DNA of 54,299 nt from a virus. The position numbers were made by a program, and so were the translations under genes. How positions within the stretch are numbered: the stretch's first letter is position 1; each line of letters starts with the position of its first letter. Where the stretch lies: positions 1-54,299 of the IMG/VR virus record IMGVR_UViG_3300034101_001509; one strand, given 5' to 3'. Below are positions 1 to 54,299 of this stretch, piece by piece. The notes under the pieces were generated by a model. The model searched no databases, was not told the origin of the DNA, and saw only the letters and a program-made list of their open reading frames with translations.

Positions 1-309
1 ACCACCAACTTTTAGTTTACCATACCAATAATCCATCACATCTACCCAAGGATGTACATGTTCTAAACAGTGCGAAGAGAAGATGTAATCTAAATTTTCG
101 TAAGGGAAATTAAGAGCATCATAATTTCCTTCTAAAATTGGATCCACAAGATTTGCACCAGGAAATGCCCATTCAGGTTTCATACATCCAACATCTACAC
201 CATTTCCTTTACAAACATGTTTAGCAAATGGTATGGCAAATTGAGCAGCATTTCCTTCACTTTGAAATTTTGGATATTTTTTATTATTGAATATTATTAT
301 TTCAAGCAT
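1..309 (-). CDS. SAM-dependent methyltransferase, N-terminal part (cut by window edge)
   Basis: The reading frame starts with ATG at 309 and is still open at position 1, so only 103 residues are visible. A glycine-containing DVGC motif near residues 39-42 resembles the SAM-binding motif I of class I methyltransferases. DYIFSSHCLEHV near residues 78-89 resembles the post-motif region of the methyltransferase-11 type. The start overlaps the end of the upstream glycosyltransferase by eight bases, which places it in the same operon. The substrate cannot be read from the sequence; in this setting a sugar or nucleotide-sugar methylation is plausible, but that is inference. The family is fairly clear, the specificity unknown. 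Confidence 0.7.
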   Translation of the reverse strand, partial: MLEIIIFNNKKYPKFQSEGNAAQFAIPFAKHVCKGNGVDVGCMKPEWAFPGANLVDPILEGNYDALNFPYENLDYIFSSHCLEHVHPWVDVMDYWYGKLKVGG

Positions 310-1048
310 GAATATATTTCCACGGAATGTTAAAAAGTTCTTTAATATCTTTTTCTGTATGTGGACTTCTAGTTACACATAGAAAATTTGTTTTATTTTT
401 GAGATTTAATTTTTCTAAAATATACATTAGTGAAGTATCAACTGTTAATGTAGAATGCATATTTTCAAAAACTTTACACCAATCAAACAAAGTAAATCCT
501 TCCACAAATCTCATTTCACAAATATCCATTGATGGAAAATTATTTGCTAGATGTGTTATATTTTTCTTTATATTATGAGGTTGTGTTACATAATTTTGAT
601 TAAGAAACAAATAATCTTGATTATCTTTAAGTCCTAAAACATCATAAAATAATTCATTTTCTTTTTTAAGATTTCTATTAAACTCTAATTCTTTTTTCCA
701 AATTTTCCAATCTAAATTACAAATTCTATATTTAGATTGCATTATTTCAGACTTAATGGGTTGAATCATATGACTAGAATAACCAAGAGGAATAAAACAA
801 TCTTGATTTTCTGTGAATAATATTTTCTTTTTCTCATAAGATGAAAGAAAAAAGTCTTTAAGTGGAAAATCTTGAGTATTGTCATAGAACTCAATATTTT
901 TATCCAGATACTCGGAAACGTGTAATATGCTTGGGGATATTGGCCAAACTACTCTATAATCATTTCTAAGAAATATTTTTGCTATTCCTTGACAAAAAAT
1001 TATATCACCAATTCCTGCTTCTTGTTGTAAAATACAAATTTTCTTCAT
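302..1048 (-). CDS. Glycosyltransferase, GT9 (heptosyltransferase)-like
   Basis: A protein of 248 residues from the ATG at 1048, which forms an ATGA overlap with the stop of the preceding fusion gene. A longer frame to 1075 would require a much deeper overlap and a non-ATG start. The N-terminus has a beta-strand followed by GIGDIIF (residues 12-18), the glycine loop seen in ADP-heptose-type GT9 transferases and relatives. Near the C-terminus VDTSLMYILEKL (203-214) resembles the conserved acceptor/donor-side segment of phage and bacterial GT9-like proteins. It is likely a cytoplasmic sugar transferase. Donor and acceptor are unknown, and assignment to GT9 rests on motif shape only. Confidence 0.6.
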   Translation of the reverse strand: MKKICILQQEAGIGDIIFCQGIAKIFLRNDYRVVWPISPSILHVSEYLDKNIEFYDNTQDFPLKDFFLSSYEKKKILFTENQDCFIPLGYSSHMIQPIKSEIMQSKYRICNLDWKIWKKELEFNRNLKKENELFYDVLGLKDNQDYLFLNQNYVTQPHNIKKNITHLANNFPSMDICEMRFVEGFTLFDWCKVFENMHSTLTVDTSLMYILEKLNLKNKTNFLCVTRSPHTEKDIKELFNIPWKYIHA

Positions 1049-2559
1049 TGTGTTAATGTTTCTTGTGGCGACCACAGATAATGGTACATGATTTCATCGA
1101 AATTATACTCACTTTGTACTAAACCAGATTCCAACAAACGATCACAATAATCCGCATCTTCCGCATAATTTTTATCAGGGAATCCAATTGCTTTTGCAAT
1201 TTCAGTTCTTACTGGATTTAAATGATTTAGTGGGCGATATTGCTTTCCATCTTTCTTGAAGTGTCCATTATTTATGTTTGCATGATTGAACAACATTGTA
1301 GGTTTTTCTGAAACATAATACATACCCCAAAACCCAATTCCATCATATATTTCTTTATCTAATTTATTAAAAATTTTAGGAATATAATTTGGCGAAACCA
1401 AATCGTCGTCGTCAATAAAACATACATATTCGCCATTTGCTTTGTCTAAAACTTCATTCCTTTTATCACCAACAGTTCTAGTTCCATCATCATTAACAAT
1501 AATTACTTCAATTCTATTTGCAATACTAATTAGAGTCTGATCGTTTAAATTTTTAATTAATCTCAATAACTTATCTTTTCTTTGAGGAACTGTCAATATT
1601 CCTATTGTCCAAAGAATATTAGTCTTAGATATTTTATTATCTCTATACTTTATTATTTCTTCTTTTATTCTTTGAAATAAATCTCTACCATATTCTTTTG
1701 CTTTTTCATAATTAGCATCAATATATGGTTTCATTTCATTATAAGTTTTTTCATTTATAGAATTTATCTTTATTAAAAATTCTTCATATGTTTCAAACAT
1801 TATAATTCCACGATCATCGAAAAAATCACCGATATTAGGACAACCCCAATAAATAGGAACTGTTTTTGTTAACAAACAATCAATTAATTTTTCTGTAAAA
1901 TAGTTCTTTTCGTAACTACTTTCTACAGCAATACTAAACATAGAATTAAACAAATTGATTTTATCATCATTTGGTATCAATCCATCATGTAATGTATTTG
2001 AAAAATTAAAATTATTTGTTGGATATCTTGTGCTAGAATAAAATTTAGTATGTAATTCAATTTTATTTCTTTGATTCCAAATCATACATCTTAAATTATA
2101 TCCTGGTTTTCCTAGATGTGATGTTGTTAAAAAAGATACGTTATATTCTTTATTAAGAATTGGTATTTGTGATTCATCAAATACACCTAAAGAATCTAAA
2201 TGATTTTCTTTCTTTTTATTTAACCAAGTTCCACCATATGGAAAAAATACAGCATTATCACAATTATTGATTATTTCTTCTTCAGAGGTTAATATTAAAT
2301 CATATTGATTAGAATTTGTAATAATATTAACATTTGTTTCTCTATTAGTAGAAGTGGAAGGTTCGTTAGAACAAACAAAAACTTTAAATGAACTATTATT
2401 AGTAAAATTAATAGTTTCATAAACTGGTTCTAATTTATTGTATTTGTTATGTAACGCTATATCGATTTTTCCAAATCGTGTGAAATGTATTTCACATGGA
2501 AAATCTAAATCAATTGGATCAAAACCAAAATAATCAGCATTATAAATTGTAGCATTCAT
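1045..2559 (-). CDS. Two-domain glycosyltransferase: GT10-like fused to GT2
   Basis: 504 residues with two recognisable catalytic modules. Residues ~50-300 resemble the GT10 (alpha-1,3/4-fucosyltransferase) fold, with the signature YFTEKLIDCLLTKTVPIYWG (220-239) matching the family pattern of Y-x-TEK, a small-residue turn and a P-x-x-x-G end. Residues ~315-500 are a GT-A/GT2 module: VPQRKDKLLRLI opening, VNDDGTRT at 355-362, an acidic FIDDDDL cluster (383-388) as the metal/nucleotide-sugar site and EDADYCDRL (467-475) as the likely general-base segment. It overlaps both neighbours by four bases (ATGA). The two domains probably add successive sugars to one glycan. Sugar identities are inferred from family only. 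Confidence 0.75.
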   Translation of the reverse strand: MNATIYNADYFGFDPIDLDFPCEIHFTRFGKIDIALHNKYNKLEPVYETINFTNNSSFKVFVCSNEPSTSTNRETNVNIITNSNQYDLILTSEEEIINNCDNAVFFPYGGTWLNKKKENHLDSLGVFDESQIPILNKEYNVSFLTTSHLGKPGYNLRCMIWNQRNKIELHTKFYSSTRYPTNNFNFSNTLHDGLIPNDDKINLFNSMFSIAVESSYEKNYFTEKLIDCLLTKTVPIYWGCPNIGDFFDDRGIIMFETYEEFLIKINSINEKTYNEMKPYIDANYEKAKEYGRDLFQRIKEEIIKYRDNKISKTNILWTIGILTVPQRKDKLLRLIKNLNDQTLISIANRIEVIIVNDDGTRTVGDKRNEVLDKANGEYVCFIDDDDLVSPNYIPKIFNKLDKEIYDGIGFWGMYYVSEKPTMLFNHANINNGHFKKDGKQYRPLNHLNPVRTEIAKAIGFPDKNYAEDADYCDRLLESGLVQSEYNFDEIMYHYLWSPQETLTQ

Positions 2560-3221
2560 TTTCTATTTCCCACCAAATTAAATTGTACAGTAGCTTCGTG
2601 TAGTCCCATTTCTCTTAGACTTTTTTCTTTAGATTCACCGTCAGCAATACCCATAGTTATCATTGGTTTTATTCCTTCTGGAATTGGATGAGTTGGCCAA
2701 ATAGCATATGCTTTATTCAACATTCCCATTTTAAGTCTAGAAATAAAATTTGGCAAAACATTAAACATCAATATTTCATGGTCAAATACTTTTCTATCTG
2801 AAGTTTTGATATTTTCTTCACATTGTTCTATCCAATAGTTTAAAAACTCTATAACAATTGGTTTGTATGTTACATAAATTGGAGATGCTTTTGGCAAAGC
2901 AGGATTTACATTTGGAGGAAATCCTTCATAGGCAAATGCCATATCACATTTGTCTTCTAAATCATCAAAGACTTTAAGTTCACCATGTATCAGAGAATCT
3001 ACATCCAACCATATGAATGGTTTCTTTTTCTCCTCAAGAACATCAAGAATAAATTTTGGTTTTGATAAACAATTTAAACGATATTCACCCTTGGAAGGCA
3101 ACTCACGAATATCATGTGGAATATTGTTTTCATTACAATTGATACGTAAGCGTCTTGAATGATCGCTATAATATGTGCGATTGTCTATATCGCAATAGAA
3201 TGAGACTACTTCAGTTTTCAT
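2556..3221 (-). CDS. DxD-type nucleotide-sugar transferase (GT-A fold)
   Basis: 221 residues. FIWLDVDSL at residues 69-77 is a DxD motif at the end of a hydrophobic strand, the usual metal and nucleotide-sugar site of GT-A transferases. It is preceded by CLSKPKFILDVL, which resembles the conserved region before the DxD of GT8/GT77-like and hypothetical phage transferases. No signal peptide or membrane segment is visible, so it should act in the cytoplasm. It overlaps the upstream GT10-like gene by eleven bases and is followed by the GT10+GT2 fusion in an ATGA overlap, so it belongs to the same late-expressed cassette. The exact family and the sugar are uncertain. Confidence 0.6.
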   Translation of the reverse strand: MKTEVVSFYCDIDNRTYYSDHSRRLRINCNENNIPHDIRELPSKGEYRLNCLSKPKFILDVLEEKKKPFIWLDVDSLIHGELKVFDDLEDKCDMAFAYEGFPPNVNPALPKASPIYVTYKPIVIEFLNYWIEQCEENIKTSDRKVFDHEILMFNVLPNFISRLKMGMLNKAYAIWPTHPIPEGIKPMITMGIADGESKEKSLREMGLHEATVQFNLVGNRK

Positions 3222-4044
3222 TGATTAATTCAAATAATTGATCATCAGCAGATTTTAGATCTTTAACACGATTAAAGTTATCTTCTACTGCTTTTATTTT
3301 ACTATGGTATAGATCAGGAGTCAATTGTTTCATATCAAATCCAGGATATAACTCTAAAATACCTTCTGGATTAAAAATTTCATTTATTGTTGGAGTACCC
3401 CAATATATTGGTATAGTTCCAGTAGCAAAGCAATCTGTAATTTTTTCAGTATAGTAAGTTGGATATTTATCATTTTCAATGACTATTTGAAACATGTAAT
3501 CATTCAATGCTTCTGATTTATCCCACGTAGTTTTACCAATACGTTTAGATCCAAGAGCACCACCATATAAATCAATAGTGCCTCTAAGTTGCTCTGCTAC
3601 TGTATGTCTCAGAGCATGACCAAACGAATATCGTTTTGGTGAAGCAACCATTGATACTAATTTTGTTTTATTAAAAACTGATTGTTCTTTTGCCCATGGA
3701 AGATTACTTCCTGCTGGACAGTATCTTACATTTGGATGCTTACCTACCCAATCCATCTCTGACGTAAATACCAAATCATAAGAATTGCATATCTTATCAA
3801 ATTCTTTTTCCCATATATCTCTGGGAAAACTCATAAAATGAAAAATAGCACGGGATTCGCATACCCATGCTATTTTACGTTCTCCTGGTTTTTTCTGATA
3901 TGTCATTCCCACAGGAATGGCAGAGTCAATGAATACTTTTACTGGAAAATCTTCAGTAGTCCAATCAAAATTTTTAGGTTTAAGATCAGAACACGATGAA
4001 TGTTCGATAAGAAAGGGAGCACCGATAGCTTGCATTTTCTTCAT
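3211..4044 (-). CDS. GT10-like (fucosyltransferase-type) glycosyltransferase
   Basis: 277 residues. The C-terminal half holds a strong GT10 signature: FQIVIENDKYPTYYTEKI (185-202), then DCFATGTIPIYWGTP (204-218), close to the alpha-1,3-fucosyltransferase consensus. It is shorter than bacterial FutA-type enzymes and lacks heptad repeats or an amphipathic tail, as is usual for phage members. It is the first gene of the modification cassette. A TATAAATA late-promoter element lies at 4062-4069 directly after the regA stop, and a GTGGAG ribosome site sits 8 bases before the ATG, so late expression is likely. The donor (GDP-fucose or another GDP-sugar) is inferred from family, not seen. Confidence 0.75.
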   Translation of the reverse strand: MKKMQAIGAPFLIEHSSCSDLKPKNFDWTTEDFPVKVFIDSAIPVGMTYQKKPGERKIAWVCESRAIFHFMSFPRDIWEKEFDKICNSYDLVFTSEMDWVGKHPNVRYCPAGSNLPWAKEQSVFNKTKLVSMVASPKRYSFGHALRHTVAEQLRGTIDLYGGALGSKRIGKTTWDKSEALNDYMFQIVIENDKYPTYYTEKITDCFATGTIPIYWGTPTINEIFNPEGILELYPGFDMKQLTPDLYHSKIKAVEDNFNRVKDLKSADDQLFELINEN

Positions 4045-4061
4045 AATATAAACTCCACATG

Positions 4062-4069
4062 TATTTATA
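4062..4069 (-). promoter_or_regulatory. T4-type late promoter for the glycosyltransferase cassette
   Basis: The minus strand reads TATAAATA exactly, immediately downstream of the regA stop codon. By T4 spacing the transcript would start near 4056 with GGAG, giving a leader of about 12 bases before the ATG at 4044. Position, exact consensus and ribosome-site placement all agree. Confidence 0.7.
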
Positions 4070-4468
4070 TTACTTTCCTATATGGTACTTAGGAATTAGA
4101 GTCCATTCTTTCTTTTCTTTATGTGGAATTATCTTAAGACGTGCTAGAGAAAGTTGTGGTTGAGCATACTTAATAGGATCTACCACATCAATCAATCCCC
4201 ACTCAACTAATAATTTGACGATGGTATTTCTTCTTCCCAAGTCGTCTTCAGACATATCTGAATCCAAACCATCAAGAACAAACATTTCCTTAAAATGCAT
4301 AATAGCATATCTACCTCTTTTGTGTAGTATGTGACACGATTGATATAACTTTTTATCATTCTTAGAAGAGACTCCAATACGAGTTAGAGTTTCTTTGACT
4401 TTCAAAAAGTCTTCTTCGTTTTTTAACTTTACTTCTACTCCCAATCCCTCAAAAATATCTTCTGTCAT
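4070..4468 (-). CDS. regA: RegA translational repressor
   Basis: 132 residues, slightly longer than T4 RegA (122). The core is highly recognisable: EEDFLKVKETLTRIG near residue 19, LYQSCHILHKRGRYAIMHFKEM near 42-63 and the terminal WTLIPKYHIGK, each matching T4 RegA closely. RegA binds AU-rich translation-initiation regions of many phage early mRNAs, including those for clamp and clamp loader, and blocks 30S binding. It lies directly after gene 62 as in T4. GGGAG stands 8 bases before the ATG and a TATAAATA element stands upstream, so part of its expression may be late. The ten-residue N-terminal extension (MTEDIFEGLG) is unlike T4. Confidence 0.95.
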   Translation of the reverse strand: MTEDIFEGLGVEVKLKNEEDFLKVKETLTRIGVSSKNDKKLYQSCHILHKRGRYAIMHFKEMFVLDGLDSDMSEDDLGRRNTIVKLLVEWGLIDVVDPIKYAQPQLSLARLKIIPHKEKKEWTLIPKYHIGK

Positions 4469-4493
4469 AATAAACTCCCATATTGACAGAAAA

Positions 4494-4501
4494 TATTTAT
4501 A
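4494..4501 (-). promoter_or_regulatory. T4-type late promoter upstream of regA
   Basis: Exact TATAAATA on the minus strand in the 36-base gap between gene 62 and regA. The predicted start near 4488 gives a leader of about 20 bases carrying GGGAG. In T4 regA is mainly early/middle, so a late element here would be a difference in timing. Confidence 0.6.
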
Positions 4502-4504
4502 TTT

Positions 4505-4876
4505 TTACCGTTTTTGACCACCTTTTTGTATAAATTGTTTAAGATCTTCGACGGAAACTAGATCTAAAACTTCCCTTGCTCTTTGATCTGAATATCCATA
4601 TACTTCTTTAATTACCTCTATATCTTTATTTTCTTCGGGTTTTATCCATTTAGAAAACCTCTTTTTCTTTGAAATCGATGAGAGAAGGTAATCATACTGC
4701 ATTTTCTTGTCCAAACTAGAAACCTGATTCATGCGATTGGCATAAAATATGGTATCTGGAAAATAAGAAAAACACTTATTAATTACGAAAGGAACATATT
4801 CTTTTTCAATCCTTGGGTCGGATGTGAAAAGATTTTCCTTTGTTTGATTTATTGAATTTAGTATATCGGATAACAT
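4505..4876 (-). CDS. 62: gp62 clamp-loader small subunit
   Basis: 123 residues from the ATG at 4876, one base after the gene 44 stop. A GTG at 4891 could extend it by five residues but would overlap gene 44. T4 gp62 is 187 residues, so this copy is shorter. Recognisable pieces are the central SYFPDTIFYANRMNQVSSLDKKMQYDYLL segment and the SKKKRFSKWIK stretch, comparable to T4 FPECMPAVYAMNLI and RGKRYGKWAK. gp62 joins four gp44 subunits to form the ATP-dependent loader that opens the gp45 clamp. Its position between 44 and regA supports the call strongly. Confidence 0.88.
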   Translation of the reverse strand: MLSDILNSINQTKENLFTSDPRIEKEYVPFVINKCFSYFPDTIFYANRMNQVSSLDKKMQYDYLLSSISKKKRFSKWIKPEENKDIEVIKEVYGYSDQRAREVLDLVSVEDLKQFIQKGGQKR

Positions 4877-4877
4877 A

Positions 4878-5822
4878 TTATTTAAAAGCACATGACATCA
4901 TGAGTTGAACAAGACAAGCAACCATATTGATCTCCTGATCCGCAACAAACGCGCTACGATATTGTGCCTCCGCTAGAATCAAGATTGCTTCCGGAATGCT
5001 TTGGTTCTCAAGAACCTCTCCCAGAGCATCGTAGATTTTTCTATAAACCTCCTGTGGAGAAGTTTCGGCATTCAATGCTGCCCATCTACGAACCCCAGCA
5101 AAGTCTTTATTGCGAAGAGATGTGACAAGATTCTTGATTTCAGAATCGGTCACAGAAGTCAATATACCCACATCAATCGTCCCAGAAACACTATATCTCT
5201 GAAGTTCATTCAGAATACGACGCATGTCTGGGAAGTGCTTAGTGATCAACTGACCAAGAACCTTCTTGTCAAACTTAATACCTTCCGAATTAAGAATGAA
5301 CATACATCGCTCCATCATCTTGGCAGCGATCTGAGGTTTTTCTGAGGTTGGAAGAACAAAATCAATACATGTACATCTAGAGTGAATTGGTTCAATGATT
5401 CGTGACTTATAATTACAAGTCAGAATAAATCGACAGTTATTGGCAAATTCTTCAATAGCACCTCGGAGAGCGGGTTGAATGCTATTCGCATTCGAGTAGT
5501 CAAACTCATCTAGAATTACTACCTTCTTAACATCCCCACTCAAAGATACTGTACTGGCAAACTGGCGAATCTTAGTTCTGAGTGTATCAATATTTCCTTC
5601 TTCAGAGCAATTGACAATTATCCAATTTGATCCCATCTCATTACAGAGTGCCTTGGCAACAGTTGTTTTGCCAACACCCGCACTCCCAGAGAACAGTAAA
5701 TTTTGTGGTTCTCCTTTAGCAACCATGTCGCTAAAGGTTGACTTTAGCGACATGGGAAGAACACATTCTTCAATAGTTTTTGGTCGATACTTTTCGACCC
5801 ATAGAAAGTTTTCAGGTTTCAT
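4878..5822 (-). CDS. 44: gp44 clamp-loader ATPase subunit
   Basis: 314 residues from the ATG at 5822 (T4 gp44 is 319). Longer frames start at an ATG at 5834 or a TTG at 5861 and would run into gene 45. It is an AAA+ ATPase: WVEKYRPKTIEECVLP at the N-terminus, Walker A GSAGVGKT (46-53), Walker B ILDEFD (103-108), sensor-1 LTCN (134-137) and arginine-finger SRC (148-150). With gp62 it loads the sliding clamp at primer junctions for the phage polymerase. Gene 45 ends one base before its start, so clamp and loader are one translational unit. Confidence 0.95.
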   Translation of the reverse strand: MKPENFLWVEKYRPKTIEECVLPMSLKSTFSDMVAKGEPQNLLFSGSAGVGKTTVAKALCNEMGSNWIIVNCSEEGNIDTLRTKIRQFASTVSLSGDVKKVVILDEFDYSNANSIQPALRGAIEEFANNCRFILTCNYKSRIIEPIHSRCTCIDFVLPTSEKPQIAAKMMERCMFILNSEGIKFDKKVLGQLITKHFPDMRRILNELQRYSVSGTIDVGILTSVTDSEIKNLVTSLRNKDFAGVRRWAALNAETSPQEVYRKIYDALGEVLENQSIPEAILILAEAQYRSAFVADQEINMVACLVQLMMSCAFK

Positions 5823-5823
5823 A

Positions 5824-6504
5824 TTATGAATCATACTTTGATGTATTTGCTTCCATAGCAAACCAATACTTGAGAGAAATATTCTTGTTTACAAATTCAC
5901 CAACAATATTTTTACCAAAATTTACTTGATAATCTCCAGGAAGAATTTTAAGATTATCTAGTTTAAAATTAAAAATAAAATTAGGTCCATTCCAATTTTT
6001 ATGTACTATAACTTTCCACTTATTCGTAGTTGGATCACTAGTATTAGATACCGTTGCCACAATATTATTTTCAATTACCACAAATGAAAGATCTGGAAGT
6101 TGTAATATAGATGCTGCTCTGTGAAGTTCAGTAAACTGTTTCTCTGTAAGATCTATAGTAACATCAATTGCTGGCATTATTACATTTTTTGTTGGAAACT
6201 TTAACATTCTAGGTTCAGAATAAAAATATTCTCCCTCAGAATCTCCAGATTTTATCATTACTTTCTTTTCTCCAAAACTATAAGTTGGAGAATTAGATAT
6301 CGTTCCGGCAGCAAGAAATGAATTTAAATCAAATATACCAAATTCAGTATCAAATGTTTCTTCAACAATTGCTACTGCCATAGCATTTTCAGATGGTGTA
6401 ATTGTCTTAATTACGTTACCTGGTTTTACCAGTAAGTTTGAATTCAGACTTGAAAAGTTTTTAAGAATTGATAATGTATTTTTCGAAAAAGTCACAGTTT
6501 TCAT
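5824..6504 (-). CDS. 45: gp45 sliding clamp
   Basis: 226 residues, nearly the T4 length (228). The opening FSKNTLSILKNFSSLNSNLLVKPG and the following FGIFDLNSFL (around residue 57-66) match the T4 clamp pattern LSKDTTALLKNFATINSG and AIYDLNGFL. It forms a trimeric ring that gives the polymerase processivity. In T4 it also activates late transcription by binding gp55 and gp33, which fits the many late promoter elements in this window. It lies directly upstream of gene 44 with one base between. Confidence 0.93.
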   Translation of the reverse strand: MKTVTFSKNTLSILKNFSSLNSNLLVKPGNVIKTITPSENAMAVAIVEETFDTEFGIFDLNSFLAAGTISNSPTYSFGEKKVMIKSGDSEGEYFYSEPRMLKFPTKNVIMPAIDVTIDLTEKQFTELHRAASILQLPDLSFVVIENNIVATVSNTSDPTTNKWKVIVHKNWNGPNFIFNFKLDNLKILPGDYQVNFGKNIVGEFVNKNISLKYWFAMEANTSKYDS

Positions 6505-6507
6505 AAT

Positions 6508-6684
6508 TTATCTCATAAAGTTGTCTTCGTAATCATCGTCTTCAAAACCGCTCTCAACATAATTTTTAAGTTTTTGTTTTGACCTATTTTTCTCAGAATC
6601 TTTTTCTTTTCTATTTACAGACTTAAGTTGTTTAGGTTTAAACTTATCTTTAAAATTATCCTTTTTGTTTTCTTCACGACTCAT
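6508..6684 (-). CDS. Small highly charged hypothetical protein between the 6.7 kb CBM-like gene and gene 45
   Basis: An ATG at 6684 opens a 58-residue frame ending with TAA at 6508, three bases before gene 45. The product is very rich in Lys, Asp and Glu (MSREENKKDNF at the start, FEDDDYEDNFMR at the end) and is probably unstructured alone. AAAGGAG lies about 14 bases upstream of the ATG, a longer spacing than usual, and no in-frame alternative start improves it. T4 has small genes near 45 (45.1, 45.2, rpbA), but I see no convincing match to any. The position argues for a real small gene in the replication cluster. Confidence 0.6.
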   Translation of the reverse strand: MSREENKKDNFKDKFKPKQLKSVNRKEKDSEKNRSKQKLKNYVESGFEDDDYEDNFMR

Positions 6685-6710
6685 ATCAAAATATTATACT
6701 CCTTTTTATT

Positions 6711-7031
6711 TTACAATTCAACCCAAAACTGATTTGTTTCTTCTTTTACAAAAGTAAATAAAATACCAGTTGAAGGTTTATACCAACGATCTCCCTTATT
6801 TGTATTTATTGGGACTGTTTCTGAAATATAAAAAGATTGATCGTTTCCCAATAATTTCCAAACAAGATCACCATCCTTAGTATCAGGGACTTTGTTTGTT
6901 GTTGGTTTAACAGCAACATAATTTGCTCCATTCCAATCAACAACATCTCCTATTTTATACAAATAAGGATTTCCGTCAACATCATATTGACGATATTTGC
7001 CACGAAAATTTGCTTTATCTGTAACGTTCAT
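6711..7031 (-). CDS. Small protein with carbohydrate-binding-module-like motif
   Basis: 106 residues. The segment YKIGDVVDWNGANYVAVKPT (about 24-43) followed by PDTKDGDLVWKLLG (49-62) resembles the CBM5/12 (chitin-binding type 3) pattern of G-D-x-V with an aromatic, a Y-x-A strand and a later W-x-L-x-G. The C-terminal half repeats a similar rhythm (DRWYKPSTGILFTFV). Such modules are common in phage structural proteins. Its place between gene 46 and gene 45, inside the replication cluster, is odd. The ATG follows the gene 46 stop directly. It could be a virion decoration or a protein acting on host surface glycans; function is not established. Confidence 0.55.
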   Translation of the reverse strand: MNVTDKANFRGKYRQYDVDGNPYLYKIGDVVDWNGANYVAVKPTTNKVPDTKDGDLVWKLLGNDQSFYISETVPINTNKGDRWYKPSTGILFTFVKEETNQFWVEL

Positions 7032-8759
7032 TTAGATATTTATCATTTTACTAAAATTATTCTTCTTTTCAAAAGAAACAACAGTAGAAAACTTATCAAC
7101 TAGTTGATCTGCCTTATGACTTATAACATAAACATTTGCTTTATCACTTATGACTTTTAATAATTTCATAAGTTCATCCATGCCGACAGAATCAAGAGAA
7201 GAATCAAAAACTTCATCTAGAATAAGAAGATTACAATTTATACTATTCTTTAATCTGGCAATCTCTCTCCATGCTAATAGAAGTGCCAGATCAATACGCA
7301 TCTTTTCACCTTCGCTAAAATTCATATAACTAAAATCATCTCTATGCCTAGACTTTATTTGTTCATTAAATTCTTCGTCTAAATTAAACTGTACAAAGAA
7401 ATCCATAGAAGATAAAAACTTATTAATAAATTTATTCATATGTGGAAGATAATATTTGATAATTTTGGTCTTAACTCCACCATCGCGGAGAAGATCATTC
7501 GCAAATTCATGATACATTAAATCTTCAGAATGTTCTTTTCTTTCGCTTTCTAATATTTCTAATCCACCCTGTAATGAAATAAGTTTATTTTTTTCTACTT
7601 CTATATCACCAACCAATGATGATTTATTCATAGAAGATTCTATCCGTTTAATTTCTTTTTCGTGCGCTTGTATTTCACTTTCAATTCGATTTCTTTCTAT
7701 TAATAACCTTCTCGTTTCAGTCAATGCTTTTTCAAGTTGTTCAATAAAATTTTCTTTATCTTGAATTGTTTCTTTTCCCTGAAAAATAGATTCATCTATG
7801 TTTGAAATTTCAAGATTTGTAGAAAGAATTTTTTGTTTTTTTATCTTTTCATCTAACTGCTGAGAACATACAGGGCAGTTTTGATTTTCCTTAAAGAATA
7901 TAATTTCTTTTTCTTTTTGTTTCTTTTGCGATTCGATAGAGGCGAGTTTCTTTTCTATTTCTTTAACTTTATCTCTTTGATCTTTCAATCTACTTATTGA
8001 ATTATCAATATCATCTTGAGAGTATATGGTCAAACCAGAAGCATATAGATTACTTTTTAAATCATTACAAATAGATTGAAGTTCATTTATGCGATCTAAC
8101 TTATCCTGATTATCTTCGTTATTTTTCTTCTCAAGCGTTGAAATAAAACTTATTTGAGTATTGATTTTATTCTTTTCAATTTCTATTTTAGTATTAAATT
8201 CTTTTATATTTTCTCTAAGAGAAAGAATTTTTCCTTTTAATACAGCATTCATAGTACTAAAAATATTAATATCAAGAATATTTTCAATAACAGATCTGCG
8301 ATCAGCGGCAGATAACTGCATAAATGGAATGAAAGATGAACTACCAAGAATTACAACTTGAGTGAATGTCTTGTAATTCATCTTTAAAATTTGTTGTTCT
8401 AGTACTTCTTGGTAATCTAAACTTTTAGCATCTTGATTTAGCAGATCACCATTTTTATAGATTTCAAATAAACGAGGATTAATTCCTCGTCTAACCATAA
8501 ATTTGTCTTGTCCCTTACTGAATTCTATTTCTACTAAACATGCTTTTTCATTAACAGAATTTACAAGTTGAGGAATGTTAATTTTTCTAAATGGTTTTCC
8601 AAATAAAGCAAATGTAATAGAATCAAGAAAGGCAAAAGACTTTCCACTTCCATTGTTTCCACAAATTAACGTTGTATTATTTTGGTCAAGGATAATTTCT
8701 GTAATATTATTTCCAAATGATCCAAAATTCTTAAATCTTACTTTATGAAATTTAATCAT
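7032..8759 (-). CDS. 46: gp46 recombination exonuclease subunit (Rad50/SMC-like ATPase)
   Basis: 575 residues (T4 gp46 is 560). Walker A GNNGSGKS at 34-41; long coiled-coil arms at about 170-290 and 305-415 around a zinc-hook CPVC at 295-298; ABC signature FSEGEKMRID at 481-490; Walker B LLILDEVFD at 511-519; and an H-loop ISHKADQ near 547-553. With gp47 it forms the Mre11/Rad50-type nuclease that resects ends for recombination-dependent replication and helps degrade host DNA. Unlike T4, gene 46 is separated from gene 47 by a SET-domain gene, to which it is joined by an ATGA overlap. Confidence 0.95.
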   Translation of the reverse strand: MIKFHKVRFKNFGSFGNNITEIILDQNNTTLICGNNGSGKSFAFLDSITFALFGKPFRKINIPQLVNSVNEKACLVEIEFSKGQDKFMVRRGINPRLFEIYKNGDLLNQDAKSLDYQEVLEQQILKMNYKTFTQVVILGSSSFIPFMQLSAADRRSVIENILDINIFSTMNAVLKGKILSLRENIKEFNTKIEIEKNKINTQISFISTLEKKNNEDNQDKLDRINELQSICNDLKSNLYASGLTIYSQDDIDNSISRLKDQRDKVKEIEKKLASIESQKKQKEKEIIFFKENQNCPVCSQQLDEKIKKQKILSTNLEISNIDESIFQGKETIQDKENFIEQLEKALTETRRLLIERNRIESEIQAHEKEIKRIESSMNKSSLVGDIEVEKNKLISLQGGLEILESERKEHSEDLMYHEFANDLLRDGGVKTKIIKYYLPHMNKFINKFLSSMDFFVQFNLDEEFNEQIKSRHRDDFSYMNFSEGEKMRIDLALLLAWREIARLKNSINCNLLILDEVFDSSLDSVGMDELMKLLKVISDKANVYVISHKADQLVDKFSTVVSFEKKNNFSKMINI

Positions 8760-9484
8760 GTTATAGACCGAGTTTTGAATTCTATATTCTCGTTGTTTCC
8801 TTTAATTACTTCAGGAATAGATTCTGTTGGTTTTGATCCACAAGGTTTATTAGATGTAAACGATCCACCATTATGTAATTCAGATATATCATTTCTTTTA
8901 TCTAATTTATTTTGTCTATTTAAAGTTTTTGTATATTCTTGCCCATAATAACAGGTAATTTCTTCATCTTGTTTAATATCCTTTAACGCAATCATTCGAA
9001 CTCGTCGGAATGGTTTTTCCAACATCATATGTGCGTTTGGACTATCCGAATGATTATACATCATGATATAACCAGGAGCAATGAACAAAGTTTTACCATT
9101 TTCTTTACAAATATCACAATCACATTCCCAATTATGTGAAAATTTATTCAATACCCAATCAGATACTGTTGTTTCGGTTGTATCTAATAAAATAACAAAA
9201 GTTTCCTCTATAGTATCTCCAATTCGATAATCTCTAGAAGCAAATACTCCATATCCATAACTTTTAGATTTTTTAAGATAAACACTTGTTGGAGAAAATT
9301 GTTCTGGTAAAGAAAACCTAGAACTAGAACCATTTTGTACAAGATATCCATAATAATGTGAATGTGAATTTCTTTTAATTAAACCATCAGATTGTAATTC
9401 TATTTTTTTATTTTCTTCTAGAATTGTTTCTTCTGTTTTAATATTAAAATTAATATTTTTAGAATTTTCAATTTCAGGAATCAT
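8756..9484 (-). CDS. SET-domain protein (putative lysine methyltransferase)
   Basis: 242 residues. The middle carries the three landmarks of a SET domain: YGYGVFASRD (76-85), the SAM/pseudoknot motif MYNHSDSPNAH (142-152, canonical NHxxxPN) and DEEITCYYG (173-181) with the catalytic-position tyrosines. Cysteines 121, 123 and 126 (CDCDIC), just before the NH motif, could bind a metal. The first 65 and last 55 residues are Asn/Ser-rich and look disordered. The gene overlaps gene 47 upstream and gene 46 downstream by four bases each, so all three should be co-translated. By family it would methylate lysines of a phage or host protein; the substrate is unknown. No comparable gene occurs between T4 46 and 47. 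Confidence 0.82.
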   Translation of the reverse strand: MIPEIENSKNINFNIKTEETILEENKKIELQSDGLIKRNSHSHYYGYLVQNGSSSRFSLPEQFSPTSVYLKKSKSYGYGVFASRDYRIGDTIEETFVILLDTTETTVSDWVLNKFSHNWECDCDICKENGKTLFIAPGYIMMYNHSDSPNAHMMLEKPFRRVRMIALKDIKQDEEITCYYGQEYTKTLNRQNKLDKRNDISELHNGGSFTSNKPCGSKPTESIPEVIKGNNENIEFKTRSIT

Positions 9485-10539
9485 ATAGTTAAACTTTCCA
9501 TATATAAATCTTTGATTAAAGTTTTTAACTTTACTTTATCAATATCTCTTTCAATAGCGTCAATTTCTCTGCCAATAATACTAATTGTATCTTCTGTTTC
9601 ACAAAAATCAACTGTGTTATTTTTTTCAAGATGATCTTCGACTACAGAAAGATCTTGAATACCCTTTCCCCATAAAGCATCGATAAATTTATCAAATACT
9701 TCTTGTTTATTTTTAATACGAATTGTAATGCGTACAAATCCACCCTTTAAATTTGTTTCATTTATAAATTTTGCAATACGTTTAATTTCATCCGCAGAAG
9801 AATCGTCATAAACAAAAATATGAAATATATTGTTATTATTTTGTATAAATTCCATTTCATCGGTTTTTGTGTCATAGACGTGGAATCCTTTTGTGGAATG
9901 AACATCAGAAAAATTCATTTGATATTGTGTTCCAAGATAATGAATATTTCCTTCAGATTGTTTGATATGAAAATGACCAGAGAGCACCCGATCAAATCTA
10001 GAGAATACAGATATGTTAAAACCTCCCTGATGTTTAACTCCAGGGATTACTTGAAACCCTACAATTTCGAAATGTCCACCAATCATTCTACATGAACAAT
10101 TTGTTATAAAGTTTAAAACTTCTTGTTCATTCTCTTTTGTCACCCAAGGTATTAAACCAAAACAAAAATCATCAAACTTTAAGGTTGTTGGATTTTCATA
10201 AATTTTAATCATTTTATACTTATCATCAATTAATTCTTTTAAAGAATTTAAATTATTTGTATTTTTGTAATAAGTATCATGATTTCCAATTGTTATGTGT
10301 AATTGGATTTGATTTTCTTCAAACTTTGATATTACCCTTTTTCTTACTTGAGATAGAGTATTAAAATTAATATATTTTCTTCTATCGAAAAAATCTCCTA
10401 AGTGAATAACATTTTTTATATTATTCTCTAAAAGAAAAGGAATAAATTGATTTTCAATAAAACTTATTGCGTTTTCTAAAAAGAAAGGAGAATCATTACG
10501 ACAACCAAAATGAGTATCACAAAGAAATGCTATTTTCAC
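9481..10539 (-). CDS. 47: gp47 recombination nuclease subunit (Mre11-like)
   Basis: 352 residues (T4 gp47 is 339). It has the calcineurin-like phosphoesterase motifs in order: CDTHFG (7-12, D8 and H10), HLGDFFDRR (46-54), GNHD (85-88) and later GGHFE and SGHFHI for the remaining metal-binding histidines. It provides the nuclease active site of the 46/47 complex. The start is a GTG that overlaps the gene 55 stop by four bases (GTGA); no upstream ATG fits better. The downstream neighbour is the SET gene rather than gene 46. Confidence 0.94.
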   Translation of the reverse strand: MKIAFLCDTHFGCRNDSPFFLENAISFIENQFIPFLLENNIKNVIHLGDFFDRRKYINFNTLSQVRKRVISKFEENQIQLHITIGNHDTYYKNTNNLNSLKELIDDKYKMIKIYENPTTLKFDDFCFGLIPWVTKENEQEVLNFITNCSCRMIGGHFEIVGFQVIPGVKHQGGFNISVFSRFDRVLSGHFHIKQSEGNIHYLGTQYQMNFSDVHSTKGFHVYDTKTDEMEFIQNNNNIFHIFVYDDSSADEIKRIAKFINETNLKGGFVRITIRIKNKQEVFDKFIDALWGKGIQDLSVVEDHLEKNNTVDFCETEDTISIIGREIDAIERDIDKVKLKTLIKDLYMESLTI

Positions 10540-11093
10540 TTACGCTTCCTTCTTTTTCTTTTTTTCTTTTTTGGTTCTAATTTATCAACATCAGTTTCCG
10601 TTAATGAAAAATGTTTTTGTAAAAATTCTGTATAAGTTCCAGCATCTGATTCTTTTTTTAACCACTCTATGAATTTTCCATCAACATCTTTCATTTGTAA
10701 ACACTTATATTTAATAAATGCTTGCTTTTTTTCTTTTTCTATTCTGCGTAAAAAAGCATAATAAATTATTTGAGTAAAATATGAAAATGGATTTGTTGAC
10801 TTATTTGGGTCAAAGTTATGAGCATATAGAATACAATTCTCTACACCATCCCCAATCATATCCTCTCGAAATGGATAATTTATAAAGTTTGGACGATGTG
10901 ATAAATGTTCAGCAATTTTTAAAAAAGATTCAGCAATATAATCAGTCACTGGTGGTTTCTTTTCACCACACTCTTCTGCTTCCTTTACTGTCTTTTTCCA
11001 TTCAATCATAGACTTACAAAATTTTTGATTATCGATGTAATGTCTTAAAGATTTTAATTCTTTTTCTATGATCTCATCATCTTCTTTTTTCAT
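10536..11093 (-). CDS. 55: gp55 late-transcription sigma factor
   Basis: 185 residues from the ATG at 11093, the same length as T4 gp55. A TTG frame reaching 11114 has no ribosome site, while GAGG lies 8 bases before the ATG. IAEHLSHRPNFINYPFREDMIGDGVENCI aligns with the T4 region LAEGLSKRFNFSGY...EMIADGIEASI, and HNFDPNKSTNPFSYFTQIIYYAFLRRIEKEKK with the T4 NFDETKYKNPHAYITQ segment: sigma-70 region 2-like helices. gp55 recruits host RNA polymerase to TATAAATA elements together with gp33 and the clamp. The lysine/arginine-rich tail (KKKKRKRRKRK) is unlike T4. A sigma70-type promoter precedes it. Confidence 0.93.
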   Translation of the reverse strand: MKKEDDEIIEKELKSLRHYIDNQKFCKSMIEWKKTVKEAEECGEKKPPVTDYIAESFLKIAEHLSHRPNFINYPFREDMIGDGVENCILYAHNFDPNKSTNPFSYFTQIIYYAFLRRIEKEKKQAFIKYKCLQMKDVDGKFIEWLKKESDAGTYTEFLQKHFSLTETDVDKLEPKKKKRKRRKRK

Positions 11094-11114
11094 ACAATTC
11101 CTCTTCTTTTCCAA

Positions 11115-11142
11115 AGTATAGCATATCTAAACATCTTTTCAA
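11115..11142 (-). promoter_or_regulatory. Sigma70-like promoter for gene 55
   Basis: The minus strand has TTGAAA (11142-11137), 16 bases, then TATACT (11120-11115) preceded by TGC, giving an extended -10. It lies just upstream of the gene 55 start and would give a leader of roughly 15 bases with GAGG. This is typical of an early or middle host-polymerase promoter. Confidence 0.55.
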
Positions 11143-11181
11143 GTGTTTGTATGCCTTTTTATAAAAATCAGAAATTAGGGC

Positions 11182-11211
11182 TTGACAAGATTTTGTCATG
11201 TTGTGTATAAT
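11182..11211 (+). promoter_or_regulatory. Near-consensus sigma70 promoter pointing against the genes
   Basis: On the plus strand TTGACA (11182-11187), an 18-base spacer and TATAAT (11206-11211) form a consensus host promoter. A transcript would run antisense into the Sm-like gene and uvsW. No plus-strand gene with a ribosome site follows. The -35 box is part of an inverted repeat, TGACAA-gatt-TTGTCA (11183-11198), which could be an operator or could reduce the significance of the match. Confidence 0.45.
11183..11198. repeat. Palindromic element in the gene 55 upstream region
   Basis: TGACAA and TTGTCA, separated by GATT, are perfect 6-base inverted repeats overlapping the plus-strand -35 box. 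The same site read on the minus strand provides a weak TTGTCA box, 17 bases before TTTATA. It could be a protein-binding operator for divergent promoters; no binding protein is identified. Confidence 0.5.
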
Positions 11212-11247
11212 TTCTGTGTGGGAAAAAGAAGAGATAGGCTATAATAG

Positions 11248-11943
11248 TTACTTATAGTCTTCTGAATTAGGATCTGGATTCCAATCAGTAAACTTATCTC
11301 CAAAGTCTTTACGTTCCTTTTCATCGCCAGTAAATCTATTGCGTTTTTTAACCTCTTCAATCATATCTAAAAGTACTTGAGGTTTAATTATTCCAGCTGT
11401 TATTAAATTCATAATAGATTCTGCTGGTATATACATTTGCATCATAATCATATGTCGATCAAGTTCATTTTCATCAGTCATGTCTGGTGGTAGTTCTTGT
11501 TTTGATTTTTTCTTTGCTTTTTTAGATTTTTTCTTTGGTGAACGATTTAATTGTTCTTCGAGAGCAGAAGTATTAAAAAGATCTTCTAAAAAACTAGCAA
11601 ATAATTCTGAATTATCTTTTGAATCTGTTAAATCCTTTTTAACAGCAGTTTTCATTTCATCTTTATCAAATTGATAACTTTCCATTTCATATAATTTAAT
11701 TGTGTCTTCATTTGGCACAGATTTAAATGCTACATGATCGCGCGGAATGTTAACATTTTTTTCATCAGAATTAATCAACCAATCTTGAAGAGTTGTAATG
11801 TCATATGGTCTTCCTAAAGTATCCAAACTTGAAATTGTTTTAAAAATCATAGGTTGGAATACTTTAATGTCAGATTCATTTTCTTCCAAAACCTGACATG
11901 CTAGTTCTTCGCCACTTCTAAGTTTAAGGATAGTCAAATTCAT
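11248..11943 (-). CDS. Hypothetical protein with Sm-like N-terminus
   Basis: 231 residues. The N-terminal ~60 residues (ILKLRSGEELACQVLEEN, then IKVFQPMIFKTI) have the rhythm of an LSm/SH3-like beta barrel: strand, G-E-x-hydrophobic turn, strand. A lysine-rich patch PKKKSKKAKKKSKQ lies near 134-147, followed by a helical segment rich in Met/Ile (MIMMQMYIPAESIMNLITAG). The ATG overlaps the uvsW stop by one base (TAATG). It might bind RNA or act as a structural adaptor; neither is shown. It is the last gene before the only sizeable intergenic gap. Confidence is high that it is a gene and low on function. Confidence 0.6.
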   Translation of the reverse strand: MNLTILKLRSGEELACQVLEENESDIKVFQPMIFKTISSLDTLGRPYDITTLQDWLINSDEKNVNIPRDHVAFKSVPNEDTIKLYEMESYQFDKDEMKTAVKKDLTDSKDNSELFASFLEDLFNTSALEEQLNRSPKKKSKKAKKKSKQELPPDMTDENELDRHMIMMQMYIPAESIMNLITAGIIKPQVLLDMIEEVKKRNRFTGDEKERKDFGDKFTDWNPDPNSEDYK

Positions 11944-13397
11944 TATAGTTCTCCTAACTTAATTTTTGTCTTCTTGAATGTAAACTCTTCATTAGTATAT
12001 ATGATTGTTCGCTCATCTAGATGTCGCAGAGCATGATTGCGATACTTACCCCAACTTAAATCATCTCCTAAATCAAACACTGTTACTTTTTCCTTTGTTT
12101 CTGATTTTCTTAACCCTCTCCCTATCGACTGTAATACTCTTACAACAGATTTAGAGGGGGAAGCAAAAACTATGGCATGTATGTTTTTAATATTAATACC
12201 TGTACTACACGTTCCATATGATGCCACTAGTACGCTATTATCGTGCTTATCTACTATTTTTCTTATTTGTTCTCTATCTTCTACTTCTGTTTTACCACAT
12301 ATTAAGTATGCTTCTTTTTTTCCTTGTTTTAATATATTTTGATATAAAGGAACACCATGCTTTTCTACAAAATTAAATAATACTAAAACATTGCCTTTAA
12401 TCGTAGTTGCTAAATTTGTTATAAAATTATTTCGAATATCATTCAATACTAACCATTCAATTTCTTGTTGATATTTTGCTCTTTTGATTTCCTGAATTTG
12501 ATTTGTTGGATATTGAAGTATTAAACAGTTGATATCTAATTGTGCCAAAACATCTTTGTCTATTAATTCGCGTGTTGATGTAACTTGAAATATAGAACCA
12601 AATAATCCTTCGAGTACTAGTTTATGTACTTGAGTTCCATCTAAAGTACCTGTAGTTCCTATTCTATAATCGCATTTTTTAAGTTTAGTCATTATTTTTG
12701 TTAATGATTTTGCTTTAAACAAATGTGACTCATCTCCAATTATTGCGTCAAATTGTGAAAAATATTCTTCAGATTGAGTATATAAACTCTGCCACGTTGA
12801 TATTATAACTCTACAGTCACTATTTTTTTCTTGACCACCATACACTAAATGTATATGTGAAGATATTTTTTTAGTGTTTGCGTAATCTTGAAAATCAGAA
12901 TTTAGTTGTGTAACTAGACCAGTTGTAGGAACAACAATTAATATTTTTTTCTTTGTTCTTTTCAAGAGTTCTAGCATTATAAAGTAAATGATGAGACTCT
13001 TTCCACTTCCTGTAGGAGATATTAGTAACGTTCTACGATTTGATATAGCATGTTTGACTGCTTCTATCTGGTAATCATGAGGAATGATCTCCTTGCCTCC
13101 AGAAAATACTTTAGGAAATTCTATAGGTTCTTGTTCTTTAGCAAGCGATTCTTCATATGATATTTTATATCCACGATCCGAAGCAAATGAAAGAACATAA
13201 GGAAGAAGTCCAGCATATATTTTATTTGTTAAAATATTGAAAAGACGAATCTTTCCGTCCCATCTTTTCTTTCTAAATGCTGGATTGTACTCTGAATTTG
13301 GAACTTTGAATGTAAAAAATAAAGACAACTCTTTTGCTATGCCTTTTTCACAGTCTATTTCAATATAGACAGAATCCACTGGTTTGATGTGTATCAT
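11943..13397 (-). CDS. uvsW: UvsW RNA-DNA/DNA helicase
   Basis: 484 residues (T4 UvsW is 503). An N-terminal UvsW-specific domain with FRKKRWDGKIRLFN (41-54) precedes the superfamily 2 helicase core: Walker A PTGSGKS (128-134), GDESH (221-225) as the DEAH box, GTTGTL (247-252) as motif III and QSIGRGLR (423-430) as motif VI. UvsW unwinds R-loops and branched recombination intermediates, shutting off origin replication and promoting recombination-dependent replication. The start overlaps the uvsY stop by four bases, so mediator and helicase are co-translated. Confidence 0.95.
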   Translation of the reverse strand: MIHIKPVDSVYIEIDCEKGIAKELSLFFTFKVPNSEYNPAFRKKRWDGKIRLFNILTNKIYAGLLPYVLSFASDRGYKISYEESLAKEQEPIEFPKVFSGGKEIIPHDYQIEAVKHAISNRRTLLISPTGSGKSLIIYFIMLELLKRTKKKILIVVPTTGLVTQLNSDFQDYANTKKISSHIHLVYGGQEKNSDCRVIISTWQSLYTQSEEYFSQFDAIIGDESHLFKAKSLTKIMTKLKKCDYRIGTTGTLDGTQVHKLVLEGLFGSIFQVTSTRELIDKDVLAQLDINCLILQYPTNQIQEIKRAKYQQEIEWLVLNDIRNNFITNLATTIKGNVLVLFNFVEKHGVPLYQNILKQGKKEAYLICGKTEVEDREQIRKIVDKHDNSVLVASYGTCSTGINIKNIHAIVFASPSKSVVRVLQSIGRGLRKSETKEKVTVFDLGDDLSWGKYRNHALRHLDERTIIYTNEEFTFKKTKIKLGEL

Positions 13398-13828
13398 AGA
13401 CCTTGTGAAAATTTAATCCACTCTATAGATGAACGAATATTCCAAATTTTATTTGAAATTATCTTTGCTACAGATTCAATATAATTTACTTTTTCTTTTT
13501 GTAAAAATATCTTATTTCTAAGATTGATAATATCAACATCACTATTGATAAAGCGATCAATATCTTGTTTGAGAATGTTAAGATCAAATTGTTCCCATCC
13601 TCTTTGTTTTAATTCTTCGTTTGACATTTTTCCGGAATAATATAACCATTTGTCTCTTTCAAGAATTTTTAATTTAGATTCAAAAGATTCTAAAACAAGT
13701 TTTTCATCCATCAAAATACACAAATATTTATTGTGTATCTGAGGAATTCTTGAAGCTTCATCATCTAGATGATTCGTATCAATTGCTGTGTCAAGTTCTG
13801 CTTGTGCTTTAATTTGTTCTATGTTCAT
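13394..13828 (-). CDS. uvsY: UvsY recombination mediator
   Basis: 144 residues (T4 UvsY is 137). It is an all-helical protein with the N-terminal pattern D-T-x-x-L-x-x-E-A (around 17-25), the central LYYSGKM (about 72-78, compare T4 DYYSGRG) and a C-terminal helical region. UvsY loads the UvsX recombinase onto gp32-coated single-stranded DNA. Direct adjacency to uvsW supports the assignment. UvsX itself is not in this window. There is a short AT-rich gap to the tail-tube-like gene upstream and no strong ribosome site, so expression may depend on read-through. Confidence 0.85.
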   Translation of the reverse strand: MNIEQIKAQAELDTAIDTNHLDDEASRIPQIHNKYLCILMDEKLVLESFESKLKILERDKWLYYSGKMSNEELKQRGWEQFDLNILKQDIDRFINSDVDIINLRNKIFLQKEKVNYIESVAKIISNKIWNIRSSIEWIKFSQGL

Positions 13829-13846
13829 AATATAAATTATATAATA

Positions 13847-14437
13847 TTAGGGAGTAGTTTCAAGTACTTCTATCTCATAATGAGTGTATGCGAATGTTGC
13901 TGTAGCAATTACTGGATCAGTATCAGCAGTAGAGGAATCGAATTCAATACTACTAATAAATGTTGGGTAGATATTTTTATATTTAATATTAATTATAGGT
14001 CTATATGAACTATTTAATACTAAAAGATATGCTGATGCCACTTTTTGATTTTCATTATATTTTTCTGTAGTTCCAGTATAAGAAAGACCAAGATCTTTAA
14101 TCCAATTATGAATTTCTAACCAATTTTTCATATTTTCATCAACAGCAAATCCAATTTGAAGATCCTCGTAAACATAAGAAGTTCCAGGTCTTCTTATTGA
14201 AATTCCTGTTGGATTTGATTGAATGGAAGTTCCAAAACTCAAAGATGGTATATTTGCTCGTTGACAAAAATATGTCATTGTTGGGCAGCGAGTCAAAATA
14301 AATCTAAATTTATTATTTGTTAAATTGTTATGAGTTGTTGGTTGAAAGAAATTTTCATATAGAATATCACCCGGAAGATCTCTGAGAATATTATCGGGAA
14401 TATTTTGAATGATTATTTGATCCAAGTTGTTTGGCAT
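13847..14437 (-). CDS. Tail-tube-fold protein (gp19/gp54-like paralogue)
   Basis: 196 residues. The layout matches the tube fold of T4 gp19 and gp54: an early strand KFRFILTRCPTMTYFCQRANIPSLSFG (43-69), SIRRPGTSYVYEDLQIGFAVDENMKNWLEIHNWIKDLG (80-117, the strand plus helix that contacts the next ring) and a terminal strand near ATATFAYTHYEI. It is distinct from the gp19 gene at 20.5-21.1 kb. It may be a tube initiator or terminator that caps the tube; which one cannot be told from the sequence. A TATAAATA element ends five bases before the ATG and there is no ribosome site between them. Confidence 0.65.
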   Translation of the reverse strand: MPNNLDQIIIQNIPDNILRDLPGDILYENFFQPTTHNNLTNNKFRFILTRCPTMTYFCQRANIPSLSFGTSIQSNPTGISIRRPGTSYVYEDLQIGFAVDENMKNWLEIHNWIKDLGLSYTGTTEKYNENQKVASAYLLVLNSSYRPIINIKYKNIYPTFISSIEFDSSTADTDPVIATATFAYTHYEIEVLETTP

Positions 14438-14442
14438 ATTAG

Positions 14443-14450
14443 TATTTATA
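14443..14450 (-). promoter_or_regulatory. T4-type late promoter, start codon at predicted +1
   Basis: Exact TATAAATA on the minus strand, directly after the terminator of gene 23. Five bases (CTAAT) separate it from the ATG at 14437, so with T4 spacing the transcript would begin at the A of the start codon. Confidence 0.6.
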
Positions 14451-14480
14451 AAGAAAAACCCCTGGGTTTCCCCAGGGGTT
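14450..14480 (-). terminator. Intrinsic terminator after gene 23
   Basis: On the minus strand AACCCCTGGG and CCCAGGGGTT form a perfect 10-base stem (14480-14471 and 14466-14457) closed by a GAAA tetraloop. The run TTTTCTTT follows. It stands 28 bases after the major capsid stop and would end the very abundant gene 23 transcript. Confidence 0.9.
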
Positions 14481-14508
14481 CTCTAGATTACTCATTCAGT
14501 CTTATCTA

Positions 14509-15996
14509 TCAGACTGTACCACCAGCATTTAATCCGTGAAGATTCTTAACTGCAAAGAGGCGGTAGTAAGAATTGGTATTTTGTTCAAGACCATCTTCTG
14601 GTTTTCCGGAACCGAAGGTGCTTGTACGACCACCAGCGAATGGATTGGCGACTAGACCGTAACGAGTCTTGAATCCGATCTTTGGTTGGAAGGTATCTTG
14701 ACCAACTGCTCTGACCATTTGTAATGGAACGTATGGGCAGTAGAAGAATCCTGCGTCATATGGTGAGGTTCCCTTGTATCCAACAGTAACGAAGTTGACG
14801 TTGTTGGCAACGAATGGATCGATGTAGACCTTGAACTTATTGTTGAGAACACCAGCGAAGACGTTACCAGTATCATCTACTTGCATATCAACATTGAGTG
14901 CTGGTGAGAGGTTGAGGAATCCACCCATTGCGAGTGCTGAAGCAACGTCAGCAGAGCATACGATGAAGTTACCCTTACCTCTACGAGTTTCCTTAGCAAT
15001 TACGTTTGCTTCGCGTTCAATTTGGAACATAAGTCCACGGAAGCGTTCTGCTGACCAACGACCGTCTGAATCGTTCAGGAGGTCATACACACCACCGTTT
15101 GTGGTGTCTGTAGCATAACCAGCGAGGTCGCGTTGACGGCAACCAGTCTTAGCAACATAATACATTGCTCTGAGGATTTCTCTGTTGATTTCGTTCATGA
15201 TTTCAACTGAGAGAATATTTGCGAGTTCTGCTTCAGCATCAAGACCGTGAACAGCGCGAAGGTCTTGTGCGAGTTCTGTGGTGTATTCTGCCTTGAGAGC
15301 GCGTGAACGTGCTTGTACCGCGACTCTTTCAATGCTGAATGCCATTTCACGGAAGTCAGCAGTTGAAGGATCCTTACCAAGAGTTTCAGCAGTTGCTGTT
15401 AACATTCCACGGAATTGTGAGAATGTATCTTGTCTTGTAGCATATGTATCACCAGCTGCTAAAAGACCATTGAGAGCACCGAGTGTGTGACCAGCGAGAA
15501 TTGCTGCGTAATTAGCACCACCAGGACCAGAAGCACCACAAAGACCAGAGAACTTAGCCCATGGTTCATCGAAGAGTGCTTCTTCGCCACCAGTGTAACC
15601 GTTGTTATCATTTCCGTAACGAGCGCGCATTGCAAAGATAAGACCAGTTGGAGCACTCATTGGTTGAACGCCAGCAATGTCGTATGCTACGACGTTAGGC
15701 ATTGCGCGACGAACGAGTGAGATAAGAACTGGATCGTAACCAGCGAAGTTTCCTGCTGCGCCAACTTGACCAGCAGCAAAATTACCACCGATGCCGATTG
15801 GTCCCATGCTATTTTCAAAAAGATTGCCAGCAGCTTTTTCTTCTGCTAATGCTCTAACTTGATTCTCAAGAAGCATCGCAGTGACTCTTCTCTTGTGAAG
15901 GTCATTAATTGATGGCATATCTTGGTGATCAAGAACGGGTGTCCACTTTTCCATAAGTGAATCGTAAGGTGTACTTTGATTAAAATCTAATGACAT
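14509..15996 (-). CDS. 23: gp23 major capsid protein
   Basis: 495 residues (T4 gp23 is 521 before cleavage). The N-terminal ~60 residues are helical and acidic/basic mixed, then AAGNLFENSMG offers a prohead-protease site L-x-E at E61 that would release the mature subunit. LVRRAMPNVVAYDIAGVQPMSAPTGLIFAMRARYG (around 94-128) is the hallmark of T4-type capsid proteins. The C-terminal half holds the HK97-fold region with FKTRYGLVANPFAGG. The ribosome site TAGGAGAG lies about 8 bases before the ATG, with an AATAAATA late element upstream. Codon usage is visibly less AT-biased than its neighbours, as expected for a very highly expressed gene. Confidence 0.97.
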   Translation of the reverse strand: MSLDFNQSTPYDSLMEKWTPVLDHQDMPSINDLHKRRVTAMLLENQVRALAEEKAAGNLFENSMGPIGIGGNFAAGQVGAAGNFAGYDPVLISLVRRAMPNVVAYDIAGVQPMSAPTGLIFAMRARYGNDNNGYTGGEEALFDEPWAKFSGLCGASGPGGANYAAILAGHTLGALNGLLAAGDTYATRQDTFSQFRGMLTATAETLGKDPSTADFREMAFSIERVAVQARSRALKAEYTTELAQDLRAVHGLDAEAELANILSVEIMNEINREILRAMYYVAKTGCRQRDLAGYATDTTNGGVYDLLNDSDGRWSAERFRGLMFQIEREANVIAKETRRGKGNFIVCSADVASALAMGGFLNLSPALNVDMQVDDTGNVFAGVLNNKFKVYIDPFVANNVNFVTVGYKGTSPYDAGFFYCPYVPLQMVRAVGQDTFQPKIGFKTRYGLVANPFAGGRTSTFGSGKPEDGLEQNTNSYYRLFAVKNLHGLNAGGTV

Positions 15997-16020
15997 GTTT
16001 TTCTCTCCTATATTCCTTTT

Positions 16021-16028
16021 TATTTATT
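16021..16028 (-). promoter_or_regulatory. Late promoter variant upstream of gene 23
   Basis: The minus strand reads AATAAATA, one mismatch from the T4 late consensus, in the 44-base gap before gene 23. The predicted leader is about 19 bases and holds AGGAGAG. A late promoter is expected ahead of the major capsid gene. Confidence 0.5.
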
Positions 16029-16040
16029 ATTTTTTATAAT

Positions 16041-17078
16041 TTAAATATTACTGTCCTTGACGATGTTTGGGTTGATGAGGGATGCTAAACGAGCAACTGA
16101 TGAGTTTTCTGGAATTACTCTATCTACTTTTGGTCTATTTTTATTGAGGAATGAAAGTGTATTTACAACATTTTCCATTAAAGGATCATTTGAACCTGTA
16201 GAAACCATAGAACCAGCGTCTTCAGTTAATGGAACTTGACCATATGATTGAGCATATTGATTATTTGTCTTTACGCTAGATCTATTGAAATATGATTCTT
16301 TTAATAGAGCAATTTTCTTTTCATATTGCTCAAGATTCTCAAATTCTACACCTTCTGACAATTTAGCAAGTTTTTCGATTTCGGTGTCAGCAAGACCAGA
16401 TGCTTGTCTCATAAATGCTTCAGCACAAAGATGTGCTGTTACTTCATTCTTAAGTTCAACATTTTCTTTAAGAACTTTATTCAAATTGTTTTGAAGTTCT
16501 TCGTTTGCTTCATAGATGTCATCAAGAATATTGTATTTTTCTTGAGGTACATCAATGAATGAAGTCTCAAAAAGATCCTTTAGACCATTAATAAAGTTTT
16601 CTGCGATTTCTGTACGAAGACCTCTTTCAACAGCGACTTTATTTTCAGTCATCCACTCTTCAACAACATAATTTAAATAACCATCGATTTGTTCAATAAG
16701 ATTATTTGAATTTGCTTGAGTTGCTTCAAGGACTACTTCTTTTGCTGCTTCTGATTGTTCTTGAATAATTTCTTTTGCTGCTTCAAGTATATGTGCTTCA
16801 ATCATAGAAATACGTTCATTGATTGCTGCTTCGAATATTGTTTTTGCTTTGAATTTAAACTCTTCACTGAGTTCTTCACCATCAAAAAGACTAGCAAGAT
16901 AATCAACGTCCTCTTCTTGGACTTCTTTCTTTTTTCCTTTTTTCTTTGGTGAAAGTGTACTCATATTTTCCTGTGGACTTCCCGTTGTGGGAACTGTTCC
17001 AATCATTGCTCCTTTTCCCGAAGCATCTTGGTATAAATTAGTCGATGCGTATTCTGCGTATGGGTTATTTTCTGCCAT
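16041..17078 (-). CDS. 22: gp22 prohead scaffold core protein
   Basis: 345 residues (T4 gp22 is 269). After a Ser/Thr/Pro-rich N-terminus and a lysine patch (KKKGKKKE near 46-53) it is almost entirely acidic helix and coiled coil, e.g. IFEAAINERISMIEAHILEAAKEII (85-109), as in T4-type scaffolds that are later digested by gp21. Position directly upstream of gene 23 fixes the call. GGAG stands 8 bases before the ATG. The C-terminal ~70 residues (NRPKVDRVIPENSSVARLASLINPN) resemble the conserved tail of gp22 that contacts the capsid shell. Confidence 0.88.
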   Translation of the reverse strand: MAENNPYAEYASTNLYQDASGKGAMIGTVPTTGSPQENMSTLSPKKKGKKKEVQEEDVDYLASLFDGEELSEEFKFKAKTIFEAAINERISMIEAHILEAAKEIIQEQSEAAKEVVLEATQANSNNLIEQIDGYLNYVVEEWMTENKVAVERGLRTEIAENFINGLKDLFETSFIDVPQEKYNILDDIYEANEELQNNLNKVLKENVELKNEVTAHLCAEAFMRQASGLADTEIEKLAKLSEGVEFENLEQYEKKIALLKESYFNRSSVKTNNQYAQSYGQVPLTEDAGSMVSTGSNDPLMENVVNTLSFLNKNRPKVDRVIPENSSVARLASLINPNIVKDSNI

Positions 17079-17145
17079 GTTTATTCTCCACTTTTTCTAA
17101 AAACTATTTAGTTTATTTAATATTTAGACAATTTAAAATGTCACT

Positions 17146-17760
17146 TTAAGGTAAACGTTTTCTTATCGTTCTCAACATGTCTGCTCTTCGTTTATAAGAT
17201 GGTGTATGTGGTAGTAATCGTTCAATGTCCGACGATTCTAAATGTGAAAAATCTGATCCTGCTGGATCTATTAAAGTTGATGATTTTTGTTGATTTCGGG
17301 CAAAATTTCCACGAACATTGGTAACATCTTGTTCTGATCTTCTTAAACCAGGATTAGTTTGTCTTGCTGCTGCTAATTGTCTTTCTAATCCTTGTCTTTG
17401 CCTCCAAAGTTCCATTTGAGCATCATGCTGTTCTCTTTGACTTCGATTAGCATTTCTTGGAAGAACAGGTTGTGTCGTTGGAGCAGTTGCTTGAATATCT
17501 CTAACATTTGGAACGTTAAAACCAGCATTTGAAAGTTGAATATCTGCTATTCTCTGAGCATTTCTAGAATTTTCTAAAGAACTTCCAACTCTTCGTTCCA
17601 TATTTTGTCTTTCCATAGCACCAAGAGTTCTATATCCAAGTTCTCTAGCAAACAATCCTGCTTTTTTGAAAAAATTACCTTCATGTATATTTCTAGCAAT
17701 AGAAGGAATTCTATCTTGAATGTACTTTATTTTTTGTTCTGTTAGGACTTTATTTTTCAT
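17146..17760 (-). CDS. Basic Arg/Gln-rich protein between gp21 and gp22
   Basis: 204 residues with strong positive charge. After an N-terminal helical region there is a long low-complexity stretch of Arg, Gln and Asn (REQHDAQMELWRQRQGLERQ, around 109-128), ending in RRADMLRTIRKRLP. The start overlaps the protease stop by one base (TAATG). T4 has no gene between 21 and 22. Its location among core genes and its basic character suggest an internal head protein, either a scaffold partner or a DNA-binding protein packaged with the genome, but no family is recognised. A possible internal L-x-E site (SHLES, near 171-175) would fit gp21 cleavage. Confidence 0.5.
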   Translation of the reverse strand: MKNKVLTEQKIKYIQDRIPSIARNIHEGNFFKKAGLFARELGYRTLGAMERQNMERRVGSSLENSRNAQRIADIQLSNAGFNVPNVRDIQATAPTTQPVLPRNANRSQREQHDAQMELWRQRQGLERQLAAARQTNPGLRRSEQDVTNVRGNFARNQQKSSTLIDPAGSDFSHLESSDIERLLPHTPSYKRRADMLRTIRKRLP

Positions 17761-18404
17761 TATAGTTTCCTTAAGAAATCGGCAAACAATTTAACTGCTT
17801 GTTCTTCCAATTTTCTTTTTGGAATTTTCTTTAATTTCTTTTGATAATCTGAAATTTGCTTTTCAACTAAAATTCCATTATCCCAAATCCATTCTTTTCC
17901 TTCTAAAATACCATCGACAAAGGCATTAGGAGCAGAAGGATCAGCAACTATATCAATTGCTGCCAATGTGAAATCATCTTTTACATAATTTACACCATTG
18001 CGTTTTTCTAAACTTCCCATACCACGGGAAGAAACACCTAATTTTGCTCCAGCATCTATTAAATTTTTAACAATATTTCCCATCGGAGTATCAATAATTT
18101 TTGCTTCTCCAATAATTTGTTTTCCACTCTCATTGAGGTTTGTTATCATATGAGAAACACGATCTAGATTTACAGTTGGTCCTGATGGATGATTCAATTC
18201 TCCAAGAGCACGATTTTTATTTACATATTCGGAAATATATCTATTTGCTTCTTTTTTAAGAATTTTACCCTCGTATATACGACCATTGCGATTCTGGGTG
18301 TCACTTTCCATCATGACACCTTTAATTTTATAGGTTTTTGATCCAGTAGAATTTGATTCTACAAGAGCTTCTACGTCCTCTACTGTTTCTGTTATAAGTT
18401 TCAT
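17760..18404 (-). CDS. 21: gp21 prohead core protease
   Basis: 214 residues from the ATG at 18404 (T4 gp21 is 212). An in-frame ATG at 18449 would add a KKKKKKKK run encoded within the previous gene, and AAAGGG sits 6 bases before the 18404 start, so the shorter form is preferred. It is a serine protease of the T4 prohead type: GELNHPSGP with H72, GVSSRGMGSL with the serine at 125/126 and AIDIVADPSAPNA (149-161). It cleaves scaffold, core and capsid proteins at L/I-x-E sites during maturation. Confidence 0.93.
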   Translation of the reverse strand: MKLITETVEDVEALVESNSTGSKTYKIKGVMMESDTQNRNGRIYEGKILKKEANRYISEYVNKNRALGELNHPSGPTVNLDRVSHMITNLNESGKQIIGEAKIIDTPMGNIVKNLIDAGAKLGVSSRGMGSLEKRNGVNYVKDDFTLAAIDIVADPSAPNAFVDGILEGKEWIWDNGILVEKQISDYQKKLKKIPKRKLEEQAVKLFADFLRKL

Positions 18405-18414
18405 ATGAAACCCT

Positions 18415-18870
18415 TTACTCTTTTTCTTCTTCTTCTTCTTCTTCCTCATTCATCATTTCTAAAAGATCATTTGCTAACTCGGTGATTTCTTCTTCGCTGA
18501 GTTCTTCACCCAGTTCTTCTTCTATTTCTTCAACTAATGAAGTGAGTTCTTCTTCAAATTGTTCAGCAATTTGTTCTAAATCTGTAGAATCTTCTACAGA
18601 TTCAATTTTTCTGCCTCTGCCTTTAGATCTTAAAACTTTTAAATCCTTAGAATCTATCTTTTCTTTATCTCCAGCAAGTTGTGCTATTCTTGCTTGATTT
18701 GGTGTTAGTTTTTTTTCAGATTCTTCATTAAAGACTGTTGGGGCAAAATTAACTAACTTCTCTTCAAGAGAATTACCAAGTTTTGATAAAAGTGATTCAT
18801 TAATTAATTTTTTTGCTGTAATTAAATCTTCACTGACTAATGCTTTAAAAATATCTTTTGAATTTGACAT
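18415..18870 (-). CDS. Acidic prohead core protein (gp67/68 position)
   Basis: 151 residues. The first half has DIFKALVSEDLITAKKLINESLLSKLG (6-32) and EKKLTPNQARIAQLAGDKEKID. The C-terminal third is extremely acidic, ending in a run of glutamates (EEEEEEEE near 142-149). It lies between portal and protease, where T4 has 67 and 68, small acidic core proteins cut by gp21 into internal peptides. The opening is similar in style to T4 gp68-type proteins of marine relatives. AGGAG is 7 bases before the ATG, with an AATAAATA element upstream. Whether it is 67, 68 or a merged equivalent is uncertain. Confidence 0.75.
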   Translation of the reverse strand: MSNSKDIFKALVSEDLITAKKLINESLLSKLGNSLEEKLVNFAPTVFNEESEKKLTPNQARIAQLAGDKEKIDSKDLKVLRSKGRGRKIESVEDSTDLEQIAEQFEEELTSLVEEIEEELGEELSEEEITELANDLLEMMNEEEEEEEEKE

Positions 18871-18887
18871 ATTTTTCTCCTAATTTA

Positions 18888-18895
18888 TATTTATT
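18888..18895 (-). promoter_or_regulatory. Late promoter variant upstream of the prohead core gene
   Basis: AATAAATA on the minus strand overlaps the stop codon of gene 20. The predicted start near 18882 gives a 12-base leader opening with TAGGAG, the same arrangement as at the exact TATAAATA sites. Confidence 0.45.
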
Positions 18896-20465
18896 ATTTT
18901 TGTTCTTCTTGATCTGCTAGTCCTAATTGTTGAAGTTGTAATTGCTGTTGTAATTGTTTTTGTCGATCTTGTTCAATTTCTTTATCCATTGTAGCAATTT
19001 CTTCATCAGTCTGTTTCAAAATATTTTTTCTAACGTATCTTGTAGAGAAAAATACACCGTTATATTGACCAACAGTATTTAACATATTTATTCTTTCAGC
19101 AAGTATTTCATTTTCTTTAAGATCATTAAAGTAGGAATCTTTGCTATAAGAAACTTTCATGTCCTGATATACTCTTGACCAATCTTCGGTTGTCATAATG
19201 CCTTTTAATAAACATTGCTTTTTAAGTATATCTAAAAACAATATTGAAAATTTATTTTGAAGTCTTTCTATAAACTTATAGAATTTAACTTCATCTCGGG
19301 TAATTTCGGAACTTCTTCCAAGATTAAATCCAGTTTGAACTTCCATTCTTGTTAGAGGAACATTCAGAGATCTATATAATTTTCTTAAAAGATATTCAAC
19401 ATCTTCCATCTGTCCAAGATTTTGACCACCCGCAAGAGTAGTAATTTCTGTTCCTTTGCCACCTTCTCGTCTTGGCAACCAATAATCTTCAAGCATAGAC
19501 ATATGGTTACGTTGATCTTTTATTTCACCAGTAGAAGCGTCATAAGTTAATTTATTTTTATAACGGTTCATTAAGTCTTTGATATACTGTTCTGCTTTTT
19601 GTTTTGGTAAATTACCAACATCAACATAAAATATTCTTCGCTCAGGTGCTCTAGAAATGCGATACACGACCATCGCGTCTTCTGTTTGACGGAGCATATT
19701 TAATGGACGAATTGCTTTGTGTAAATGACCAACTACGCGCTTGCTTGTTTGATCTAAAAATCCAGAATGGCAATATGAGATTGAATCTGGAGATATTTTA
19801 ACTCCAGTTTGAGGAGTACTTGCCATGACTCCACTTTGTTCAAAATCTGTATAAACATAATATTCTTCCACATTTTTGACAAGTGGAATTGAAGTATTAT
19901 TTACTCTTTTAACTTGTTTTTGTACTTTACGAATTTTCTTAATTTTTATTGGATCAATTGCTCTTAATTCCTGAATACCTTTTTCTGGTCTTTCAGTATC
20001 AATTATACATTGGTAAAAAATCTTACCATCAACATACCATCTTCTAAAAATATCATATCCTCTGTTTGAAAAATCTAAAAGTTTATTAACATTATTGAAT
20101 TCTTGCTGTACTTTTGATTTGATGTTATCGGACAAATCAACATTATCTAAAATTAATCTAGTTGCTGTGTTTTGTCCATCAAATACAATTGCTTGTGTAA
20201 CAATATCTTCAATTGCCATGTCAACTTCAGGATATAATGACATGCTTCGATATTGACGAACTAAGGAATTTTCATCTATAAACGATCCAGCAAAGTCATA
20301 AACTGACGACATAAATCCGCCAGTTTCAAGAACTTGTGCTCCATCATAGTTATCAGGAGCAGCAAAAGAAGCATTGGATGGACTGTCTCCCGACAGCCCA
20401 CCCAATGAATTTGGTGCTTCTGTTTTATTTCCAAATACAAAACCAAAAAGATCATTTAATATCAT
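18894..20465 (-). CDS. 20: gp20 portal protein
   Basis: 523 residues (T4 gp20 is 524). Matches to T4-type portals include YRSMSLYPEVDMAIEDIVTQAIV (67-89), LRAIDPIKIKKIR, MVVYRISRAPERRIFYVDVGNLPKQKAEQY (about 267-296) and LEDYWLPRREGGKGTEITTLAGGQNLG (312-338). Twelve copies form the vertex through which DNA is packaged and to which the neck attaches. Its C-terminal 40 residues are rich in Gln (LQQQLQLQQLGL). It lies downstream of gene 19, with 13 bases between stop and start. Confidence 0.96.
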   Translation of the reverse strand: MILNDLFGFVFGNKTEAPNSLGGLSGDSPSNASFAAPDNYDGAQVLETGGFMSSVYDFAGSFIDENSLVRQYRSMSLYPEVDMAIEDIVTQAIVFDGQNTATRLILDNVDLSDNIKSKVQQEFNNVNKLLDFSNRGYDIFRRWYVDGKIFYQCIIDTERPEKGIQELRAIDPIKIKKIRKVQKQVKRVNNTSIPLVKNVEEYYVYTDFEQSGVMASTPQTGVKISPDSISYCHSGFLDQTSKRVVGHLHKAIRPLNMLRQTEDAMVVYRISRAPERRIFYVDVGNLPKQKAEQYIKDLMNRYKNKLTYDASTGEIKDQRNHMSMLEDYWLPRREGGKGTEITTLAGGQNLGQMEDVEYLLRKLYRSLNVPLTRMEVQTGFNLGRSSEITRDEVKFYKFIERLQNKFSILFLDILKKQCLLKGIMTTEDWSRVYQDMKVSYSKDSYFNDLKENEILAERINMLNTVGQYNGVFFSTRYVRKNILKQTDEEIATMDKEIEQDRQKQLQQQLQLQQLGLADQEEQK

Positions 20466-20478
20466 ATGTTATCTCAAA

Positions 20479-21054
20479 TTATGGTACTTGTGGTGGACCT
20501 TGTACTGCGTCAACTGGTTCCCAGAAGTCGTAAGCAATTTGTACTGTAAATTCGCTAAAAGAATCTGCCATATCATAATTTAGTGTAACAGGTCCAAGGT
20601 CTACTGGAAAACAATTTTTTAATCTAATTGCTTTGGTAAAACTTGCTGGATCTTGAGTTGGAGTGATACTATTAGTTCCATTAGGTGTAATATCACTATA
20701 GTATACAGTCCAGTCTTGAGCTAAATTGTAATTGATCGCATGAGTATCACGACCGTCGAGAAGTTCCATCCACTCTTCAAAAGCAATTCTAAGATCTTTT
20801 GCTTTAGCATTTGATTCGTAAACGTTAATTGCCCAATCAGCATAAACACGCTCACCGGCAAACTTTACAACTCTTCCTTGCCAAGCAACGTTAATTGTTC
20901 CAATCGTTGCTCCGGGAAGATCTGCTGCTTTGACATAAATTCTAAGATCTTCTGGTGCTATTTGAGTTACATTTGTTGGAAATCCACCAATCACAAGGAA
21001 TCTATTTGGTCTTACACCAAAAAAGTTATTTCTAAAATCTGTTAATGTTGGCAT
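20479..21054 (-). CDS. 19: gp19 tail tube protein
   Basis: 191 residues (T4 gp19 is 163). The tube fold shows in PNRFLVIGGFPTNV (16-29), the strand pair VKAADLPGATIGTINVAWQGRVVKFAGERVYADWAINVYE (41-80) and the closing FTVQIAYDFWEPVDA, comparable to T4 FEVTLALDYWE. Hexameric rings of this protein stack into the inner tail tube that contracts into the cell. A proline-rich 12-residue tail (VQGPPQVP) extends beyond T4. The gene follows the sheath gene 18 as in T4. Confidence 0.94.
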   Translation of the reverse strand: MPTLTDFRNNFFGVRPNRFLVIGGFPTNVTQIAPEDLRIYVKAADLPGATIGTINVAWQGRVVKFAGERVYADWAINVYESNAKAKDLRIAFEEWMELLDGRDTHAINYNLAQDWTVYYSDITPNGTNSITPTQDPASFTKAIRLKNCFPVDLGPVTLNYDMADSFSEFTVQIAYDFWEPVDAVQGPPQVP

Positions 21055-21074
21055 TGTTACCTCTTATTTATTTA

Positions 21075-22298
21075 TTAGAATGTAGATGAAAGATCCTTGT
21101 TTGTAAGGGTGATTGTGACGTAATTAATAGAAGTTGTTGGTTTAATTAAAATATCAGCAACAAAGTAATTTGCTTCAATAATTTCTGGTGTATTGTTTGA
21201 AGTATCACAGACTACACGATATGCTTGAATTCCTCTTTGACCAACTATACGATCTAAGAAACCTTCTGCTGCTAATTTAAATCGTGTTCTTGTTATAGCA
21301 TCATTTTGCTCAAAGAGTATTGAACGAGCAACTGGTGCTAGTGACTTCTTGATATACATGAAAAGTCTTGAAACATTAATTCTGGATAGAGTAGAAGTTT
21401 CAGTTTCACCTGTTTTGTCTCCAAACAGAATTGTTCCAGATCCAGGGAAAGTTACAACTGGATTTGCTCTATTTGTGTTATTATAAACAGTATCTTGTTC
21501 ATCTGGAGTTAAATTTCTCTTCAGTCTAAGAACATTAAGAATTCTACCACGTCTATCGCCAGCGGGTGAGAACCATGGGAAAGCATCTCTATCTGTTCTT
21601 ACTAAGCAACCAGCAACATCTGCTGCTAATGGTGTTTCAATTGTATAAAGTCCAGATGTGTCTAGGTGTAATTTTTCACCATATACACGAATATAATTAT
21701 AACTATTTGATCCGCTGGGGAATGTTAATCCAGCTGGTGCTGAAGTAGACGATGGAGTATATACTACTCCAATTACAGGTTGATCTCCAGTTGATCTAGA
21801 TTCTACTACGGTTGTTACATAATTACCATAAAGATTACCATCAGCACCAGAATTTCCACCTTGAAAGATAACATCAAATCCTAATTGTTTGAAGTCACTT
21901 GTTGGAGTCGTGCCGAATCCAACGAAGCAACCAGCACCATATTGAAGGAAGTTGTTTACAGGCCACCATTCGCCAGAAAATCCTGCTGAAATACCAGTTC
22001 CAGTATATGTTCCGTTCAAATATGAAGCAGCACAGGATCCAACACTATAAAATGTGTTTCCAGACGCATTTGCTATACCACCCTGTAATCCTACGATATA
22101 ATCAGTGAGTCTACCATACCAATCGGAAGCATTTGGTACAAAGAAATAACCTTGATCGCGTTCTGCGGTTGTTCCTGCTAATATCTTTAAAGCAACTGTT
22201 GGATTCCAAACAGCTCCAATTGTTGATGAAAAATCTTCAGTTATAGGAACAACTAACGATTCATCAATTATTTTAAATTTAACATTTGGTCTTGCCAT
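21075..22298 (-). CDS. 18: gp18 tail sheath protein, short form
   Basis: 407 residues against 659 in T4, so one or more of the surface domains is missing or reduced. The conserved C-terminal core is present: VRTDRDAFPWFSPAGDRRGRI (233-253), LFGDKTGETETSTLSRINVSRLFMYIKKSL and ILFEQNDAITRTRFKLAAEGFLDRIVGQRGIQAYRVVCD, which build the interlocking sheath lattice. The N-terminal domain has Gly/Ser-rich loops typical of variable sheath insertions. GGAG precedes the ATG; a TTCTCTC copy after the gene 17 stop could pair with it. Confidence 0.92.
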   Translation of the reverse strand: MARPNVKFKIIDESLVVPITEDFSSTIGAVWNPTVALKILAGTTAERDQGYFFVPNASDWYGRLTDYIVGLQGGIANASGNTFYSVGSCAASYLNGTYTGTGISAGFSGEWWPVNNFLQYGAGCFVGFGTTPTSDFKQLGFDVIFQGGNSGADGNLYGNYVTTVVESRSTGDQPVIGVVYTPSSTSAPAGLTFPSGSNSYNYIRVYGEKLHLDTSGLYTIETPLAADVAGCLVRTDRDAFPWFSPAGDRRGRILNVLRLKRNLTPDEQDTVYNNTNRANPVVTFPGSGTILFGDKTGETETSTLSRINVSRLFMYIKKSLAPVARSILFEQNDAITRTRFKLAAEGFLDRIVGQRGIQAYRVVCDTSNNTPEIIEANYFVADILIKPTTSINYVTITLTNKDLSSTF

Positions 22299-22359
22299 GT
22301 TTCTCTCCTTGAAAATAAATTTCTATGTATATGTATTTTTTTATAGATTTGAGAGAATG

Positions 22360-24099
22360 TTAGTTCCTTTTTAATTTTTTCAAATCATCCCAGGGAGAGG
22401 GAACGTTAATTTTATCAAAAATTAACCAATCATCCCCCGATTTTGACCAATTTTTGTCTTCTTTGATATCATCTTCGTCATATATGCCATCTGTATAATA
22501 ACCAAAAGGAAGCATTTGTTCTTCTATTTCATCGATATCTTTTTGATACATTGCCAAACGAACATCCATATCCGTTAAATTTTTAAAGTATTGTTGACGA
22601 GTTGCCCACGCAAAAAGAACAAGACACATCACAAGATCGTCATTATGCCCATCCTCTGCTTCAAAACTTTGTTTCTTTGATATAAAAGTTGTAAATTCTG
22701 ATATTACATCAACATCCTCTACAATTAATTTATCTTCTTCGATCATATTTTTAAGAACTTGACAACCAACCTTTTTTGTCAGAACTGAGGTTTTGACACC
22801 CATTTGAACCTTTTTGACGCTTCCAAACCCTTCAGTTATTATTTGACCTTTTCTTCCCATCATAGCAGTTTTAACAATATTTTCATATTCTAAATCTGTG
22901 TGTAAAATATTCGCTACTTCAAATCCTATACTGTTTATTTCAACCAAAACATAAGCATTATTATATTTTCTAGCAATTGTTTTTAATACAGAAGCAAACA
23001 ATAGAGGAGAAACAGTATTATTACGATATACTGCCACTACTCTATATGGAAATTTTGTAACGTCTATTACTGTTAATGCTGTGTAATCTTTACCCTGACC
23101 TTCCGCAACGTCAGCAGTTATGAAGTAAATATGATCATATGAATTTTCTTTATCTGGATCTTTTCTTATTGGTTCCTCATAGACCGACATTCCATCCTTA
23201 GTTCTCAATATTGGTTTGCTATAAACCAAAGTGTGTAGTTTATCAGCAGATATTAAAGTATTGGAACTACCCAAGAAGTCACATTCAAATTCTTGTTCGA
23301 ATTGCTTTTCGGAAGTTTTGGAAATCATTTCCTTCTTCCATTTTTCATCTCTTAAAGGACCACCTGGATATTTTGGAACTTGACTCCAGTGGACTTCAAA
23401 GGGAACATAACCATTCTGATTGTTAATTGCTCCCTTCCAATAATAGTAAAACATATTCAACCCATTTGGAGTTGAAATAATAAACATCTTTGTTGATTGA
23501 CCCGAAGTAATAGTTGGATATACTGAGGTAAAGAATTCTTCTGCTATCTGAGTTGGAATGTGAGCAAACTCGTCAAGCAGAATACAGTTGAAAGAACCAC
23601 CACGAATCGCAGATGATGATGTTGCTGCTGCTAGAATTCTAGATCCGTTTTCCAATACAATAGATCCTTTATTCCATTCTATAACACCCTGCTGTAACCA
23701 CTTTGGTAAATATTCGTATGCCATCTTAATTCTTCCTAGAATTTCAATAGCAGTTGATTGTTTGTTTGCCAATATAGCAACATTCATGTTCTGATTAAAG
23801 AGAACATAATGTAATAGGTAAGCACCTACAGTTGTAGTCTTTCCTACCTGACGAGGAAGTTTACCTATTACGAATCTATTATGATGTAACTTATCAATAA
23901 GATCTTTCTGAAAGTCATACATCTCAAACGGGACAAGACCTTTATCTACAGCAACAATCTTTACATACTTTTCCACAAAATAAACAGGATCATTCGCACA
24001 TTTAATGTATTCTTGAACTTGTTCTGGTGTAAATTGTTGTTGTACGCCTACGGGTTTTAAATTTGGATTACCAAGATAACCATCTTTTTTAGCTGTCAT
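22360..24099 (-). CDS. 17: gp17 terminase large subunit
   Basis: 579 residues (T4 gp17 is 610). ATPase: Walker A LPRQVGKTT (81-89), Walker B ILLDEFA (173-179) and coupling motif STPNG (209-213). RNase-H-like nuclease: ITADVAEGQGKDYTA (327-341, D330), VEINSIG (386-392, E387) and DGHNDDLVMCL (483-493, D487/D488). It powers DNA packaging through the portal and cuts the concatemer. Its ATG lies inside the last codons of gene 16 (11-base overlap), so the two subunits are translationally coupled. Confidence 0.97.
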   Translation of the reverse strand: MTAKKDGYLGNPNLKPVGVQQQFTPEQVQEYIKCANDPVYFVEKYVKIVAVDKGLVPFEMYDFQKDLIDKLHHNRFVIGKLPRQVGKTTTVGAYLLHYVLFNQNMNVAILANKQSTAIEILGRIKMAYEYLPKWLQQGVIEWNKGSIVLENGSRILAAATSSSAIRGGSFNCILLDEFAHIPTQIAEEFFTSVYPTITSGQSTKMFIISTPNGLNMFYYYWKGAINNQNGYVPFEVHWSQVPKYPGGPLRDEKWKKEMISKTSEKQFEQEFECDFLGSSNTLISADKLHTLVYSKPILRTKDGMSVYEEPIRKDPDKENSYDHIYFITADVAEGQGKDYTALTVIDVTKFPYRVVAVYRNNTVSPLLFASVLKTIARKYNNAYVLVEINSIGFEVANILHTDLEYENIVKTAMMGRKGQIITEGFGSVKKVQMGVKTSVLTKKVGCQVLKNMIEEDKLIVEDVDVISEFTTFISKKQSFEAEDGHNDDLVMCLVLFAWATRQQYFKNLTDMDVRLAMYQKDIDEIEEQMLPFGYYTDGIYDEDDIKEDKNWSKSGDDWLIFDKINVPSPWDDLKKLKRN

Positions 24100-24556
24100 T
24101 ATCTACATCTTCCGTTGGTATCGCTTTTAATTGACTACGAGATTGATTAATTAAATTTTGAAGATCTCTTGTAGATCCTACAAATATAGAATTATTTGTT
24201 GTATTCTTGACTACTTTATTAGTTCCCAAAGCATCTGCTGTAGTTTTATGAATATTCATTAAATCTGTATTCACTTCACTTATGGTTTTAATTAATATAG
24301 ACGCTACTTCATACGCGCGAGGAGAATCCCCTGCTTCAGCAACACGCATAATTCCATCAAGAGATTCAAATCCTTTATTAATCAATTCCTTCATATTTTT
24401 ACGAGCAGAATCAAAGTCTTGACGAACTTGATCTTTTCTTTTTATTTTTACTTCTTTTATAGGAAAAGTATCTTCTTTGGGTTTAACTAACTCGGTATTT
24501 TCTGCCAAGTCTAATATTTCTGTAAGTTTTTCTTCTGCTGTTTTCTTTTCAATCAT
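24089..24556 (-). CDS. 16: gp16 terminase small subunit
   Basis: 155 residues from the ATG at 24556, which forms an ATGA overlap with gene 15; a TTG two codons earlier is unlikely to be used. T4 gp16 is 164. Central helices with AEAGDSPRAYEVASILIKTISEVNTDLMNIHK (72-103) match the T4 pattern [20 protein letters not shown]...NREILKLHKDM, and NSIFVGSTRDLQNLI matches T4 ATVFMGSPTELMDEI. It regulates gp17 and DNA recognition at packaging start. Confidence 0.93.
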   Translation of the reverse strand: MIEKKTAEEKLTEILDLAENTELVKPKEDTFPIKEVKIKRKDQVRQDFDSARKNMKELINKGFESLDGIMRVAEAGDSPRAYEVASILIKTISEVNTDLMNIHKTTADALGTNKVVKNTTNNSIFVGSTRDLQNLINQSRSQLKAIPTEDVDNDS

Positions 24557-25305
24557 GGCCAATCTCCTACGACTGGAGTGGTAGAACCTGTAATGTAATC
24601 TCCAGTATATCCAATATCACCAACATAATAATCGACTGCGGTAGATCCTGGATCGGCAAAGAAATTGACATCTGTTCTTTCTATTAGTCCACCTGTTCCA
24701 CCACATATCTTTGGATAAATGTACGTCTTTGCCGTAAAATCAAAAGTACTAATAAGTGCTCTACGATTTTCAAAAGTTCCTTCATAATCCTCGTTTAAAG
24801 AAACATTGTTTAATACAAAAGGAATATCCACAGAATCATGAATATCATTCATTTTTATTGTCACTGTATAATCTGGAGCAAAAAATGGAACAATCTGTTC
24901 AATTATTTGTAACATATCGTCCATATTTCTAGTAAATGCGAATAGAGAAAAATTAATATTATATGGAACTTCTGCGTATACTTTTTTGAGAACTCCGTTT
25001 ACAACTTCTGCTCTTTGCGTTGTTCTATTCAATTTTCTTGCGGGATCATACATCAATGTTGATATTTCAAATCCAAGTTTTGGAAGAACAATTTGTACTC
25101 TACTATTTTTAGATAAACTGCTTTCTTGAGTAAGTCTCCATATAAATTTTTCTTTACTGCCATAACTTAAAGGTACTCTAATTTTTTCAATTTCAGTGCC
25201 ATCTTCTTCAAATCGTGTGACATATATTGATTCAAATAATGAACCAAATGCTATAACTATTTTTCTTATTGATTCATTATAAAAATATTGACTAACTGTA
25301 AACAT
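24553..25305 (-). CDS. 15: gp15 tail terminator / sheath stabiliser
   Basis: 250 residues from the ATG at 25305 (T4 gp15 is 272); a GTG at 25314 would extend it by three residues. Strong similarity in pattern to T4: YFYNESIRKIVIAFGSLFESIYVTR at the start, IRVPLSYGSKEKFIWRL (42-58), VQIVLPKLGFEISTLMYDPARKLN and FAFTRNMDDMLQIIEQIVPFFAPDYTVTI (about 128-156, T4 IFTRYEDDMFQIVEQILPYFQPHF). It closes the top of the tail tube and sheath and docks to the neck. The TAATG overlap with gene 14 indicates coupled translation. Confidence 0.95.
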   Translation of the reverse strand: MFTVSQYFYNESIRKIVIAFGSLFESIYVTRFEEDGTEIEKIRVPLSYGSKEKFIWRLTQESSLSKNSRVQIVLPKLGFEISTLMYDPARKLNRTTQRAEVVNGVLKKVYAEVPYNINFSLFAFTRNMDDMLQIIEQIVPFFAPDYTVTIKMNDIHDSVDIPFVLNNVSLNEDYEGTFENRRALISTFDFTAKTYIYPKICGGTGGLIERTDVNFFADPGSTAVDYYVGDIGYTGDYITGSTTPVVGDWP

Positions 25306-26228
25306 TAAGAGCACTCCTCGGAAAATGGATTATCTCTACTAAAGTTTAGAGTATTATCAGCTTCCTCGGCATATATATCATTTTCAATTTCATCAACACC
25401 AGAAATAGGATCAATTGAAAGATTGACATTTGTTTCATCAACATCTAATAGATAATATTCTACTCCATTAATCTTATTTTTGACAGATTGTGTTCCAGAA
25501 GATCCTGCCACAAATTGTCCGCTTACACCTTTAATATAAGTTGTATTTCCTGTATATTCTATAACAGTTCCTTCAGCGGTAGCGTTTGCGTATACTGCTG
25601 TAGCACCAGTAACGCCATTTACTTGAAACACAACATCACCTCGTTTGAGTGTTGCCGAACCGGAAACGGGAGAACTAGAAAGAGTAAATGTATACATGTT
25701 GTATTTTCTCTTTTCCTCGACATCATCAATTTCAGTAACTCCGGTTTCAATTTTCTCAAATGAATATGTAAAGAGTTCACATGTTAATGTGTAAATGTTT
25801 AATGTTCCAAATTGGAAAAATGGAATTTTATCTTCAACATAATTTATTTCAAATATACTTTTATTAAATGGAAAATATATTAAATCACCTTCTCTTGGTG
25901 TTCTAATTGTAGAATCTTTTGAATATATTTCTTTTTCAAATCTTGTTTTTGATACCTGAAGTGTAACTCTATCTGTAATATTAATTCCAAATTTATTAAT
26001 GATATTCATTTGTCCACCAAAGGCTGTAACATTTTGAATATACATTTCTATGGTGTAAGCATTTTTAAATTGAGATATAGGATCTTCTCCAAAAATTAAA
26101 TCACGATTCAAATACTCACGTGGAATATAAATCATGTCTCTACCCATCGCCTTGATTGTTTCTACAGTCAAGTCGTCAAGTAAAGTTTGTTCTCCAACGT
26201 ATTCTTTGAAATATGGATTTGTTGCCAT
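25305..26228 (-). CDS. 14: gp14 neck protein
   Basis: 307 residues (T4 gp14 is 256). [33 protein letters not shown] (34-66) aligns with T4 [31 protein letters not shown], and [30 protein letters not shown] with T4 [30 protein letters not shown]. An added beta-rich stretch of about 70 residues (roughly 180-255, Ser/Thr/Val-rich) accounts for the extra length and could be a surface decoration. It connects head portal to tail with gp13. Confidence 0.93.
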   Translation of the reverse strand: [307 protein letters not shown]

Positions 26229-26231
26229 TTG

Positions 26232-27032
26232 TTATCCCATTATAAAATCTACTGGGAGTTCATGTGTTAAGTAGAATTCTTGTTCTATTGCTGCTATTTC
26301 TGCCATAGCATCCTGAAATATTTGTTGTCCCTTAAATGTAATTCCACCTGGAAGTTGTACACCGTCATACTTTAACATATTTGATCCCCATTGTCTTTTG
26401 ATCAAAGCAGTTAGATATTTTTTCAAAAGACGATCATTATAAATTTCTGTATATTTGTCAGGATCTAATATTGCGTATGATTCTATTACAACATATTGAT
26501 TTGCTGTTATGTCTCCAGCAAGAGCATCAAGATAAATTTTATTTGTTACTTTGCTAAATCTAATTGATTTTTCCGGACTAAAAAATTGTTCAAGTAAACT
26601 AATATACGACATAGTTACATGATAACCAGCAAGTGGAGTTGATTGACTTCCGTTTAATCCTCTATTGATTCCAAAGTAATCTGTTAATGCTAATTGATAA
26701 CGAATATCAAACATATTTACACCAGATAAAGTTCCAAATCTAAAAACTTTAACAACAGAAAGAATATCAGTTCCTGTTGGACCATTTGGATCACCGGAAG
26801 GTGTTTGTATATCTTCAATTTCAATAAATCCACGATCTATATCAGTTTGTGTCATCTGATATTTAAAATATACTTTTTGAACACCATCAAAATGTCTTTC
26901 TTGAAAAAATTGTAGTGCTTCGTCAAGACGATCTTCGCATTGTTGGTGATCTACGTTTATTTGAATAACAGGATGTCCCAATGTACGAAGACAATGTTCT
27001 ATTAGTGTTTGTCTTGAGTCTGGTACTGCCAT
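26232..27032 (-). CDS. 13: gp13 neck protein
   Basis: 266 residues (T4 gp13 is 309). Recognisable from LIEHCLRTLGHPVIQINVDHQQCEDRLDEALQFFQERHFDG near the start (10-50) and the central YISLLEQFFSPEKSIRFSKVTNKIYLD (around 150-176). It joins the portal after packaging as part of the head-completion complex. The start region is unusual: the AAGGAG ribosome site, 9 bases before the ATG, is one arm of a 12-base hairpin whose loop and distal arm contain a TATAAATA late promoter. The next gene upstream is a Cys-rich protein rather than gp12 or wac. Confidence 0.93.
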   Translation of the reverse strand: MAVPDSRQTLIEHCLRTLGHPVIQINVDHQQCEDRLDEALQFFQERHFDGVQKVYFKYQMTQTDIDRGFIEIEDIQTPSGDPNGPTGTDILSVVKVFRFGTLSGVNMFDIRYQLALTDYFGINRGLNGSQSTPLAGYHVTMSYISLLEQFFSPEKSIRFSKVTNKIYLDALAGDITANQYVVIESYAILDPDKYTEIYNDRLLKKYLTALIKRQWGSNMLKYDGVQLPGGITFKGQQIFQDAMAEIAAIEQEFYLTHELPVDFIMG

Positions 27033-27037
27033 AGAAA

Positions 27038-27068
27038 AACTCTCCTTATTTTATTTATAAGGAGAGTT
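27038..27068 (-). promoter_or_regulatory. Hairpin that hides the gp13 ribosome site, with internal late promoter
   Basis: On the minus strand AACTCTCCTTAT (27068-27057) and ATAAGGAGAGTT (27049-27038) form a perfect 12-base stem with a 7-base loop, followed by a T run. The second arm contains AAGGAG for gene 13. TATAAATA (27059-27052) spans the end of the first arm and the loop. Read-through RNA would fold and hide the ribosome site and may terminate. RNA from the late promoter would start near 27046, lack the first arm and keep the site open. T4 gene e has this logic. Confidence 0.75.
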
Positions 27069-27075
27069 CTTTTAA

Positions 27076-27636
27076 TTATTTAGGTTCTTCTGCTGGTTTT
27101 TGTTGTATTGGTGGTTCGTGTGTTTTTACTGGAACCTTTTCAATTTCTTTATATGGTAATTGTTCAATATAATATCTTCTGGTAATTGGAGCATTCGCCT
27201 CATCTGGTTTAGATTTTTCGTAGTTTGAAAACCCTGGCATTTGAAGTGGACATGAGAGTCGAGGATAATCTAATTTGCTATATTCTTCATCCTGTGCTAA
27301 TAGCCATGTTCCTTTTCTATCGCCACATCCACAACCACCACAGAAGAATTTACCAGGAGTTGAACTTTGCTTTAAATATTCACATGGCGGCAAAACACCA
27401 CCCTGTTCTTTGTTTCCAAAGCAAGATACTACTCTAAGTTGTTTCATTGGAATTGTAACTTTTTCATTACCAAATCCACGGGAAGCAATTGCTGATGCGA
27501 AACTTTGCATCATAGTCAATTTTTCTTTGACTGCTCCCTCTTTTTTGATTTCTTCTTTTCTAAATTCAGGTTGAGTTGTTTGAGTTGTTTCTTCTGATTT
27601 ATTTTGATTATTTTTATTTTTACAATTACATCCCAT
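27076..27636 (-). CDS. Cys-rich hypothetical protein
   Basis: 186 residues from the ATG at 27636, chosen because ATGGAG stands 8 bases before it; an ATG at 27648 would add four residues and overlap the previous stop. It opens with MGCNCKNKNNQ and has a middle segment FFCGGCGCGDRKGTW with CPP/CPL cysteines around it, a pattern suited to binding one or two zinc ions. The C-terminus is Pro/Glu/Lys-rich (HEPPIQQKPAEEPK). No membrane segment is seen. It sits between the fibre cluster and the neck genes. No family is recognised; a small virion or assembly protein is possible. Confidence 0.5.
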   Translation of the reverse strand: MGCNCKNKNNQNKSEETTQTTQPEFRKEEIKKEGAVKEKLTMMQSFASAIASRGFGNEKVTIPMKQLRVVSCFGNKEQGGVLPPCEYLKQSSTPGKFFCGGCGCGDRKGTWLLAQDEEYSKLDYPRLSCPLQMPGFSNYEKSKPDEANAPITRRYYIEQLPYKEIEKVPVKTHEPPIQQKPAEEPK

Positions 27637-27647
27637 ATAGATCTCCA

Positions 27648-29150
27648 TTAGTATAGAATAATACGTCTAAAGAATAAAGCAGTTTCAACGTTTCTTTTAT
27701 TTATAAGAACAGTTCGATAATTTATAGGAATTATATTTGAAAAAGATTGTCCATAAACAAAAGATTTATTATTTAATTTACTACGATTTGTTTTTGAATT
27801 TAAATATTTTGTATTAAAAATACTAGACGAAATAACGTTAGCATATAGTTCAACATTATTTTCGAAAAGATATTGAGCATAGAAATTTAATTCATAAATT
27901 GAGGGAAGATAATAATCTATGAATCCATTTCTAGGTGTATTTTTAATTGTATTTGTAAGTGCTGTACTAAGTCCAATAAAATTATCAGCATTACCATAAG
28001 TATTATAATAACCATCCCACAAGGATGTTTTATAATCTACATCTAATTCATTTTCTAACAAAAATGGAACTGTATATTTTGTGGTATCGACAATTAATGC
28101 CCATTGACTATGTGTTCCTCCCTCGGGAGTGCCAACAAACCTAGAAGAATTTGGAGTTCCAAAATTTAAACTTCCGCGAATAACACTACTCTTTCCATTA
28201 TTTGGAGAAGGTTTGAATATTCCTATATAAATTCCACCTTGATATTCATCACCAACATTCAATTCTAAATCTTCAAAGGAAGATAAAGACATTTGTTGTG
28301 GTTGATATTTATTATTAATTTTTAATGGATTTGTTGGTTTTAATGAAGAGTTACAATATGGGTCGTCTGAATCTTGTTCTGGAACCCAATATCCATTACA
28401 TATTTCTCTGGGTGATATAGTACATGTATATTCATATGTACCATCAACAAGTTCTAATGTATAGCAAGATCCCATTTCAAAGCCTTGATATAGATTTGTG
28501 GACAATGCCATTCTAGTAACATATTCACTTGAGGCACATGTTATTGGAGATTGTCCAGCAATTAATGGTGGATTTCCACATCTACTATTTTCTGTAAAAA
28601 CAGAAGGATATACATCTGTAGATAAAGCAGCACAATCTGCTGATGTACAAACATCTTCACATTTTACATTTGTTGGCCAACCAGTATCTTCATCAAACTC
28701 TAAGTGACAACATGCTCTGGGTGCTCGAATATCTTGATCGTTTGAAACACAATAAGTTTCCCAATTACCATTTGCTAATTCTGGACAACTTCCTTCTGTC
28801 CACTTTCCACCAATTCTATTACATTCGCATTTTGTAACATTACTTCTTGTTCCCGATGTCAAATATGGATTTGACATTCCTTGAGAATATGTTGGTATTT
28901 GATTTAATTCTCCAGAAGTAACATATGAACATGAACAACAACAACCTCTTCTAGTATCTACATCTGGACATACTACAGAATTAGTATCTTCCCCTTTTGT
29001 TGGTACAAAATGACCACCTTCATTAAAGCACTCTATAAATGATTTTGAACTTCCAGTTCCTCCAGTTATACCACAACATACTCCATAAGCATTTAATAAC
29101 TTTGAGTAATCTATTGCTGGTTTAATTCTGGAACGAAATTGTAGTGTCAT
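27648..29150 (-). CDS. Cys-rich adhesin-like protein with lectin-like C-terminus
   Basis: 500 residues. Residues ~20-290 are packed with cysteines, including CC pairs in GVCCGITGGTG, RGCCCSCS and RACCHLEFDE, and look like divergent copies of the modules in the three larger neighbours. The C-terminal part has GDEYQGGIYIGIF (about 300-312) and YYLPSIYELNFYAQYL (about 411-426), the two landmarks of DUF1566/Lcl_C lectin-like domains. Unlike the neighbours it has no collagen-like repeat. It overlaps the 29.1-32.1 kb gene by four bases. It is likely a virion surface or fibre-tip protein for receptor binding; that role is inferred. Confidence 0.6.
   Translation of the reverse strand: MTLQFRSRIKPAIDYSKLLNAYGVCCGITGGTGSSKSFIECFNEGGHFVPTKGEDTNSVVCPDVDTRRGCCCSCSYVTSGELNQIPTYSQGMSNPYLTSGTRSNVTKCECNRIGGKWTEGSCPELANGNWETYCVSNDQDIRAPRACCHLEFDEDTGWPTNVKCEDVCTSADCAALSTDVYPSVFTENSRCGNPPLIAGQSPITCASSEYVTRMALSTNLYQGFEMGSCYTLELVDGTYEYTCTISPREICNGYWVPEQDSDDPYCNSSLKPTNPLKINNKYQPQQMSLSSFEDLELNVGDEYQGGIYIGIFKPSPNNGKSSVIRGSLNFGTPNSSRFVGTPEGGTHSQWALIVDTTKYTVPFLLENELDVDYKTSLWDGYYNTYGNADNFIGLSTALTNTIKNTPRNGFIDYYLPSIYELNFYAQYLFENNVELYANVISSSIFNTKYLNSKTNRSKLNNKSFVYGQSFSNIIPINYRTVLINKRNVETALFFRRIILY
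27698..27705 (-). promoter_or_regulatory. Possible late promoter inside the 3' end of the Cys-rich adhesin gene
   Basis: Exact TATAAATA on the minus strand, 62 bases before the ATG at 27636. It could drive the small Cys-rich gene, but it lies in coding sequence and the leader would be longer (~55 bases) than at the other sites. Confidence 0.3.
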
Positions 29151-32125
29151 GAATACTCGTTTGGACAGATTTCAAAATCATCACAATCATAATCACAAAC
29201 AATTGGAATACAAATCTCTTCATTATTTATGATAACTTTTACAAATTTAACAAAATCAGCAGAAGAATTAGTATCAGAATTATTAGTGAATGGCGTTGGT
29301 GGTGATGGTTGTTGTTGACCTGGAAATCCACTATTAGCACAATTATAATGTCCAGCAGCATCCGCGGAATTATTACAAGCACAAGTTCCTATCATTTTTC
29401 TTCTTGGAAAATTGCTTAATCCTAGAGCTTTTCCGTAGTGATCCATACATGGATCTTTAATAGAGGCACAAACTTCTTTACATGGATCATATTGTGCTGT
29501 ATCACAGATGCTTGCACCATCAACCATTATACACGATCCATAATTAATATCAAATCCGGATCCTAAAGGTTCTCCGGGTTGTGTTGGATCATCTGTTTCG
29601 GAGGAGCAGTGACCAGGACTTGCTGAAGAAGTATAATCTGCTCCCTGTGTAGTTGAACATGGGGAACTAGTAAGAGTACATAAATTAATTCCTCCACATC
29701 CACATATTGTTCTAATTTTTGAATCAGTTGATGCAGCTCCTGGTGAACTTCCTAAAAGAGTACTTAGACTTTCTATTGGATAACAACCCATTTCTGTAAG
29801 AATGTATTCTAGTATTTCTTGTTCCGATAACTGAGCACATAAATTTAAATCATATTGATCGCAAGCCGATCCGGGATTAGCAGTATTACAATTTGAAATA
29901 GTAGAACATCGATTGTTAGTTCCAAATAAATTTAGTTTTCTCCAAGCACAACACCTAGCAAAAGTATTAAATGCTCCAAAAACACCAGCACATCCAAGAT
30001 TTGTTCCACCTTGACCTGGGGTATCAGTTGGTCCACCTAATTGAAAATCTTGGCACGATAATCCTGGAGGTTTACCTCCTCTAGTTGTTATATTTCTTCT
30101 TACTGTTCGAAGAACTGCTTCTGTTGGTGAACCTGGAGGCGATTGTGCTGGAGCTGGAGATCTAGTACAATAAGAATATTGAATACAACAATCATTTCTA
30201 ACAAATTGACATCCATTAGGTCCAGATCCAGGTCCGGGAGGACCACCACCCGGTGGTGGTGGTGAAGTTTCAGGACCACTTCCTCCGTTATCTGGATCGT
30301 CTGGTCCGCCACCATCACCCGGTGATGGCGATGGAGTTGGTGTTGGTGTTGGAGTTGGAGTTGGTGTTGGAGTTGGTGTTGGAGTTGGTGTTGGTGTTGG
30401 AGTTGGTGTTGGAGTTGGTGATGGAGTTGGTGATGGTGATGGACTTGGTGATGGTCCAGGACTACACGATGGTCCACAAACACAACCACAACTTACTTCA
30501 TTACATTGTTTACCCGGACCCATAAAATTGCCGTTACTATCCACACAATCACTATAACTTTGAACGGAACATGTATATGTTCCGTCTGGGTTACATACAC
30601 AACATGCTCCATTTACTGTAGTGTTATCACAACAATCTACATCAATACATCCTTCATTTTCAGTAATTTGTTTTGATTTACCACCAAGAACTAACTCACA
30701 TTGAACTCTTGTATATTTTCCTAAACATACTCCGTCTTTACAACAAACTGCGTGATCATTCGGATCTGTTGGACATTGATTATAACAAAATCTTCCTAAA
30801 TTTCTTAATACTTGTGGTGGTACACTTTCATCGTCTGGTAGAGGAATATTCAATCCATCTGCGTTATAATCTCTACATTTAACATTTGGCCAATATTGTC
30901 CATTGAAAGTATCACAAAGAGAAACAGAAATATTTTCTATACATTTTCCGTTTGAACAACATACTCCATTTCCAGATCCACATGATTCTTTACAACTTTT
31001 TGCTGGAGTGAAAAATCCATACAATTGATTACATATATCTTTTGTTGTATAATCAACACATTCTAAAGTATTATCATTAATATTTCTATAACAGCAAGAA
31101 CCATATAAAAATCCAGGAACACATTGTCTTCCAGAATCTTCAATCCCATGACCACGATGTGAAACTGTTGCTAACCATGTATTTCCAGCATCATATGACA
31201 TTAATCCAATAATATTTTTACCACATGAAAGATAATTTTGATTTGGTTCAAAATAGATATTATCTGGAAAATTCCACACATTATCAGAATCAATCATTAC
31301 TGTTATTGAAACAATTTCATTTTGTCTAAAATCACCAGTTATACCTTGAATTCCAATTGGAGTTCTAACATTAAATACTCCAGCAGCGCGTGTATCTAAA
31401 AATATTCCTTGTGTAGTTCCCTCTCCTAAACCTTCAATTGATGGCAAACCTGTCAGTCCAACAAAATATTCTTTAGGAACAGGACCAACTTTGAGAATTT
31501 TTGAACCAGCATTTAAATGAGTTGCTGTATCTGAACTAGCACCCTGACTTGCTTCGGTAAACGTAAATCCAAATGCTCCACATATTCCTAGAGATATATC
31601 ATTTGCGTTTAGTGGATGATGTTTTAAATTTGCTCCATAAACAATATATGGAGTGTCTAGATACAACAACTCTCTTCCTGCCATTGTTGATGGATCATAA
31701 TTCCCAGGAAGATCATCTCCCCAATAAATCGTATCAATTGAAATATATTCATTATTTGTTCCTGCGTATGAAGCAACTAATGATCCATAGGCACATATAC
31801 CTTTAAATGTAAATGTTCCACCAGATATTGAATATAATAATCCTTCTCCATCTCCTATATTTTGACCACGAACAATTCCAGTAGTTTTATCCGCAGTTGT
31901 AGCACCCCTAAACGCACCAGTAGCACCAAATGTAGTTCCATCAGATAGAGTTATTATTATAGAATTATTTGAAGCACTAAAAGAAGAATAATAAGGTGCG
32001 ATATTTCCAGTTGCCCCTGTATTTCCAGTTGCCCCTGTATTTCCAGTACTTCCGGTTGCCCCAACAGGACCATCTGGACCAGAACTACCGTAAACTGTAA
32101 AATTAATAATTGCGCTATTGCTCAC
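29147..32125 (-). CDS. Collagen-like, Cys-module, Pro/Thr-stalk fibre protein
   Basis: 992 residues from a GTG at 32125 with AAGGG upstream. Order of parts: a short N-terminal collagen-like Gly-x-y stretch (about 16-42, GATGNTGATG type); a beta-rich domain to ~340; four Cys modules of form GxCC...C...C...G...C (343-555), e.g. NGVCCSNGKCIENISVSLC; an SP/TP-repeat and Pro/Gly-rich linker (552-640); and a second Cys-rich region with spaced CC pairs to the end, closing with CDYDCDDFEICPNEYS. No signal peptide or membrane helix. It is likely a trimeric tail or head fibre exposed outside the cell. It has no DUF1566-like end, unlike its three relatives. Confidence 0.65.
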   Translation of the reverse strand: MSNSAIINFTVYGSSGPDGPVGATGSTGNTGATGNTGATGNIAPYYSSFSASNNSIIITLSDGTTFGATGAFRGATTADKTTGIVRGQNIGDGEGLLYSISGGTFTFKGICAYGSLVASYAGTNNEYISIDTIYWGDDLPGNYDPSTMAGRELLYLDTPYIVYGANLKHHPLNANDISLGICGAFGFTFTEASQGASSDTATHLNAGSKILKVGPVPKEYFVGLTGLPSIEGLGEGTTQGIFLDTRAAGVFNVRTPIGIQGITGDFRQNEIVSITVMIDSDNVWNFPDNIYFEPNQNYLSCGKNIIGLMSYDAGNTWLATVSHRGHGIEDSGRQCVPGFLYGSCCYRNINDNTLECVDYTTKDICNQLYGFFTPAKSCKESCGSGNGVCCSNGKCIENISVSLCDTFNGQYWPNVKCRDYNADGLNIPLPDDESVPPQVLRNLGRFCYNQCPTDPNDHAVCCKDGVCLGKYTRVQCELVLGGKSKQITENEGCIDVDCCDNTTVNGACCVCNPDGTYTCSVQSYSDCVDSNGNFMGPGKQCNEVSCGCVCGPSCSPGPSPSPSPSPTPSPTPTPTPTPTPTPTPTPTPTPTPTPTPTPSPSPGDGGGPDDPDNGGSGPETSPPPPGGGPPGPGSGPNGCQFVRNDCCIQYSYCTRSPAPAQSPPGSPTEAVLRTVRRNITTRGGKPPGLSCQDFQLGGPTDTPGQGGTNLGCAGVFGAFNTFARCCAWRKLNLFGTNNRCSTISNCNTANPGSACDQYDLNLCAQLSEQEILEYILTEMGCYPIESLSTLLGSSPGAASTDSKIRTICGCGGINLCTLTSSPCSTTQGADYTSSASPGHCSSETDDPTQPGEPLGSGFDINYGSCIMVDGASICDTAQYDPCKEVCASIKDPCMDHYGKALGLSNFPRRKMIGTCACNNSADAAGHYNCANSGFPGQQQPSPPTPFTNNSDTNSSADFVKFVKVIINNEEICIPIVCDYDCDDFEICPNEYS
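30321..30450. repeat. Hexanucleotide repeat encoding a Ser/Thr-Pro stalk
   Basis: The plus strand alternates GGTGTT, GGAGTT and GGTGAT units, giving Thr-Pro or Ser-Pro pairs on the coding strand. The 6-base unit keeps frame if copy number changes. Both plus- and minus-strand shadow frames through it are artefacts of the repeat. Confidence 0.85.
32000..32080 (-). repeat. Collagen-like Gly-x-y coding repeat (29.1-32.1 kb gene)
   Basis: Tandem 18-base units, GGGGCAACTGGAAATACA type on the coding strand, encode GATGNT triplets with glycine at every third residue. Two plus-strand units are identical, suggesting recent duplication or homogenisation. Confidence 0.8.
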
Positions 32126-32129
32126 TTAA

Positions 32130-35100
32130 TTACCCTTCTATTTGTCCGCAACCTGGACATGCTACTGGACCTTCCGTATGTGGATCACACAATCCTTCAA
32201 GGATATCTATACATGATGAACATATTATAGATTGTTCATTTTGTTGAGTGACAGCATAGTATGCTAAAACAGTTTCAGTAAATCTAAAAGTATTACATGT
32301 AACTATAAGTGGAATTCTTCTAACTGGTCGTAAATGAGCAATTCTCGAATCTCTAGATCTAGAAGTCATCATTCCTAATTTATTTTCGTTACCTTCATCG
32401 ACATTAAATGTCTGAGTTAACATTTTTTGACCATTTGAAACTGCCATTGTAAACTTATAAGCATCATCTTCATTTAACCCATATGGATTTGTACTTGTTA
32501 TTCTATTTGTAGATAAATATGGTTCTAAATTAGGATTTATATTTTCTAAATTATAAGAATCTTTATCAAATGGATTTGTATTATCCCATGATATTAAACG
32601 AGAAACACTTGTAGAACTCCAATATTCTTTTCCTGCTAGTATTTGGTCATCGTTTATAGCAAGCGAAGCATTCAAATCTGCTAAATTACTATAAATGTAA
32701 TTCAATTCAATAATACTTGGAATATACCAATCATTATGACCATATGAATTTGTCGCATTTATGTCAGAAATTTGTCGTATTGCTGAATTTAATGGATTTT
32801 TCGCTGCCCATAAATTAGCATATGCTTCTTTAAATGCTTCTTTATTTGTTGTTATTTCTTCTTCAGATACAGATTCTTCCCATGCTGGTCCATTTCCAAA
32901 GCAAAATCTTCTATAAGCATTTGGATCTTCGGTGTCTCCTCTGAACCAATAACTTGTATTTCTTGTTGATGCTTCGTCGTGAAGTCTTGTTGTCAAAAGA
33001 CCATCTACTGGATATGTTGGTATTTCTTCATTTACTACAAATAATGGAACTCCATTATCATCAGCAAGATGAGTTCCCTGATTCATTCCCCAACTTAAAA
33101 GTCTAGAACCTTCAGGACTTTCTCCTTCACCCGAACCGACTTCAACATCTTCTGGTCCAATAATCAATGCCCATAGAATATGAATATCTTTAGACCCATA
33201 AACTTTTGTTGCCAAATATTTGTATAAATTATCAATTTGCCCATTACTACCTTCTTCTAAAAATTCAACAGCAAGACCAGATCCTACTAGTGAATATGAG
33301 AAAGTTCCTCGTTGTGGCGTATATCCAAATCCACCTTCAAACATAAATTCTGATGGCCATGTAATTCCATTTAAAGCATACGCTTGTTGTACAATTGGAA
33401 CTCCTGCCTTTAACATACAACGAGTATTTAATGAATCTACCGGTAAAATATTTGGATATGTTCTAGCAAAATAATCAATATTTCCTGTGTTATCTTGCCC
33501 TGCGGTTCCCTTACATGTTTTATATTTCCAACCAGAAACCGAAGTTTCTCCTCTTGGGAAAATTAAACATTCTAGTGGTTCTCCATTAGCAAGAGCAGGA
33601 TTTACATAACGATCACATGGATTTGGCATTCCAACAAATCCAACAAAATATCCTCCACCGATCTTATCTCCAGGTTGTAAACAAGAGAATGATTGATTTT
33701 CTCCAAATGCTTTACATTGATCATTTGCCACAAAATAATCATCTTGATAAGTGTATCCACAGCAAGAAGTTAAAGCACATTTTGTTCCAGATCCTTGAAA
33801 GATACCATCTTGATCTTGGCATTCTTGTGGGGTTAAATCTGGAGTACAATCTCTTCCTTTACAACAAGCTCCGCGAATATCAAAATGTACACAACAGCAA
33901 ACACTATCTCCTTCCTCTGCTTCACATGTAGATCCTGCTACGAAATGTGAATCGTATATTGAGTTACAATCTGTTTCAGAAAGATTAAAACATCTTCCCT
34001 GAACACAGCATTTTCCTATTTCTCTAGGAGAGCAAAAATTATCTGGACAGGTAAATAGTTGAGATCCTTCCCATACAAGAGAACAGGACTTTCCTCCATA
34101 AAATATTCCACCAAAGTCTAAACATCTTTCTTGTGTAGTATTTAAACATTTTGTTGTTTCTTCTTCTGGATCATATACACAACATGCTCCTTCAGAATAA
34201 CAATCAGAACTAGTAATTCTATTGTCACATGAACTATTGCTAAATCTTCCAGAGATAGAATCGCAATATGTCTGAGAAACATAATCTATACAAATTGTAT
34301 CTTCAAAATTATTTTTACAATAACAACAAGAACCTATTGATTCTCTTGTTAAATTTTGAGGAGCATATACATTTGCCTGAGACAATCCAGATGAAGGATG
34401 GAAAGAAAGTCTTTCCATTGTCGCCCCACTTGTAAATCCAATAATAATAGATTGTGATAATTGTATTCCAGAATCATTAAATGGAACTATAAATTTATTT
34501 GAATTTAAATTATAGGCGAATTGTGGACTAATCGTATTTTCTATAATCGAAGTACCAAATGTGCCACCAGTAATTCCTGCGTAATATGATAATGAAGAAT
34601 TATATGGAGTAAATGTCCAATTTGAAAATTTCCAATTTTTATTTAAATGAATAGTTTCTCTACTCATTAATTGATCTATAATCAATTGTCTCTCTGATGG
34701 AACCCATTTAGTATTTGGAGCAGATGCTGCTTTTAGTGAACCAGCACCAAATCCAGCGTTACTGTTTACATAAAGAATTTCTCCAGTATTTCCGAGTGGA
34801 ACATTTACATCAGCAACTGTAGCACCATACAAAAATACAACAAATGAATTTGAACTAATTCCTACAAATGACCCTGTAGTTATTGGTGTTGGTGTAGACC
34901 CTTCAATTGTTAGTGTTTTAAACGAAGCAGTTTGACCAGCAGAATAGTCTCTATTATTAGAATAAACAAAATCTGAAGATATTGAAACTGATTCTGGAGA
35001 GATGATACCAAGATCATTTAAACTATAATATTCTCCACTATTTGCTGATCCAGCATCACCTTGTAAATTTGAAAATTGAAAAGTTTTTCCATTTCCAATA

Positions 35101-35297
35101 AATGTTATATACGAATTGCCTGTAGAATACGATATTCCTGTAATTCCAAATCCAGTTGGTCCTATATTTCCAGTAATTCCAATCGGACCTGTTGGACCAG
35201 TAGCACCAGTTGGACCAGTAGCACCAGTTGGACCTGGATTTGCACCAGGAACATTTCCGGATATTAATTGAGTGAATCTTGATGAACCGTATATCAT
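32130..35297 (-). CDS. Collagen-like, Cys-module fibre protein with lectin-like C-terminus
   Basis: 1,055 residues. A collagen-like stretch at 21-50 (GPTGATGPTGATGPTG type) follows a short N-terminal anchor. A beta-rich domain runs to ~320. Four tandem Cys modules occupy 322-515: GSCCYCKNN, GACCVYDPEEE, GKCCVQGRC and GACCKGRDC, each followed by a Cys, a T/S-x-x-x-C and a G-x-F/Y-x-G-x-x-x-C end. The C-terminal region has GDKIGGGYFVGF (543-554), WYIPSIIELNYIY (857-869), YWSSTS and HLRPVRRI (989-996), the DUF1566/Lcl_C landmarks. It overlaps the upstream relative by four bases. A receptor-binding fibre is the best reading. Confidence 0.68.
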   Translation of the reverse strand: MIYGSSRFTQLISGNVPGANPGPTGATGPTGATGPTGPIGITGNIGPTGFGITGISYSTGNSYITFIGNGKTFQFSNLQGDAGSANSGEYYSLNDLGIISPESVSISSDFVYSNNRDYSAGQTASFKTLTIEGSTPTPITTGSFVGISSNSFVVFLYGATVADVNVPLGNTGEILYVNSNAGFGAGSLKAASAPNTKWVPSERQLIIDQLMSRETIHLNKNWKFSNWTFTPYNSSLSYYAGITGGTFGTSIIENTISPQFAYNLNSNKFIVPFNDSGIQLSQSIIIGFTSGATMERLSFHPSSGLSQANVYAPQNLTRESIGSCCYCKNNFEDTICIDYVSQTYCDSISGRFSNSSCDNRITSSDCYSEGACCVYDPEEETTKCLNTTQERCLDFGGIFYGGKSCSLVWEGSQLFTCPDNFCSPREIGKCCVQGRCFNLSETDCNSIYDSHFVAGSTCEAEEGDSVCCCVHFDIRGACCKGRDCTPDLTPQECQDQDGIFQGSGTKCALTSCCGYTYQDDYFVANDQCKAFGENQSFSCLQPGDKIGGGYFVGFVGMPNPCDRYVNPALANGEPLECLIFPRGETSVSGWKYKTCKGTAGQDNTGNIDYFARTYPNILPVDSLNTRCMLKAGVPIVQQAYALNGITWPSEFMFEGGFGYTPQRGTFSYSLVGSGLAVEFLEEGSNGQIDNLYKYLATKVYGSKDIHILWALIIGPEDVEVGSGEGESPEGSRLLSWGMNQGTHLADDNGVPLFVVNEEIPTYPVDGLLTTRLHDEASTRNTSYWFRGDTEDPNAYRRFCFGNGPAWEESVSEEEITTNKEAFKEAYANLWAAKNPLNSAIRQISDINATNSYGHNDWYIPSIIELNYIYSNLADLNASLAINDDQILAGKEYWSSTSVSRLISWDNTNPFDKDSYNLENINPNLEPYLSTNRITSTNPYGLNEDDAYKFTMAVSNGQKMLTQTFNVDEGNENKLGMMTSRSRDSRIAHLRPVRRIPLIVTCNTFRFTETVLAYYAVTQQNEQSIICSSCIDILEGLCDPHTEGPVACPGCGQIEG
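35148..35243 (-). repeat. Collagen-like Gly-x-y coding repeat (32.1-35.3 kb gene)
   Basis: Repeated GGTGCTACTGGTCCAACT units on the coding strand encode GATGPT triplets. The codons Thr and Pro dominate the x and y positions. T4-like phages commonly use such stretches as trimer-forming fibre shafts. Confidence 0.8.
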
Positions 35298-38200
35298 GGT
35301 GTATTCTTAAATATTGTTGCTGTTTGAGGATCAATATTCCATCGGGAAGAACTATAAGTTGCCCCTGATTGATTATTTAAATCTAATTGAAAAATATTTG
35401 TAACATTTGATCTTGGAAGTAATCCCGTTACAACTGTAGAAATTGTCAATCTTGGCACTTGCCAGAAGGTATTTTTTAATTGAGTGTCCGAATTACTATT
35501 ATAGTATCTTTGATCACATCGAACCATTCGTACTAATCTTAATTCTAAACGATCATCCAAATCATGAAATTTTGAAACTTTATAGTTACTAGTATTTTGA
35601 CTAAGTGTACTTGGATCAAATTTTATCGCCCAAGCATTTGTAAATTGTGATGTTTGATTGATACCAGAATTTAATGGATCTATACTCGCCACTGCACTCT
35701 GTCTTTGAATATATTGAGCAGTAGCTCCATCTTTCCAAGCACCAGTTGATGTCCACACATAAGACTTAGTATATTGAATATTTGCGAGAGGAGAATTGGG
35801 ACTATTAACTCCTGTAGGACCAACACCTGCCGAAGACCAATCTAGACTATTCAGTCTTGGATCTCCAATGACAATTCCACCAGCATTATTAATAGTTTGT
35901 TGTAAATTGTCATCTCTACATGCTTTTGCTATAAATCCAAGTTCATCTATACTTGGAATATACCAATGTGAAAGTGTTGGATATTGATTATTCAGAGCAC
36001 TATATCCAGGAAGAGAAACATTTAATAAACCTGTATGGTTTCCTGTTGGACCATCTACAGGAAAATATAAACGATTCCATACAGAACATCCCTCTGAAAT
36101 TGTGGTCTTATTTAAAGCAGGCCAACCACCATTATCTAATCCATTACTAATATTAACTTTTAATTGTATAATTCCTGTCCATCCAGGTATGGTATTTGTA
36201 GATGTAGGTAAAGAACTTAATCCTGATATTTCACCTGTTGCTCCATAAAATGATTTTAAATTTGATGGAAATAAACCACTTCCACTATACAAATAGTGTT
36301 CAGCAATTTGAGATTTTATTAGAGCAATTGTGTTATATATTCCATGATTCCTTGACCATTTACCACAAGATCCTGCCAATCCTGATTTTAAATATCTTCT
36401 AGATCTTAGTCCTGGATATTCTTCACAATTACTACATGAAGTAGTAATATCACAAAAACACGTTCGAAATAACACATCTAATGAGTTCGTTGCTTGAACA
36501 TTAGTTGCAGCACCTCCACCATAACCAAATGCTCCATCAATTTTTAATTGTTGATTTCCGGATACAGTTTGATATTCGTGAATTATAACAGAACCAGTAT
36601 TTGTAATATTAGTATAACAATCTGTAGTTGTTGATTCTGAAAATGCAGTAATATTAGTTGTTAATAAATCTGAAAATCCTAAAAGATCGCAATGGGATGT
36701 CCCACCATGACTCCACACGAAATTTTTAATATTATAATAAGCATATTGTAAACCTACTCCTCCTATGACACCACAATCAGCGTATCTAGAATTTTCCCAG
36801 TTTAGATTTCCCAGATCATTTACAGGTATCCATAAATTATCATTAATGAAATTTGTTCCATCAATTAATTTAATAAAATGATTTTGATTTGGAGCAGCTG
36901 AACCATTATAATTTGCATATTGTCTAAACATAACAGGATGTTTAGATACAATTAGTAACCATTTATCTTGATCACGATCGTGCTCAATAGTCGATACAAC
37001 ATCATTTAATGTAAATCCATATCCTCTAAGATCATAAAAACTTTGATAAATTCCTGCTGGTCTTTCTACTGCTCCATTTGATAAAGTAGAACCTGTGTAA
37101 AAATTAAATGCTTTTATTCTTGTTGTTCCTATTACTCCTGTCCAGAATGGATTGTTTGGATTAGAAGTGCTACTTCCTGCAAAATAATTACAAGAATTTA
37201 GTTCAACACCAGGATTTACATAACCACCAAATGCTGTATTGCCTAAACATTGAGAACCATTTGGATTGAAAATTCCAACTACAATGCCACCAGCAAACTC
37301 TTGACCTTTGACTATATTTTCATATGTTCCATTTGCTTTGCGAATTTTCCAAGGATAATTAGAAGTTCCATCACCATCACATAAATTAAATGAAGAAGGA
37401 GTACATGGACCATCTCCACAGATTTTTCCACAACCATAAAATAATCCAGATCCACCGTTACAATTTGCTAGTCCATTAACTTCATTTACACAAGATGCGC
37501 TACTGCTTGTAGAAGTACAACATCCACCAGTTCCTGTTGTACAAACATTAAATTGTTGTCCAGAACCATAAATGTATGAACATTTAATTCCAGGGCCTTG
37601 CCAATATTTGTTGAGACAATCCGGTTGAGTAGTCTCTGTACATAATCCAGTACCATCACAGCAAGCACCAATGTCACTGAAATAATCAATACAATCAATA
37701 GCATCAACATTTTTAATACAATCTGTTTTTTTTGTCCATTTATAGCGAGATTTATCATCATTTCCAAGTGCTTGACATTCACAAGCTAGTTTAAATTCAG
37801 ATGATCTTTGTATAAAATTATTTCCATCTTTATAACAGCAAACTCCAACTTCTGTGCTTTCGGCAGAACATGATGACCCATCGGTTATCCATCTGGGAGC
37901 ATCTGAATTACATGGATTAGGATTGGTAGAAGACTCTAGAGAACTAGCAGCATAACTAAATCCAGTACAATCGTTACAACATGTTCCAGGAGTAGTTTCA
38001 TCTACGCAAGTTAAATTGTTTACACATTGAGCACATGTTGTACAAGATTCTATCCGTGAATATCCTTGTGGGCATGATGGATTTGTACCTTGTTGGTCTA
38101 TACATAAAGTTCCATTACAACAAACGATTGTTATTGGAGTGTTGTCTTCACATTCAGAACAATCATTAACTACTGTCCCACCATCATTATTACATGCTTC

Positions 38201-39529
38201 TTGTAAATAATCGTAAACACAGTCAAATGGTTTTTGCTTACAGCAAGTTACCAGTAATGGTGATGGACCAGGTGGTGGACTAGATTCACAAGGATCACTT
38301 GGTCGATCAATTTGTACACCACCTTGACAACCAGTGGTTGTATTTGATTGATATACAATACTGTCTCCACCAGATTCTGGAGTATAACAACAATATATTG
38401 TTGTTGGTTGAGGTCCACCTCCAGGAATTTCATAAACTGGATCAGACAATCTATTTGATCCCGGACAATTGTTATATTCAGCACTCCATTCTACAACATC
38501 AGATTCAGAATTGTATAAACCATAATTTGCATACCAAATATTATCCAAAGATATCATATTGATGACATCATTATTTTCAGTAAAACATGGAGCATATTTT
38601 AAAGGCCATGATATTGAATAATTACCCGATTGAAGTGTTACTCCAGCAGATAAATTATCAGTTGTAGCATACTTGGTTAAAATTTCTCCAGTAATACCAG
38701 AAGGAATAATGATTGTTATTCCTTTAGCGATATCTGCTGCTGGAGGATTTCTAACCAATACAATTTGAGCAATTGGTTGTTCATTTACTTCTATTAAATG
38801 AGTCCATTCACTCAATATGAATGTATTTGCTTTTTCCCAATCTATAGACCAATAAAAATATCTACCAGCTGTACTTGAACCACTATTAGTATATGCTGTT
38901 TTCTTTATTGGTTCGACAAAGTGAACACGTTCTCCATAATTTAGAATTTGCATATCCACAGTCTTCTTTAAAATATCATATTTTGTTCCAGTAAGACCGT
39001 AGAAATAATTTGTAGAAGAATCCCTTACAACTAATTGTCCATCAGATCCTCCAGATATACCAAGATATGGAAGTCCTGCTAAATTATATGAAATATTAAT
39101 TTCTTCAGAATCGTTTAAAGATTCTATGCGAATGAATTGAAGATTATCATTTTTCGATGAAGTAGTAAATCCTCTAAAATTCAGAGTAGATAAGATATTT
39201 CCATCTGGAAAATTTTGATAACAAACTCCATGGAGTATTTCAAACGCATCTGTTGTTTGTGTTGCTCCTCCAGCAAAAATATAATAATTGCCTGGAGCAC
39301 CTTTTATATTTGCCGAAGTTATAGCAGAATTATCAGAAAATGTAGTAACAATATTTCCATCTACAAGTGTCATTCCAATAACACTTGGTCCACTAAAACC
39401 AGTATTTCCGGTATTACCAGTATTACCATTATTACCAGTTGGACCTGTCGAACCAGTATCTCCGGTTGGACCTGTTGTTCCGATAATATTTTTCTTTACA
39501 TAAGGACTGCTACCGTAAATATAACTCAT
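35294..39529 (-). CDS. Largest collagen-like, Cys-module fibre protein with lectin-like C-terminus
   Basis: 1,411 residues. Collagen-like 17-48 (GPTGDTGSTGPTG type); beta-rich domain to ~375; Cys-rich region 379-717 containing modules such as GTCCNDCTG, GVCCYKDG, GACCDGTGLCTETTQPDC and GGCCTSTSS; then GQEFAGGIVVGIF (743-755). A long insert precedes WYIPSIDELGF (about 1190-1200), YVWTSTG (about 1260) and LELRLVRMVRC (about 1335-1345). The last ~60 residues are a separate beta strand-rich tail. Same architecture as the next gene, so the two are paralogues of different age. It starts four bases after the stop of the 39.5 kb fibre gene. Confidence 0.68.
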   Translation of the reverse strand: MSYIYGSSPYVKKNIIGTTGPTGDTGSTGPTGNNGNTGNTGNTGFSGPSVIGMTLVDGNIVTTFSDNSAITSANIKGAPGNYYIFAGGATQTTDAFEILHGVCYQNFPDGNILSTLNFRGFTTSSKNDNLQFIRIESLNDSEEINISYNLAGLPYLGISGGSDGQLVVRDSSTNYFYGLTGTKYDILKKTVDMQILNYGERVHFVEPIKKTAYTNSGSSTAGRYFYWSIDWEKANTFILSEWTHLIEVNEQPIAQIVLVRNPPAADIAKGITIIIPSGITGEILTKYATTDNLSAGVTLQSGNYSISWPLKYAPCFTENNDVINMISLDNIWYANYGLYNSESDVVEWSAEYNNCPGSNRLSDPVYEIPGGGPQPTTIYCCYTPESGGDSIVYQSNTTTGCQGGVQIDRPSDPCESSPPPGPSPLLVTCCKQKPFDCVYDYLQEACNNDGGTVVNDCSECEDNTPITIVCCNGTLCIDQQGTNPSCPQGYSRIESCTTCAQCVNNLTCVDETTPGTCCNDCTGFSYAASSLESSTNPNPCNSDAPRWITDGSSCSAESTEVGVCCYKDGNNFIQRSSEFKLACECQALGNDDKSRYKWTKKTDCIKNVDAIDCIDYFSDIGACCDGTGLCTETTQPDCLNKYWQGPGIKCSYIYGSGQQFNVCTTGTGGCCTSTSSSASCVNEVNGLANCNGGSGLFYGCGKICGDGPCTPSSFNLCDGDGTSNYPWKIRKANGTYENIVKGQEFAGGIVVGIFNPNGSQCLGNTAFGGYVNPGVELNSCNYFAGSSTSNPNNPFWTGVIGTTRIKAFNFYTGSTLSNGAVERPAGIYQSFYDLRGYGFTLNDVVSTIEHDRDQDKWLLIVSKHPVMFRQYANYNGSAAPNQNHFIKLIDGTNFINDNLWIPVNDLGNLNWENSRYADCGVIGGVGLQYAYYNIKNFVWSHGGTSHCDLLGFSDLLTTNITAFSESTTTDCYTNITNTGSVIIHEYQTVSGNQQLKIDGAFGYGGGAATNVQATNSLDVLFRTCFCDITTSCSNCEEYPGLRSRRYLKSGLAGSCGKWSRNHGIYNTIALIKSQIAEHYLYSGSGLFPSNLKSFYGATGEISGLSSLPTSTNTIPGWTGIIQLKVNISNGLDNGGWPALNKTTISEGCSVWNRLYFPVDGPTGNHTGLLNVSLPGYSALNNQYPTLSHWYIPSIDELGFIAKACRDDNLQQTINNAGGIVIGDPRLNSLDWSSAGVGPTGVNSPNSPLANIQYTKSYVWTSTGAWKDGATAQYIQRQSAVASIDPLNSGINQTSQFTNAWAIKFDPSTLSQNTSNYKVSKFHDLDDRLELRLVRMVRCDQRYYNSNSDTQLKNTFWQVPRLTISTVVTGLLPRSNVTNIFQLDLNNQSGATYSSSRWNIDPQTATIFKNTP
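39386..39481 (-). repeat. Collagen-like Gly-x-y coding repeat (35.3-39.5 kb gene)
   Basis: Glycine at every third residue for about ten triplets, mostly GPT, GNT and GDT. Asn is more frequent than in the other copies, so the repeat has drifted. Confidence 0.78.
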
Positions 39530-39533
39530 ATGA

Positions 39534-40661
39534 TTATAGTCTCAATCTTGTTTCTATCGCTGCTATTCTTGATTCAAAATTATTTAATTTAGTTTCTAAA
39601 TTTTCTTCAGTAGAACCATATTTTAATTCTGTGGCGGTGATTGATGAAGCAGTAACAGTTTCTGGAACTGCGACTTGAACTGTTAGTGGTTTAACTTTAA
39701 TTCCAACTTTTACTCGTTGTGAAACAGTAACGTTTGATCCATCTTTACCATAAACTGCTATAGGTTGTGTTAAATTAATTATAGGAGTATATACTGAATA
39801 TACTTGAGCATTTGTTGGTGTAAGTTTTACAACGGAACTTGTCGTTGTTATTGATATTTGTTTACTAGTTGCTGCTAAATCTGCGTTTGGTCTTCTTAAA
39901 ATGTACACATACTTATTGGCTACATCAACAGAAACAACAGTTCCATTATATGAGGAGTTTATTTGTGTTACTGCTTGATTTCTAGCAATTGATCCTGGTA
40001 TTGATTCACTAACTGTTATTCTTTCAACAAATCCATATTTCTTTCCAAATTTAGAATAAAAATCTGGATATTCTAAGATTGGTAGTTCATGTGAAATAGA
40101 AGCATCTAAAAAACTTTCTTCAAAATCAGTATCTCCTAATAAAGTTTGAAGAGATCCTAAATTATTGATATCATTAAATGCTGCCTGAATATCTCCACCA
40201 ATTTTATATCCAAGATAATTAACCACAACTCCACTATATGATCCATGAGGTGATGCTTGATATACTGGTTTAACTACATGTTCTAAATTTGTTGGTGCTA
40301 AATTTTGAAGAATCCCAGCAGTCTGTCCACTTAAGAAATATATGTCATTTCCTCCAGAACCACCACCACTTCCCATATCAGCAAACTTAGACGAATCTAA
40401 AGAAATTGATCCATAAATTACAGTATTTAGTTTGTTTGAAACCGAATCATATGATTCTATGACTCCAAATACTTCTGAAGTTTCTGCTGTATTTGCTTTT
40501 GAAGCAGTATATCCTGAAGTTGTCACATCGTATCTAACAACTTGTCCAAGTGTTAGTCCTGATACAAAAGGTATCGAAACAATAAGTCTAGAACCTCCTT
40601 GTGTTACTGAGACTGTATTTATTGATGCTTGTATATTTGAACTATTACTACAACTTGGCAT
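39534..40661 (-). CDS. Fibre/adsorption protein with YFLSGQTAG domain and C-terminal coiled coil
   Basis: 375 residues. An N-terminal beta domain includes LGQVVRYDVTTSGYTASKA (38-56), VFGVIESYDS (64-73) and IYFLSGQTAG (107-116), and is shared with the upstream 784-residue protein. The middle is beta-rich with repeated Thr/Val strands. The C-terminus NLETKLNNFESRIAAIETRLRL is a heptad coiled coil that probably trimerises. Start ATG is twelve bases downstream of the previous gene's stop. It is likely a subunit of a tail-associated fibre. T4 whiskers or short fibres are possible functional analogues, but no direct similarity is visible. Confidence 0.6.
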   Translation of the reverse strand: MPSCSNSSNIQASINTVSVTQGGSRLIVSIPFVSGLTLGQVVRYDVTTSGYTASKANTAETSEVFGVIESYDSVSNKLNTVIYGSISLDSSKFADMGSGGGSGGNDIYFLSGQTAGILQNLAPTNLEHVVKPVYQASPHGSYSGVVVNYLGYKIGGDIQAAFNDINNLGSLQTLLGDTDFEESFLDASISHELPILEYPDFYSKFGKKYGFVERITVSESIPGSIARNQAVTQINSSYNGTVVSVDVANKYVYILRRPNADLAATSKQISITTTSSVVKLTPTNAQVYSVYTPIINLTQPIAVYGKDGSNVTVSQRVKVGIKVKPLTVQVAVPETVTASSITATELKYGSTEENLETKLNNFESRIAAIETRLRL

Positions 40662-40672
40662 ATATTACTCCA

Positions 40673-43027
40673 TTAAATCGGATAGCTTGCGTCAGCAACC
40701 ATATGTAGATTGATTACATCATAAGGAACAGCACCTTTATTAATATTTATTTTAACAGAAGTAGTATCTGCTGTCGTACTAACTGTGGCAGTGCCTGGTG
40801 ATCCTGCCGATCTTAATTGATCGTTATAACCTTTAGTTCCAGAAGTGGACTTTAGATCTCTGTATGCTGTGTAATTATACATTTCGTTTACTACACCTTT
40901 TGGAGAATAAATTGTAATAGTTGGTTCTTCTCGCATTTCAGTGGGCAACTTGTAAATTGTATATGGTGTTGTTGGAAGATATGTAAATGAAATTGTATTT
41001 AATACAGGATCTGTAGTATTCAACATTGTCTTTGTACCGATAGTTTGTGTATTAGTATAAGTTGAATAATAAAATCTTCTTGCTTTATTTAATTTACTTT
41101 CATATTTTTCAAATATATGCGGAGGTGAACTATAAGAACTAGAATAGACAACCATAGATGCTAAACTTACATATAGACTTGTTCCAATAGCTACCGCATT
41201 ATCATATGCTTCTTCAATCAATGGAATCAGATCAATACCAATTTCAACATAATCATCAGAATAAGTTCCTGCGGATAAACTAGAAACATCATATGTTAAA
41301 GTGTATTTTGTCCAATTAGTTGTTAAATCTATAGAACCTATTGTTTCTTTGCTAATCTGGGAACCACCAGAGTAACGAGCAAAATATACATTTGCTGAAT
41401 AGTTAATCATGCTACATTTTGCGTATAGACTTACAGTCACATCCCCACCATTAAATGTTTCTATATCTTCTATAACATGACCAACTGAATATTCTCCACC
41501 CGCAGGGTCTGCTCCACCGGGATCTGCTATACATTTAAGATCAATATAATATTGTGGAGTTCCTTCGACCTCTACGCTTGAAACACTAAAGGATTGACGT
41601 TGAATATATTGTGAACTTCCAGACGCAATACCACTCTGTCTTCTTATCCAATTATCAGCAAAATAAACATCTCCGGAAGTAGTATATTGTGAATCTCTAC
41701 CAGTTGATCTCTGCCATATTGAAAAATCACCATTGAATGCGAAATTCATTCCATTTGTTAATAATTCTGAACTTGCTGCTGATTTATATGTGCTAACAGA
41801 TCCAAGATATGAATTTGCTGATGGACGCATAGAAATATGCCAATAGGTTGGAGAAGTATCAAATACTTGACCAACAACTAAAAGACCACCATCAGCATCA
41901 AATCTATAATTATCTTGTAATCTGAGTTGACCAGTAACCCCAGATGCTGGTACGTTATATGTAAGACCAGATAGAACCCAAACGCCTCTTTTTGTTGCTG
42001 CTGTACTTATACTATTAGGAATGACTGTTGTAGATCCGTGTGTTATTATTTTATAAACATTATAACTTCCACCAGATTCATCAACACTTTCAATCATACC
42101 AACAACAAAATCTTCTTCGGGTGTAAAATCAAATACTGATATATTTGAAGGAGTAGATATTACACCATCTAAATTATTAGCAAAGTTTTGACTACCACTT
42201 AAGAACCAACCGTCAATGGCAGTTCTTCCTGTATTTTCTAACCATTGATTGAAGAATGTATTTCCTGCTAAAATATCTGGAGCAAATGAAACAAAGTTTC
42301 CTGCGGAAAATCCATAACTACTTGGATTTGTTATAGATTTAGAAATTTGAACATAAATTTTATTTGTTCCGGAAAGACCTTGTGATCCAGAATCATTTAA
42401 ATAATTTCCTCTATATTGAAGAACTACACCAGAAGTAGCACCAATTCCTAATATTACAGGTTTTGAAACATAACCAATTGTTGTTGGTTCAGTAGTTGTT
42501 AAATATCCAGCAGTTTGTCCAGAAAGAAAATAAACACAACCTGGAGATAAAGTTCCGCCAGATACTGTTTGAAAATTTCCATCAATTCTTCCTAGAACCG
42601 TAACTACAGAATAACTTGAATTTTGAGAAGATATTACTCCCAGAACCTCTGCTGAATCTGGATCATCTGCTCTTGCTGCGGTATATCCTGAAGAATTTAT
42701 TCTTACAACAGATCCAAATGTATATCCAGAAGTTCCTGTTGTTATCCCGGGAACTTTAAACGAACTATTTGGTATTACAACTTCTCCATTAAAACTAACA
42801 GGACCAGAAAATGTTAATCCTGTTTGTATGTTTCCAGAGGTTCCACCGATTGATACTGTAACAAGTCCTGTTGATAAATTTGTGGATGCTAAAACTCCAT
42901 CACCACTTGTAACACCAGATACAGTTATTTGATTCAATTTTGAAATGATTTCATCATTTTCTTTTATGAACCAATCATAAAATGTAGATGAACCAGTTAA
43001 TTGTGATATTGTATCATTAAATGCCAT
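40673..43027 (-). CDS. Tail-fibre-like protein with carbohydrate-binding-like module
   Basis: 784 residues. Two copies of the YFLSG-type beta domain: 100-210 (SVVRINSSGYTAARA, VLGVIS, VYFLSGQTAG) and a divergent one at 300-370 (VVGMIESVDESGGSYNVYK, VWVLSG). From ~425 there is NGMNFAFNGDFSIWQRST (426-443) followed by FADNWIRRQSG, the typical opening of the jelly-roll carbohydrate-binding module found near the tips of many phage fibres. Then EKYESKLNKARRFYY leads into the final domain. It most likely binds host surface glycans. The short N-terminal helix region (DWFIKENDEIISKLNQI) may attach it to the baseplate. Confidence 0.7.
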   Translation of the reverse strand: MAFNDTISQLTGSSTFYDWFIKENDEIISKLNQITVSGVTSGDGVLASTNLSTGLVTVSIGGTSGNIQTGLTFSGPVSFNGEVVIPNSSFKVPGITTGTSGYTFGSVVRINSSGYTAARADDPDSAEVLGVISSQNSSYSVVTVLGRIDGNFQTVSGGTLSPGCVYFLSGQTAGYLTTTEPTTIGYVSKPVILGIGATSGVVLQYRGNYLNDSGSQGLSGTNKIYVQISKSITNPSSYGFSAGNFVSFAPDILAGNTFFNQWLENTGRTAIDGWFLSGSQNFANNLDGVISTPSNISVFDFTPEEDFVVGMIESVDESGGSYNVYKIITHGSTTVIPNSISTAATKRGVWVLSGLTYNVPASGVTGQLRLQDNYRFDADGGLLVVGQVFDTSPTYWHISMRPSANSYLGSVSTYKSAASSELLTNGMNFAFNGDFSIWQRSTGRDSQYTTSGDVYFADNWIRRQSGIASGSSQYIQRQSFSVSSVEVEGTPQYYIDLKCIADPGGADPAGGEYSVGHVIEDIETFNGGDVTVSLYAKCSMINYSANVYFARYSGGSQISKETIGSIDLTTNWTKYTLTYDVSSLSAGTYSDDYVEIGIDLIPLIEEAYDNAVAIGTSLYVSLASMVVYSSSYSSPPHIFEKYESKLNKARRFYYSTYTNTQTIGTKTMLNTTDPVLNTISFTYLPTTPYTIYKLPTEMREEPTITIYSPKGVVNEMYNYTAYRDLKSTSGTKGYNDQLRSAGSPGTATVSTTADTTSVKININKGAVPYDVINLHMVADASYPI

Positions 43028-43034
43028 TTAAACC

Positions 43035-43766
43035 TCAAGTTTCGTCTTGGACTGTTACTGCTTGTTGACCATCAGCATAACTTATTGTGTAATTTGATCC
43101 GCTAATGGTAGCAGTTAAAACTGGAAAATAAGTGTTTGTTATTTGAATAGTAGTTCTTGCTTCTATATCAGTAAATTTAACATTTTTTCTAGAAGCACCA
43201 CATGTGTTATAGGTATTTGTGTCGCCCTGAGAATTATCACGAATTTCAGAATCCTGATTTTCGTCACATAAATTATCGTCTGATGGGCAACAGGTTACAT
43301 TATTTTTTGATCCAATAAATCCAACACTAACAGTTCCAGGTGTGCTTATTGTTTTTGTATACGATGTATCGCTATAAACCCAAAAACTCATTTTTGTTGA
43401 AGGATCTGTCCACATATACCAACCAGCATCAAATGTTACAGTAAATGATAAAGTTCCATTAGTTGCTGAAATTGAAAAAATTGAAATTAAATTAGAATTG
43501 ACCGGAATCATACCTTCCCAGAAAGGTATTCTATATCCCTGAACACTTAACCAATTACTATTCATTCTTTGAGTTAAATTTAAATTAAGGAAGAACAATT
43601 CTTGAATTTCATTTAATTCAGATGCTTGTAAAGCATATCCTGGATTAAATCCTAAAAGATAATAATTTTTAGTATCTTCTCCCGTAGAAGGAGTAAAATT
43701 GTCATTCAATCTACTATAGTAGGGAGCATCTGTTAGAGGTAATGTATTACCAAAAGGTGAAACCAT
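43035..43766 (-). CDS. Small baseplate/fibre-attachment protein (DUF4815-like N-terminus)
   Basis: 243 residues. The segment YYLLGFNPGYALQASELNEIQELFFLNLNLTQRM (35-68) resembles the F-x-P-G-x-x-L-Q-A-x-E-L-N-E-I-Q opening of DUF4815-type phage proteins, which lie at the base of fibres. Then come beta strands and an inserted Cys-rich loop VTCCPSDDNLCDENQ (about 156-170). A TATAAATA late element at 43787-43794 and AAGGA 9 bases before the ATG precede it. It sits between gp8 and the fibre genes, where a connector would be expected. Confidence 0.55.
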   Translation of the reverse strand: MVSPFGNTLPLTDAPYYSRLNDNFTPSTGEDTKNYYLLGFNPGYALQASELNEIQELFFLNLNLTQRMNSNWLSVQGYRIPFWEGMIPVNSNLISIFSISATNGTLSFTVTFDAGWYMWTDPSTKMSFWVYSDTSYTKTISTPGTVSVGFIGSKNNVTCCPSDDNLCDENQDSEIRDNSQGDTNTYNTCGASRKNVKFTDIEARTTIQITNTYFPVLTATISGSNYTISYADGQQAVTVQDET

Positions 43767-43769
43767 TTA

Positions 43770-45533
43770 TTATAATCCTTTTACGATATTTATACGAACA
43801 ATTACAGAATCTACATCTGCTATTGGAAGATCTGTTTCTAATTTTGTAGTAGATAATACCTTTCCGGTATACTGTACAAATACAGGAGTATCTAATATTG
43901 AAATTATACTAGATCCACCCTTACTTGATCCATTTGTGGGACCAACTAAACTAGATCCAACTAAATCTTGTGCTTTTGTATAATCTAAATTTTTAAACTC
44001 TGTATATGAAATATAGGTTGGTCCTGAACTTACATCAAGAGATCCGCTGACCTTTGTATTTGTGTTTGTAAATGTCTCTCCATCAATACCATAAGAAATA
44101 TCATATTCTTCATCTGCTGCTGGTAGTAGTGAAGAACTACTAATATTTGAAACTTCTGCTTTTACAGTTGTTCTAAAAATATAATCTAATTTCTTATTTA
44201 AATTTGAACCAGTTACTATATCAGAAGATAATGAATTTCCGCGTGGATCTTCTACAAGACCAAACATATTTACTGAAGATGGTAGAATTATTCCTGAACT
44301 GTCTAAACTTGTTTTATCTATTCTAGCATCAATCATTACATGTTGAGCATTTAATATAGAAACAGGATCAAATGCTAGTCCATCGATTACATCAAGATTT
44401 ATTGATATTTTTGATATTAAAGTTAAAGAAGTCAACGAAGCACTTAAAATGGAAGAATCTATACTTAAAGTTACATCCGTATAACCAGATCCACGTTCTA
44501 TAACTTCAATTCCATTTATAACATATGAAGAATTTAAAAGTTTAGTTAACAGACGAATTCTTCCACCTGTTCCTGTATTACTTGTTAATGTTAATTCTGG
44601 ATTTTCTTCAGTTACAATTAAATTAGATTCAGAAAGACTAGAAAGATCTATGAATGCTGAAATAATAGATCCTTCCTCCACCGAATCATTTGTATTGACT
44701 TGATACAAATAGTAATATGGAGAAGCAGTTGAAATTTGATTTTGGTTTATAAGTTGTCCAATTTCAGCATATTCATCAACGATTGTAATTGTATTTGGAA
44801 CAGTTTCGCTGGAAGAATAAAACCTAGAGACAAATTTATCATTATTTTTCATTAAATAATAACAATCACTACACGATATTGAATCTGCTATTGTAAATAA
44901 ATCTCCCTTTTCATATTCAAATGTTCCAGAATCGTCATCGGTATTTAATGACATTTTAGCATATACACCACACTGACCGACTTCAGCAGTATTGTTATCA
45001 CAAAATTCTCTTGTTTGTAATAATTGATTTTTTTGATTTTCAGAATCAAACAATTCAAAAGAAATAACTGGCATCCATTTACTGGTTATAAATCTTTCAA
45101 TTGAAGGTGTGATACGGTATAGCGGTTTCCATGAATATCCATCCGAATATGTTTGTATTCCAGAAGTATGATATGGACGAATATTAGAAACATTTTCGCC
45201 TATTAAATCTTTTCTGTTTAGAGTATTATCAGAAATACACAAATAAATATATTGATTTTGATCATTATATACATAATAATTTCCAGAATTTTCTGTAGTC
45301 CCAGACCATGGAATATATGGTCTTTTTTGAATCCATTTGATATTAGGAACAACTGGATATACACTACTCTGACCAACTCTAATAGAAAAATCAGATTGCT
45401 TCCAAACATCTAATGCTGATTGATTTGAATTTGAAGTTGCTTGACTATTATCAGAACCAACAAAAACAAATAATTGCTTTTTAGTTCCAATATCTTTTAT
45501 AAAATTTTTAATTGTTGTGCTTTTTATGCTCAT
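43770..45533 (-). CDS. 8: gp8-like baseplate wedge protein
   Basis: 587 residues from the ATG at 45533, which makes an ATGA overlap with the previous gene; ATGs at 45539 and 45581 would overlap it more deeply. T4 gp8 is 334, so this version is much longer. The telling segment is YSDGYSWKPLYRITPSIERFI (129-149), comparable to T4 GDGYVWEYLFEIPPDV, preceded by the YLCI strand (97-100) that aligns with the T4 VYRCL strand. The middle has an inserted Cys patch ISCSDCYYL. The rest is beta-rich and may form additional wedge arms, as in aquatic T4-like phages. Confidence 0.75.
   Translation of the reverse strand: MSIKSTTIKNFIKDIGTKKQLFVFVGSDNSQATSNSNQSALDVWKQSDFSIRVGQSSVYPVVPNIKWIQKRPYIPWSGTTENSGNYYVYNDQNQYIYLCISDNTLNRKDLIGENVSNIRPYHTSGIQTYSDGYSWKPLYRITPSIERFITSKWMPVISFELFDSENQKNQLLQTREFCDNNTAEVGQCGVYAKMSLNTDDDSGTFEYEKGDLFTIADSISCSDCYYLMKNNDKFVSRFYSSSETVPNTITIVDEYAEIGQLINQNQISTASPYYYLYQVNTNDSVEEGSIISAFIDLSSLSESNLIVTEENPELTLTSNTGTGGRIRLLTKLLNSSYVINGIEVIERGSGYTDVTLSIDSSILSASLTSLTLISKISINLDVIDGLAFDPVSILNAQHVMIDARIDKTSLDSSGIILPSSVNMFGLVEDPRGNSLSSDIVTGSNLNKKLDYIFRTTVKAEVSNISSSSLLPAADEEYDISYGIDGETFTNTNTKVSGSLDVSSGPTYISYTEFKNLDYTKAQDLVGSSLVGPTNGSSKGGSSIISILDTPVFVQYTGKVLSTTKLETDLPIADVDSVIVRINIVKGL
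43787..43794 (-). promoter_or_regulatory. T4-type late promoter for the fibre cluster
   Basis: Exact TATAAATA on the minus strand. It lies in the last codons of the gp8-like gene. The predicted transcript starts near 43781 with AAAGGA and a 15-base leader, and could cover the fibre operon down to 27 kb. Confidence 0.65.
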
Positions 45534-46663
45534 GAACATGCCGATCCTGCGTTTGGAGATCCTATATCTGCCGAATAACATAATTCTAACATTGTGTTGA
45601 TATTTATATCTTTAAAATTAAATACGTCAGTTTGGGTTGTCCAGGAAGGGAATAAGTAAGTTGGTCCAGTAAATCCAGAAAAACTAGCACCACAACAACC
45701 AGTATTTGCTGTCAATCCAACATAAGTTATTCCTGCTACTGGTGTAGTTCCGATATAAATTCCAGCAGTTCTTCCCGAATAATTAAAAGATATACCATAT
45801 GGAGCATAATTTTTTAAGAATGGATATTCGCATACAAATGGTGCTGTTTCATCAAATGTTGGTCCCTGATAATCTGCTAGAGTTTTTTCAAAAACAACTT
45901 TTATTCCAGCAGGATGCATTATATTTAAATAATTTTCTTTATATTTGCTGAATAGTATTCCAACCTTTAATAAATATGACCAATCTTGAATCCAATTACT
46001 GTCTTGTATTCTAGAACCATTTAAATAACTTCCACTTAATGTTCCTATCTCCTCATACCCACCAGTTCCACTTGGAAACTTAAAGTTTTCATCATAAAAA
46101 CGACCACCATTAAGTCTTAATATATTTTTCTTTGGTGTTTCTACATTTATAGATTCTTCATCAATTCCATATAGTCTAGTAAAGAAATATTTAATTCCAT
46201 CTTCTGTTGTTTTCTTTTGATATAAAGAAGTTTTTATATTTTTAAGAAAAAGACGAAGATTTTCTTCTCTTACAACACCGCCATTAGTTTCTAAGGAATT
46301 TACATTAAATCCATCAGCAAATGAAAATGCTAATTTTTCTAAAAATTGAGATTTAGTTTCATCAATATCAATTAGACTTAAAAAATCTTGACTTAATTCA
46401 TATTGCGAACCTAAAGAACTATCGCAATATAACCAATCATAATATTTTTGTATAAAATCAAAAATAGATAAAGTTGATTGATTATTTTCTAATCTTTCTT
46501 GTTTTTCTCTCAAAACCCAATCCGGTATTTGTTCTGTTATATCGTATTGAGTTCCACAACCAATATTAAATGCTATATTTTGTAAATCTAAAATAGCATC
46601 AGAAAGTTTAGATAATCTAAACCTTACTGTTGGTTGTTGACTGTTGAGTGTTGTTGAAAGCAT
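45530..46663 (-). CDS. Baseplate wedge protein, gp7-position
   Basis: 377 residues. LEKLAFSFADGFNVNSL (104-120) and FLKNIKTSLYQKKTTEDGIKYFFTRLYGID (134-163) resemble the wedge-initiator region shared by gp7-type and tail-protein-I-type proteins, in which a helical bundle is followed by a strand-rich segment (LRLNGGRFYDENF). Its position between gp6 and gp8 agrees with the T4 order 6-7-8. T4 gp7 is 1,032 residues, so this would be a much reduced form. The C-terminal ~100 residues are Gly/Thr/Cys-rich. The start forms TAATG with the gp6 stop. The gp7 name is by position and weak pattern only. Confidence 0.55.
   Translation of the reverse strand: MLSTTLNSQQPTVRFRLSKLSDAILDLQNIAFNIGCGTQYDITEQIPDWVLREKQERLENNQSTLSIFDFIQKYYDWLYCDSSLGSQYELSQDFLSLIDIDETKSQFLEKLAFSFADGFNVNSLETNGGVVREENLRLFLKNIKTSLYQKKTTEDGIKYFFTRLYGIDEESINVETPKKNILRLNGGRFYDENFKFPSGTGGYEEIGTLSGSYLNGSRIQDSNWIQDWSYLLKVGILFSKYKENYLNIMHPAGIKVVFEKTLADYQGPTFDETAPFVCEYPFLKNYAPYGISFNYSGRTAGIYIGTTPVAGITYVGLTANTGCCGASFSGFTGPTYLFPSWTTQTDVFNFKDININTMLELCYSADIGSPNAGSACS
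45601..45608 (-). promoter_or_regulatory. Possible internal late promoter before gp8
   Basis: Exact TATAAATA on the minus strand inside the 3' end of the gp7-like gene, 68 bases before the gp8 start. The leader would be about 60 bases, longer than the other sites. Confidence 0.4.
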
Positions 46664-48414
46664 TAGAGTAGATTTATATTATTTCCTGTAAATGTAGTTA
46701 AATTATTTAAACCAATTTTAAATGTCTTCTTATCAAATTTTACATCAACAATAGCTGTATTTTCTATGATTCCATTTTTAATATAAATTACGCCTTTGTT
46801 TGCTATAAAATAACCAAAGTCTCCAGTTACTTGTGTTTCAGATCCGGTTGTTTCATTTCTAGACCAAAGTTGTAAATTAATTTTACTATTTTTTCCTAGA
46901 ACGGTGGTAGCAAACATTTTCAGTACACCTTTTGTTCCTGAAGGAAATCCACTTACCGAACAATCAAATGGTTCAGTTATATCCACATAAGTGTATAGCG
47001 GAAGACTTAATTCAGTATCTAAATTAAAGGCATAATCTTTTCCTGAAGTGATTTGCTGACGCATATAAAGAGTAAAATTATCTGTTGATATATCTAACTG
47101 ATTATTATATTCGCCTTGAATATATTCAATAAAGTCAGTAGCACTAAATGAAACATTATATTGATTATATTTGGCATAATTTTGAGCAAATTTACTTTTA
47201 ACTCCAGATAAAACTACAGAACGATTTAATCCAGATCCAACATTTAATCTAAAGAAAAAATCAGCATAAACATTCAACGAATTTGAAACAACATATTCTG
47301 GATAAACTGTAATTACACTTTTATCTTTAAGATAATTTAAAAATTCACTTATGCTTGTAGCATTTGGGGAAACATTTGAAGTTATGAACACTCGACCATA
47401 CTTCGGTGGAGTTAAATCTTGTCCACCAAAAACATTAAATTCATTTTCATTTTCAAAAAACCCTGCTTCTATCAACAATGCCTTGTAATCGTTTACTGTG
47501 ACTGCTCTTTCTTGTGAAGCAAACCATTTTGGTGCTAAAAATCTAATTGTATTTAAATCTGGTTTTGACTTTCCACCAGAAGATTGACTAATTGTTAATA
47601 CGCTATAGTTTCCCTGAAAACCAGGCATCGTAAACGAGAGAAGACCATTCGCATCCGCTCCCGATGTTGTTAGATAACGAATTATGATCTTGCTAACATT
47701 TTCTTCTGTTATAGATTTTCCCAATGAATTATTAGAACCAAATGCTATGATAAATCCATTGCTTGTTCGTTCGACAAAATATATTCTTTCATCGGTTTGA
47801 GATACATATCCAACATTATTAATTTTTGTCCAAATGTAATTAGAACCGTCTTCGGTTATTGTTACTTTTAATGTATTTAAATCAAAATTATCAGAAACTA
47901 TTACTATTTTTTGAGAATCAAAATCAAAAGTAGGAAAGGCATCAAAACCTTCTATAAAATTTGTTGCTTCGTAAATATCAAATTCATCAGTGTTACCGTC
48001 TGCGTCAATCGCAACTTCATTTAAATTATAAAATGAATATTGAATTCCATCAGCATTGGCAGTAAAGAATTTAGTCCCAGCAGGTATTGATGATGCGTTA
48101 GATATTCCCGCAACCTTCACTCTTGCTTTTGCGGAAGTAGATGAGGGTACTGTAAAACCCAAAGGTTTACATAAAGATATTAATGATTCTTCTCTTTGTG
48201 CGCTATCTAGAAATGCTTCTGCGTTTATTAAATTAGCATAGTAAGCATAATAAAATGTATTATATGCCATTAAATCTATGATTGTTTGTAAAGCACTTCC
48301 TTCAAAATTATAACCACTAAAAACTGATTGTGATCTCAAATAGTTTGTTAAACTATTTTTAATTTGAGTAAATTCTAAACTTCCAAGTTTTGTTGGATTC
48401 AAATTGGTTGCCAT
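46663..48414 (-). CDS. 6: gp6 baseplate wedge protein (baseplate J-like)
   Basis: 583 residues (T4 gp6 is 660). The N-terminal helix region YNFEGSALQTIIDLMAYNTFYYAYYANLINAEAFLDSAQREESLISLCKPLGF (39-91) is characteristic of gp6/J proteins, and WFASQERAVTVNDYKALLIEAGFF (298-321) marks the conserved domain II helix. gp6 dimers form the inner ring of the baseplate and trigger the change from hexagon to star. It overlaps gp25 and the gp7-like gene by one base at TAATG junctions. Confidence 0.92.
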   Translation of the reverse strand: MATNLNPTKLGSLEFTQIKNSLTNYLRSQSVFSGYNFEGSALQTIIDLMAYNTFYYAYYANLINAEAFLDSAQREESLISLCKPLGFTVPSSTSAKARVKVAGISNASSIPAGTKFFTANADGIQYSFYNLNEVAIDADGNTDEFDIYEATNFIEGFDAFPTFDFDSQKIVIVSDNFDLNTLKVTITEDGSNYIWTKINNVGYVSQTDERIYFVERTSNGFIIAFGSNNSLGKSITEENVSKIIIRYLTTSGADANGLLSFTMPGFQGNYSVLTISQSSGGKSKPDLNTIRFLAPKWFASQERAVTVNDYKALLIEAGFFENENEFNVFGGQDLTPPKYGRVFITSNVSPNATSISEFLNYLKDKSVITVYPEYVVSNSLNVYADFFFRLNVGSGLNRSVVLSGVKSKFAQNYAKYNQYNVSFSATDFIEYIQGEYNNQLDISTDNFTLYMRQQITSGKDYAFNLDTELSLPLYTYVDITEPFDCSVSGFPSGTKGVLKMFATTVLGKNSKINLQLWSRNETTGSETQVTGDFGYFIANKGVIYIKNGIIENTAIVDVKFDKKTFKIGLNNLTTFTGNNINLL

Positions 48415-48809
48415 TATCTGTTCCTTGAGATTCCTATTTCAATATTGTCATTTATTCCTAGATCTGGAATAAAATAATATATTTTTATATTTAAAGTATA
48501 ATCATCCGTTTTTGATTCAGTAACAACAACATCAATTACATCTACTCGATTTTCATATTTTTTAAGATTTGTAACTATTTTAGTTTGTACATCTAAAATT
48601 AATTCTACTGTTAAATTTTCAAAAATATTTTGAAATAAACTTGGTCCAAAATAATAATCAAACGGTCGCTCTCCTTGATTCGTCAGAATTATATTTTGTA
48701 CAGATTGACGAATGGCAGAGACATCCTTTACTAGATTTAAATCCCCAGTAAAGGAATTTTTACTTATAAAGAAAGGTATATCACTATATTGTTGTTTCTT
48801 TATAATCAT
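48414..48809 (-). CDS. 25: gp25 baseplate wedge protein
   Basis: 131 residues, essentially the T4 length (132). LTNQGERPFDYYFGPSLFQNIFEN (42-65) is the gp25/lysozyme-like family signature (N-x-G-E-R-P-F) found in all contractile injection machines. It joins the wedge inner ring to the sheath and starts sheath polymerisation. A CATAAATA late-like element ends six bases before the ATG, leaving no room for a ribosome site. It leads directly into gene 6 through TAATG. Confidence 0.93.
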   Translation of the reverse strand: MIIKKQQYSDIPFFISKNSFTGDLNLVKDVSAIRQSVQNIILTNQGERPFDYYFGPSLFQNIFENLTVELILDVQTKIVTNLKKYENRVDVIDVVVTESKTDDYTLNIKIYYFIPDLGINDNIEIGISRNR

Positions 48810-48815
48810 TTATAT

Positions 48816-48823
48816 TATTTATG
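48816..48823 (-). promoter_or_regulatory. Late promoter variant at gp25
   Basis: The minus strand reads CATAAATA, one mismatch from consensus, in the 37-base gap after the giant hub gene. With six bases to the ATG, the transcript would be essentially leaderless. Confidence 0.4.
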
Positions 48824-48846
48824 TCCTAAAATAAATTATTTTTAAA

Positions 48847-51800
48847 TTATTGACCACCCAATACTCCTATAGGCGTTTGCGATTTATTTGGATCATAATG
48901 TAAACCGTTTCTAGTTAAAGTTAATATAAAGAATGAACTCTTTACTCCGTAAATCATTTGTACAATTTCAGCAACCAACCAACGACCTGAAATTTTCTTG
49001 TATTCATTTGCTGTTTCTTCTGAAACATCATTTGCGTTTATTACTTCTACAATATCACCAATTTTGACATTTTCATTTGGTGGAATTGTAATTTTAATTT
49101 GTTGAGCATTTATTTGATTTGTCTGTGCTAATCTTCGAAGAGGAAGATCTAATGGTGTTTCCCAGAAAGTAGCATATGTACGGTCATATGCTAAATAATC
49201 TTTGAATTTAGATCCTTGTTCTGGACAATTACAACTACATGGAGAAGTCGGATCTATAAAATTACAACCCAAATAGTCTTTTCCTAACACTTCCTCTATT
49301 AGTTTACATTCATTTAGATCATTATATAACTTATAAAGTTCAAGATAAGTTGGTTCGGGTTCTGATGGAATCAAATATTGTGCCGGACAATTACAGTAGG
49401 GTTCAGCAGTACATCCATATCCTGACGGAATGGATCCACTAACTAAAGCATTTGGATTGGCACACTTAAGACCAATACTTTCACATGTTATATTCTTTGA
49501 TCTCGAAACGACTGTAAACTGTAAAGCAAAATTTCGATCAAAGAATTCATATTCCGTATCAACTGGTGGTGTAATTAATCCATACTCAGTTTCTCCGCTC
49601 AAATCATACTTCCAAATGTCTGTACTTACTATAGATGGACGATATAAAACATAATTAGCAGCAAGATAATTCATCAAAGAATCATTAAAATATTGATTCA
49701 TTGAATTATTAAGTGGATTTATGTGAGTAGAATCATCAGAATCGATATAGAATGATACTGACTGATCATTATTATTAAATAATGATTTAGCATTTGGAGT
49801 TAAACTCATCCAGTGCTCAAATTCACTTCCGTACCAATTCTTCCAATAATTTGGAGAAATTGTAAATATTGCTTTTCCTCCAAACATATCTCTTGCTTTT
49901 GTATTTGGAGATTTGAACATATTAGCAAATCTAACAGGAATGAAAAGATTTCTTGGCACAAATAAAGACCACCAAGATCTATGTGGTTTTAGTTTTCTAT
50001 AACTGTTTGGTAAAATATAAGAACCAACTACCGAAGTTCTATACAATGGATCAAATTGTTTTCCAGAACTTACACCGTAGTGATATAAAGATTCCATCCA
50101 ATCTTGAGAGTCATTTTCAAAATAATAACCACCACCATTGTGGAAATCTAAATCATAACCTCCACCATGTAAGTCTTCTTGTGTCGGATCATATGAATAA
50201 TATGGGAACTCGGTTTCAAATCCGGGTTCAGGCCATAGATCCATTCCATTATAATCTGTGCTCAGATAATCTGTTTTAGAAAGAACCGATCCAGTATCGT
50301 GATTCCACCATCTATAATAATTTCCTTTATCAATTCCTTGTAATTTTCTATTTACTGGAATATCATCTTTTATTTTCTTAACGGCAACATCAAATCCATA
50401 AGGATCCATCCCTATGACCGAAACATTATATTTTACACCTTGTCTACCGAAAGGTCCGGGAGTTAATTGTACAAGATATGGTAAGAAATATTCAACACCA
50501 GCATCTCTTATAAATCCATTTGGGAAATCTTGTATTCTGTCGAGTCCTATTGGATTTTTAAATTCAATACGAACATAAGAAGAAATTTCTTCTTTCTTTA
50601 TATTCGGTGGTTTTTTACCATCAGTGTCATAGAAATTAAATGTATTTCTAAAATTTTGTGTATTTACGGCATCTAAATCTGATTGAGCATTGCCATATGA
50701 AGAAATATTAAATTTTCCTACACTGTTTATATCTGCTAAACTATTTAAATTAATATGTAAAGAAGCATCCTCGACATATTCATTTGATCTAAATGAGGGT
50801 CCAGTTTCAGTAAACGGTGTATTGTCTATAAATGACGTAGGATCATCTGTCCCATCAGCATCTTTGAAACTAAACCAACTGTGTGCTTCTCTAGAACTTA
50901 TAAATCCTGTTTCATTATAACCTTGATCATAATATGGGTGTTTCGTACTACCCTGATCATTAGCAAAGAAAATATCATATAACCATTGACCAGTTAAATT
51001 TCCAGTTAAACCAATCTTATTTGCTAAAAGTTCATATCTACTTCCACGAATTTCTTTTCTAGTAATTTTCTTTATGTTTTGTAAAGATAGTGGAGAATTT
51101 ACACCACCAGAATCTCCATTTCTAAAAATATTTTCTCCTGGTGTTTTAGAGAAGAAAAACGCATTTCTATTATACCATTCGGTGTACGATAATGTCCATT
51201 TTTGATTGAATTCTTGAACTACTTTATCTCGTAATTGAATATACAATTCTTTCTCAACTTCGAGGACTTGTATTTCTGCAAGGCAAGTTCTTCTCAAAAC
51301 TTCCAAAGCAGTTGAACTCAAACAAGTAGTATTGTAGCAACCATCGGCGTTTAAACACTCTCTAGTAGTTGAAACTGTATTTCTATTCGTTATTGCTGGA
51401 ATTAAACCACTTTCACTGCCGTAATCAAAAAATGACCAATCTTTTATATCCTCATCCCAAAGATATGGAGCAGCATAAAGATATATTGGAGAATATGTTC
51501 TGGCAGCGAGTTCTGTCGTATATTTAATGAATCCACGAATTATTGGATCGTTAGAACAATCATGAAATGCTTCTGGTAAAACATATTTTATGTCTTCTAA
51601 TGTTGGAAGACTAGAAGGTCCAGTTGGGCCTGTCGGACCTGTTGGTCCCGGTGGTCCCGGTGGTCCGGGTGGTCCCGGTGGTCCGGGTGGACTAATGATT
51701 ACTGTACCACCGGGACCAACACAGGCCTCACAACTAATAACTTGGCTTTGAGGAGAACAAGCTGATGCTGGTACTCTTGTACAAAATTTTGTAACACCAT

Positions 51801-54258
51801 TTGGATGGGTTGTACAACAGAATACACAATTTTGTGAGAATTCGTCACAGAAAAAACCACTACCAGGACCACCACCAGGACTACCACCAGGAGGACCAGG
51901 AGGACCGGGTGGTGAACCTCCACAATCATCAAAACATCCCAACTGAGCGACAGCAGCGTTAACTTCTGCTTGATTAAAGCAACTACTTACTTCCTTCTCT
52001 CCAACACCACATTGTGGTAAGGGTATGCCGGGTATATTTTCAAATACAGTCAGTGAACACGAATAACAAGGATCTCCTGGAGCTCCAGATCCACTAGTGC
52101 AAACAACACAAGAAACAGTATCTTGTGCCACTGCTCTAAATGTTACAGTATCTCCAATAGATCTATTTAAGAATTGATTTGTTTGTGGTTGTGTACCAAA
52201 TACAACTTGACCTATACCTTTACCAGCAGGTATTGTAGTCGAAGGTAACATACCAAATTCACATTGATTAATTGGCCAATCTGTTATCACTTCACCAACA
52301 ATAGCATCTCCGACATATCTAAATCCTTGAGTCAAATCTATTGGTCGTTCACCATTCGATTGTTTATCAATCAAAACGCTATTAAAAATAGCATCAGCGT
52401 TTTGCTTATATGATATAACTCTTGAATTTACAAATAAATTTAAATCAGAAATTCTTTGATTTATTTTGTTTATGACAATATCATAAAGTCTAGTTGCTCT
52501 ATTCAACACAAACTCAGAATAAGCGGTTGGAACTTCTGGTCCTGTTATGTTAAAAAACTGACCTATGCTTTGATTATATGGTTCTTTAGTTAAATCATAC
52601 GAATATGTTAAACCATACTGATTTAAAGTATTTCCGGAATCATAATTTAAAAGATCAGTAAATGAACCAGCGGCAACTATTTTATAGTCTTCTTTATATT
52701 CTGAAAAAATTCCAGTTGGACCAAATAGTGCGTTATATGTAAACCCACCAACTGGACCTGGATTATTAAACAATGCGATATCAGCAGTTGATCCTAATGC
52801 TCCATTTTCGTGACAGCAAACTGTACATCTATATGTTTCCCATTTTCGTTTGATGTTCTTTTTTCTGGCATATTCTTGTCTTTTACTTTTTAAAGGTTTT
52901 CTAATTTGTTTTTCTATTCTTTCAAATGTAGAAAATTCAAGATCTGTCAGATCAAATTGTGGTTGCCATGATTGTTTTGACCAAGGAACACTCGCTGTCT
53001 TTCCATAAACTTCCCATTCTTGTGGAGTTGGTGTATTTAAAAAATTCTTATTATAATATCCATAGATTTGATCATCAACTCTAGCAGATTGTTTTGGTTT
53101 TCCATTAGGAAGAATGGGATTAGTATCAAATGTATCTGGCACTAATTTATAATCATCAATTTGAACAATATCATTGTATCTTTCACTATAGTTGTAAGTA
53201 ATATCCTTTGATTTCATAGACTCTAAAGAATCTGTAAAATCAATATATGGATTATCGTAGTTGGGATCAAATCTTCTATAAAAAGAAAATAATGAACCAC
53301 TATTTAATAAATTTTGAATATTATATTCTCTAAAAACTTTAATTTCAAATATCTGCTTTGGATTTGTTTCATCAAGTGTTACTAAAAATCCATCAACAGG
53401 ATCTTTAGGTTTATCAGTAAAACCATTTCTTAACATTTTACTAATAGATCTAAAGTTCCACCCGTTTCTATCTTCCCACCAAAAATAATCAGAAGAATAT
53501 TTTGAAAAAGTACCATCCCATGCGTAATTTGTTAAATATTTAAATAATTGAGAAAGTTTTACTTGACCCTTTCTCTTCATCCAAGGATATGAAACGTGAT
53601 CATGCTTTAACCAAATTCCAGTCCTGGATTCATCAATTTTATTTACTGGTAAATTAAATTTCTCAAATATTAAATTAACTAGACCTTTTTCTTCAGAATC
53701 AGTATCTGTAGAAAGTTTTCCAATAAAGTCTTGTTCTTCTTGTAAAATTGTTTGATTATAATCTGGAAGAAATAGTTCAGAACTTATTAATTCTAGTTTC
53801 CAAACAGAAATTCTTTCATTAATTGTAGATATTTGACTTTTTGTGCTGTCGTTTGATACTAATCTAGCATCATATATGTGAAAATTATATGTTGTTGGTA
53901 ATATACTTTTACCTAATTTAATTTTAATTTCTACTTTTTCGTTTCCATTAAATTGAAATTCATCAACCCAATTTCTAACATCTAAAACAATCATAGTTCC
54001 AAACATACAACCATCATATAAAGACTCTTTGATTGTTAGTGTTCGAAGAGGAGAATTGGCAGAAACTATTGGAGTCCAAGGAATTAAGTTAAAAGTTATT
54101 TTTTCTCCATTAGAATCTAATTTGCTCAAAATAACAGATTCTAATCCAGTTTCAAATGGAGTATTGAATTGATTAATATTATCAATATCAGAACCAGATT
54201 CTGGAACTGATAAACTAGCATTTATTATTTTATTTAATGTTTTAAATTCGCTGCTCAT
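48847..54258 (-). CDS. Giant hub-like structural protein with internal collagen and Cys inserts
   Basis: 1,803 residues. The N-terminal ~300 residues (PLRTLTIKESLYDGCMFGTMIVLD, then VNLIFEKFNLP and YPWMKRKGQVKLSQLFKYLTNYAWD) have the layout of gp27/VgrG-type hub domains. The C-terminal ITIPPNENVKIGDIVEVINAND and WLVAEIVQMIYGVKSSFFILTLTRN look like the closing barrel of the same fold. Between them lie a Cys-rich region (~715-860), two collagen-like runs (~780-800 and ~855-881) and tyrosine/tryptophan-rich domains. Comparable large proteins next to gp25 in aquatic T4-like phages have been called VrlC. It follows a gene that ends at its ATG. Hub assignment is inference. Confidence 0.6.
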   Translation of the reverse strand: MSSEFKTLNKIINASLSVPESGSDIDNINQFNTPFETGLESVILSKLDSNGEKITFNLIPWTPIVSANSPLRTLTIKESLYDGCMFGTMIVLDVRNWVDEFQFNGNEKVEIKIKLGKSILPTTYNFHIYDARLVSNDSTKSQISTINERISVWKLELISSELFLPDYNQTILQEEQDFIGKLSTDTDSEEKGLVNLIFEKFNLPVNKIDESRTGIWLKHDHVSYPWMKRKGQVKLSQLFKYLTNYAWDGTFSKYSSDYFWWEDRNGWNFRSISKMLRNGFTDKPKDPVDGFLVTLDETNPKQIFEIKVFREYNIQNLLNSGSLFSFYRRFDPNYDNPYIDFTDSLESMKSKDITYNYSERYNDIVQIDDYKLVPDTFDTNPILPNGKPKQSARVDDQIYGYYNKNFLNTPTPQEWEVYGKTASVPWSKQSWQPQFDLTDLEFSTFERIEKQIRKPLKSKRQEYARKKNIKRKWETYRCTVCCHENGALGSTADIALFNNPGPVGGFTYNALFGPTGIFSEYKEDYKIVAAGSFTDLLNYDSGNTLNQYGLTYSYDLTKEPYNQSIGQFFNITGPEVPTAYSEFVLNRATRLYDIVINKINQRISDLNLFVNSRVISYKQNADAIFNSVLIDKQSNGERPIDLTQGFRYVGDAIVGEVITDWPINQCEFGMLPSTTIPAGKGIGQVVFGTQPQTNQFLNRSIGDTVTFRAVAQDTVSCVVCTSGSGAPGDPCYSCSLTVFENIPGIPLPQCGVGEKEVSSCFNQAEVNAAVAQLGCFDDCGGSPPGPPGPPGGSPGGGPGSGFFCDEFSQNCVFCCTTHPNGVTKFCTRVPASACSPQSQVISCEACVGPGGTVIISPPGPPGPPGPPGPPGPTGPTGPTGPSSLPTLEDIKYVLPEAFHDCSNDPIIRGFIKYTTELAARTYSPIYLYAAPYLWDEDIKDWSFFDYGSESGLIPAITNRNTVSTTRECLNADGCYNTTCLSSTALEVLRRTCLAEIQVLEVEKELYIQLRDKVVQEFNQKWTLSYTEWYNRNAFFFSKTPGENIFRNGDSGGVNSPLSLQNIKKITRKEIRGSRYELLANKIGLTGNLTGQWLYDIFFANDQGSTKHPYYDQGYNETGFISSREAHSWFSFKDADGTDDPTSFIDNTPFTETGPSFRSNEYVEDASLHINLNSLADINSVGKFNISSYGNAQSDLDAVNTQNFRNTFNFYDTDGKKPPNIKKEEISSYVRIEFKNPIGLDRIQDFPNGFIRDAGVEYFLPYLVQLTPGPFGRQGVKYNVSVIGMDPYGFDVAVKKIKDDIPVNRKLQGIDKGNYYRWWNHDTGSVLSKTDYLSTDYNGMDLWPEPGFETEFPYYSYDPTQEDLHGGGYDLDFHNGGGYYFENDSQDWMESLYHYGVSSGKQFDPLYRTSVVGSYILPNSYRKLKPHRSWWSLFVPRNLFIPVRFANMFKSPNTKARDMFGGKAIFTISPNYWKNWYGSEFEHWMSLTPNAKSLFNNNDQSVSFYIDSDDSTHINPLNNSMNQYFNDSLMNYLAANYVLYRPSIVSTDIWKYDLSGETEYGLITPPVDTEYEFFDRNFALQFTVVSRSKNITCESIGLKCANPNALVSGSIPSGYGCTAEPYCNCPAQYLIPSEPEPTYLELYKLYNDLNECKLIEEVLGKDYLGCNFIDPTSPCSCNCPEQGSKFKDYLAYDRTYATFWETPLDLPLRRLAQTNQINAQQIKITIPPNENVKIGDIVEVINANDVSEETANEYKKISGRWLVAEIVQMIYGVKSSFFILTLTRNGLHYDPNKSQTPIGVLGGQ
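51617..51693 (-). repeat. Collagen-like repeat inside the giant hub-like gene
   Basis: GGTCCACCCGGACC-type units on the coding strand encode GPPGPPGPPGPTGPTG. This is the most Pro-rich and GC-rich patch of the window. A second, shorter Gly/Pro run lies at about 51855-51915. Confidence 0.8.
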
Positions 54259-54299
54259 TATATTATTATCTTAAAGACTTTTCCTATTTCATTAGATTC
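54258..54299 (-). CDS. C-terminal end of an upstream gene (cut by window edge)
   Basis: Thirteen residues (ending KVFKIII) and a TAA that overlaps the giant gene's ATG as TAATG, the junction used repeatedly in this genome. Too short to identify. Confidence 0.4.
   Translation of the reverse strand, partial: ESNEIGKVFKIII

Follow-up and report, generated by a model that had tools for sequence, protein, structure and literature searches.

The window, the whole stretch of 54,299 nt analysed here, belongs to a T4-like virus of bacteria whose main genes, replication genes included, all lie on the minus strand. We looked for a close named phage to the window DNA and found none; among named phages the nearest gp13 is about 43 % identical, and a contig search for a hint of the host gave matches of only 37-38 %. 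The gene downstream of the leader studied here had been named gp13 in a preliminary description of this DNA, an identification borne out by its match to phrog_211 and by about 40 % identity to annotated gp13. It opens a neck operon with gp14 as the next gene, and beyond these lie genes for a gp15-like sheath stabiliser, terminase, sheath and portal (Table 1). The genes directly upstream of gp13 are tail-fibre-like, and baseplate genes also lie upstream. Towards the end of the window gp55, the sliding clamp, the clamp loader and RegA are all encoded.

Table 1 The gp13 leader and the genes that bear on it (positions in the window)
Feature	Position	Strand	Basis or remark
190-aa ORF upstream of gp13, putative source of read-through RNA	27076..27648	-	stop codon 11 nt from CTCC core
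5' (upstream) arm, core CTCTCCTTAT	27057..27071	-	fold, conservation, compensatory changes; predicted absent from RNA of the embedded promoter
Putative late promoter element TATAAATA, sharing 3 nt with the 5' arm and running into the loop	27052..27059	-	-13 to -6 rule (PMC1524935)
Loop, 7 nt, AAATAAA	27050..27056	-	sequence, fold
3' arm ATAAGGAGAGTTTTT, bearing the ribosome site	27035..27049	-	sequence, fold
Predicted +1 of late RNA (5'-AGGAGAGUUUUUCUAUG), 14-nt leader	27046	-	T4 rule and leader-length-0 peak elsewhere
Shine-Dalgarno sequence AAGGAG	27042..27047	-	predicted paired in read-through RNA (probability 0.99-1.0)
U-run past GC-rich stem base; may act as terminator tract or lengthen the helix	27035..27039	-	
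gp13, neck protein (head-tail adaptor Ad2), gene putatively controlled by the leader	26232..27032	-	phrog_211, E 8e-37
gp14 neck protein, next gene of the operon, 3 nt past gp13	25305..26228	-	PF11649, E 9e-38
gp55-like late sigma factor, expected reader of the promoter	10536..11114	-	phrog_234, E 7e-58

Between the stop codon of the 190-aa ORF (27076) and gp13, the minus strand reads ...TAA TTAAAAG AACTCTCCTTAT AAATAAA ATAAGGAGAGTT TTTCT ATGGCAGTA. We confirm the perfect 12-bp stem over AAGGAG that had been noticed there, with 27057-27068 pairing with 27038-27049. In the predicted fold the A/U flank lengthens the stem to 15 pairs, and the best structure also has the bases of the U-run (27039-27035, after GAGAG) paired, their partner being the A-tract upstream. 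The fold energy is -19.4 kcal/mol compared to -8.6 +/- 2.25 for shuffled sequences (z -4.8, with 0 of 200 shuffles as good), and in the list of inverted repeats with short loops for the 54-kb window the hairpin comes second. A search of Rfam returned no match.

The late promoter element TATAAATA overlaps the first arm and the loop (27059-27052), again as first described. This octamer is found seven times in the window, always on the coding strand, while dinucleotide shuffles would give 10.3 copies, so that the octamer alone is not significant. It is its position that is significant: among the seven copies only the one at gp13 is placed in a strong hairpin over a ribosome site. Taken with a phage-encoded gp55-type sigma factor and sliding clamp, TATAAATA can be assigned from sequence as a putative T4-type late promoter, whose use, start site and strength we infer from T4. 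In T4 the late element occupies positions -13 to -6 (PMC1524935). That spacing rule is independently supported in these phages because start codons peak exactly 13 nt past the first base of the octamer, corresponding to a leader length of 0 (19 distinct cases in 6 families). Neighbouring leader lengths from -1 to +3 have 2 to 5 cases, and other AT-rich heptamers have 0 to 2 cases at leader length 0.

Since the T4 rule puts the start at 27046, the late RNA would lack the 5' arm. Freeing the ribosome site is predicted to take 16.9 kcal/mol in the read-through RNA and 1.6 kcal/mol in the late RNA from 27046. The drop from about 17 to about 2 kcal/mol agrees with the earlier proposal that RNA from the late promoter loses the first arm and exposes the site. 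Shuffling of the 25 nt ahead of the promoter gives a mean cost of 2.9 kcal/mol, and shifting the start site by -8 to +4 leaves the cost for the late RNA at 1.3-2.0 kcal/mol. In a direct comparison by one measure the positive control, T4 gene e, goes from 13.4 to 3.4 kcal/mol and the window leader from 17.8 to 1.7 kcal/mol.

To follow this hairpin in related viruses, we collected 80 gp13 relatives from IMG/VR and then added a Pelagibacter-phage query and a pattern scan; the leader set comprised 139 non-redundant leaders with a promoter, and a maximum-likelihood tree was built from 69 gp13 proteins. The arrangement, hereafter the lock, is found in 35 of 35 leaders of one gp13 clade (support 100/99) in which protein identity to the gp13 of the window goes down to 52 %. 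The five central pairs (pairs 0-4, GGAG plus the next base) are paired in all 35. Paired changes in relatives had been proposed as a check on the hairpin, and six compensatory double Watson-Crick replacements, within and outside the five central pairs, do map on the tree: U-A to A-U, U-A to G-C, A-U to C-G, C-G to U-A twice, and C-G to A-U. The arm facing the ribosome site has three changes, all C to U, which keep a G-U pair. In an independent count of 17 leaders 96 % of the cells are paired (0 of 500 shuffles as high), double changes are found in 10 cells where 2.7 would be expected, and none of 500 shuffles and no slid register reaches the covariation score. We give more weight to the tree-mapped changes because shuffles ignore relatedness. 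Pairing, and not only sequence, is thus conserved in the clade.

One explanation for such symmetry is that a repressor or activator binds the palindrome in the DNA, and a perfect inverted repeat does overlap the promoter. The retained G-U pairs favour an RNA stem over a DNA operator, which would need Watson-Crick symmetry at those positions; in addition the 3' arm is always the ribosome site and the loop varies in length. We therefore consider a DNA operator highly improbable. Chance pairing of a promoter with a nearby ribosome site does produce weak stems of this kind in the Pelagibacter-phage group, but for the clade it is refuted by the shuffle tests, the 35/35 conservation and the compensatory changes, leaving its probability next to nil.

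In most sister groups gp13 is likewise preceded by a promoter of this kind, with the hairpin absent. The sister group with CCATAAATA promoters has no lock and the Pelagibacter-phage group has mostly the promoter alone, providing a comparative set of sister phages with the promoter and without the lock. The lock label on the gp13 tree needs at least 6 changes on starred branches. Hairpins with arms unrelated to those of the window are found at L077-L079 (CCTCCTATGTTCTTA...TAAGAACATAGGAGG around TATACATA), L074/L075 and L245, suggesting repeated invention of the design. Upstream of gp13 in L077-L079 it is AGGAGG that the 15-16-bp stem around TATACATA hides, and the design seems to have arisen there independently. 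Pelagibacter phage Mosig (TTATTCTT/AAGGAATAA) looked promising by eye and was rejected, its pairing being not above shuffles (p 0.58).

The T run after the stem had been read as a sign that the fibre transcript terminates here. The T run itself is present (27039-27035), whereas termination is only plausible: at least four U directly follow the stem in 25 of the 35 clade members and one further member is U-rich, but nine members (L036, L049, L209 subclade) have no U-run. Termination is thus possible without being the general function, and it is not what the clade conserves, since these nine keep the stem on the ribosome site; the L036, L049, L209 subclade carries the compensatory U-A to G-C change. 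Termination may have been added in the subclade of the window. Between the upstream stop codon and the core there are 8-33 nt, mostly 9-11 and never fewer than 8, a spacing that suits either a terminator or a lock safe from melting by the terminating ribosome. At such distances the core is roughly outside a ribosome that terminates there, which speaks for the lock; on the other hand, such a ribosome could still loosen the outer stem.

Alternatively the hairpin may mainly serve to terminate the tail-fibre operon intrinsically, its loop housing the late promoter of the following operon and the hiding of the ribosome site being a by-product of this fusion. Such an origin would account for the GC-rich stem base followed by a U-run in the 25 members, and it has parallels: these phages have a strong terminator just ahead of the tail-tube late promoter (14437), L206 and L202 have a promoter in a hairpin with a U-run away from any ribosome site, and the L100-type hairpins end in TTTTTT. 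As the tail-tube gene illustrates, however, a pure terminator can exclude the ribosome site, and the nine members mentioned above have lost the U-run and kept the stem on it. Termination and hiding of the ribosome site can also coexist. We consider a primary terminator quite improbable. In L206 and L202 a second TATAAATA is found next to the start codon after the hairpin, making these loci terminator-promoter chimeras.

We consider it likely that the gp13 leader is a translational lock of the T4 gene e type with its own late promoter as the key. Read-through RNA from the upstream tail-fibre operon would fold the stem and bury the ribosome site of gp13. Transcripts initiated at the TATAAATA of the hairpin would start at the ribosome site or beside it, lack the 5' arm and be translated. 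Because the read-through RNA would be locked, gp13, and probably the closely spaced gp14 too, would be made only from the local late promoter, whatever reads in from upstream. Both the translational block on read-through RNA and the purpose of the lock are what we infer from this arrangement; the lock may serve to insulate gp13 from the late operon next to it, from earlier read-through, or from both.

The preliminary description called the element a timing switch, which is not supported as stated, the genes directly upstream being tail-fibre-like and late. As these genes are late, the visible read-through RNA is itself late, and the rationale known from T4, that no early product is made, is not transferable. 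A true early/late switch as in T4 gene e would require the locked RNA to be early or middle read-through. The anatomy and the energies are the same as in T4 e, PMC3014915 describes the same RNA design for T4 e, soc, 49 and I-TevI, and the main genes of the window, replication genes included, all run in one direction. However, genes for baseplate and tail fibres, with late promoters, occupy the 27 kb upstream, and no early gene upstream of gp13 was seen within the window. Early read-through could still occur given that the window ends at 54 kb, and we regard the early/late switch as rather unlikely. Since the RNA reading in is late, insulation of the neck operon from tail-fibre RNA is as likely as timing, and the visible gene order fits it better.

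The T4 gene e leader is an experimentally documented lock (PMC3014915), and its logic, invoked in the preliminary description, is supported here by the anatomy, the embedded late promoter and the alike opening energies. In both cases a late promoter TATAAATA lies in the hairpin, the long RNA hides the ribosome site and the late RNA is without the 5' arm, for the window by prediction. T4 gene e is a lysis gene (lysozyme) reached by early RNA and served by two late promoters, while gp13 is a neck gene behind late tail-fibre genes with one promoter, the ribosome site at the very 5' end of the late RNA and a U-run past the stem. Long transcripts of T4 soc, 49, I-TevI/II/III, segB and Aeh1 mobE also sequester the ribosome site or the start codon (PMC3014915, PMC2988022); for homing endonucleases a late promoter directly upstream yields RNA that escapes the structure. 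Those are late genes in early or middle transcription units, many of them homing endonucleases, and gp13 is not mentioned in the passages of these reviews that were consulted. The leader stem of T4 gene 25, which about 30 T-even relatives share (PMC3014915), resembles the one at gp13 in its conservation and in its place where translation of a virion gene begins; the gene is a different one. The orthologous T4 gene 13 has a GGGGCCGCAAGGCCCC hairpin just before its ribosome site; unlike in the window, there is no promoter inside and the ribosome site lies outside.

We found no description of a gp13 lock in the open literature on marine T4-like phages and late promoters; a mention elsewhere is conceivable. 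The T4 device itself is known and has been described for lysis, accessory and homing-endonuclease genes on early RNA. Here the lock guards the first gene of the neck operon in a diverse uncultured clade and is kept by compensatory evolution. Because it faces late RNA, it raises the question of why translation of a virion gene should depend on its own promoter alone.

Across the window and three related genomes (G001, G002 and G004), TATAAATA promoters before start codons show no comparable gap between read-through and late RNA except at gp13 (locus L014 in G001). The closest other site is the window gene at 4044, with 5.6 vs 0.2 kcal/mol; there (4044-4076, minus strand; TATAAATACATGTGGAGTTTATATTATG) the promoter is in the 5' arm and the ribosome site in the loop, a weaker layout resembling T4 e. 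Among the matches listed, other T4-like contigs have the same design at a gp5-like hub gene and a gp25-like gene (names assigned by eye from sequence) and at two genes of 110 aa and 138 aa, the latter with a cysteine-rich motif. The pattern scan selects pairing by construction and therefore speaks for recurrence of the design only, not for its frequency. The 138-aa gene, at L127, has its late promoter inside a hairpin over the ribosome site upstream; it may be a nuclease, with a leader similar to the T4 mob/I-Tev leaders. At regA (4453-4498, minus strand), encoding a RegA-like translational repressor (phrog_242), a 15-nt inverted repeat (93 %) lets the region of the start codon pair with the end of a TATAAATA element, a possible lock or autoregulatory site.

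More broadly, we hypothesize that translation is set by where an RNA is born, although we hold this to be doubtful. Late promoters at operon borders would make only their own RNA translatable, by the lock over the ribosome site at gp13 in the 35-member clade, or, in sister clades and for the tail-tube gene, by start codons placed exactly at +1 and hence leaderless. If true, this would insulate neighbouring late operons and fix the dosage of neck proteins, and the T4 lock would be in use beyond early/late timing.

At the tail-tube gene (14437-14470, minus strand) a strong terminator hairpin is directly followed by TATAAATA, the start codon is exactly at the predicted +1 and a ribosome site is absent; the late mRNA is probably leaderless. 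The same layout is found in L313, L337, L092 and L083, and in L321 with a 1-nt leader, and the MPNN... protein start is kept in related genomes. The lengths of late-promoter leaders are two-peaked, at 10-20 nt with a ribosome site or at exactly 0. Zero-length leaders are found at gp13 (L244, L254, L256, L232, L295, L296, L305), at a gene of about 150 aa (L031, L035, L045), in L122 and L163 (a gene of 1.6-1.7k aa) and at 7031 of the window, and leaderless late mRNAs seem to be recurrent in these T4-like phages.

What the first reader, a model, noticed from the sequence alone, without database searches (positions are those of the whole stretch)
27648..39529. Array of four Cys-rich fibre proteins, three of them with collagen-like shafts, repeated GxCC modules and lectin-like tips
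Three consecutive genes (1,411, 1,055 and 992 residues) share an N-terminal Gly-x-y collagen stretch, a beta-rich domain and Cys-module regions. The 1,411- and 1,055-residue proteins end in DUF1566/Lcl_C-like domains, and so does a fourth protein of 500 residues that lacks collagen. They replace the T4 gene 9-12/wac region between baseplate and neck. This looks like an expanded adhesion system made by duplication and divergence.
Basis: partly seen in the sequence, partly recalled or inferred. Interest (0 to 1): 0.8.

Follow-up and report, generated by a model that had tools for sequence, protein, structure and literature searches.

The report
Cysteine-module tail-fibre array in phage
An uncultivated T4-type virus of bacteria carries four neighbouring, related proteins, built from short collagen-like rods, six-cysteine modules and tips folded like a Legionella adhesin, which are most likely its host-attachment fibres; this domain combination was not found in any phage genome record searched.

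Summary
Four genes at 27648-39529 (- strand) encode proteins of 1411, 1055, 992 and 500 aa with 4.0-6.5% Cys (rest of window 1.1%). The first three start with 10-11 Gly-x-y triplets. All four contain ~40-residue GxCC modules with six near-invariant Cys; those of p500 are degenerate. p1055, p1411 and p500 end in Lcl_C/DUF1566-like domains; the p500 model matches the solved Legionella Lcl tip (Z 10.1, 121 of 131 residues). p992 lacks one. The genes sit between gp8-like and gp13-like genes, the known host-recognition slot of T4-like aquatic phages, where three cultured relatives carry Cys-poor proteins. Gene order is invariant in ten non-redundant related contigs, so the duplication is old. None of 50,697 phage records matched p1055, p992 or p1411. 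The module also occurs in proteins of Phycisphaerae/Planctomycetota. One correction: the lectin-like tip of p1055 is its most conserved part; the fastest-evolving part is the distal half of p992 (9-19% identity), which differs between sister contigs and is a separate gene in two relatives. That is the better host-range candidate. Virion location and adhesion are inferred. New variant of a known kind.

The parts
35294..39529 (-). p1411: anchor, collagen, variable Cys-module region, Lcl_C-like C-terminus
   Evidence: ORF, module HMM, profile comparison
39383..39481 (-). p1411 collagen stretch, residues 17-49
   Evidence: regex and Pfam PF01391 E 4.2e-5, below cut-off
37370..38422 (-). p1411 GxCC module region, residues 370-720
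   Evidence: 57.9 bits in 5 modules, 0 of 1000 shuffles reach it
35495..37357 (-). p1411 Lcl_C-like C-terminal region, residues 725-1345
   Evidence: hhalign 90.6% to p1055, 85.6% to p500 C-terminal regions
32130..35297 (-). p1055: anchor, collagen, four GxCC modules, Lcl_C-like C-terminus
   Evidence: ORF, Pfam, module HMM
35145..35234 (-). p1055 collagen stretch, residues 22-51
   Evidence: regex, Pfam below cut-off
33759..34340 (-). p1055 four GxCC modules, residues 320-513
   Evidence: 131.7 bits; related to the p992 block at 99.3%
32601..32819 (-). p1055 Lcl_C match, residues 827-899
   Evidence: PF07603 E 2.8e-6, 28 bits, below cut-off 34.9; 16 of 16 homologues match
29147..32125 (-). 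p992: anchor, collagen, four GxCC modules, hypervariable distal half, conserved end
   Evidence: ORF, alignments
32000..32089 (-). p992 collagen stretch, residues 13-42
   Evidence: regex; tail-fibre PHROGs match here
30473..31108 (-). p992 four GxCC modules, residues 340-551
   Evidence: 116.4 bits
29261..30472 (-). p992 hypervariable distal half, residues 552-955, beginning with a Pro-Thr-rich linker
   Evidence: 9-19% identity per block; 65% between sister contigs whose other genes are 94-99%; tandem repeat 30321-30455
29150..29248 (-). p992 conserved C-terminal end, residues 960-992
   Evidence: identity rises again in the last 30 residues
27648..29150 (-). p500: four degenerate GxCC modules and Lcl_C-like C-terminus, no collagen
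   Evidence: ORF, shuffles, fold
28350..29090 (-). p500 degenerate module region, residues 21-267
   Evidence: 24.2 bits against a shuffle maximum of 13.8
27660..28292 (-). p500 Lcl-like domain, residues 287-497
   Evidence: VIA-align Z 10.1, 2.9 A, 121 of 131 residues to 8q4e
27076..27648 (-). p190: small conserved 8-Cys protein that follows the array; role unknown
   Evidence: present after p500 in all loci that reach it

Best explanation
The four genes encode the host-attachment fibres of a T4-type myovirus. p1411, p1055 and p992 would be trimers: a short N-terminal anchor (YGSS motif) fixes them to the virion, a collagen rod follows, then a rod of four or more six-Cys GxCC modules, probably stiffened by disulphides. 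p1055, p1411 and the collagen-less p500 present a conserved Lcl-like (C-type-lectin-fold) domain, probably for a common surface polysaccharide. p992 presents an exchangeable distal half that probably sets host specificity. Shown: gene order, domain content, homology, conservation pattern, and the fold of the p500 tip (by prediction). Inferred: trimers, virion location, disulphides, ligand and the division of labour. The set arose by an old duplication of a collagen-plus-module gene, before the sampled lineage diversified.
For: Slot between gp8-like and gp13-like genes; in Melnitz and Mosig the matching region holds genes annotated as tail fibres, in S-SM1 structural proteins, and it is described as the host recognition cluster (PMC7029224). 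Collagen stretches match tail-fibre PHROGs. Module homology and reciprocal module pairs. Lcl-like tips; Lcl is a trimeric adhesin that binds glycosaminoglycans (PMC11162425). p992 distal half is the fastest-changing part and is a separate gene in L017 and L022.
Against: No isolate and no proteomics, so virion location is untested. The p1055 model failed (pLDDT 38). Lcl_C scores are below the curated cut-off. Disulphides would have to form in, or after leaving, a reducing cytoplasm; no thioredoxin-family gene in seven related records. High conservation of the p1055 tip is unusual for a receptor-binding tip.
Confidence: 0.72

Rival explanations
1. The four are fixed structural parts (outer baseplate, whiskers or collar, standing in for T4 gp9-12/wac), with the Lcl_C-like domains as trimerisation caps; receptor binding is done mainly by other fibres such as p784 or the 1803-aa protein.
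For: Invariant gene set and order; strongly conserved p1055 and p500 C-termini; p784 residues 426-710 resemble annotated tail fibres of Stenotrophomonas and Rhizobium phages; the DUF1566 domain of Lcl could act in trimer formation (PMC11162425).
Against: The p992 distal half is hypervariable and replaced between sister contigs, as expected for a specificity determinant; p1411 is also variable.
Confidence: 0.2
2. The Cys modules bind metal (for example zinc) rather than forming disulphides; the fibres are attachment proteins all the same.
For: Phage structural proteins are made in the reducing cytoplasm (general knowledge); no thioredoxin-family gene found in related records.
Against: The same six-Cys module occurs in multi-module planctomycetal proteins, at least one (L059) with a start that reads like a signal peptide, a setting in which disulphides are usual. 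The pattern has no His.
Confidence: 0.2
3. The lectin-like tips are targets of a diversity-generating retroelement.
For: DUF1566 is a common target domain of such elements (PMC4159848).
Against: No reverse transcriptase in the window or in seven related records of 34-118 kb; the tips are conserved, and the variable part is p992, by indel and replacement.
Confidence: 0.03

Closest known systems
Legionella collagen-like adhesin Lcl (PDB 8q4e; Pfam PF07603 Lcl_C)
   Same: Collagen rod plus C-terminal Lcl_C domain; the p500 tip matches the solved Lcl tip; p1055 and p1411 have the same order of collagen and tip.
   Different: GxCC module rod and another domain between collagen and tip; no N-terminal amphipathic helix was seen; encoded by a phage; scores far below the NCBIfam Lcl cut-off.
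Host recognition cluster of pelagimyophages and cyanomyophages (PMC7029224)
   Same: Same slot between the baseplate and neck genes of T4-like phages; collagen repeats noted there too.
   Different: Four fixed Cys-module proteins; examined proteins of Melnitz, S-SM1 and Mosig in this slot have 0-1.25% Cys, no GxCC module and no Lcl_C motif.
Collagen-like phage tail fibres (PHROG 5073, 6320, 366, 1806)
   Same: Short Gly-x-y rod in a fibre protein.
   Different: Matches are limited to the collagen stretch; modules and tips are not in these families.
GxCC repeat proteins of Phycisphaerae/Planctomycetota (unnamed)
   Same: Same six-Cys module, up to 13 per protein and 97 in one genome.
   Different: Not phage proteins; collagen or Lcl_C company was not checked there.
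Uncultured Caudovirales phage DUF1566 protein A0A6J5SL79 (BFVD)
   Same: Best viral structure match of p500 (Foldseek E 1.3e-3).
   Different: Only 169 aa; its own gene neighbourhood was not examined.

Membership tests
PF07603 Lcl_C (DUF1566) | Profile score above the curated cut-off | tested here: not met
   p1055 28 bits against 34.9; p1411 and p500 of the window not listed. Hence called Lcl_C-like, not filed as members.
PF07603 Lcl_C (DUF1566) | Fold of the Lcl C-terminal domain | tested here: met
   p500 287-497 against 8q4e: Z 10.1, rmsd 2.9 A, 121 of 131 residues, next chain Z 5.4. Not testable for p1055 (model failed) or p1411 (not modelled).
Legionella adhesin Lcl (NCBIfam NF046116) | Equivalog score above the curated cut-off | tested here: not met
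   p1411 16.5 and p1055 13.5 bits, collagen only, cut-off 500
Collagen triple helix repeat (PF01391) | Gly at every third position | tested here: met
   10-11 uninterrupted triplets in p992, p1055, p1411
Collagen triple helix repeat (PF01391) | Profile score above the curated cut-off | tested here: not met
   23.7 and 16.2 bits against 27.2; p992 no match listed
Host recognition cluster fibres of T4-like aquatic phages | Location between baseplate (gp8/VrlC) and neck (gp13/gp14) genes | tested here: met
   Window order against Melnitz, Mosig, S-SM1; definition from PMC7029224
Host recognition cluster fibres of T4-like aquatic phages | Presence in the virion and receptor binding | not testable with these tools
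   No isolate or proteomics
T4 gp9-gp12 / wac | Sequence relation to these proteins | tested here: inconclusive
   No PHROG so named matched the four, p375 or p784, but divergence may hide it
Diversity-generating retroelement target | Reverse transcriptase nearby | tested here: not met
   No PF00078 match in the window or in seven related records, all of which may be fragments

The most novel reading that the evidence does not exclude
A planctomycete-type extracellular six-Cys module was taken up from a cellular host and became the main building unit of phage fibres, giving disulphide-stiffened fibres matured in or after leaving a reducing cytoplasm (perhaps with p190 as helper), with specificity set by a replaceable, sometimes separately encoded, distal part of p992.
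Probability: 0.15. Interest if true: 0.7.

Novelty: new variant of a known kind. Interest (0 to 1): 0.5.

Why it matters
It gives an uncultivated T4-type phage lineage, found in many separate metagenome contigs, a defined candidate attachment apparatus; it adds an apparently unnamed six-Cys module to the parts of phage fibres; and it points to one stretch, the p992 distal half, as the likely host-range determinant. It also links the fold of a Legionella adhesin tip to phage attachment proteins.

Tried and rejected
The p1055 structure (mean pLDDT 38) was not used for fold searches. Foldseek alone on the p500 model gave no significant PDB hit (best E 1.4); VIA-align on the same candidates did. 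That list is filled by the C-terminal domain, so the fold of the p500 Cys region is untested. Profile searches of PDB sequences matched the collagen stretch only, apart from weak hits. Recent copy-number change: rejected. Retroelement: not supported on held data. Host: the cyanophage marker psbA was not found and no tRNAs were found in the window or loci scanned; host not identified. The sulfhydryl oxidase search is uninformative because no control genome rang.

Full report
What is there. The window is a 54,299-base virus record, held as a linear fragment, with the structural genes of a T4-type myovirus on the - strand. Read in gene order they run gp25, gp6, further wedge genes, p784, p375, p1411, p1055, p992, p500, p190, gp13, gp14, gp15, terminase, sheath, tube, portal, protease, scaffold, major capsid. 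The best portal matches, 48-52% identical, are phages of Methylophilales, Pelagibacter and cyanobacteria; the three whose records were opened are Kyanoviridae. The four genes of the finding have exactly the coordinates and lengths given.

Composition. Cys makes up 4.60, 6.45, 3.98 and 4.18% of p500, p992, p1055 and p1411, against 1.11% in the remaining window proteins. p992, p1055 and p1411 begin with a short stretch containing YGSS and then 10-11 uninterrupted Gly-x-y triplets. BLAST relates the three over long stretches (p992-p1055 E 4e-21; p992-p1411 4e-15).

The module. An HMM of the repeated unit gives a consensus whose core is GACCVCNSDGTGKCLDYTTKAECDAFGGVFMGPGKSCGSIC. Across twelve diverse copies a Gly and six Cys, including the CC pair, are invariant. 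Scores far exceed shuffled sequence in p1055, p992 and p1411. In p500 four weak copies together also exceed all 1000 shuffles, with an HMM that contains no p500 sequence; of four p500 homologues tested, two are equally clear and two are marginal. In the AlphaFold model of p500 these stretches show recurring short strands and a helix. Profile comparison of individual modules pairs module 1 of p1055 with module 1 of p992, and module 4 with module 4, as duplication of a whole block predicts.

The tips. Lcl_C (PF07603) is found in all 16 p1055 homologues (best E 1.1e-7), below the curated cut-off for the window protein. By profile comparison the C-terminal regions of p1411 and p1055 (90.6%) and of p1411 and p500 (85.6%) are related, those of p1055 and p500 more weakly (37.7%); the matches are short motifs, and comparisons of these regions with the other segments stay below 1%. 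The p500 model (mean pLDDT 76) matches the solved tip of Legionella Lcl at Z 10.1, the next chain at 5.4, with mainly C-type lectin-like domains after that. The best BFVD match is a DUF1566 phage protein. In a distant relative (L172) the p500 equivalent is two genes, a Cys-rich one and one that matches Lcl_C, which fits p500 being two joined parts.

Relatives. The order p1411-p1055-p992-p500-p190-gp13 is kept in each of ten non-redundant loci that reach from p1411 to gp13 (L004, L006, L008, L011, L022, L023, L028, L036, L039, L045), and in the more distant L172, apart from the split. There is no copy-number change. No record among 50,697 phage genomes matched p1055, p992 or p1411 by tblastn. 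The proteins examined in the same slot in Melnitz, S-SM1 and Mosig are Cys-poor, with no module and no Lcl_C motif. That slot has been described as the host recognition cluster of pelagimyophages and cyanomyophages; the paper mentions collagen repeats and neither cysteine nor DUF1566 (PMC7029224).

Where the diversity is. By 50-residue blocks, p1055 is most conserved in its tip (up to 73%). p992 falls from 38-68% in its first 550 residues to 9-19% between 551 and 950, and rises again at the C-terminus. In sister contigs L006 and L011 the other genes are 94-99% identical, while the p992 middle is 65% and the lengths are 907 and 1053; L044 and L050 show a weaker form of the same trend. In L017 and L022 the distal half is a separate gene that ends with the same kind of C-terminal sequence. 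The distal half of p992, not the lectin-like tips, therefore has the signature of a host-range determinant (inference).

The module outside phages. It is sporadic even there: 2 of 49 genomes at a strict threshold. Whether the phages took it from such bacteria is open; their host is not known.

Mechanism. The best-supported reading is a set of attachment fibres: N-terminal anchor, collagen rod, Cys-module rod, then either a conserved Lcl-like tip (p1411, p1055; p500 without collagen) or a replaceable distal half (p992). Lcl is a trimer whose tip binds glycosaminoglycans (PMC11162425), which makes a polysaccharide ligand plausible here. Trimers, virion location, disulphides and ligand are inferred. 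How disulphides would form in proteins made in the cytoplasm is unexplained; no thioredoxin-family gene was found in the window or six related records, which may be fragments.

Verdict. A real, well-defined domain combination, for which no description was found in the papers searched, in a known place and of a known kind (phage attachment fibres): new variant of a known kind, moderate interest.

Noticed in passing
27076-27648 (-): p190, a small protein with 8 Cys (MGCNC start, CGGCGC core), always directly after p500 and 59-62% identical even in distant relatives L172 and L179; no family matches it.
   Followed up: partly
48847-54258 (-): The 1803-aa protein upstream of gp25 has its own pure collagen patch (GPPGPPGPPGPPGPTGPTGPTGPS, residues 859-882).
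   Followed up: no
39534-43027 (-): p784 and p375, next to the array, share a 118-residue stretch (44% identity); p784 residues 426-710 resemble tail fibres of Stenotrophomonas and Rhizobium phages.
   Followed up: partly
L172:9729-11104: The p500 equivalent is split into a Cys-rich gene (246 aa) and an Lcl_C-like gene (211 aa).
   Followed up: partly
L179:1-5778: A 1925-aa open-ended protein with 217 Cys, 34 CC pairs and 11 modules stands in the place of p992, before the p500 equivalent.
   Followed up: no
L059, L083, L119, L130: Bacterial proteins, several from Phycisphaerae, made largely of 9-13 GxCC modules; no Pfam model hit the phage copies of this module, so it may be an unnamed cellular domain.
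   Followed up: partly

What the first reader, a model, noticed from the sequence alone, without database searches (positions are those of the whole stretch)
33753..34334. A tandem GxCC cysteine module (about 40 residues) repeated in phage fibres
Four consecutive modules in this protein, four in the 29-32 kb protein (30461-31099) and at least four in the 35-39 kb protein (37379-38395) follow G-x-C-C-x(n)-C-x-x-x-T/S-x-x-x-C-x(n)-G-x-aromatic-x-G-x-x-x-C. I recall similar motifs in secreted proteins of planctomycete-type bacteria, but could not check. So many cysteines in proteins made in a reducing cytoplasm suggests oxidation after lysis, or metal binding.
Basis: partly seen in the sequence, partly recalled or inferred. 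Interest (0 to 1): 0.75.

Follow-up and report, generated by a model that had tools for sequence, protein, structure and literature searches.

The report
Six-cysteine module in phage fibres
Adhesin-like fibre proteins of an uncultured T4-like phage carry a small six-cysteine building block that no database used here names, that is abundant in secreted proteins of planctomycete-type bacteria, and that also matches the outer domain of the animal protein iRhom, giving that supposedly one-of-a-kind domain possible bacterial and viral relatives.

Summary
The repeat is real. ORF 32130-35297(-) holds four GxCC modules at the stated place (shuffles give 0.1). Neighbouring ORF 29147-32125 holds three strong and one degenerate copy; ORF 35294-39529 only one strong and one marginal copy, fewer than claimed. 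All lie in a four-gene cassette between T4-like baseplate and neck genes, conserved in related viral contigs. Three genes have collagen-like N-termini and three share an Lcl-like C-terminus: adhesins/fibres by inference. The module is a six-cysteine unit, CC-x4-5-C-x7-C-x13-C-x4-C, without a match in Pfam, NCBIfam or PHROGs. A phage-only HMM finds it in planctomycete proteins; a bacteria-only HMM finds it in the window. Against the PDB, a module profile matches only iRhom1/iRhom2 (E 4e-4 to 1e-3; reversed control none), and an AlphaFold model aligns to the same iRhom segment in register. Across 1,148 bacterial modules, C2 and C6 are lost together (8 of 8) and C1 and C4 together (2 of 2), predicting bonds C1-C4, C2-C6, C3-C5. 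Disulfides are favoured over metal. Host, oxidation route and ligand are unknown.

The parts
32130..35297 (-). Gene C (1055 aa): collagen-like N-terminus, four tandem six-Cys modules, Lcl_C-like C-terminal part; the protein of the finding
34227..34334 (-). Gene C module 1, GSCCYCKNNFEDTICIDYVSQTYCDSISGRFSNSSC
   Evidence: 32.7 bits with phage HMM
34083..34190 (-). Gene C module 2, GACCVYDPEEETTKCLNTTQERCLDFGGIFYGGKSC
   Evidence: 39.0 bits; planctomycete-only HMM iE 1.8e-4
33924..34016 (-). Gene C module 3, GKCCVQGRCFNLSETDCNSIYDSHFVAGSTC
   Evidence: 29.0 bits
33759..33872 (-). Gene C module 4, GACCKGRDCTPDLTPQECQDQDGIFQGSGTKCALTSCC; most canonical copy, the one that aligns to iRhom in the model
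   Evidence: planctomycete-only HMM iE 9.4e-7
35145..35240 (-). Collagen-like repeat of gene C
   Evidence: PF01391, 16.2 bits, below cut-off
32601..32819 (-). Lcl_C-like (PF07603) region of gene C
   Evidence: 28 bits, cut-off 34.9; all 5 homologues match, best E 3.5e-7
29147..32125 (-). Gene B (992 aa): collagen-like N-terminus, 3 strong + 1 degenerate module, Pro/Thr-rich linker, further Cys-rich part
30992..31102 (-). Gene B module 1
   Evidence: 39.3 bits
30875..30967 (-). Gene B module 2
   Evidence: 33.8 bits
30695..30745 (-). Gene B degenerate module (CCKDGVCLGKYTRVQCE...)
   Evidence: 6.6 bits; orthologous copies
30488..30610 (-). Gene B module 4 (with its sixth Cys)
   Evidence: 34.9 bits; planctomycete-only HMM iE 0.001
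35294..39529 (-). Gene D (1411 aa): collagen-like N-terminus, one strong and one marginal module plus irregular CC pairs, Lcl-like motif near the C-terminus
37577..37669 (-). Gene D module, strong
   Evidence: 27.0 bits; planctomycete-only HMM iE 9.3e-7
37418..37528 (-). Gene D module, marginal
   Evidence: 10.2 bits
27648..29150 (-). Gene A (500 aa): divergent N-terminal GVCC module and Lcl-like C-terminus similar to genes C and D
   Evidence: homologues with HMM-detectable module
27076..27648 (-). Small conserved Cys protein (MGCNC..., 8 Cys in relatives) between the cassette and the neck genes; role unknown

Best explanation
The repeat is a compact (31-41 residue) six-cysteine beta-beta-alpha-beta module held by three disulfides (predicted C1-C4, C2-C6, C3-C5). 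It is built in tandem into adhesin fibres of a T4-like phage: a collagen-like stalk at the N-terminus (so probably trimeric), a stiff disulfide-stapled module array in the middle, and an Lcl-like binding domain at the C-terminus. The same module family is used in large numbers in secreted, surface-type proteins of Phycisphaerae and related bacteria, and the phages share it with such bacteria, most simply by gene exchange. Shown by computation: the repeat, its homology to the bacterial modules, the gene context, the paired cysteine loss. Inferred: virion location, trimer, disulfides in the phage copies (formed on release into oxic water), host-binding role and gene exchange.
For: Repeat against shuffles. 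Phage-only HMM finds 319 module domains (iE<0.01) in the genome contigs and viral-contig loci, 0 in shuffles; a planctomycete-only HMM finds the window modules. Pattern scan: 120+ stretches, nearly all Planctomycetota; the frame-broken pattern gives 0. 48 of 198 genomes of one planctomycete class and 20 of 47 of the phylum of an Eisenbacteria-labelled genome carry it, often tens of copies. Same spacing in both groups. AF2 single-module model pLDDT 85. Only iRhom in the PDB matches the profile, reversed control negative, structural alignment in register. Paired loss C2-C6 8/8 in 6 loci and C1-C4 2/2. Cassette with collagen and Lcl-like parts in the baseplate-neck interval of T4-like contigs.
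Against: No virion proteomics, no isolate and no host. Cysteine distances in the models were not measurable. Collagen and Lcl_C matches are below Pfam's curated cut-offs. The four-module model is only of middling confidence (pLDDT 73, pTM 0.37). The C1-C4 evidence comes from one protein. 108 bacterial modules lack a nearby C6 while keeping C2. Phage cytoplasm is reducing and no phage thiol oxidase was identified. Shared composition could inflate similarity between Cys-rich proteins, although shuffles and the reversed profile argue against that.
Confidence: 0.7

Rival explanations
1. The cysteines bind metal (zinc or iron-sulfur), which would suit a reducing cytoplasm, and the module is a small metal-stapled fold.
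For: The proteins are made in the cytoplasm; adjacent CC pairs are seen in some metal sites; the neighbouring small MGCNC protein also has many cysteines.
Against: No conserved His, Asp or Glu ligand in the profile. Bacterial copies are exported (signal-peptide-like N-termini). Cysteines are lost in specific pairs, as expected for disulfides and not for a four-ligand site. The solved relative iRhom is stapled by disulfides (PMC11248996, PMC12184519).
Confidence: 0.12
2. Like-binds-like: the phage arrays recognise the host's own GxCC-module surface proteins, so the module is itself the receptor-binding part rather than a spacer.
For: The same family is expanded to tens of copies per genome in candidate host bacteria and sits in the phage adhesin slot.
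Against: Host unknown. Modules lie between the stalk and an Lcl-like C-terminal domain, which is the more usual binding tip. No evidence for module-module binding.
Confidence: 0.15
3. The resemblance to iRhom (and, less plausibly, between phage and bacterial modules) is convergence of small disulfide-rich units.
For: Short Cys-rich units converge easily; the iRhom E-value is modest (4e-4) and Z is 4.0; Foldseek alone did not list iRhom among its 50 displayed hits.
Against: The phage-bacterial relation holds with reciprocal HMMs and shared non-Cys positions (GG-x-aromatic-x-G, T-xxx-C). For iRhom: the four cysteine gaps fit (6,7,13,4), a second partial copy is in register in the same domain, it is the only PDB family hit, the reversed profile is negative, and the structural alignment falls on the same residues.
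Confidence: 0.3

Closest known systems
GxCC six-Cys modules of secreted Phycisphaerae/Planctomycetota (and Eisenbacteria, Zixibacteria) proteins; no family name found in Pfam, NCBIfam or PHROGs
   Same: Sequence, cysteine spacing, tandem use at about 38-45 residues; reciprocal HMM hits
   Different: Bacterial copies sit in exported proteins with signal-peptide-like starts and, often, dockerin-like ends; phage copies sit between collagen and Lcl-like parts and often have longer C1-C3 loops and variable C5-C6 gaps
iRhom homology domain (IRHD/IHD) of human iRhom1/iRhom2 (PDB 8snl, 9o58, 9q7y, 9xy4)
   Same: CC-x6-C-x7-C-x13-C-x4-C; AF2 phage model aligns to 8snl_B 568-612, Z 4.0, rmsd 2.6 over 41 residues, in register; a second partial copy in the same domain
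   Different: iRhoms are animal membrane pseudoproteases; one full and one partial unit inside a domain of about 240 residues; no collagen or Lcl part
Lcl collagen-like adhesin (NCBIfam NF046116, Pfam PF07603 Lcl_C)
   Same: Collagen-like repeats followed by an Lcl_C-like C-terminus
   Different: Scores below the curated cut-offs; a Cys-module array is inserted; phage gene context
T4 short tail fibre / baseplate-neck fibre genes (gp9-gp12, wac slot)
   Same: Same position between baseplate wedge genes and neck genes in a T4-like order
   Different: No match to those families in the scans; four Cys-rich genes with shared parts instead

Membership tests
Planctomycete-type GxCC six-Cys module | Six cysteines with spacing about 5/7/13/4 and G-x-aromatic-x-G between C4 and C5 | tested here: met
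Planctomycete-type GxCC six-Cys module | Significant reciprocal profile matches between phage-only and bacteria-only models | tested here: met
Planctomycete-type GxCC six-Cys module | Disulfide pairing C1-C4, C2-C6, C3-C5 in the phage copies | not testable with these tools
   Inferred from bacterial copies only; model coordinates not available
iRhom homology domain module | Six-Cys spacing as in iRhom (6/7/13/4) and profile match | tested here: met
   (E 3.9e-4 to 1.1e-3), reversed control
iRhom homology domain module | Same three-dimensional fold | tested here: inconclusive
   Z 4.0 and 3.8, in register, but middling Z; single-module Foldseek search returned nothing
iRhom (whole protein) | Rhomboid membrane domain next to the IRHD | tested here: not met
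   no rhomboid match in Pfam scans: the relation is at module level only, these are not iRhoms
Lcl collagen-like adhesin | Lcl_C domain above gathering score and equivalog score | tested here: not met
   PF07603 28 bits vs 34.9; NF046116 13.5 bits vs 500
T4-like phage virion fibre | Gene lies in the baseplate-to-neck interval of a T4-like structural cluster | tested here: met
T4-like phage virion fibre | Protein present in the virion | not testable with these tools
   no isolate or proteomics

The most novel reading that the evidence does not exclude
The extracellular domain of animal iRhoms, reported as structurally without precedent, is built from copies of a six-cysteine module that is widespread in planctomycete-type bacteria and in T4-like phages, so the iRhom domain would share ancestry with a bacterial or viral module.
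Probability: 0.45. Interest if true: 0.85.

Novelty: new variant of a known kind. Interest (0 to 1): 0.66.

Why it matters
It identifies a domain family that the libraries used here do not name although some bacterial genomes hold tens of copies. It ties a group of uncultured T4-like phages to planctomycete-type surface proteins, a lead on their hosts. It gives a candidate fold relative for the iRhom domain that controls release of TNF and EGF-receptor ligands, with a blind disulfide prediction that can be checked at once against deposited structures.

Tried and rejected
Phage isolates: tblastn of the whole protein and of the four-module region in 50,697 phage records found nothing credible. 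My first pattern scans used a 53-letter pattern that broke the frame by one base through my own counting error; both gave 0 and now serve as a negative control. Single-module Foldseek search gave no hit and VIA had nothing useful to compare; Foldseek on the four-module model gave only insignificant hits, among them Kunitz domains and phicrAss001 vertex proteins, dismissed. Survey of a whole phylum with the phage-only profile A1 found 4 of 199 genomes, so the module is patchy or that profile misses many; the class survey with the broader profile A4 found 48 of 198. A control survey in Pseudomonadota was not possible because no handle is held. Host clues from the 117.8 kb relative (ORFs read by eye, tRNAs): no photosystem genes seen, nothing decisive. 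Literature searches found no description of the module. A second set of 284 bacterial modules showed no loss of C1-C5, so it neither adds to nor contradicts the pairing. PDB search with the C-terminal region found nothing.

Full report
What is there. The window is a 54.3 kb viral record with a T4-like structural cluster read on the minus strand: baseplate wedge genes (46663-48414, 43770-45581), then a block of large genes, then a neck gene (head closure Hc2, 25305-26228), sheath stabiliser, TerL (22360-24099), sheath, tube, portal, scaffold and gp23 major capsid protein (14509-15996). The best-listed relatives of TerL and gp23 are Synechococcus myoviruses at about 55-59% identity. The finding lies in the block between baseplate and neck, where T4 keeps gp9-gp12 and wac (T4 order from general knowledge).

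The observation. ORF 32130-35297(-) holds four modules in the stated interval. A pattern for the module finds 4 against a shuffled mean of 0.11 (max 3 in 2,000); ORF 29147-32125 has 3 against 0.10; ORF 35294-39529 has 2 against 0.14 (P 0.0095). With an HMM, gene B has three strong and one degenerate copy, gene D one strong and one marginal copy. The claim of at least four in gene D is therefore not borne out. A fourth gene, A (27648-29150), has a divergent N-terminal GVCC stretch that the HMM does not detect in the window; similar genes beginning MSIQFR in other contigs (for example in L135, L147 and L169) start with a module the HMM detects.

Architecture. Genes B, C and D begin with a short leader and a collagen-like repeat; genes A, C and D share an Lcl_C-like stretch near the C-terminus. 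The cassette, followed by a small MGCNC protein and the neck genes, is conserved among L003-L011 where the contigs reach that far, with identities of the query protein from 85% down to 40%. A broader set of low-GC contigs found through the module pattern carries the same kind of collagen-plus-module genes, many beside homologues of the window's neighbours. Pfam, NCBIfam and PHROGs gave no match to the module itself (PHROGs was run on the phage proteins only).

Relatives in bacteria. Of the 80 listed, about 71 are labelled planctomycete (mostly Phycisphaerae), 4 Eisenbacteria or Zixibacteria, 5 plain 'bacterium'; because the scan stopped at its limit this is a sample, not a census. The same pattern with one base missing gave no hit. 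An HMM from phage modules alone finds 319 module domains (iE<0.01) in the loci, which include viral loci besides bacterial ones, and none in their shuffles. An HMM from 674 bacterial rows alone finds window modules with iE down to 9e-7 at Z=1000. The modal spacing between cysteines is shared: 4-5, 7, 13, 4. In the class of one planctomycete genome, 48 of 198 genomes carry the module, many with 30 or more copies; in the phylum of an Eisenbacteria-labelled genome 20 of 47 do. Many of the bacterial proteins have signal-peptide-like starts and dockerin-like ends, read by eye, and one carries multicopper oxidase domains and another a lamin-tail domain.

Fold and the iRhom match. AlphaFold2 on one module with 62 aligned sequences gives mean pLDDT 85 and a beta-beta-alpha-beta layout; the same layout recurs in the four modules of gene C, at lower confidence. 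A profile of 62 modules searched against all PDB sequences matches four sequences only, all iRhom1 or iRhom2, at E 3.9e-4 to 1.1e-3, across all six cysteines with gaps 6, 7, 13, 4. Two smaller profiles give the same family first; a profile of reversed modules does not. VIA-align puts iRhom2 8snl_B (Z 4.0, rmsd 2.6, 41 residues) and iRhom1 9q7y_A (Z 3.8) first among the 87 chains it aligned from Foldseek's candidates, matching module 4 of the phage protein to iRhom2 568-612, the residues found by sequence. A Z of 4 is weak alone; the agreement in register is what counts. The candidate list comes from Foldseek, which also uses sequence letters, so the two tests are not fully independent. The iRhom domain was reported to be stapled by 8 disulfides and without similar structures (PMC11248996; also PMC12184519).

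Disulfides. In 1,148 bacterial modules the first five cysteines are rarely lost. In the 8 modules that lack C2, C6 is also absent (8 of 8, six loci; Fisher P 9e-9, not corrected for relatedness); in the 2 that lack C4, C1 is also absent (one protein). The definition of 'C6 present' was refined between so as not to count the first cysteine of the next module; the C2-C6 link was seen in all three versions. This predicts bonds C2-C6 and C1-C4, leaving C3-C5. A metal site would not be expected to lose cysteines in such pairs. It remains an inference for the phage copies. How phage proteins made in a reducing cytoplasm become oxidised is not shown; formation after release is the simplest guess.

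Mechanism. Most likely these are virion adhesins: collagen-like stalk, disulfide-stapled module array as a stiff and variable spacer or binding surface, Lcl-like tip. Sharing of the module with Phycisphaerae-type bacteria suggests gene exchange and is a hint that such bacteria are hosts, but the host is not established: no spacer, no isolate and no clear host-derived gene was found.

Novelty. Phage fibres with collagen-like parts are a known kind. The module family is unnamed in the libraries searched, and its link to iRhom appears to be new as far as the open papers searched here show (subscription journals not covered).

Noticed in passing
L175:1-9000 and 15220-16964 (117.8 kb relative, IMGVR_UViG_3300027754_005993): About ten ORFs begin with MKSFKQ(Y/F)ITE or a close variant, resembling the capsid-targeting sequence of T4 internal proteins (from memory), so this phage group may package and eject many internal proteins.
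   Followed up: no
window 27076-27648 (-): Small MGCNC... protein, 8 cysteines in relatives, found between the fibre cassette and the neck genes; no match in PHROGs or in phage isolates.
   Followed up: partly
L153:9891-10889, L155:3-416, L165:6190-6930, L166:9019-9513: High-GC (58-62%) viral contigs with short proteins beginning MSCCSCC or MACTCTCCC, or holding CCCSQNGACC, followed by the module: possibly a different phage type using the same unit.
   Followed up: no
window 1045-4044 (-): Glycosyltransferase genes (families 2 and 10) near the clamp loader gene; the relative contig also has RfbA/RfbB-like sugar-nucleotide genes (the latter read by eye).
   Followed up: no
window 7631-8037: This gp46-like (SMC_N) gene matches Methylophilales phage Melnitz records where the feature is annotated 'major capsid protein', probably a misannotation there.
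   Followed up: no
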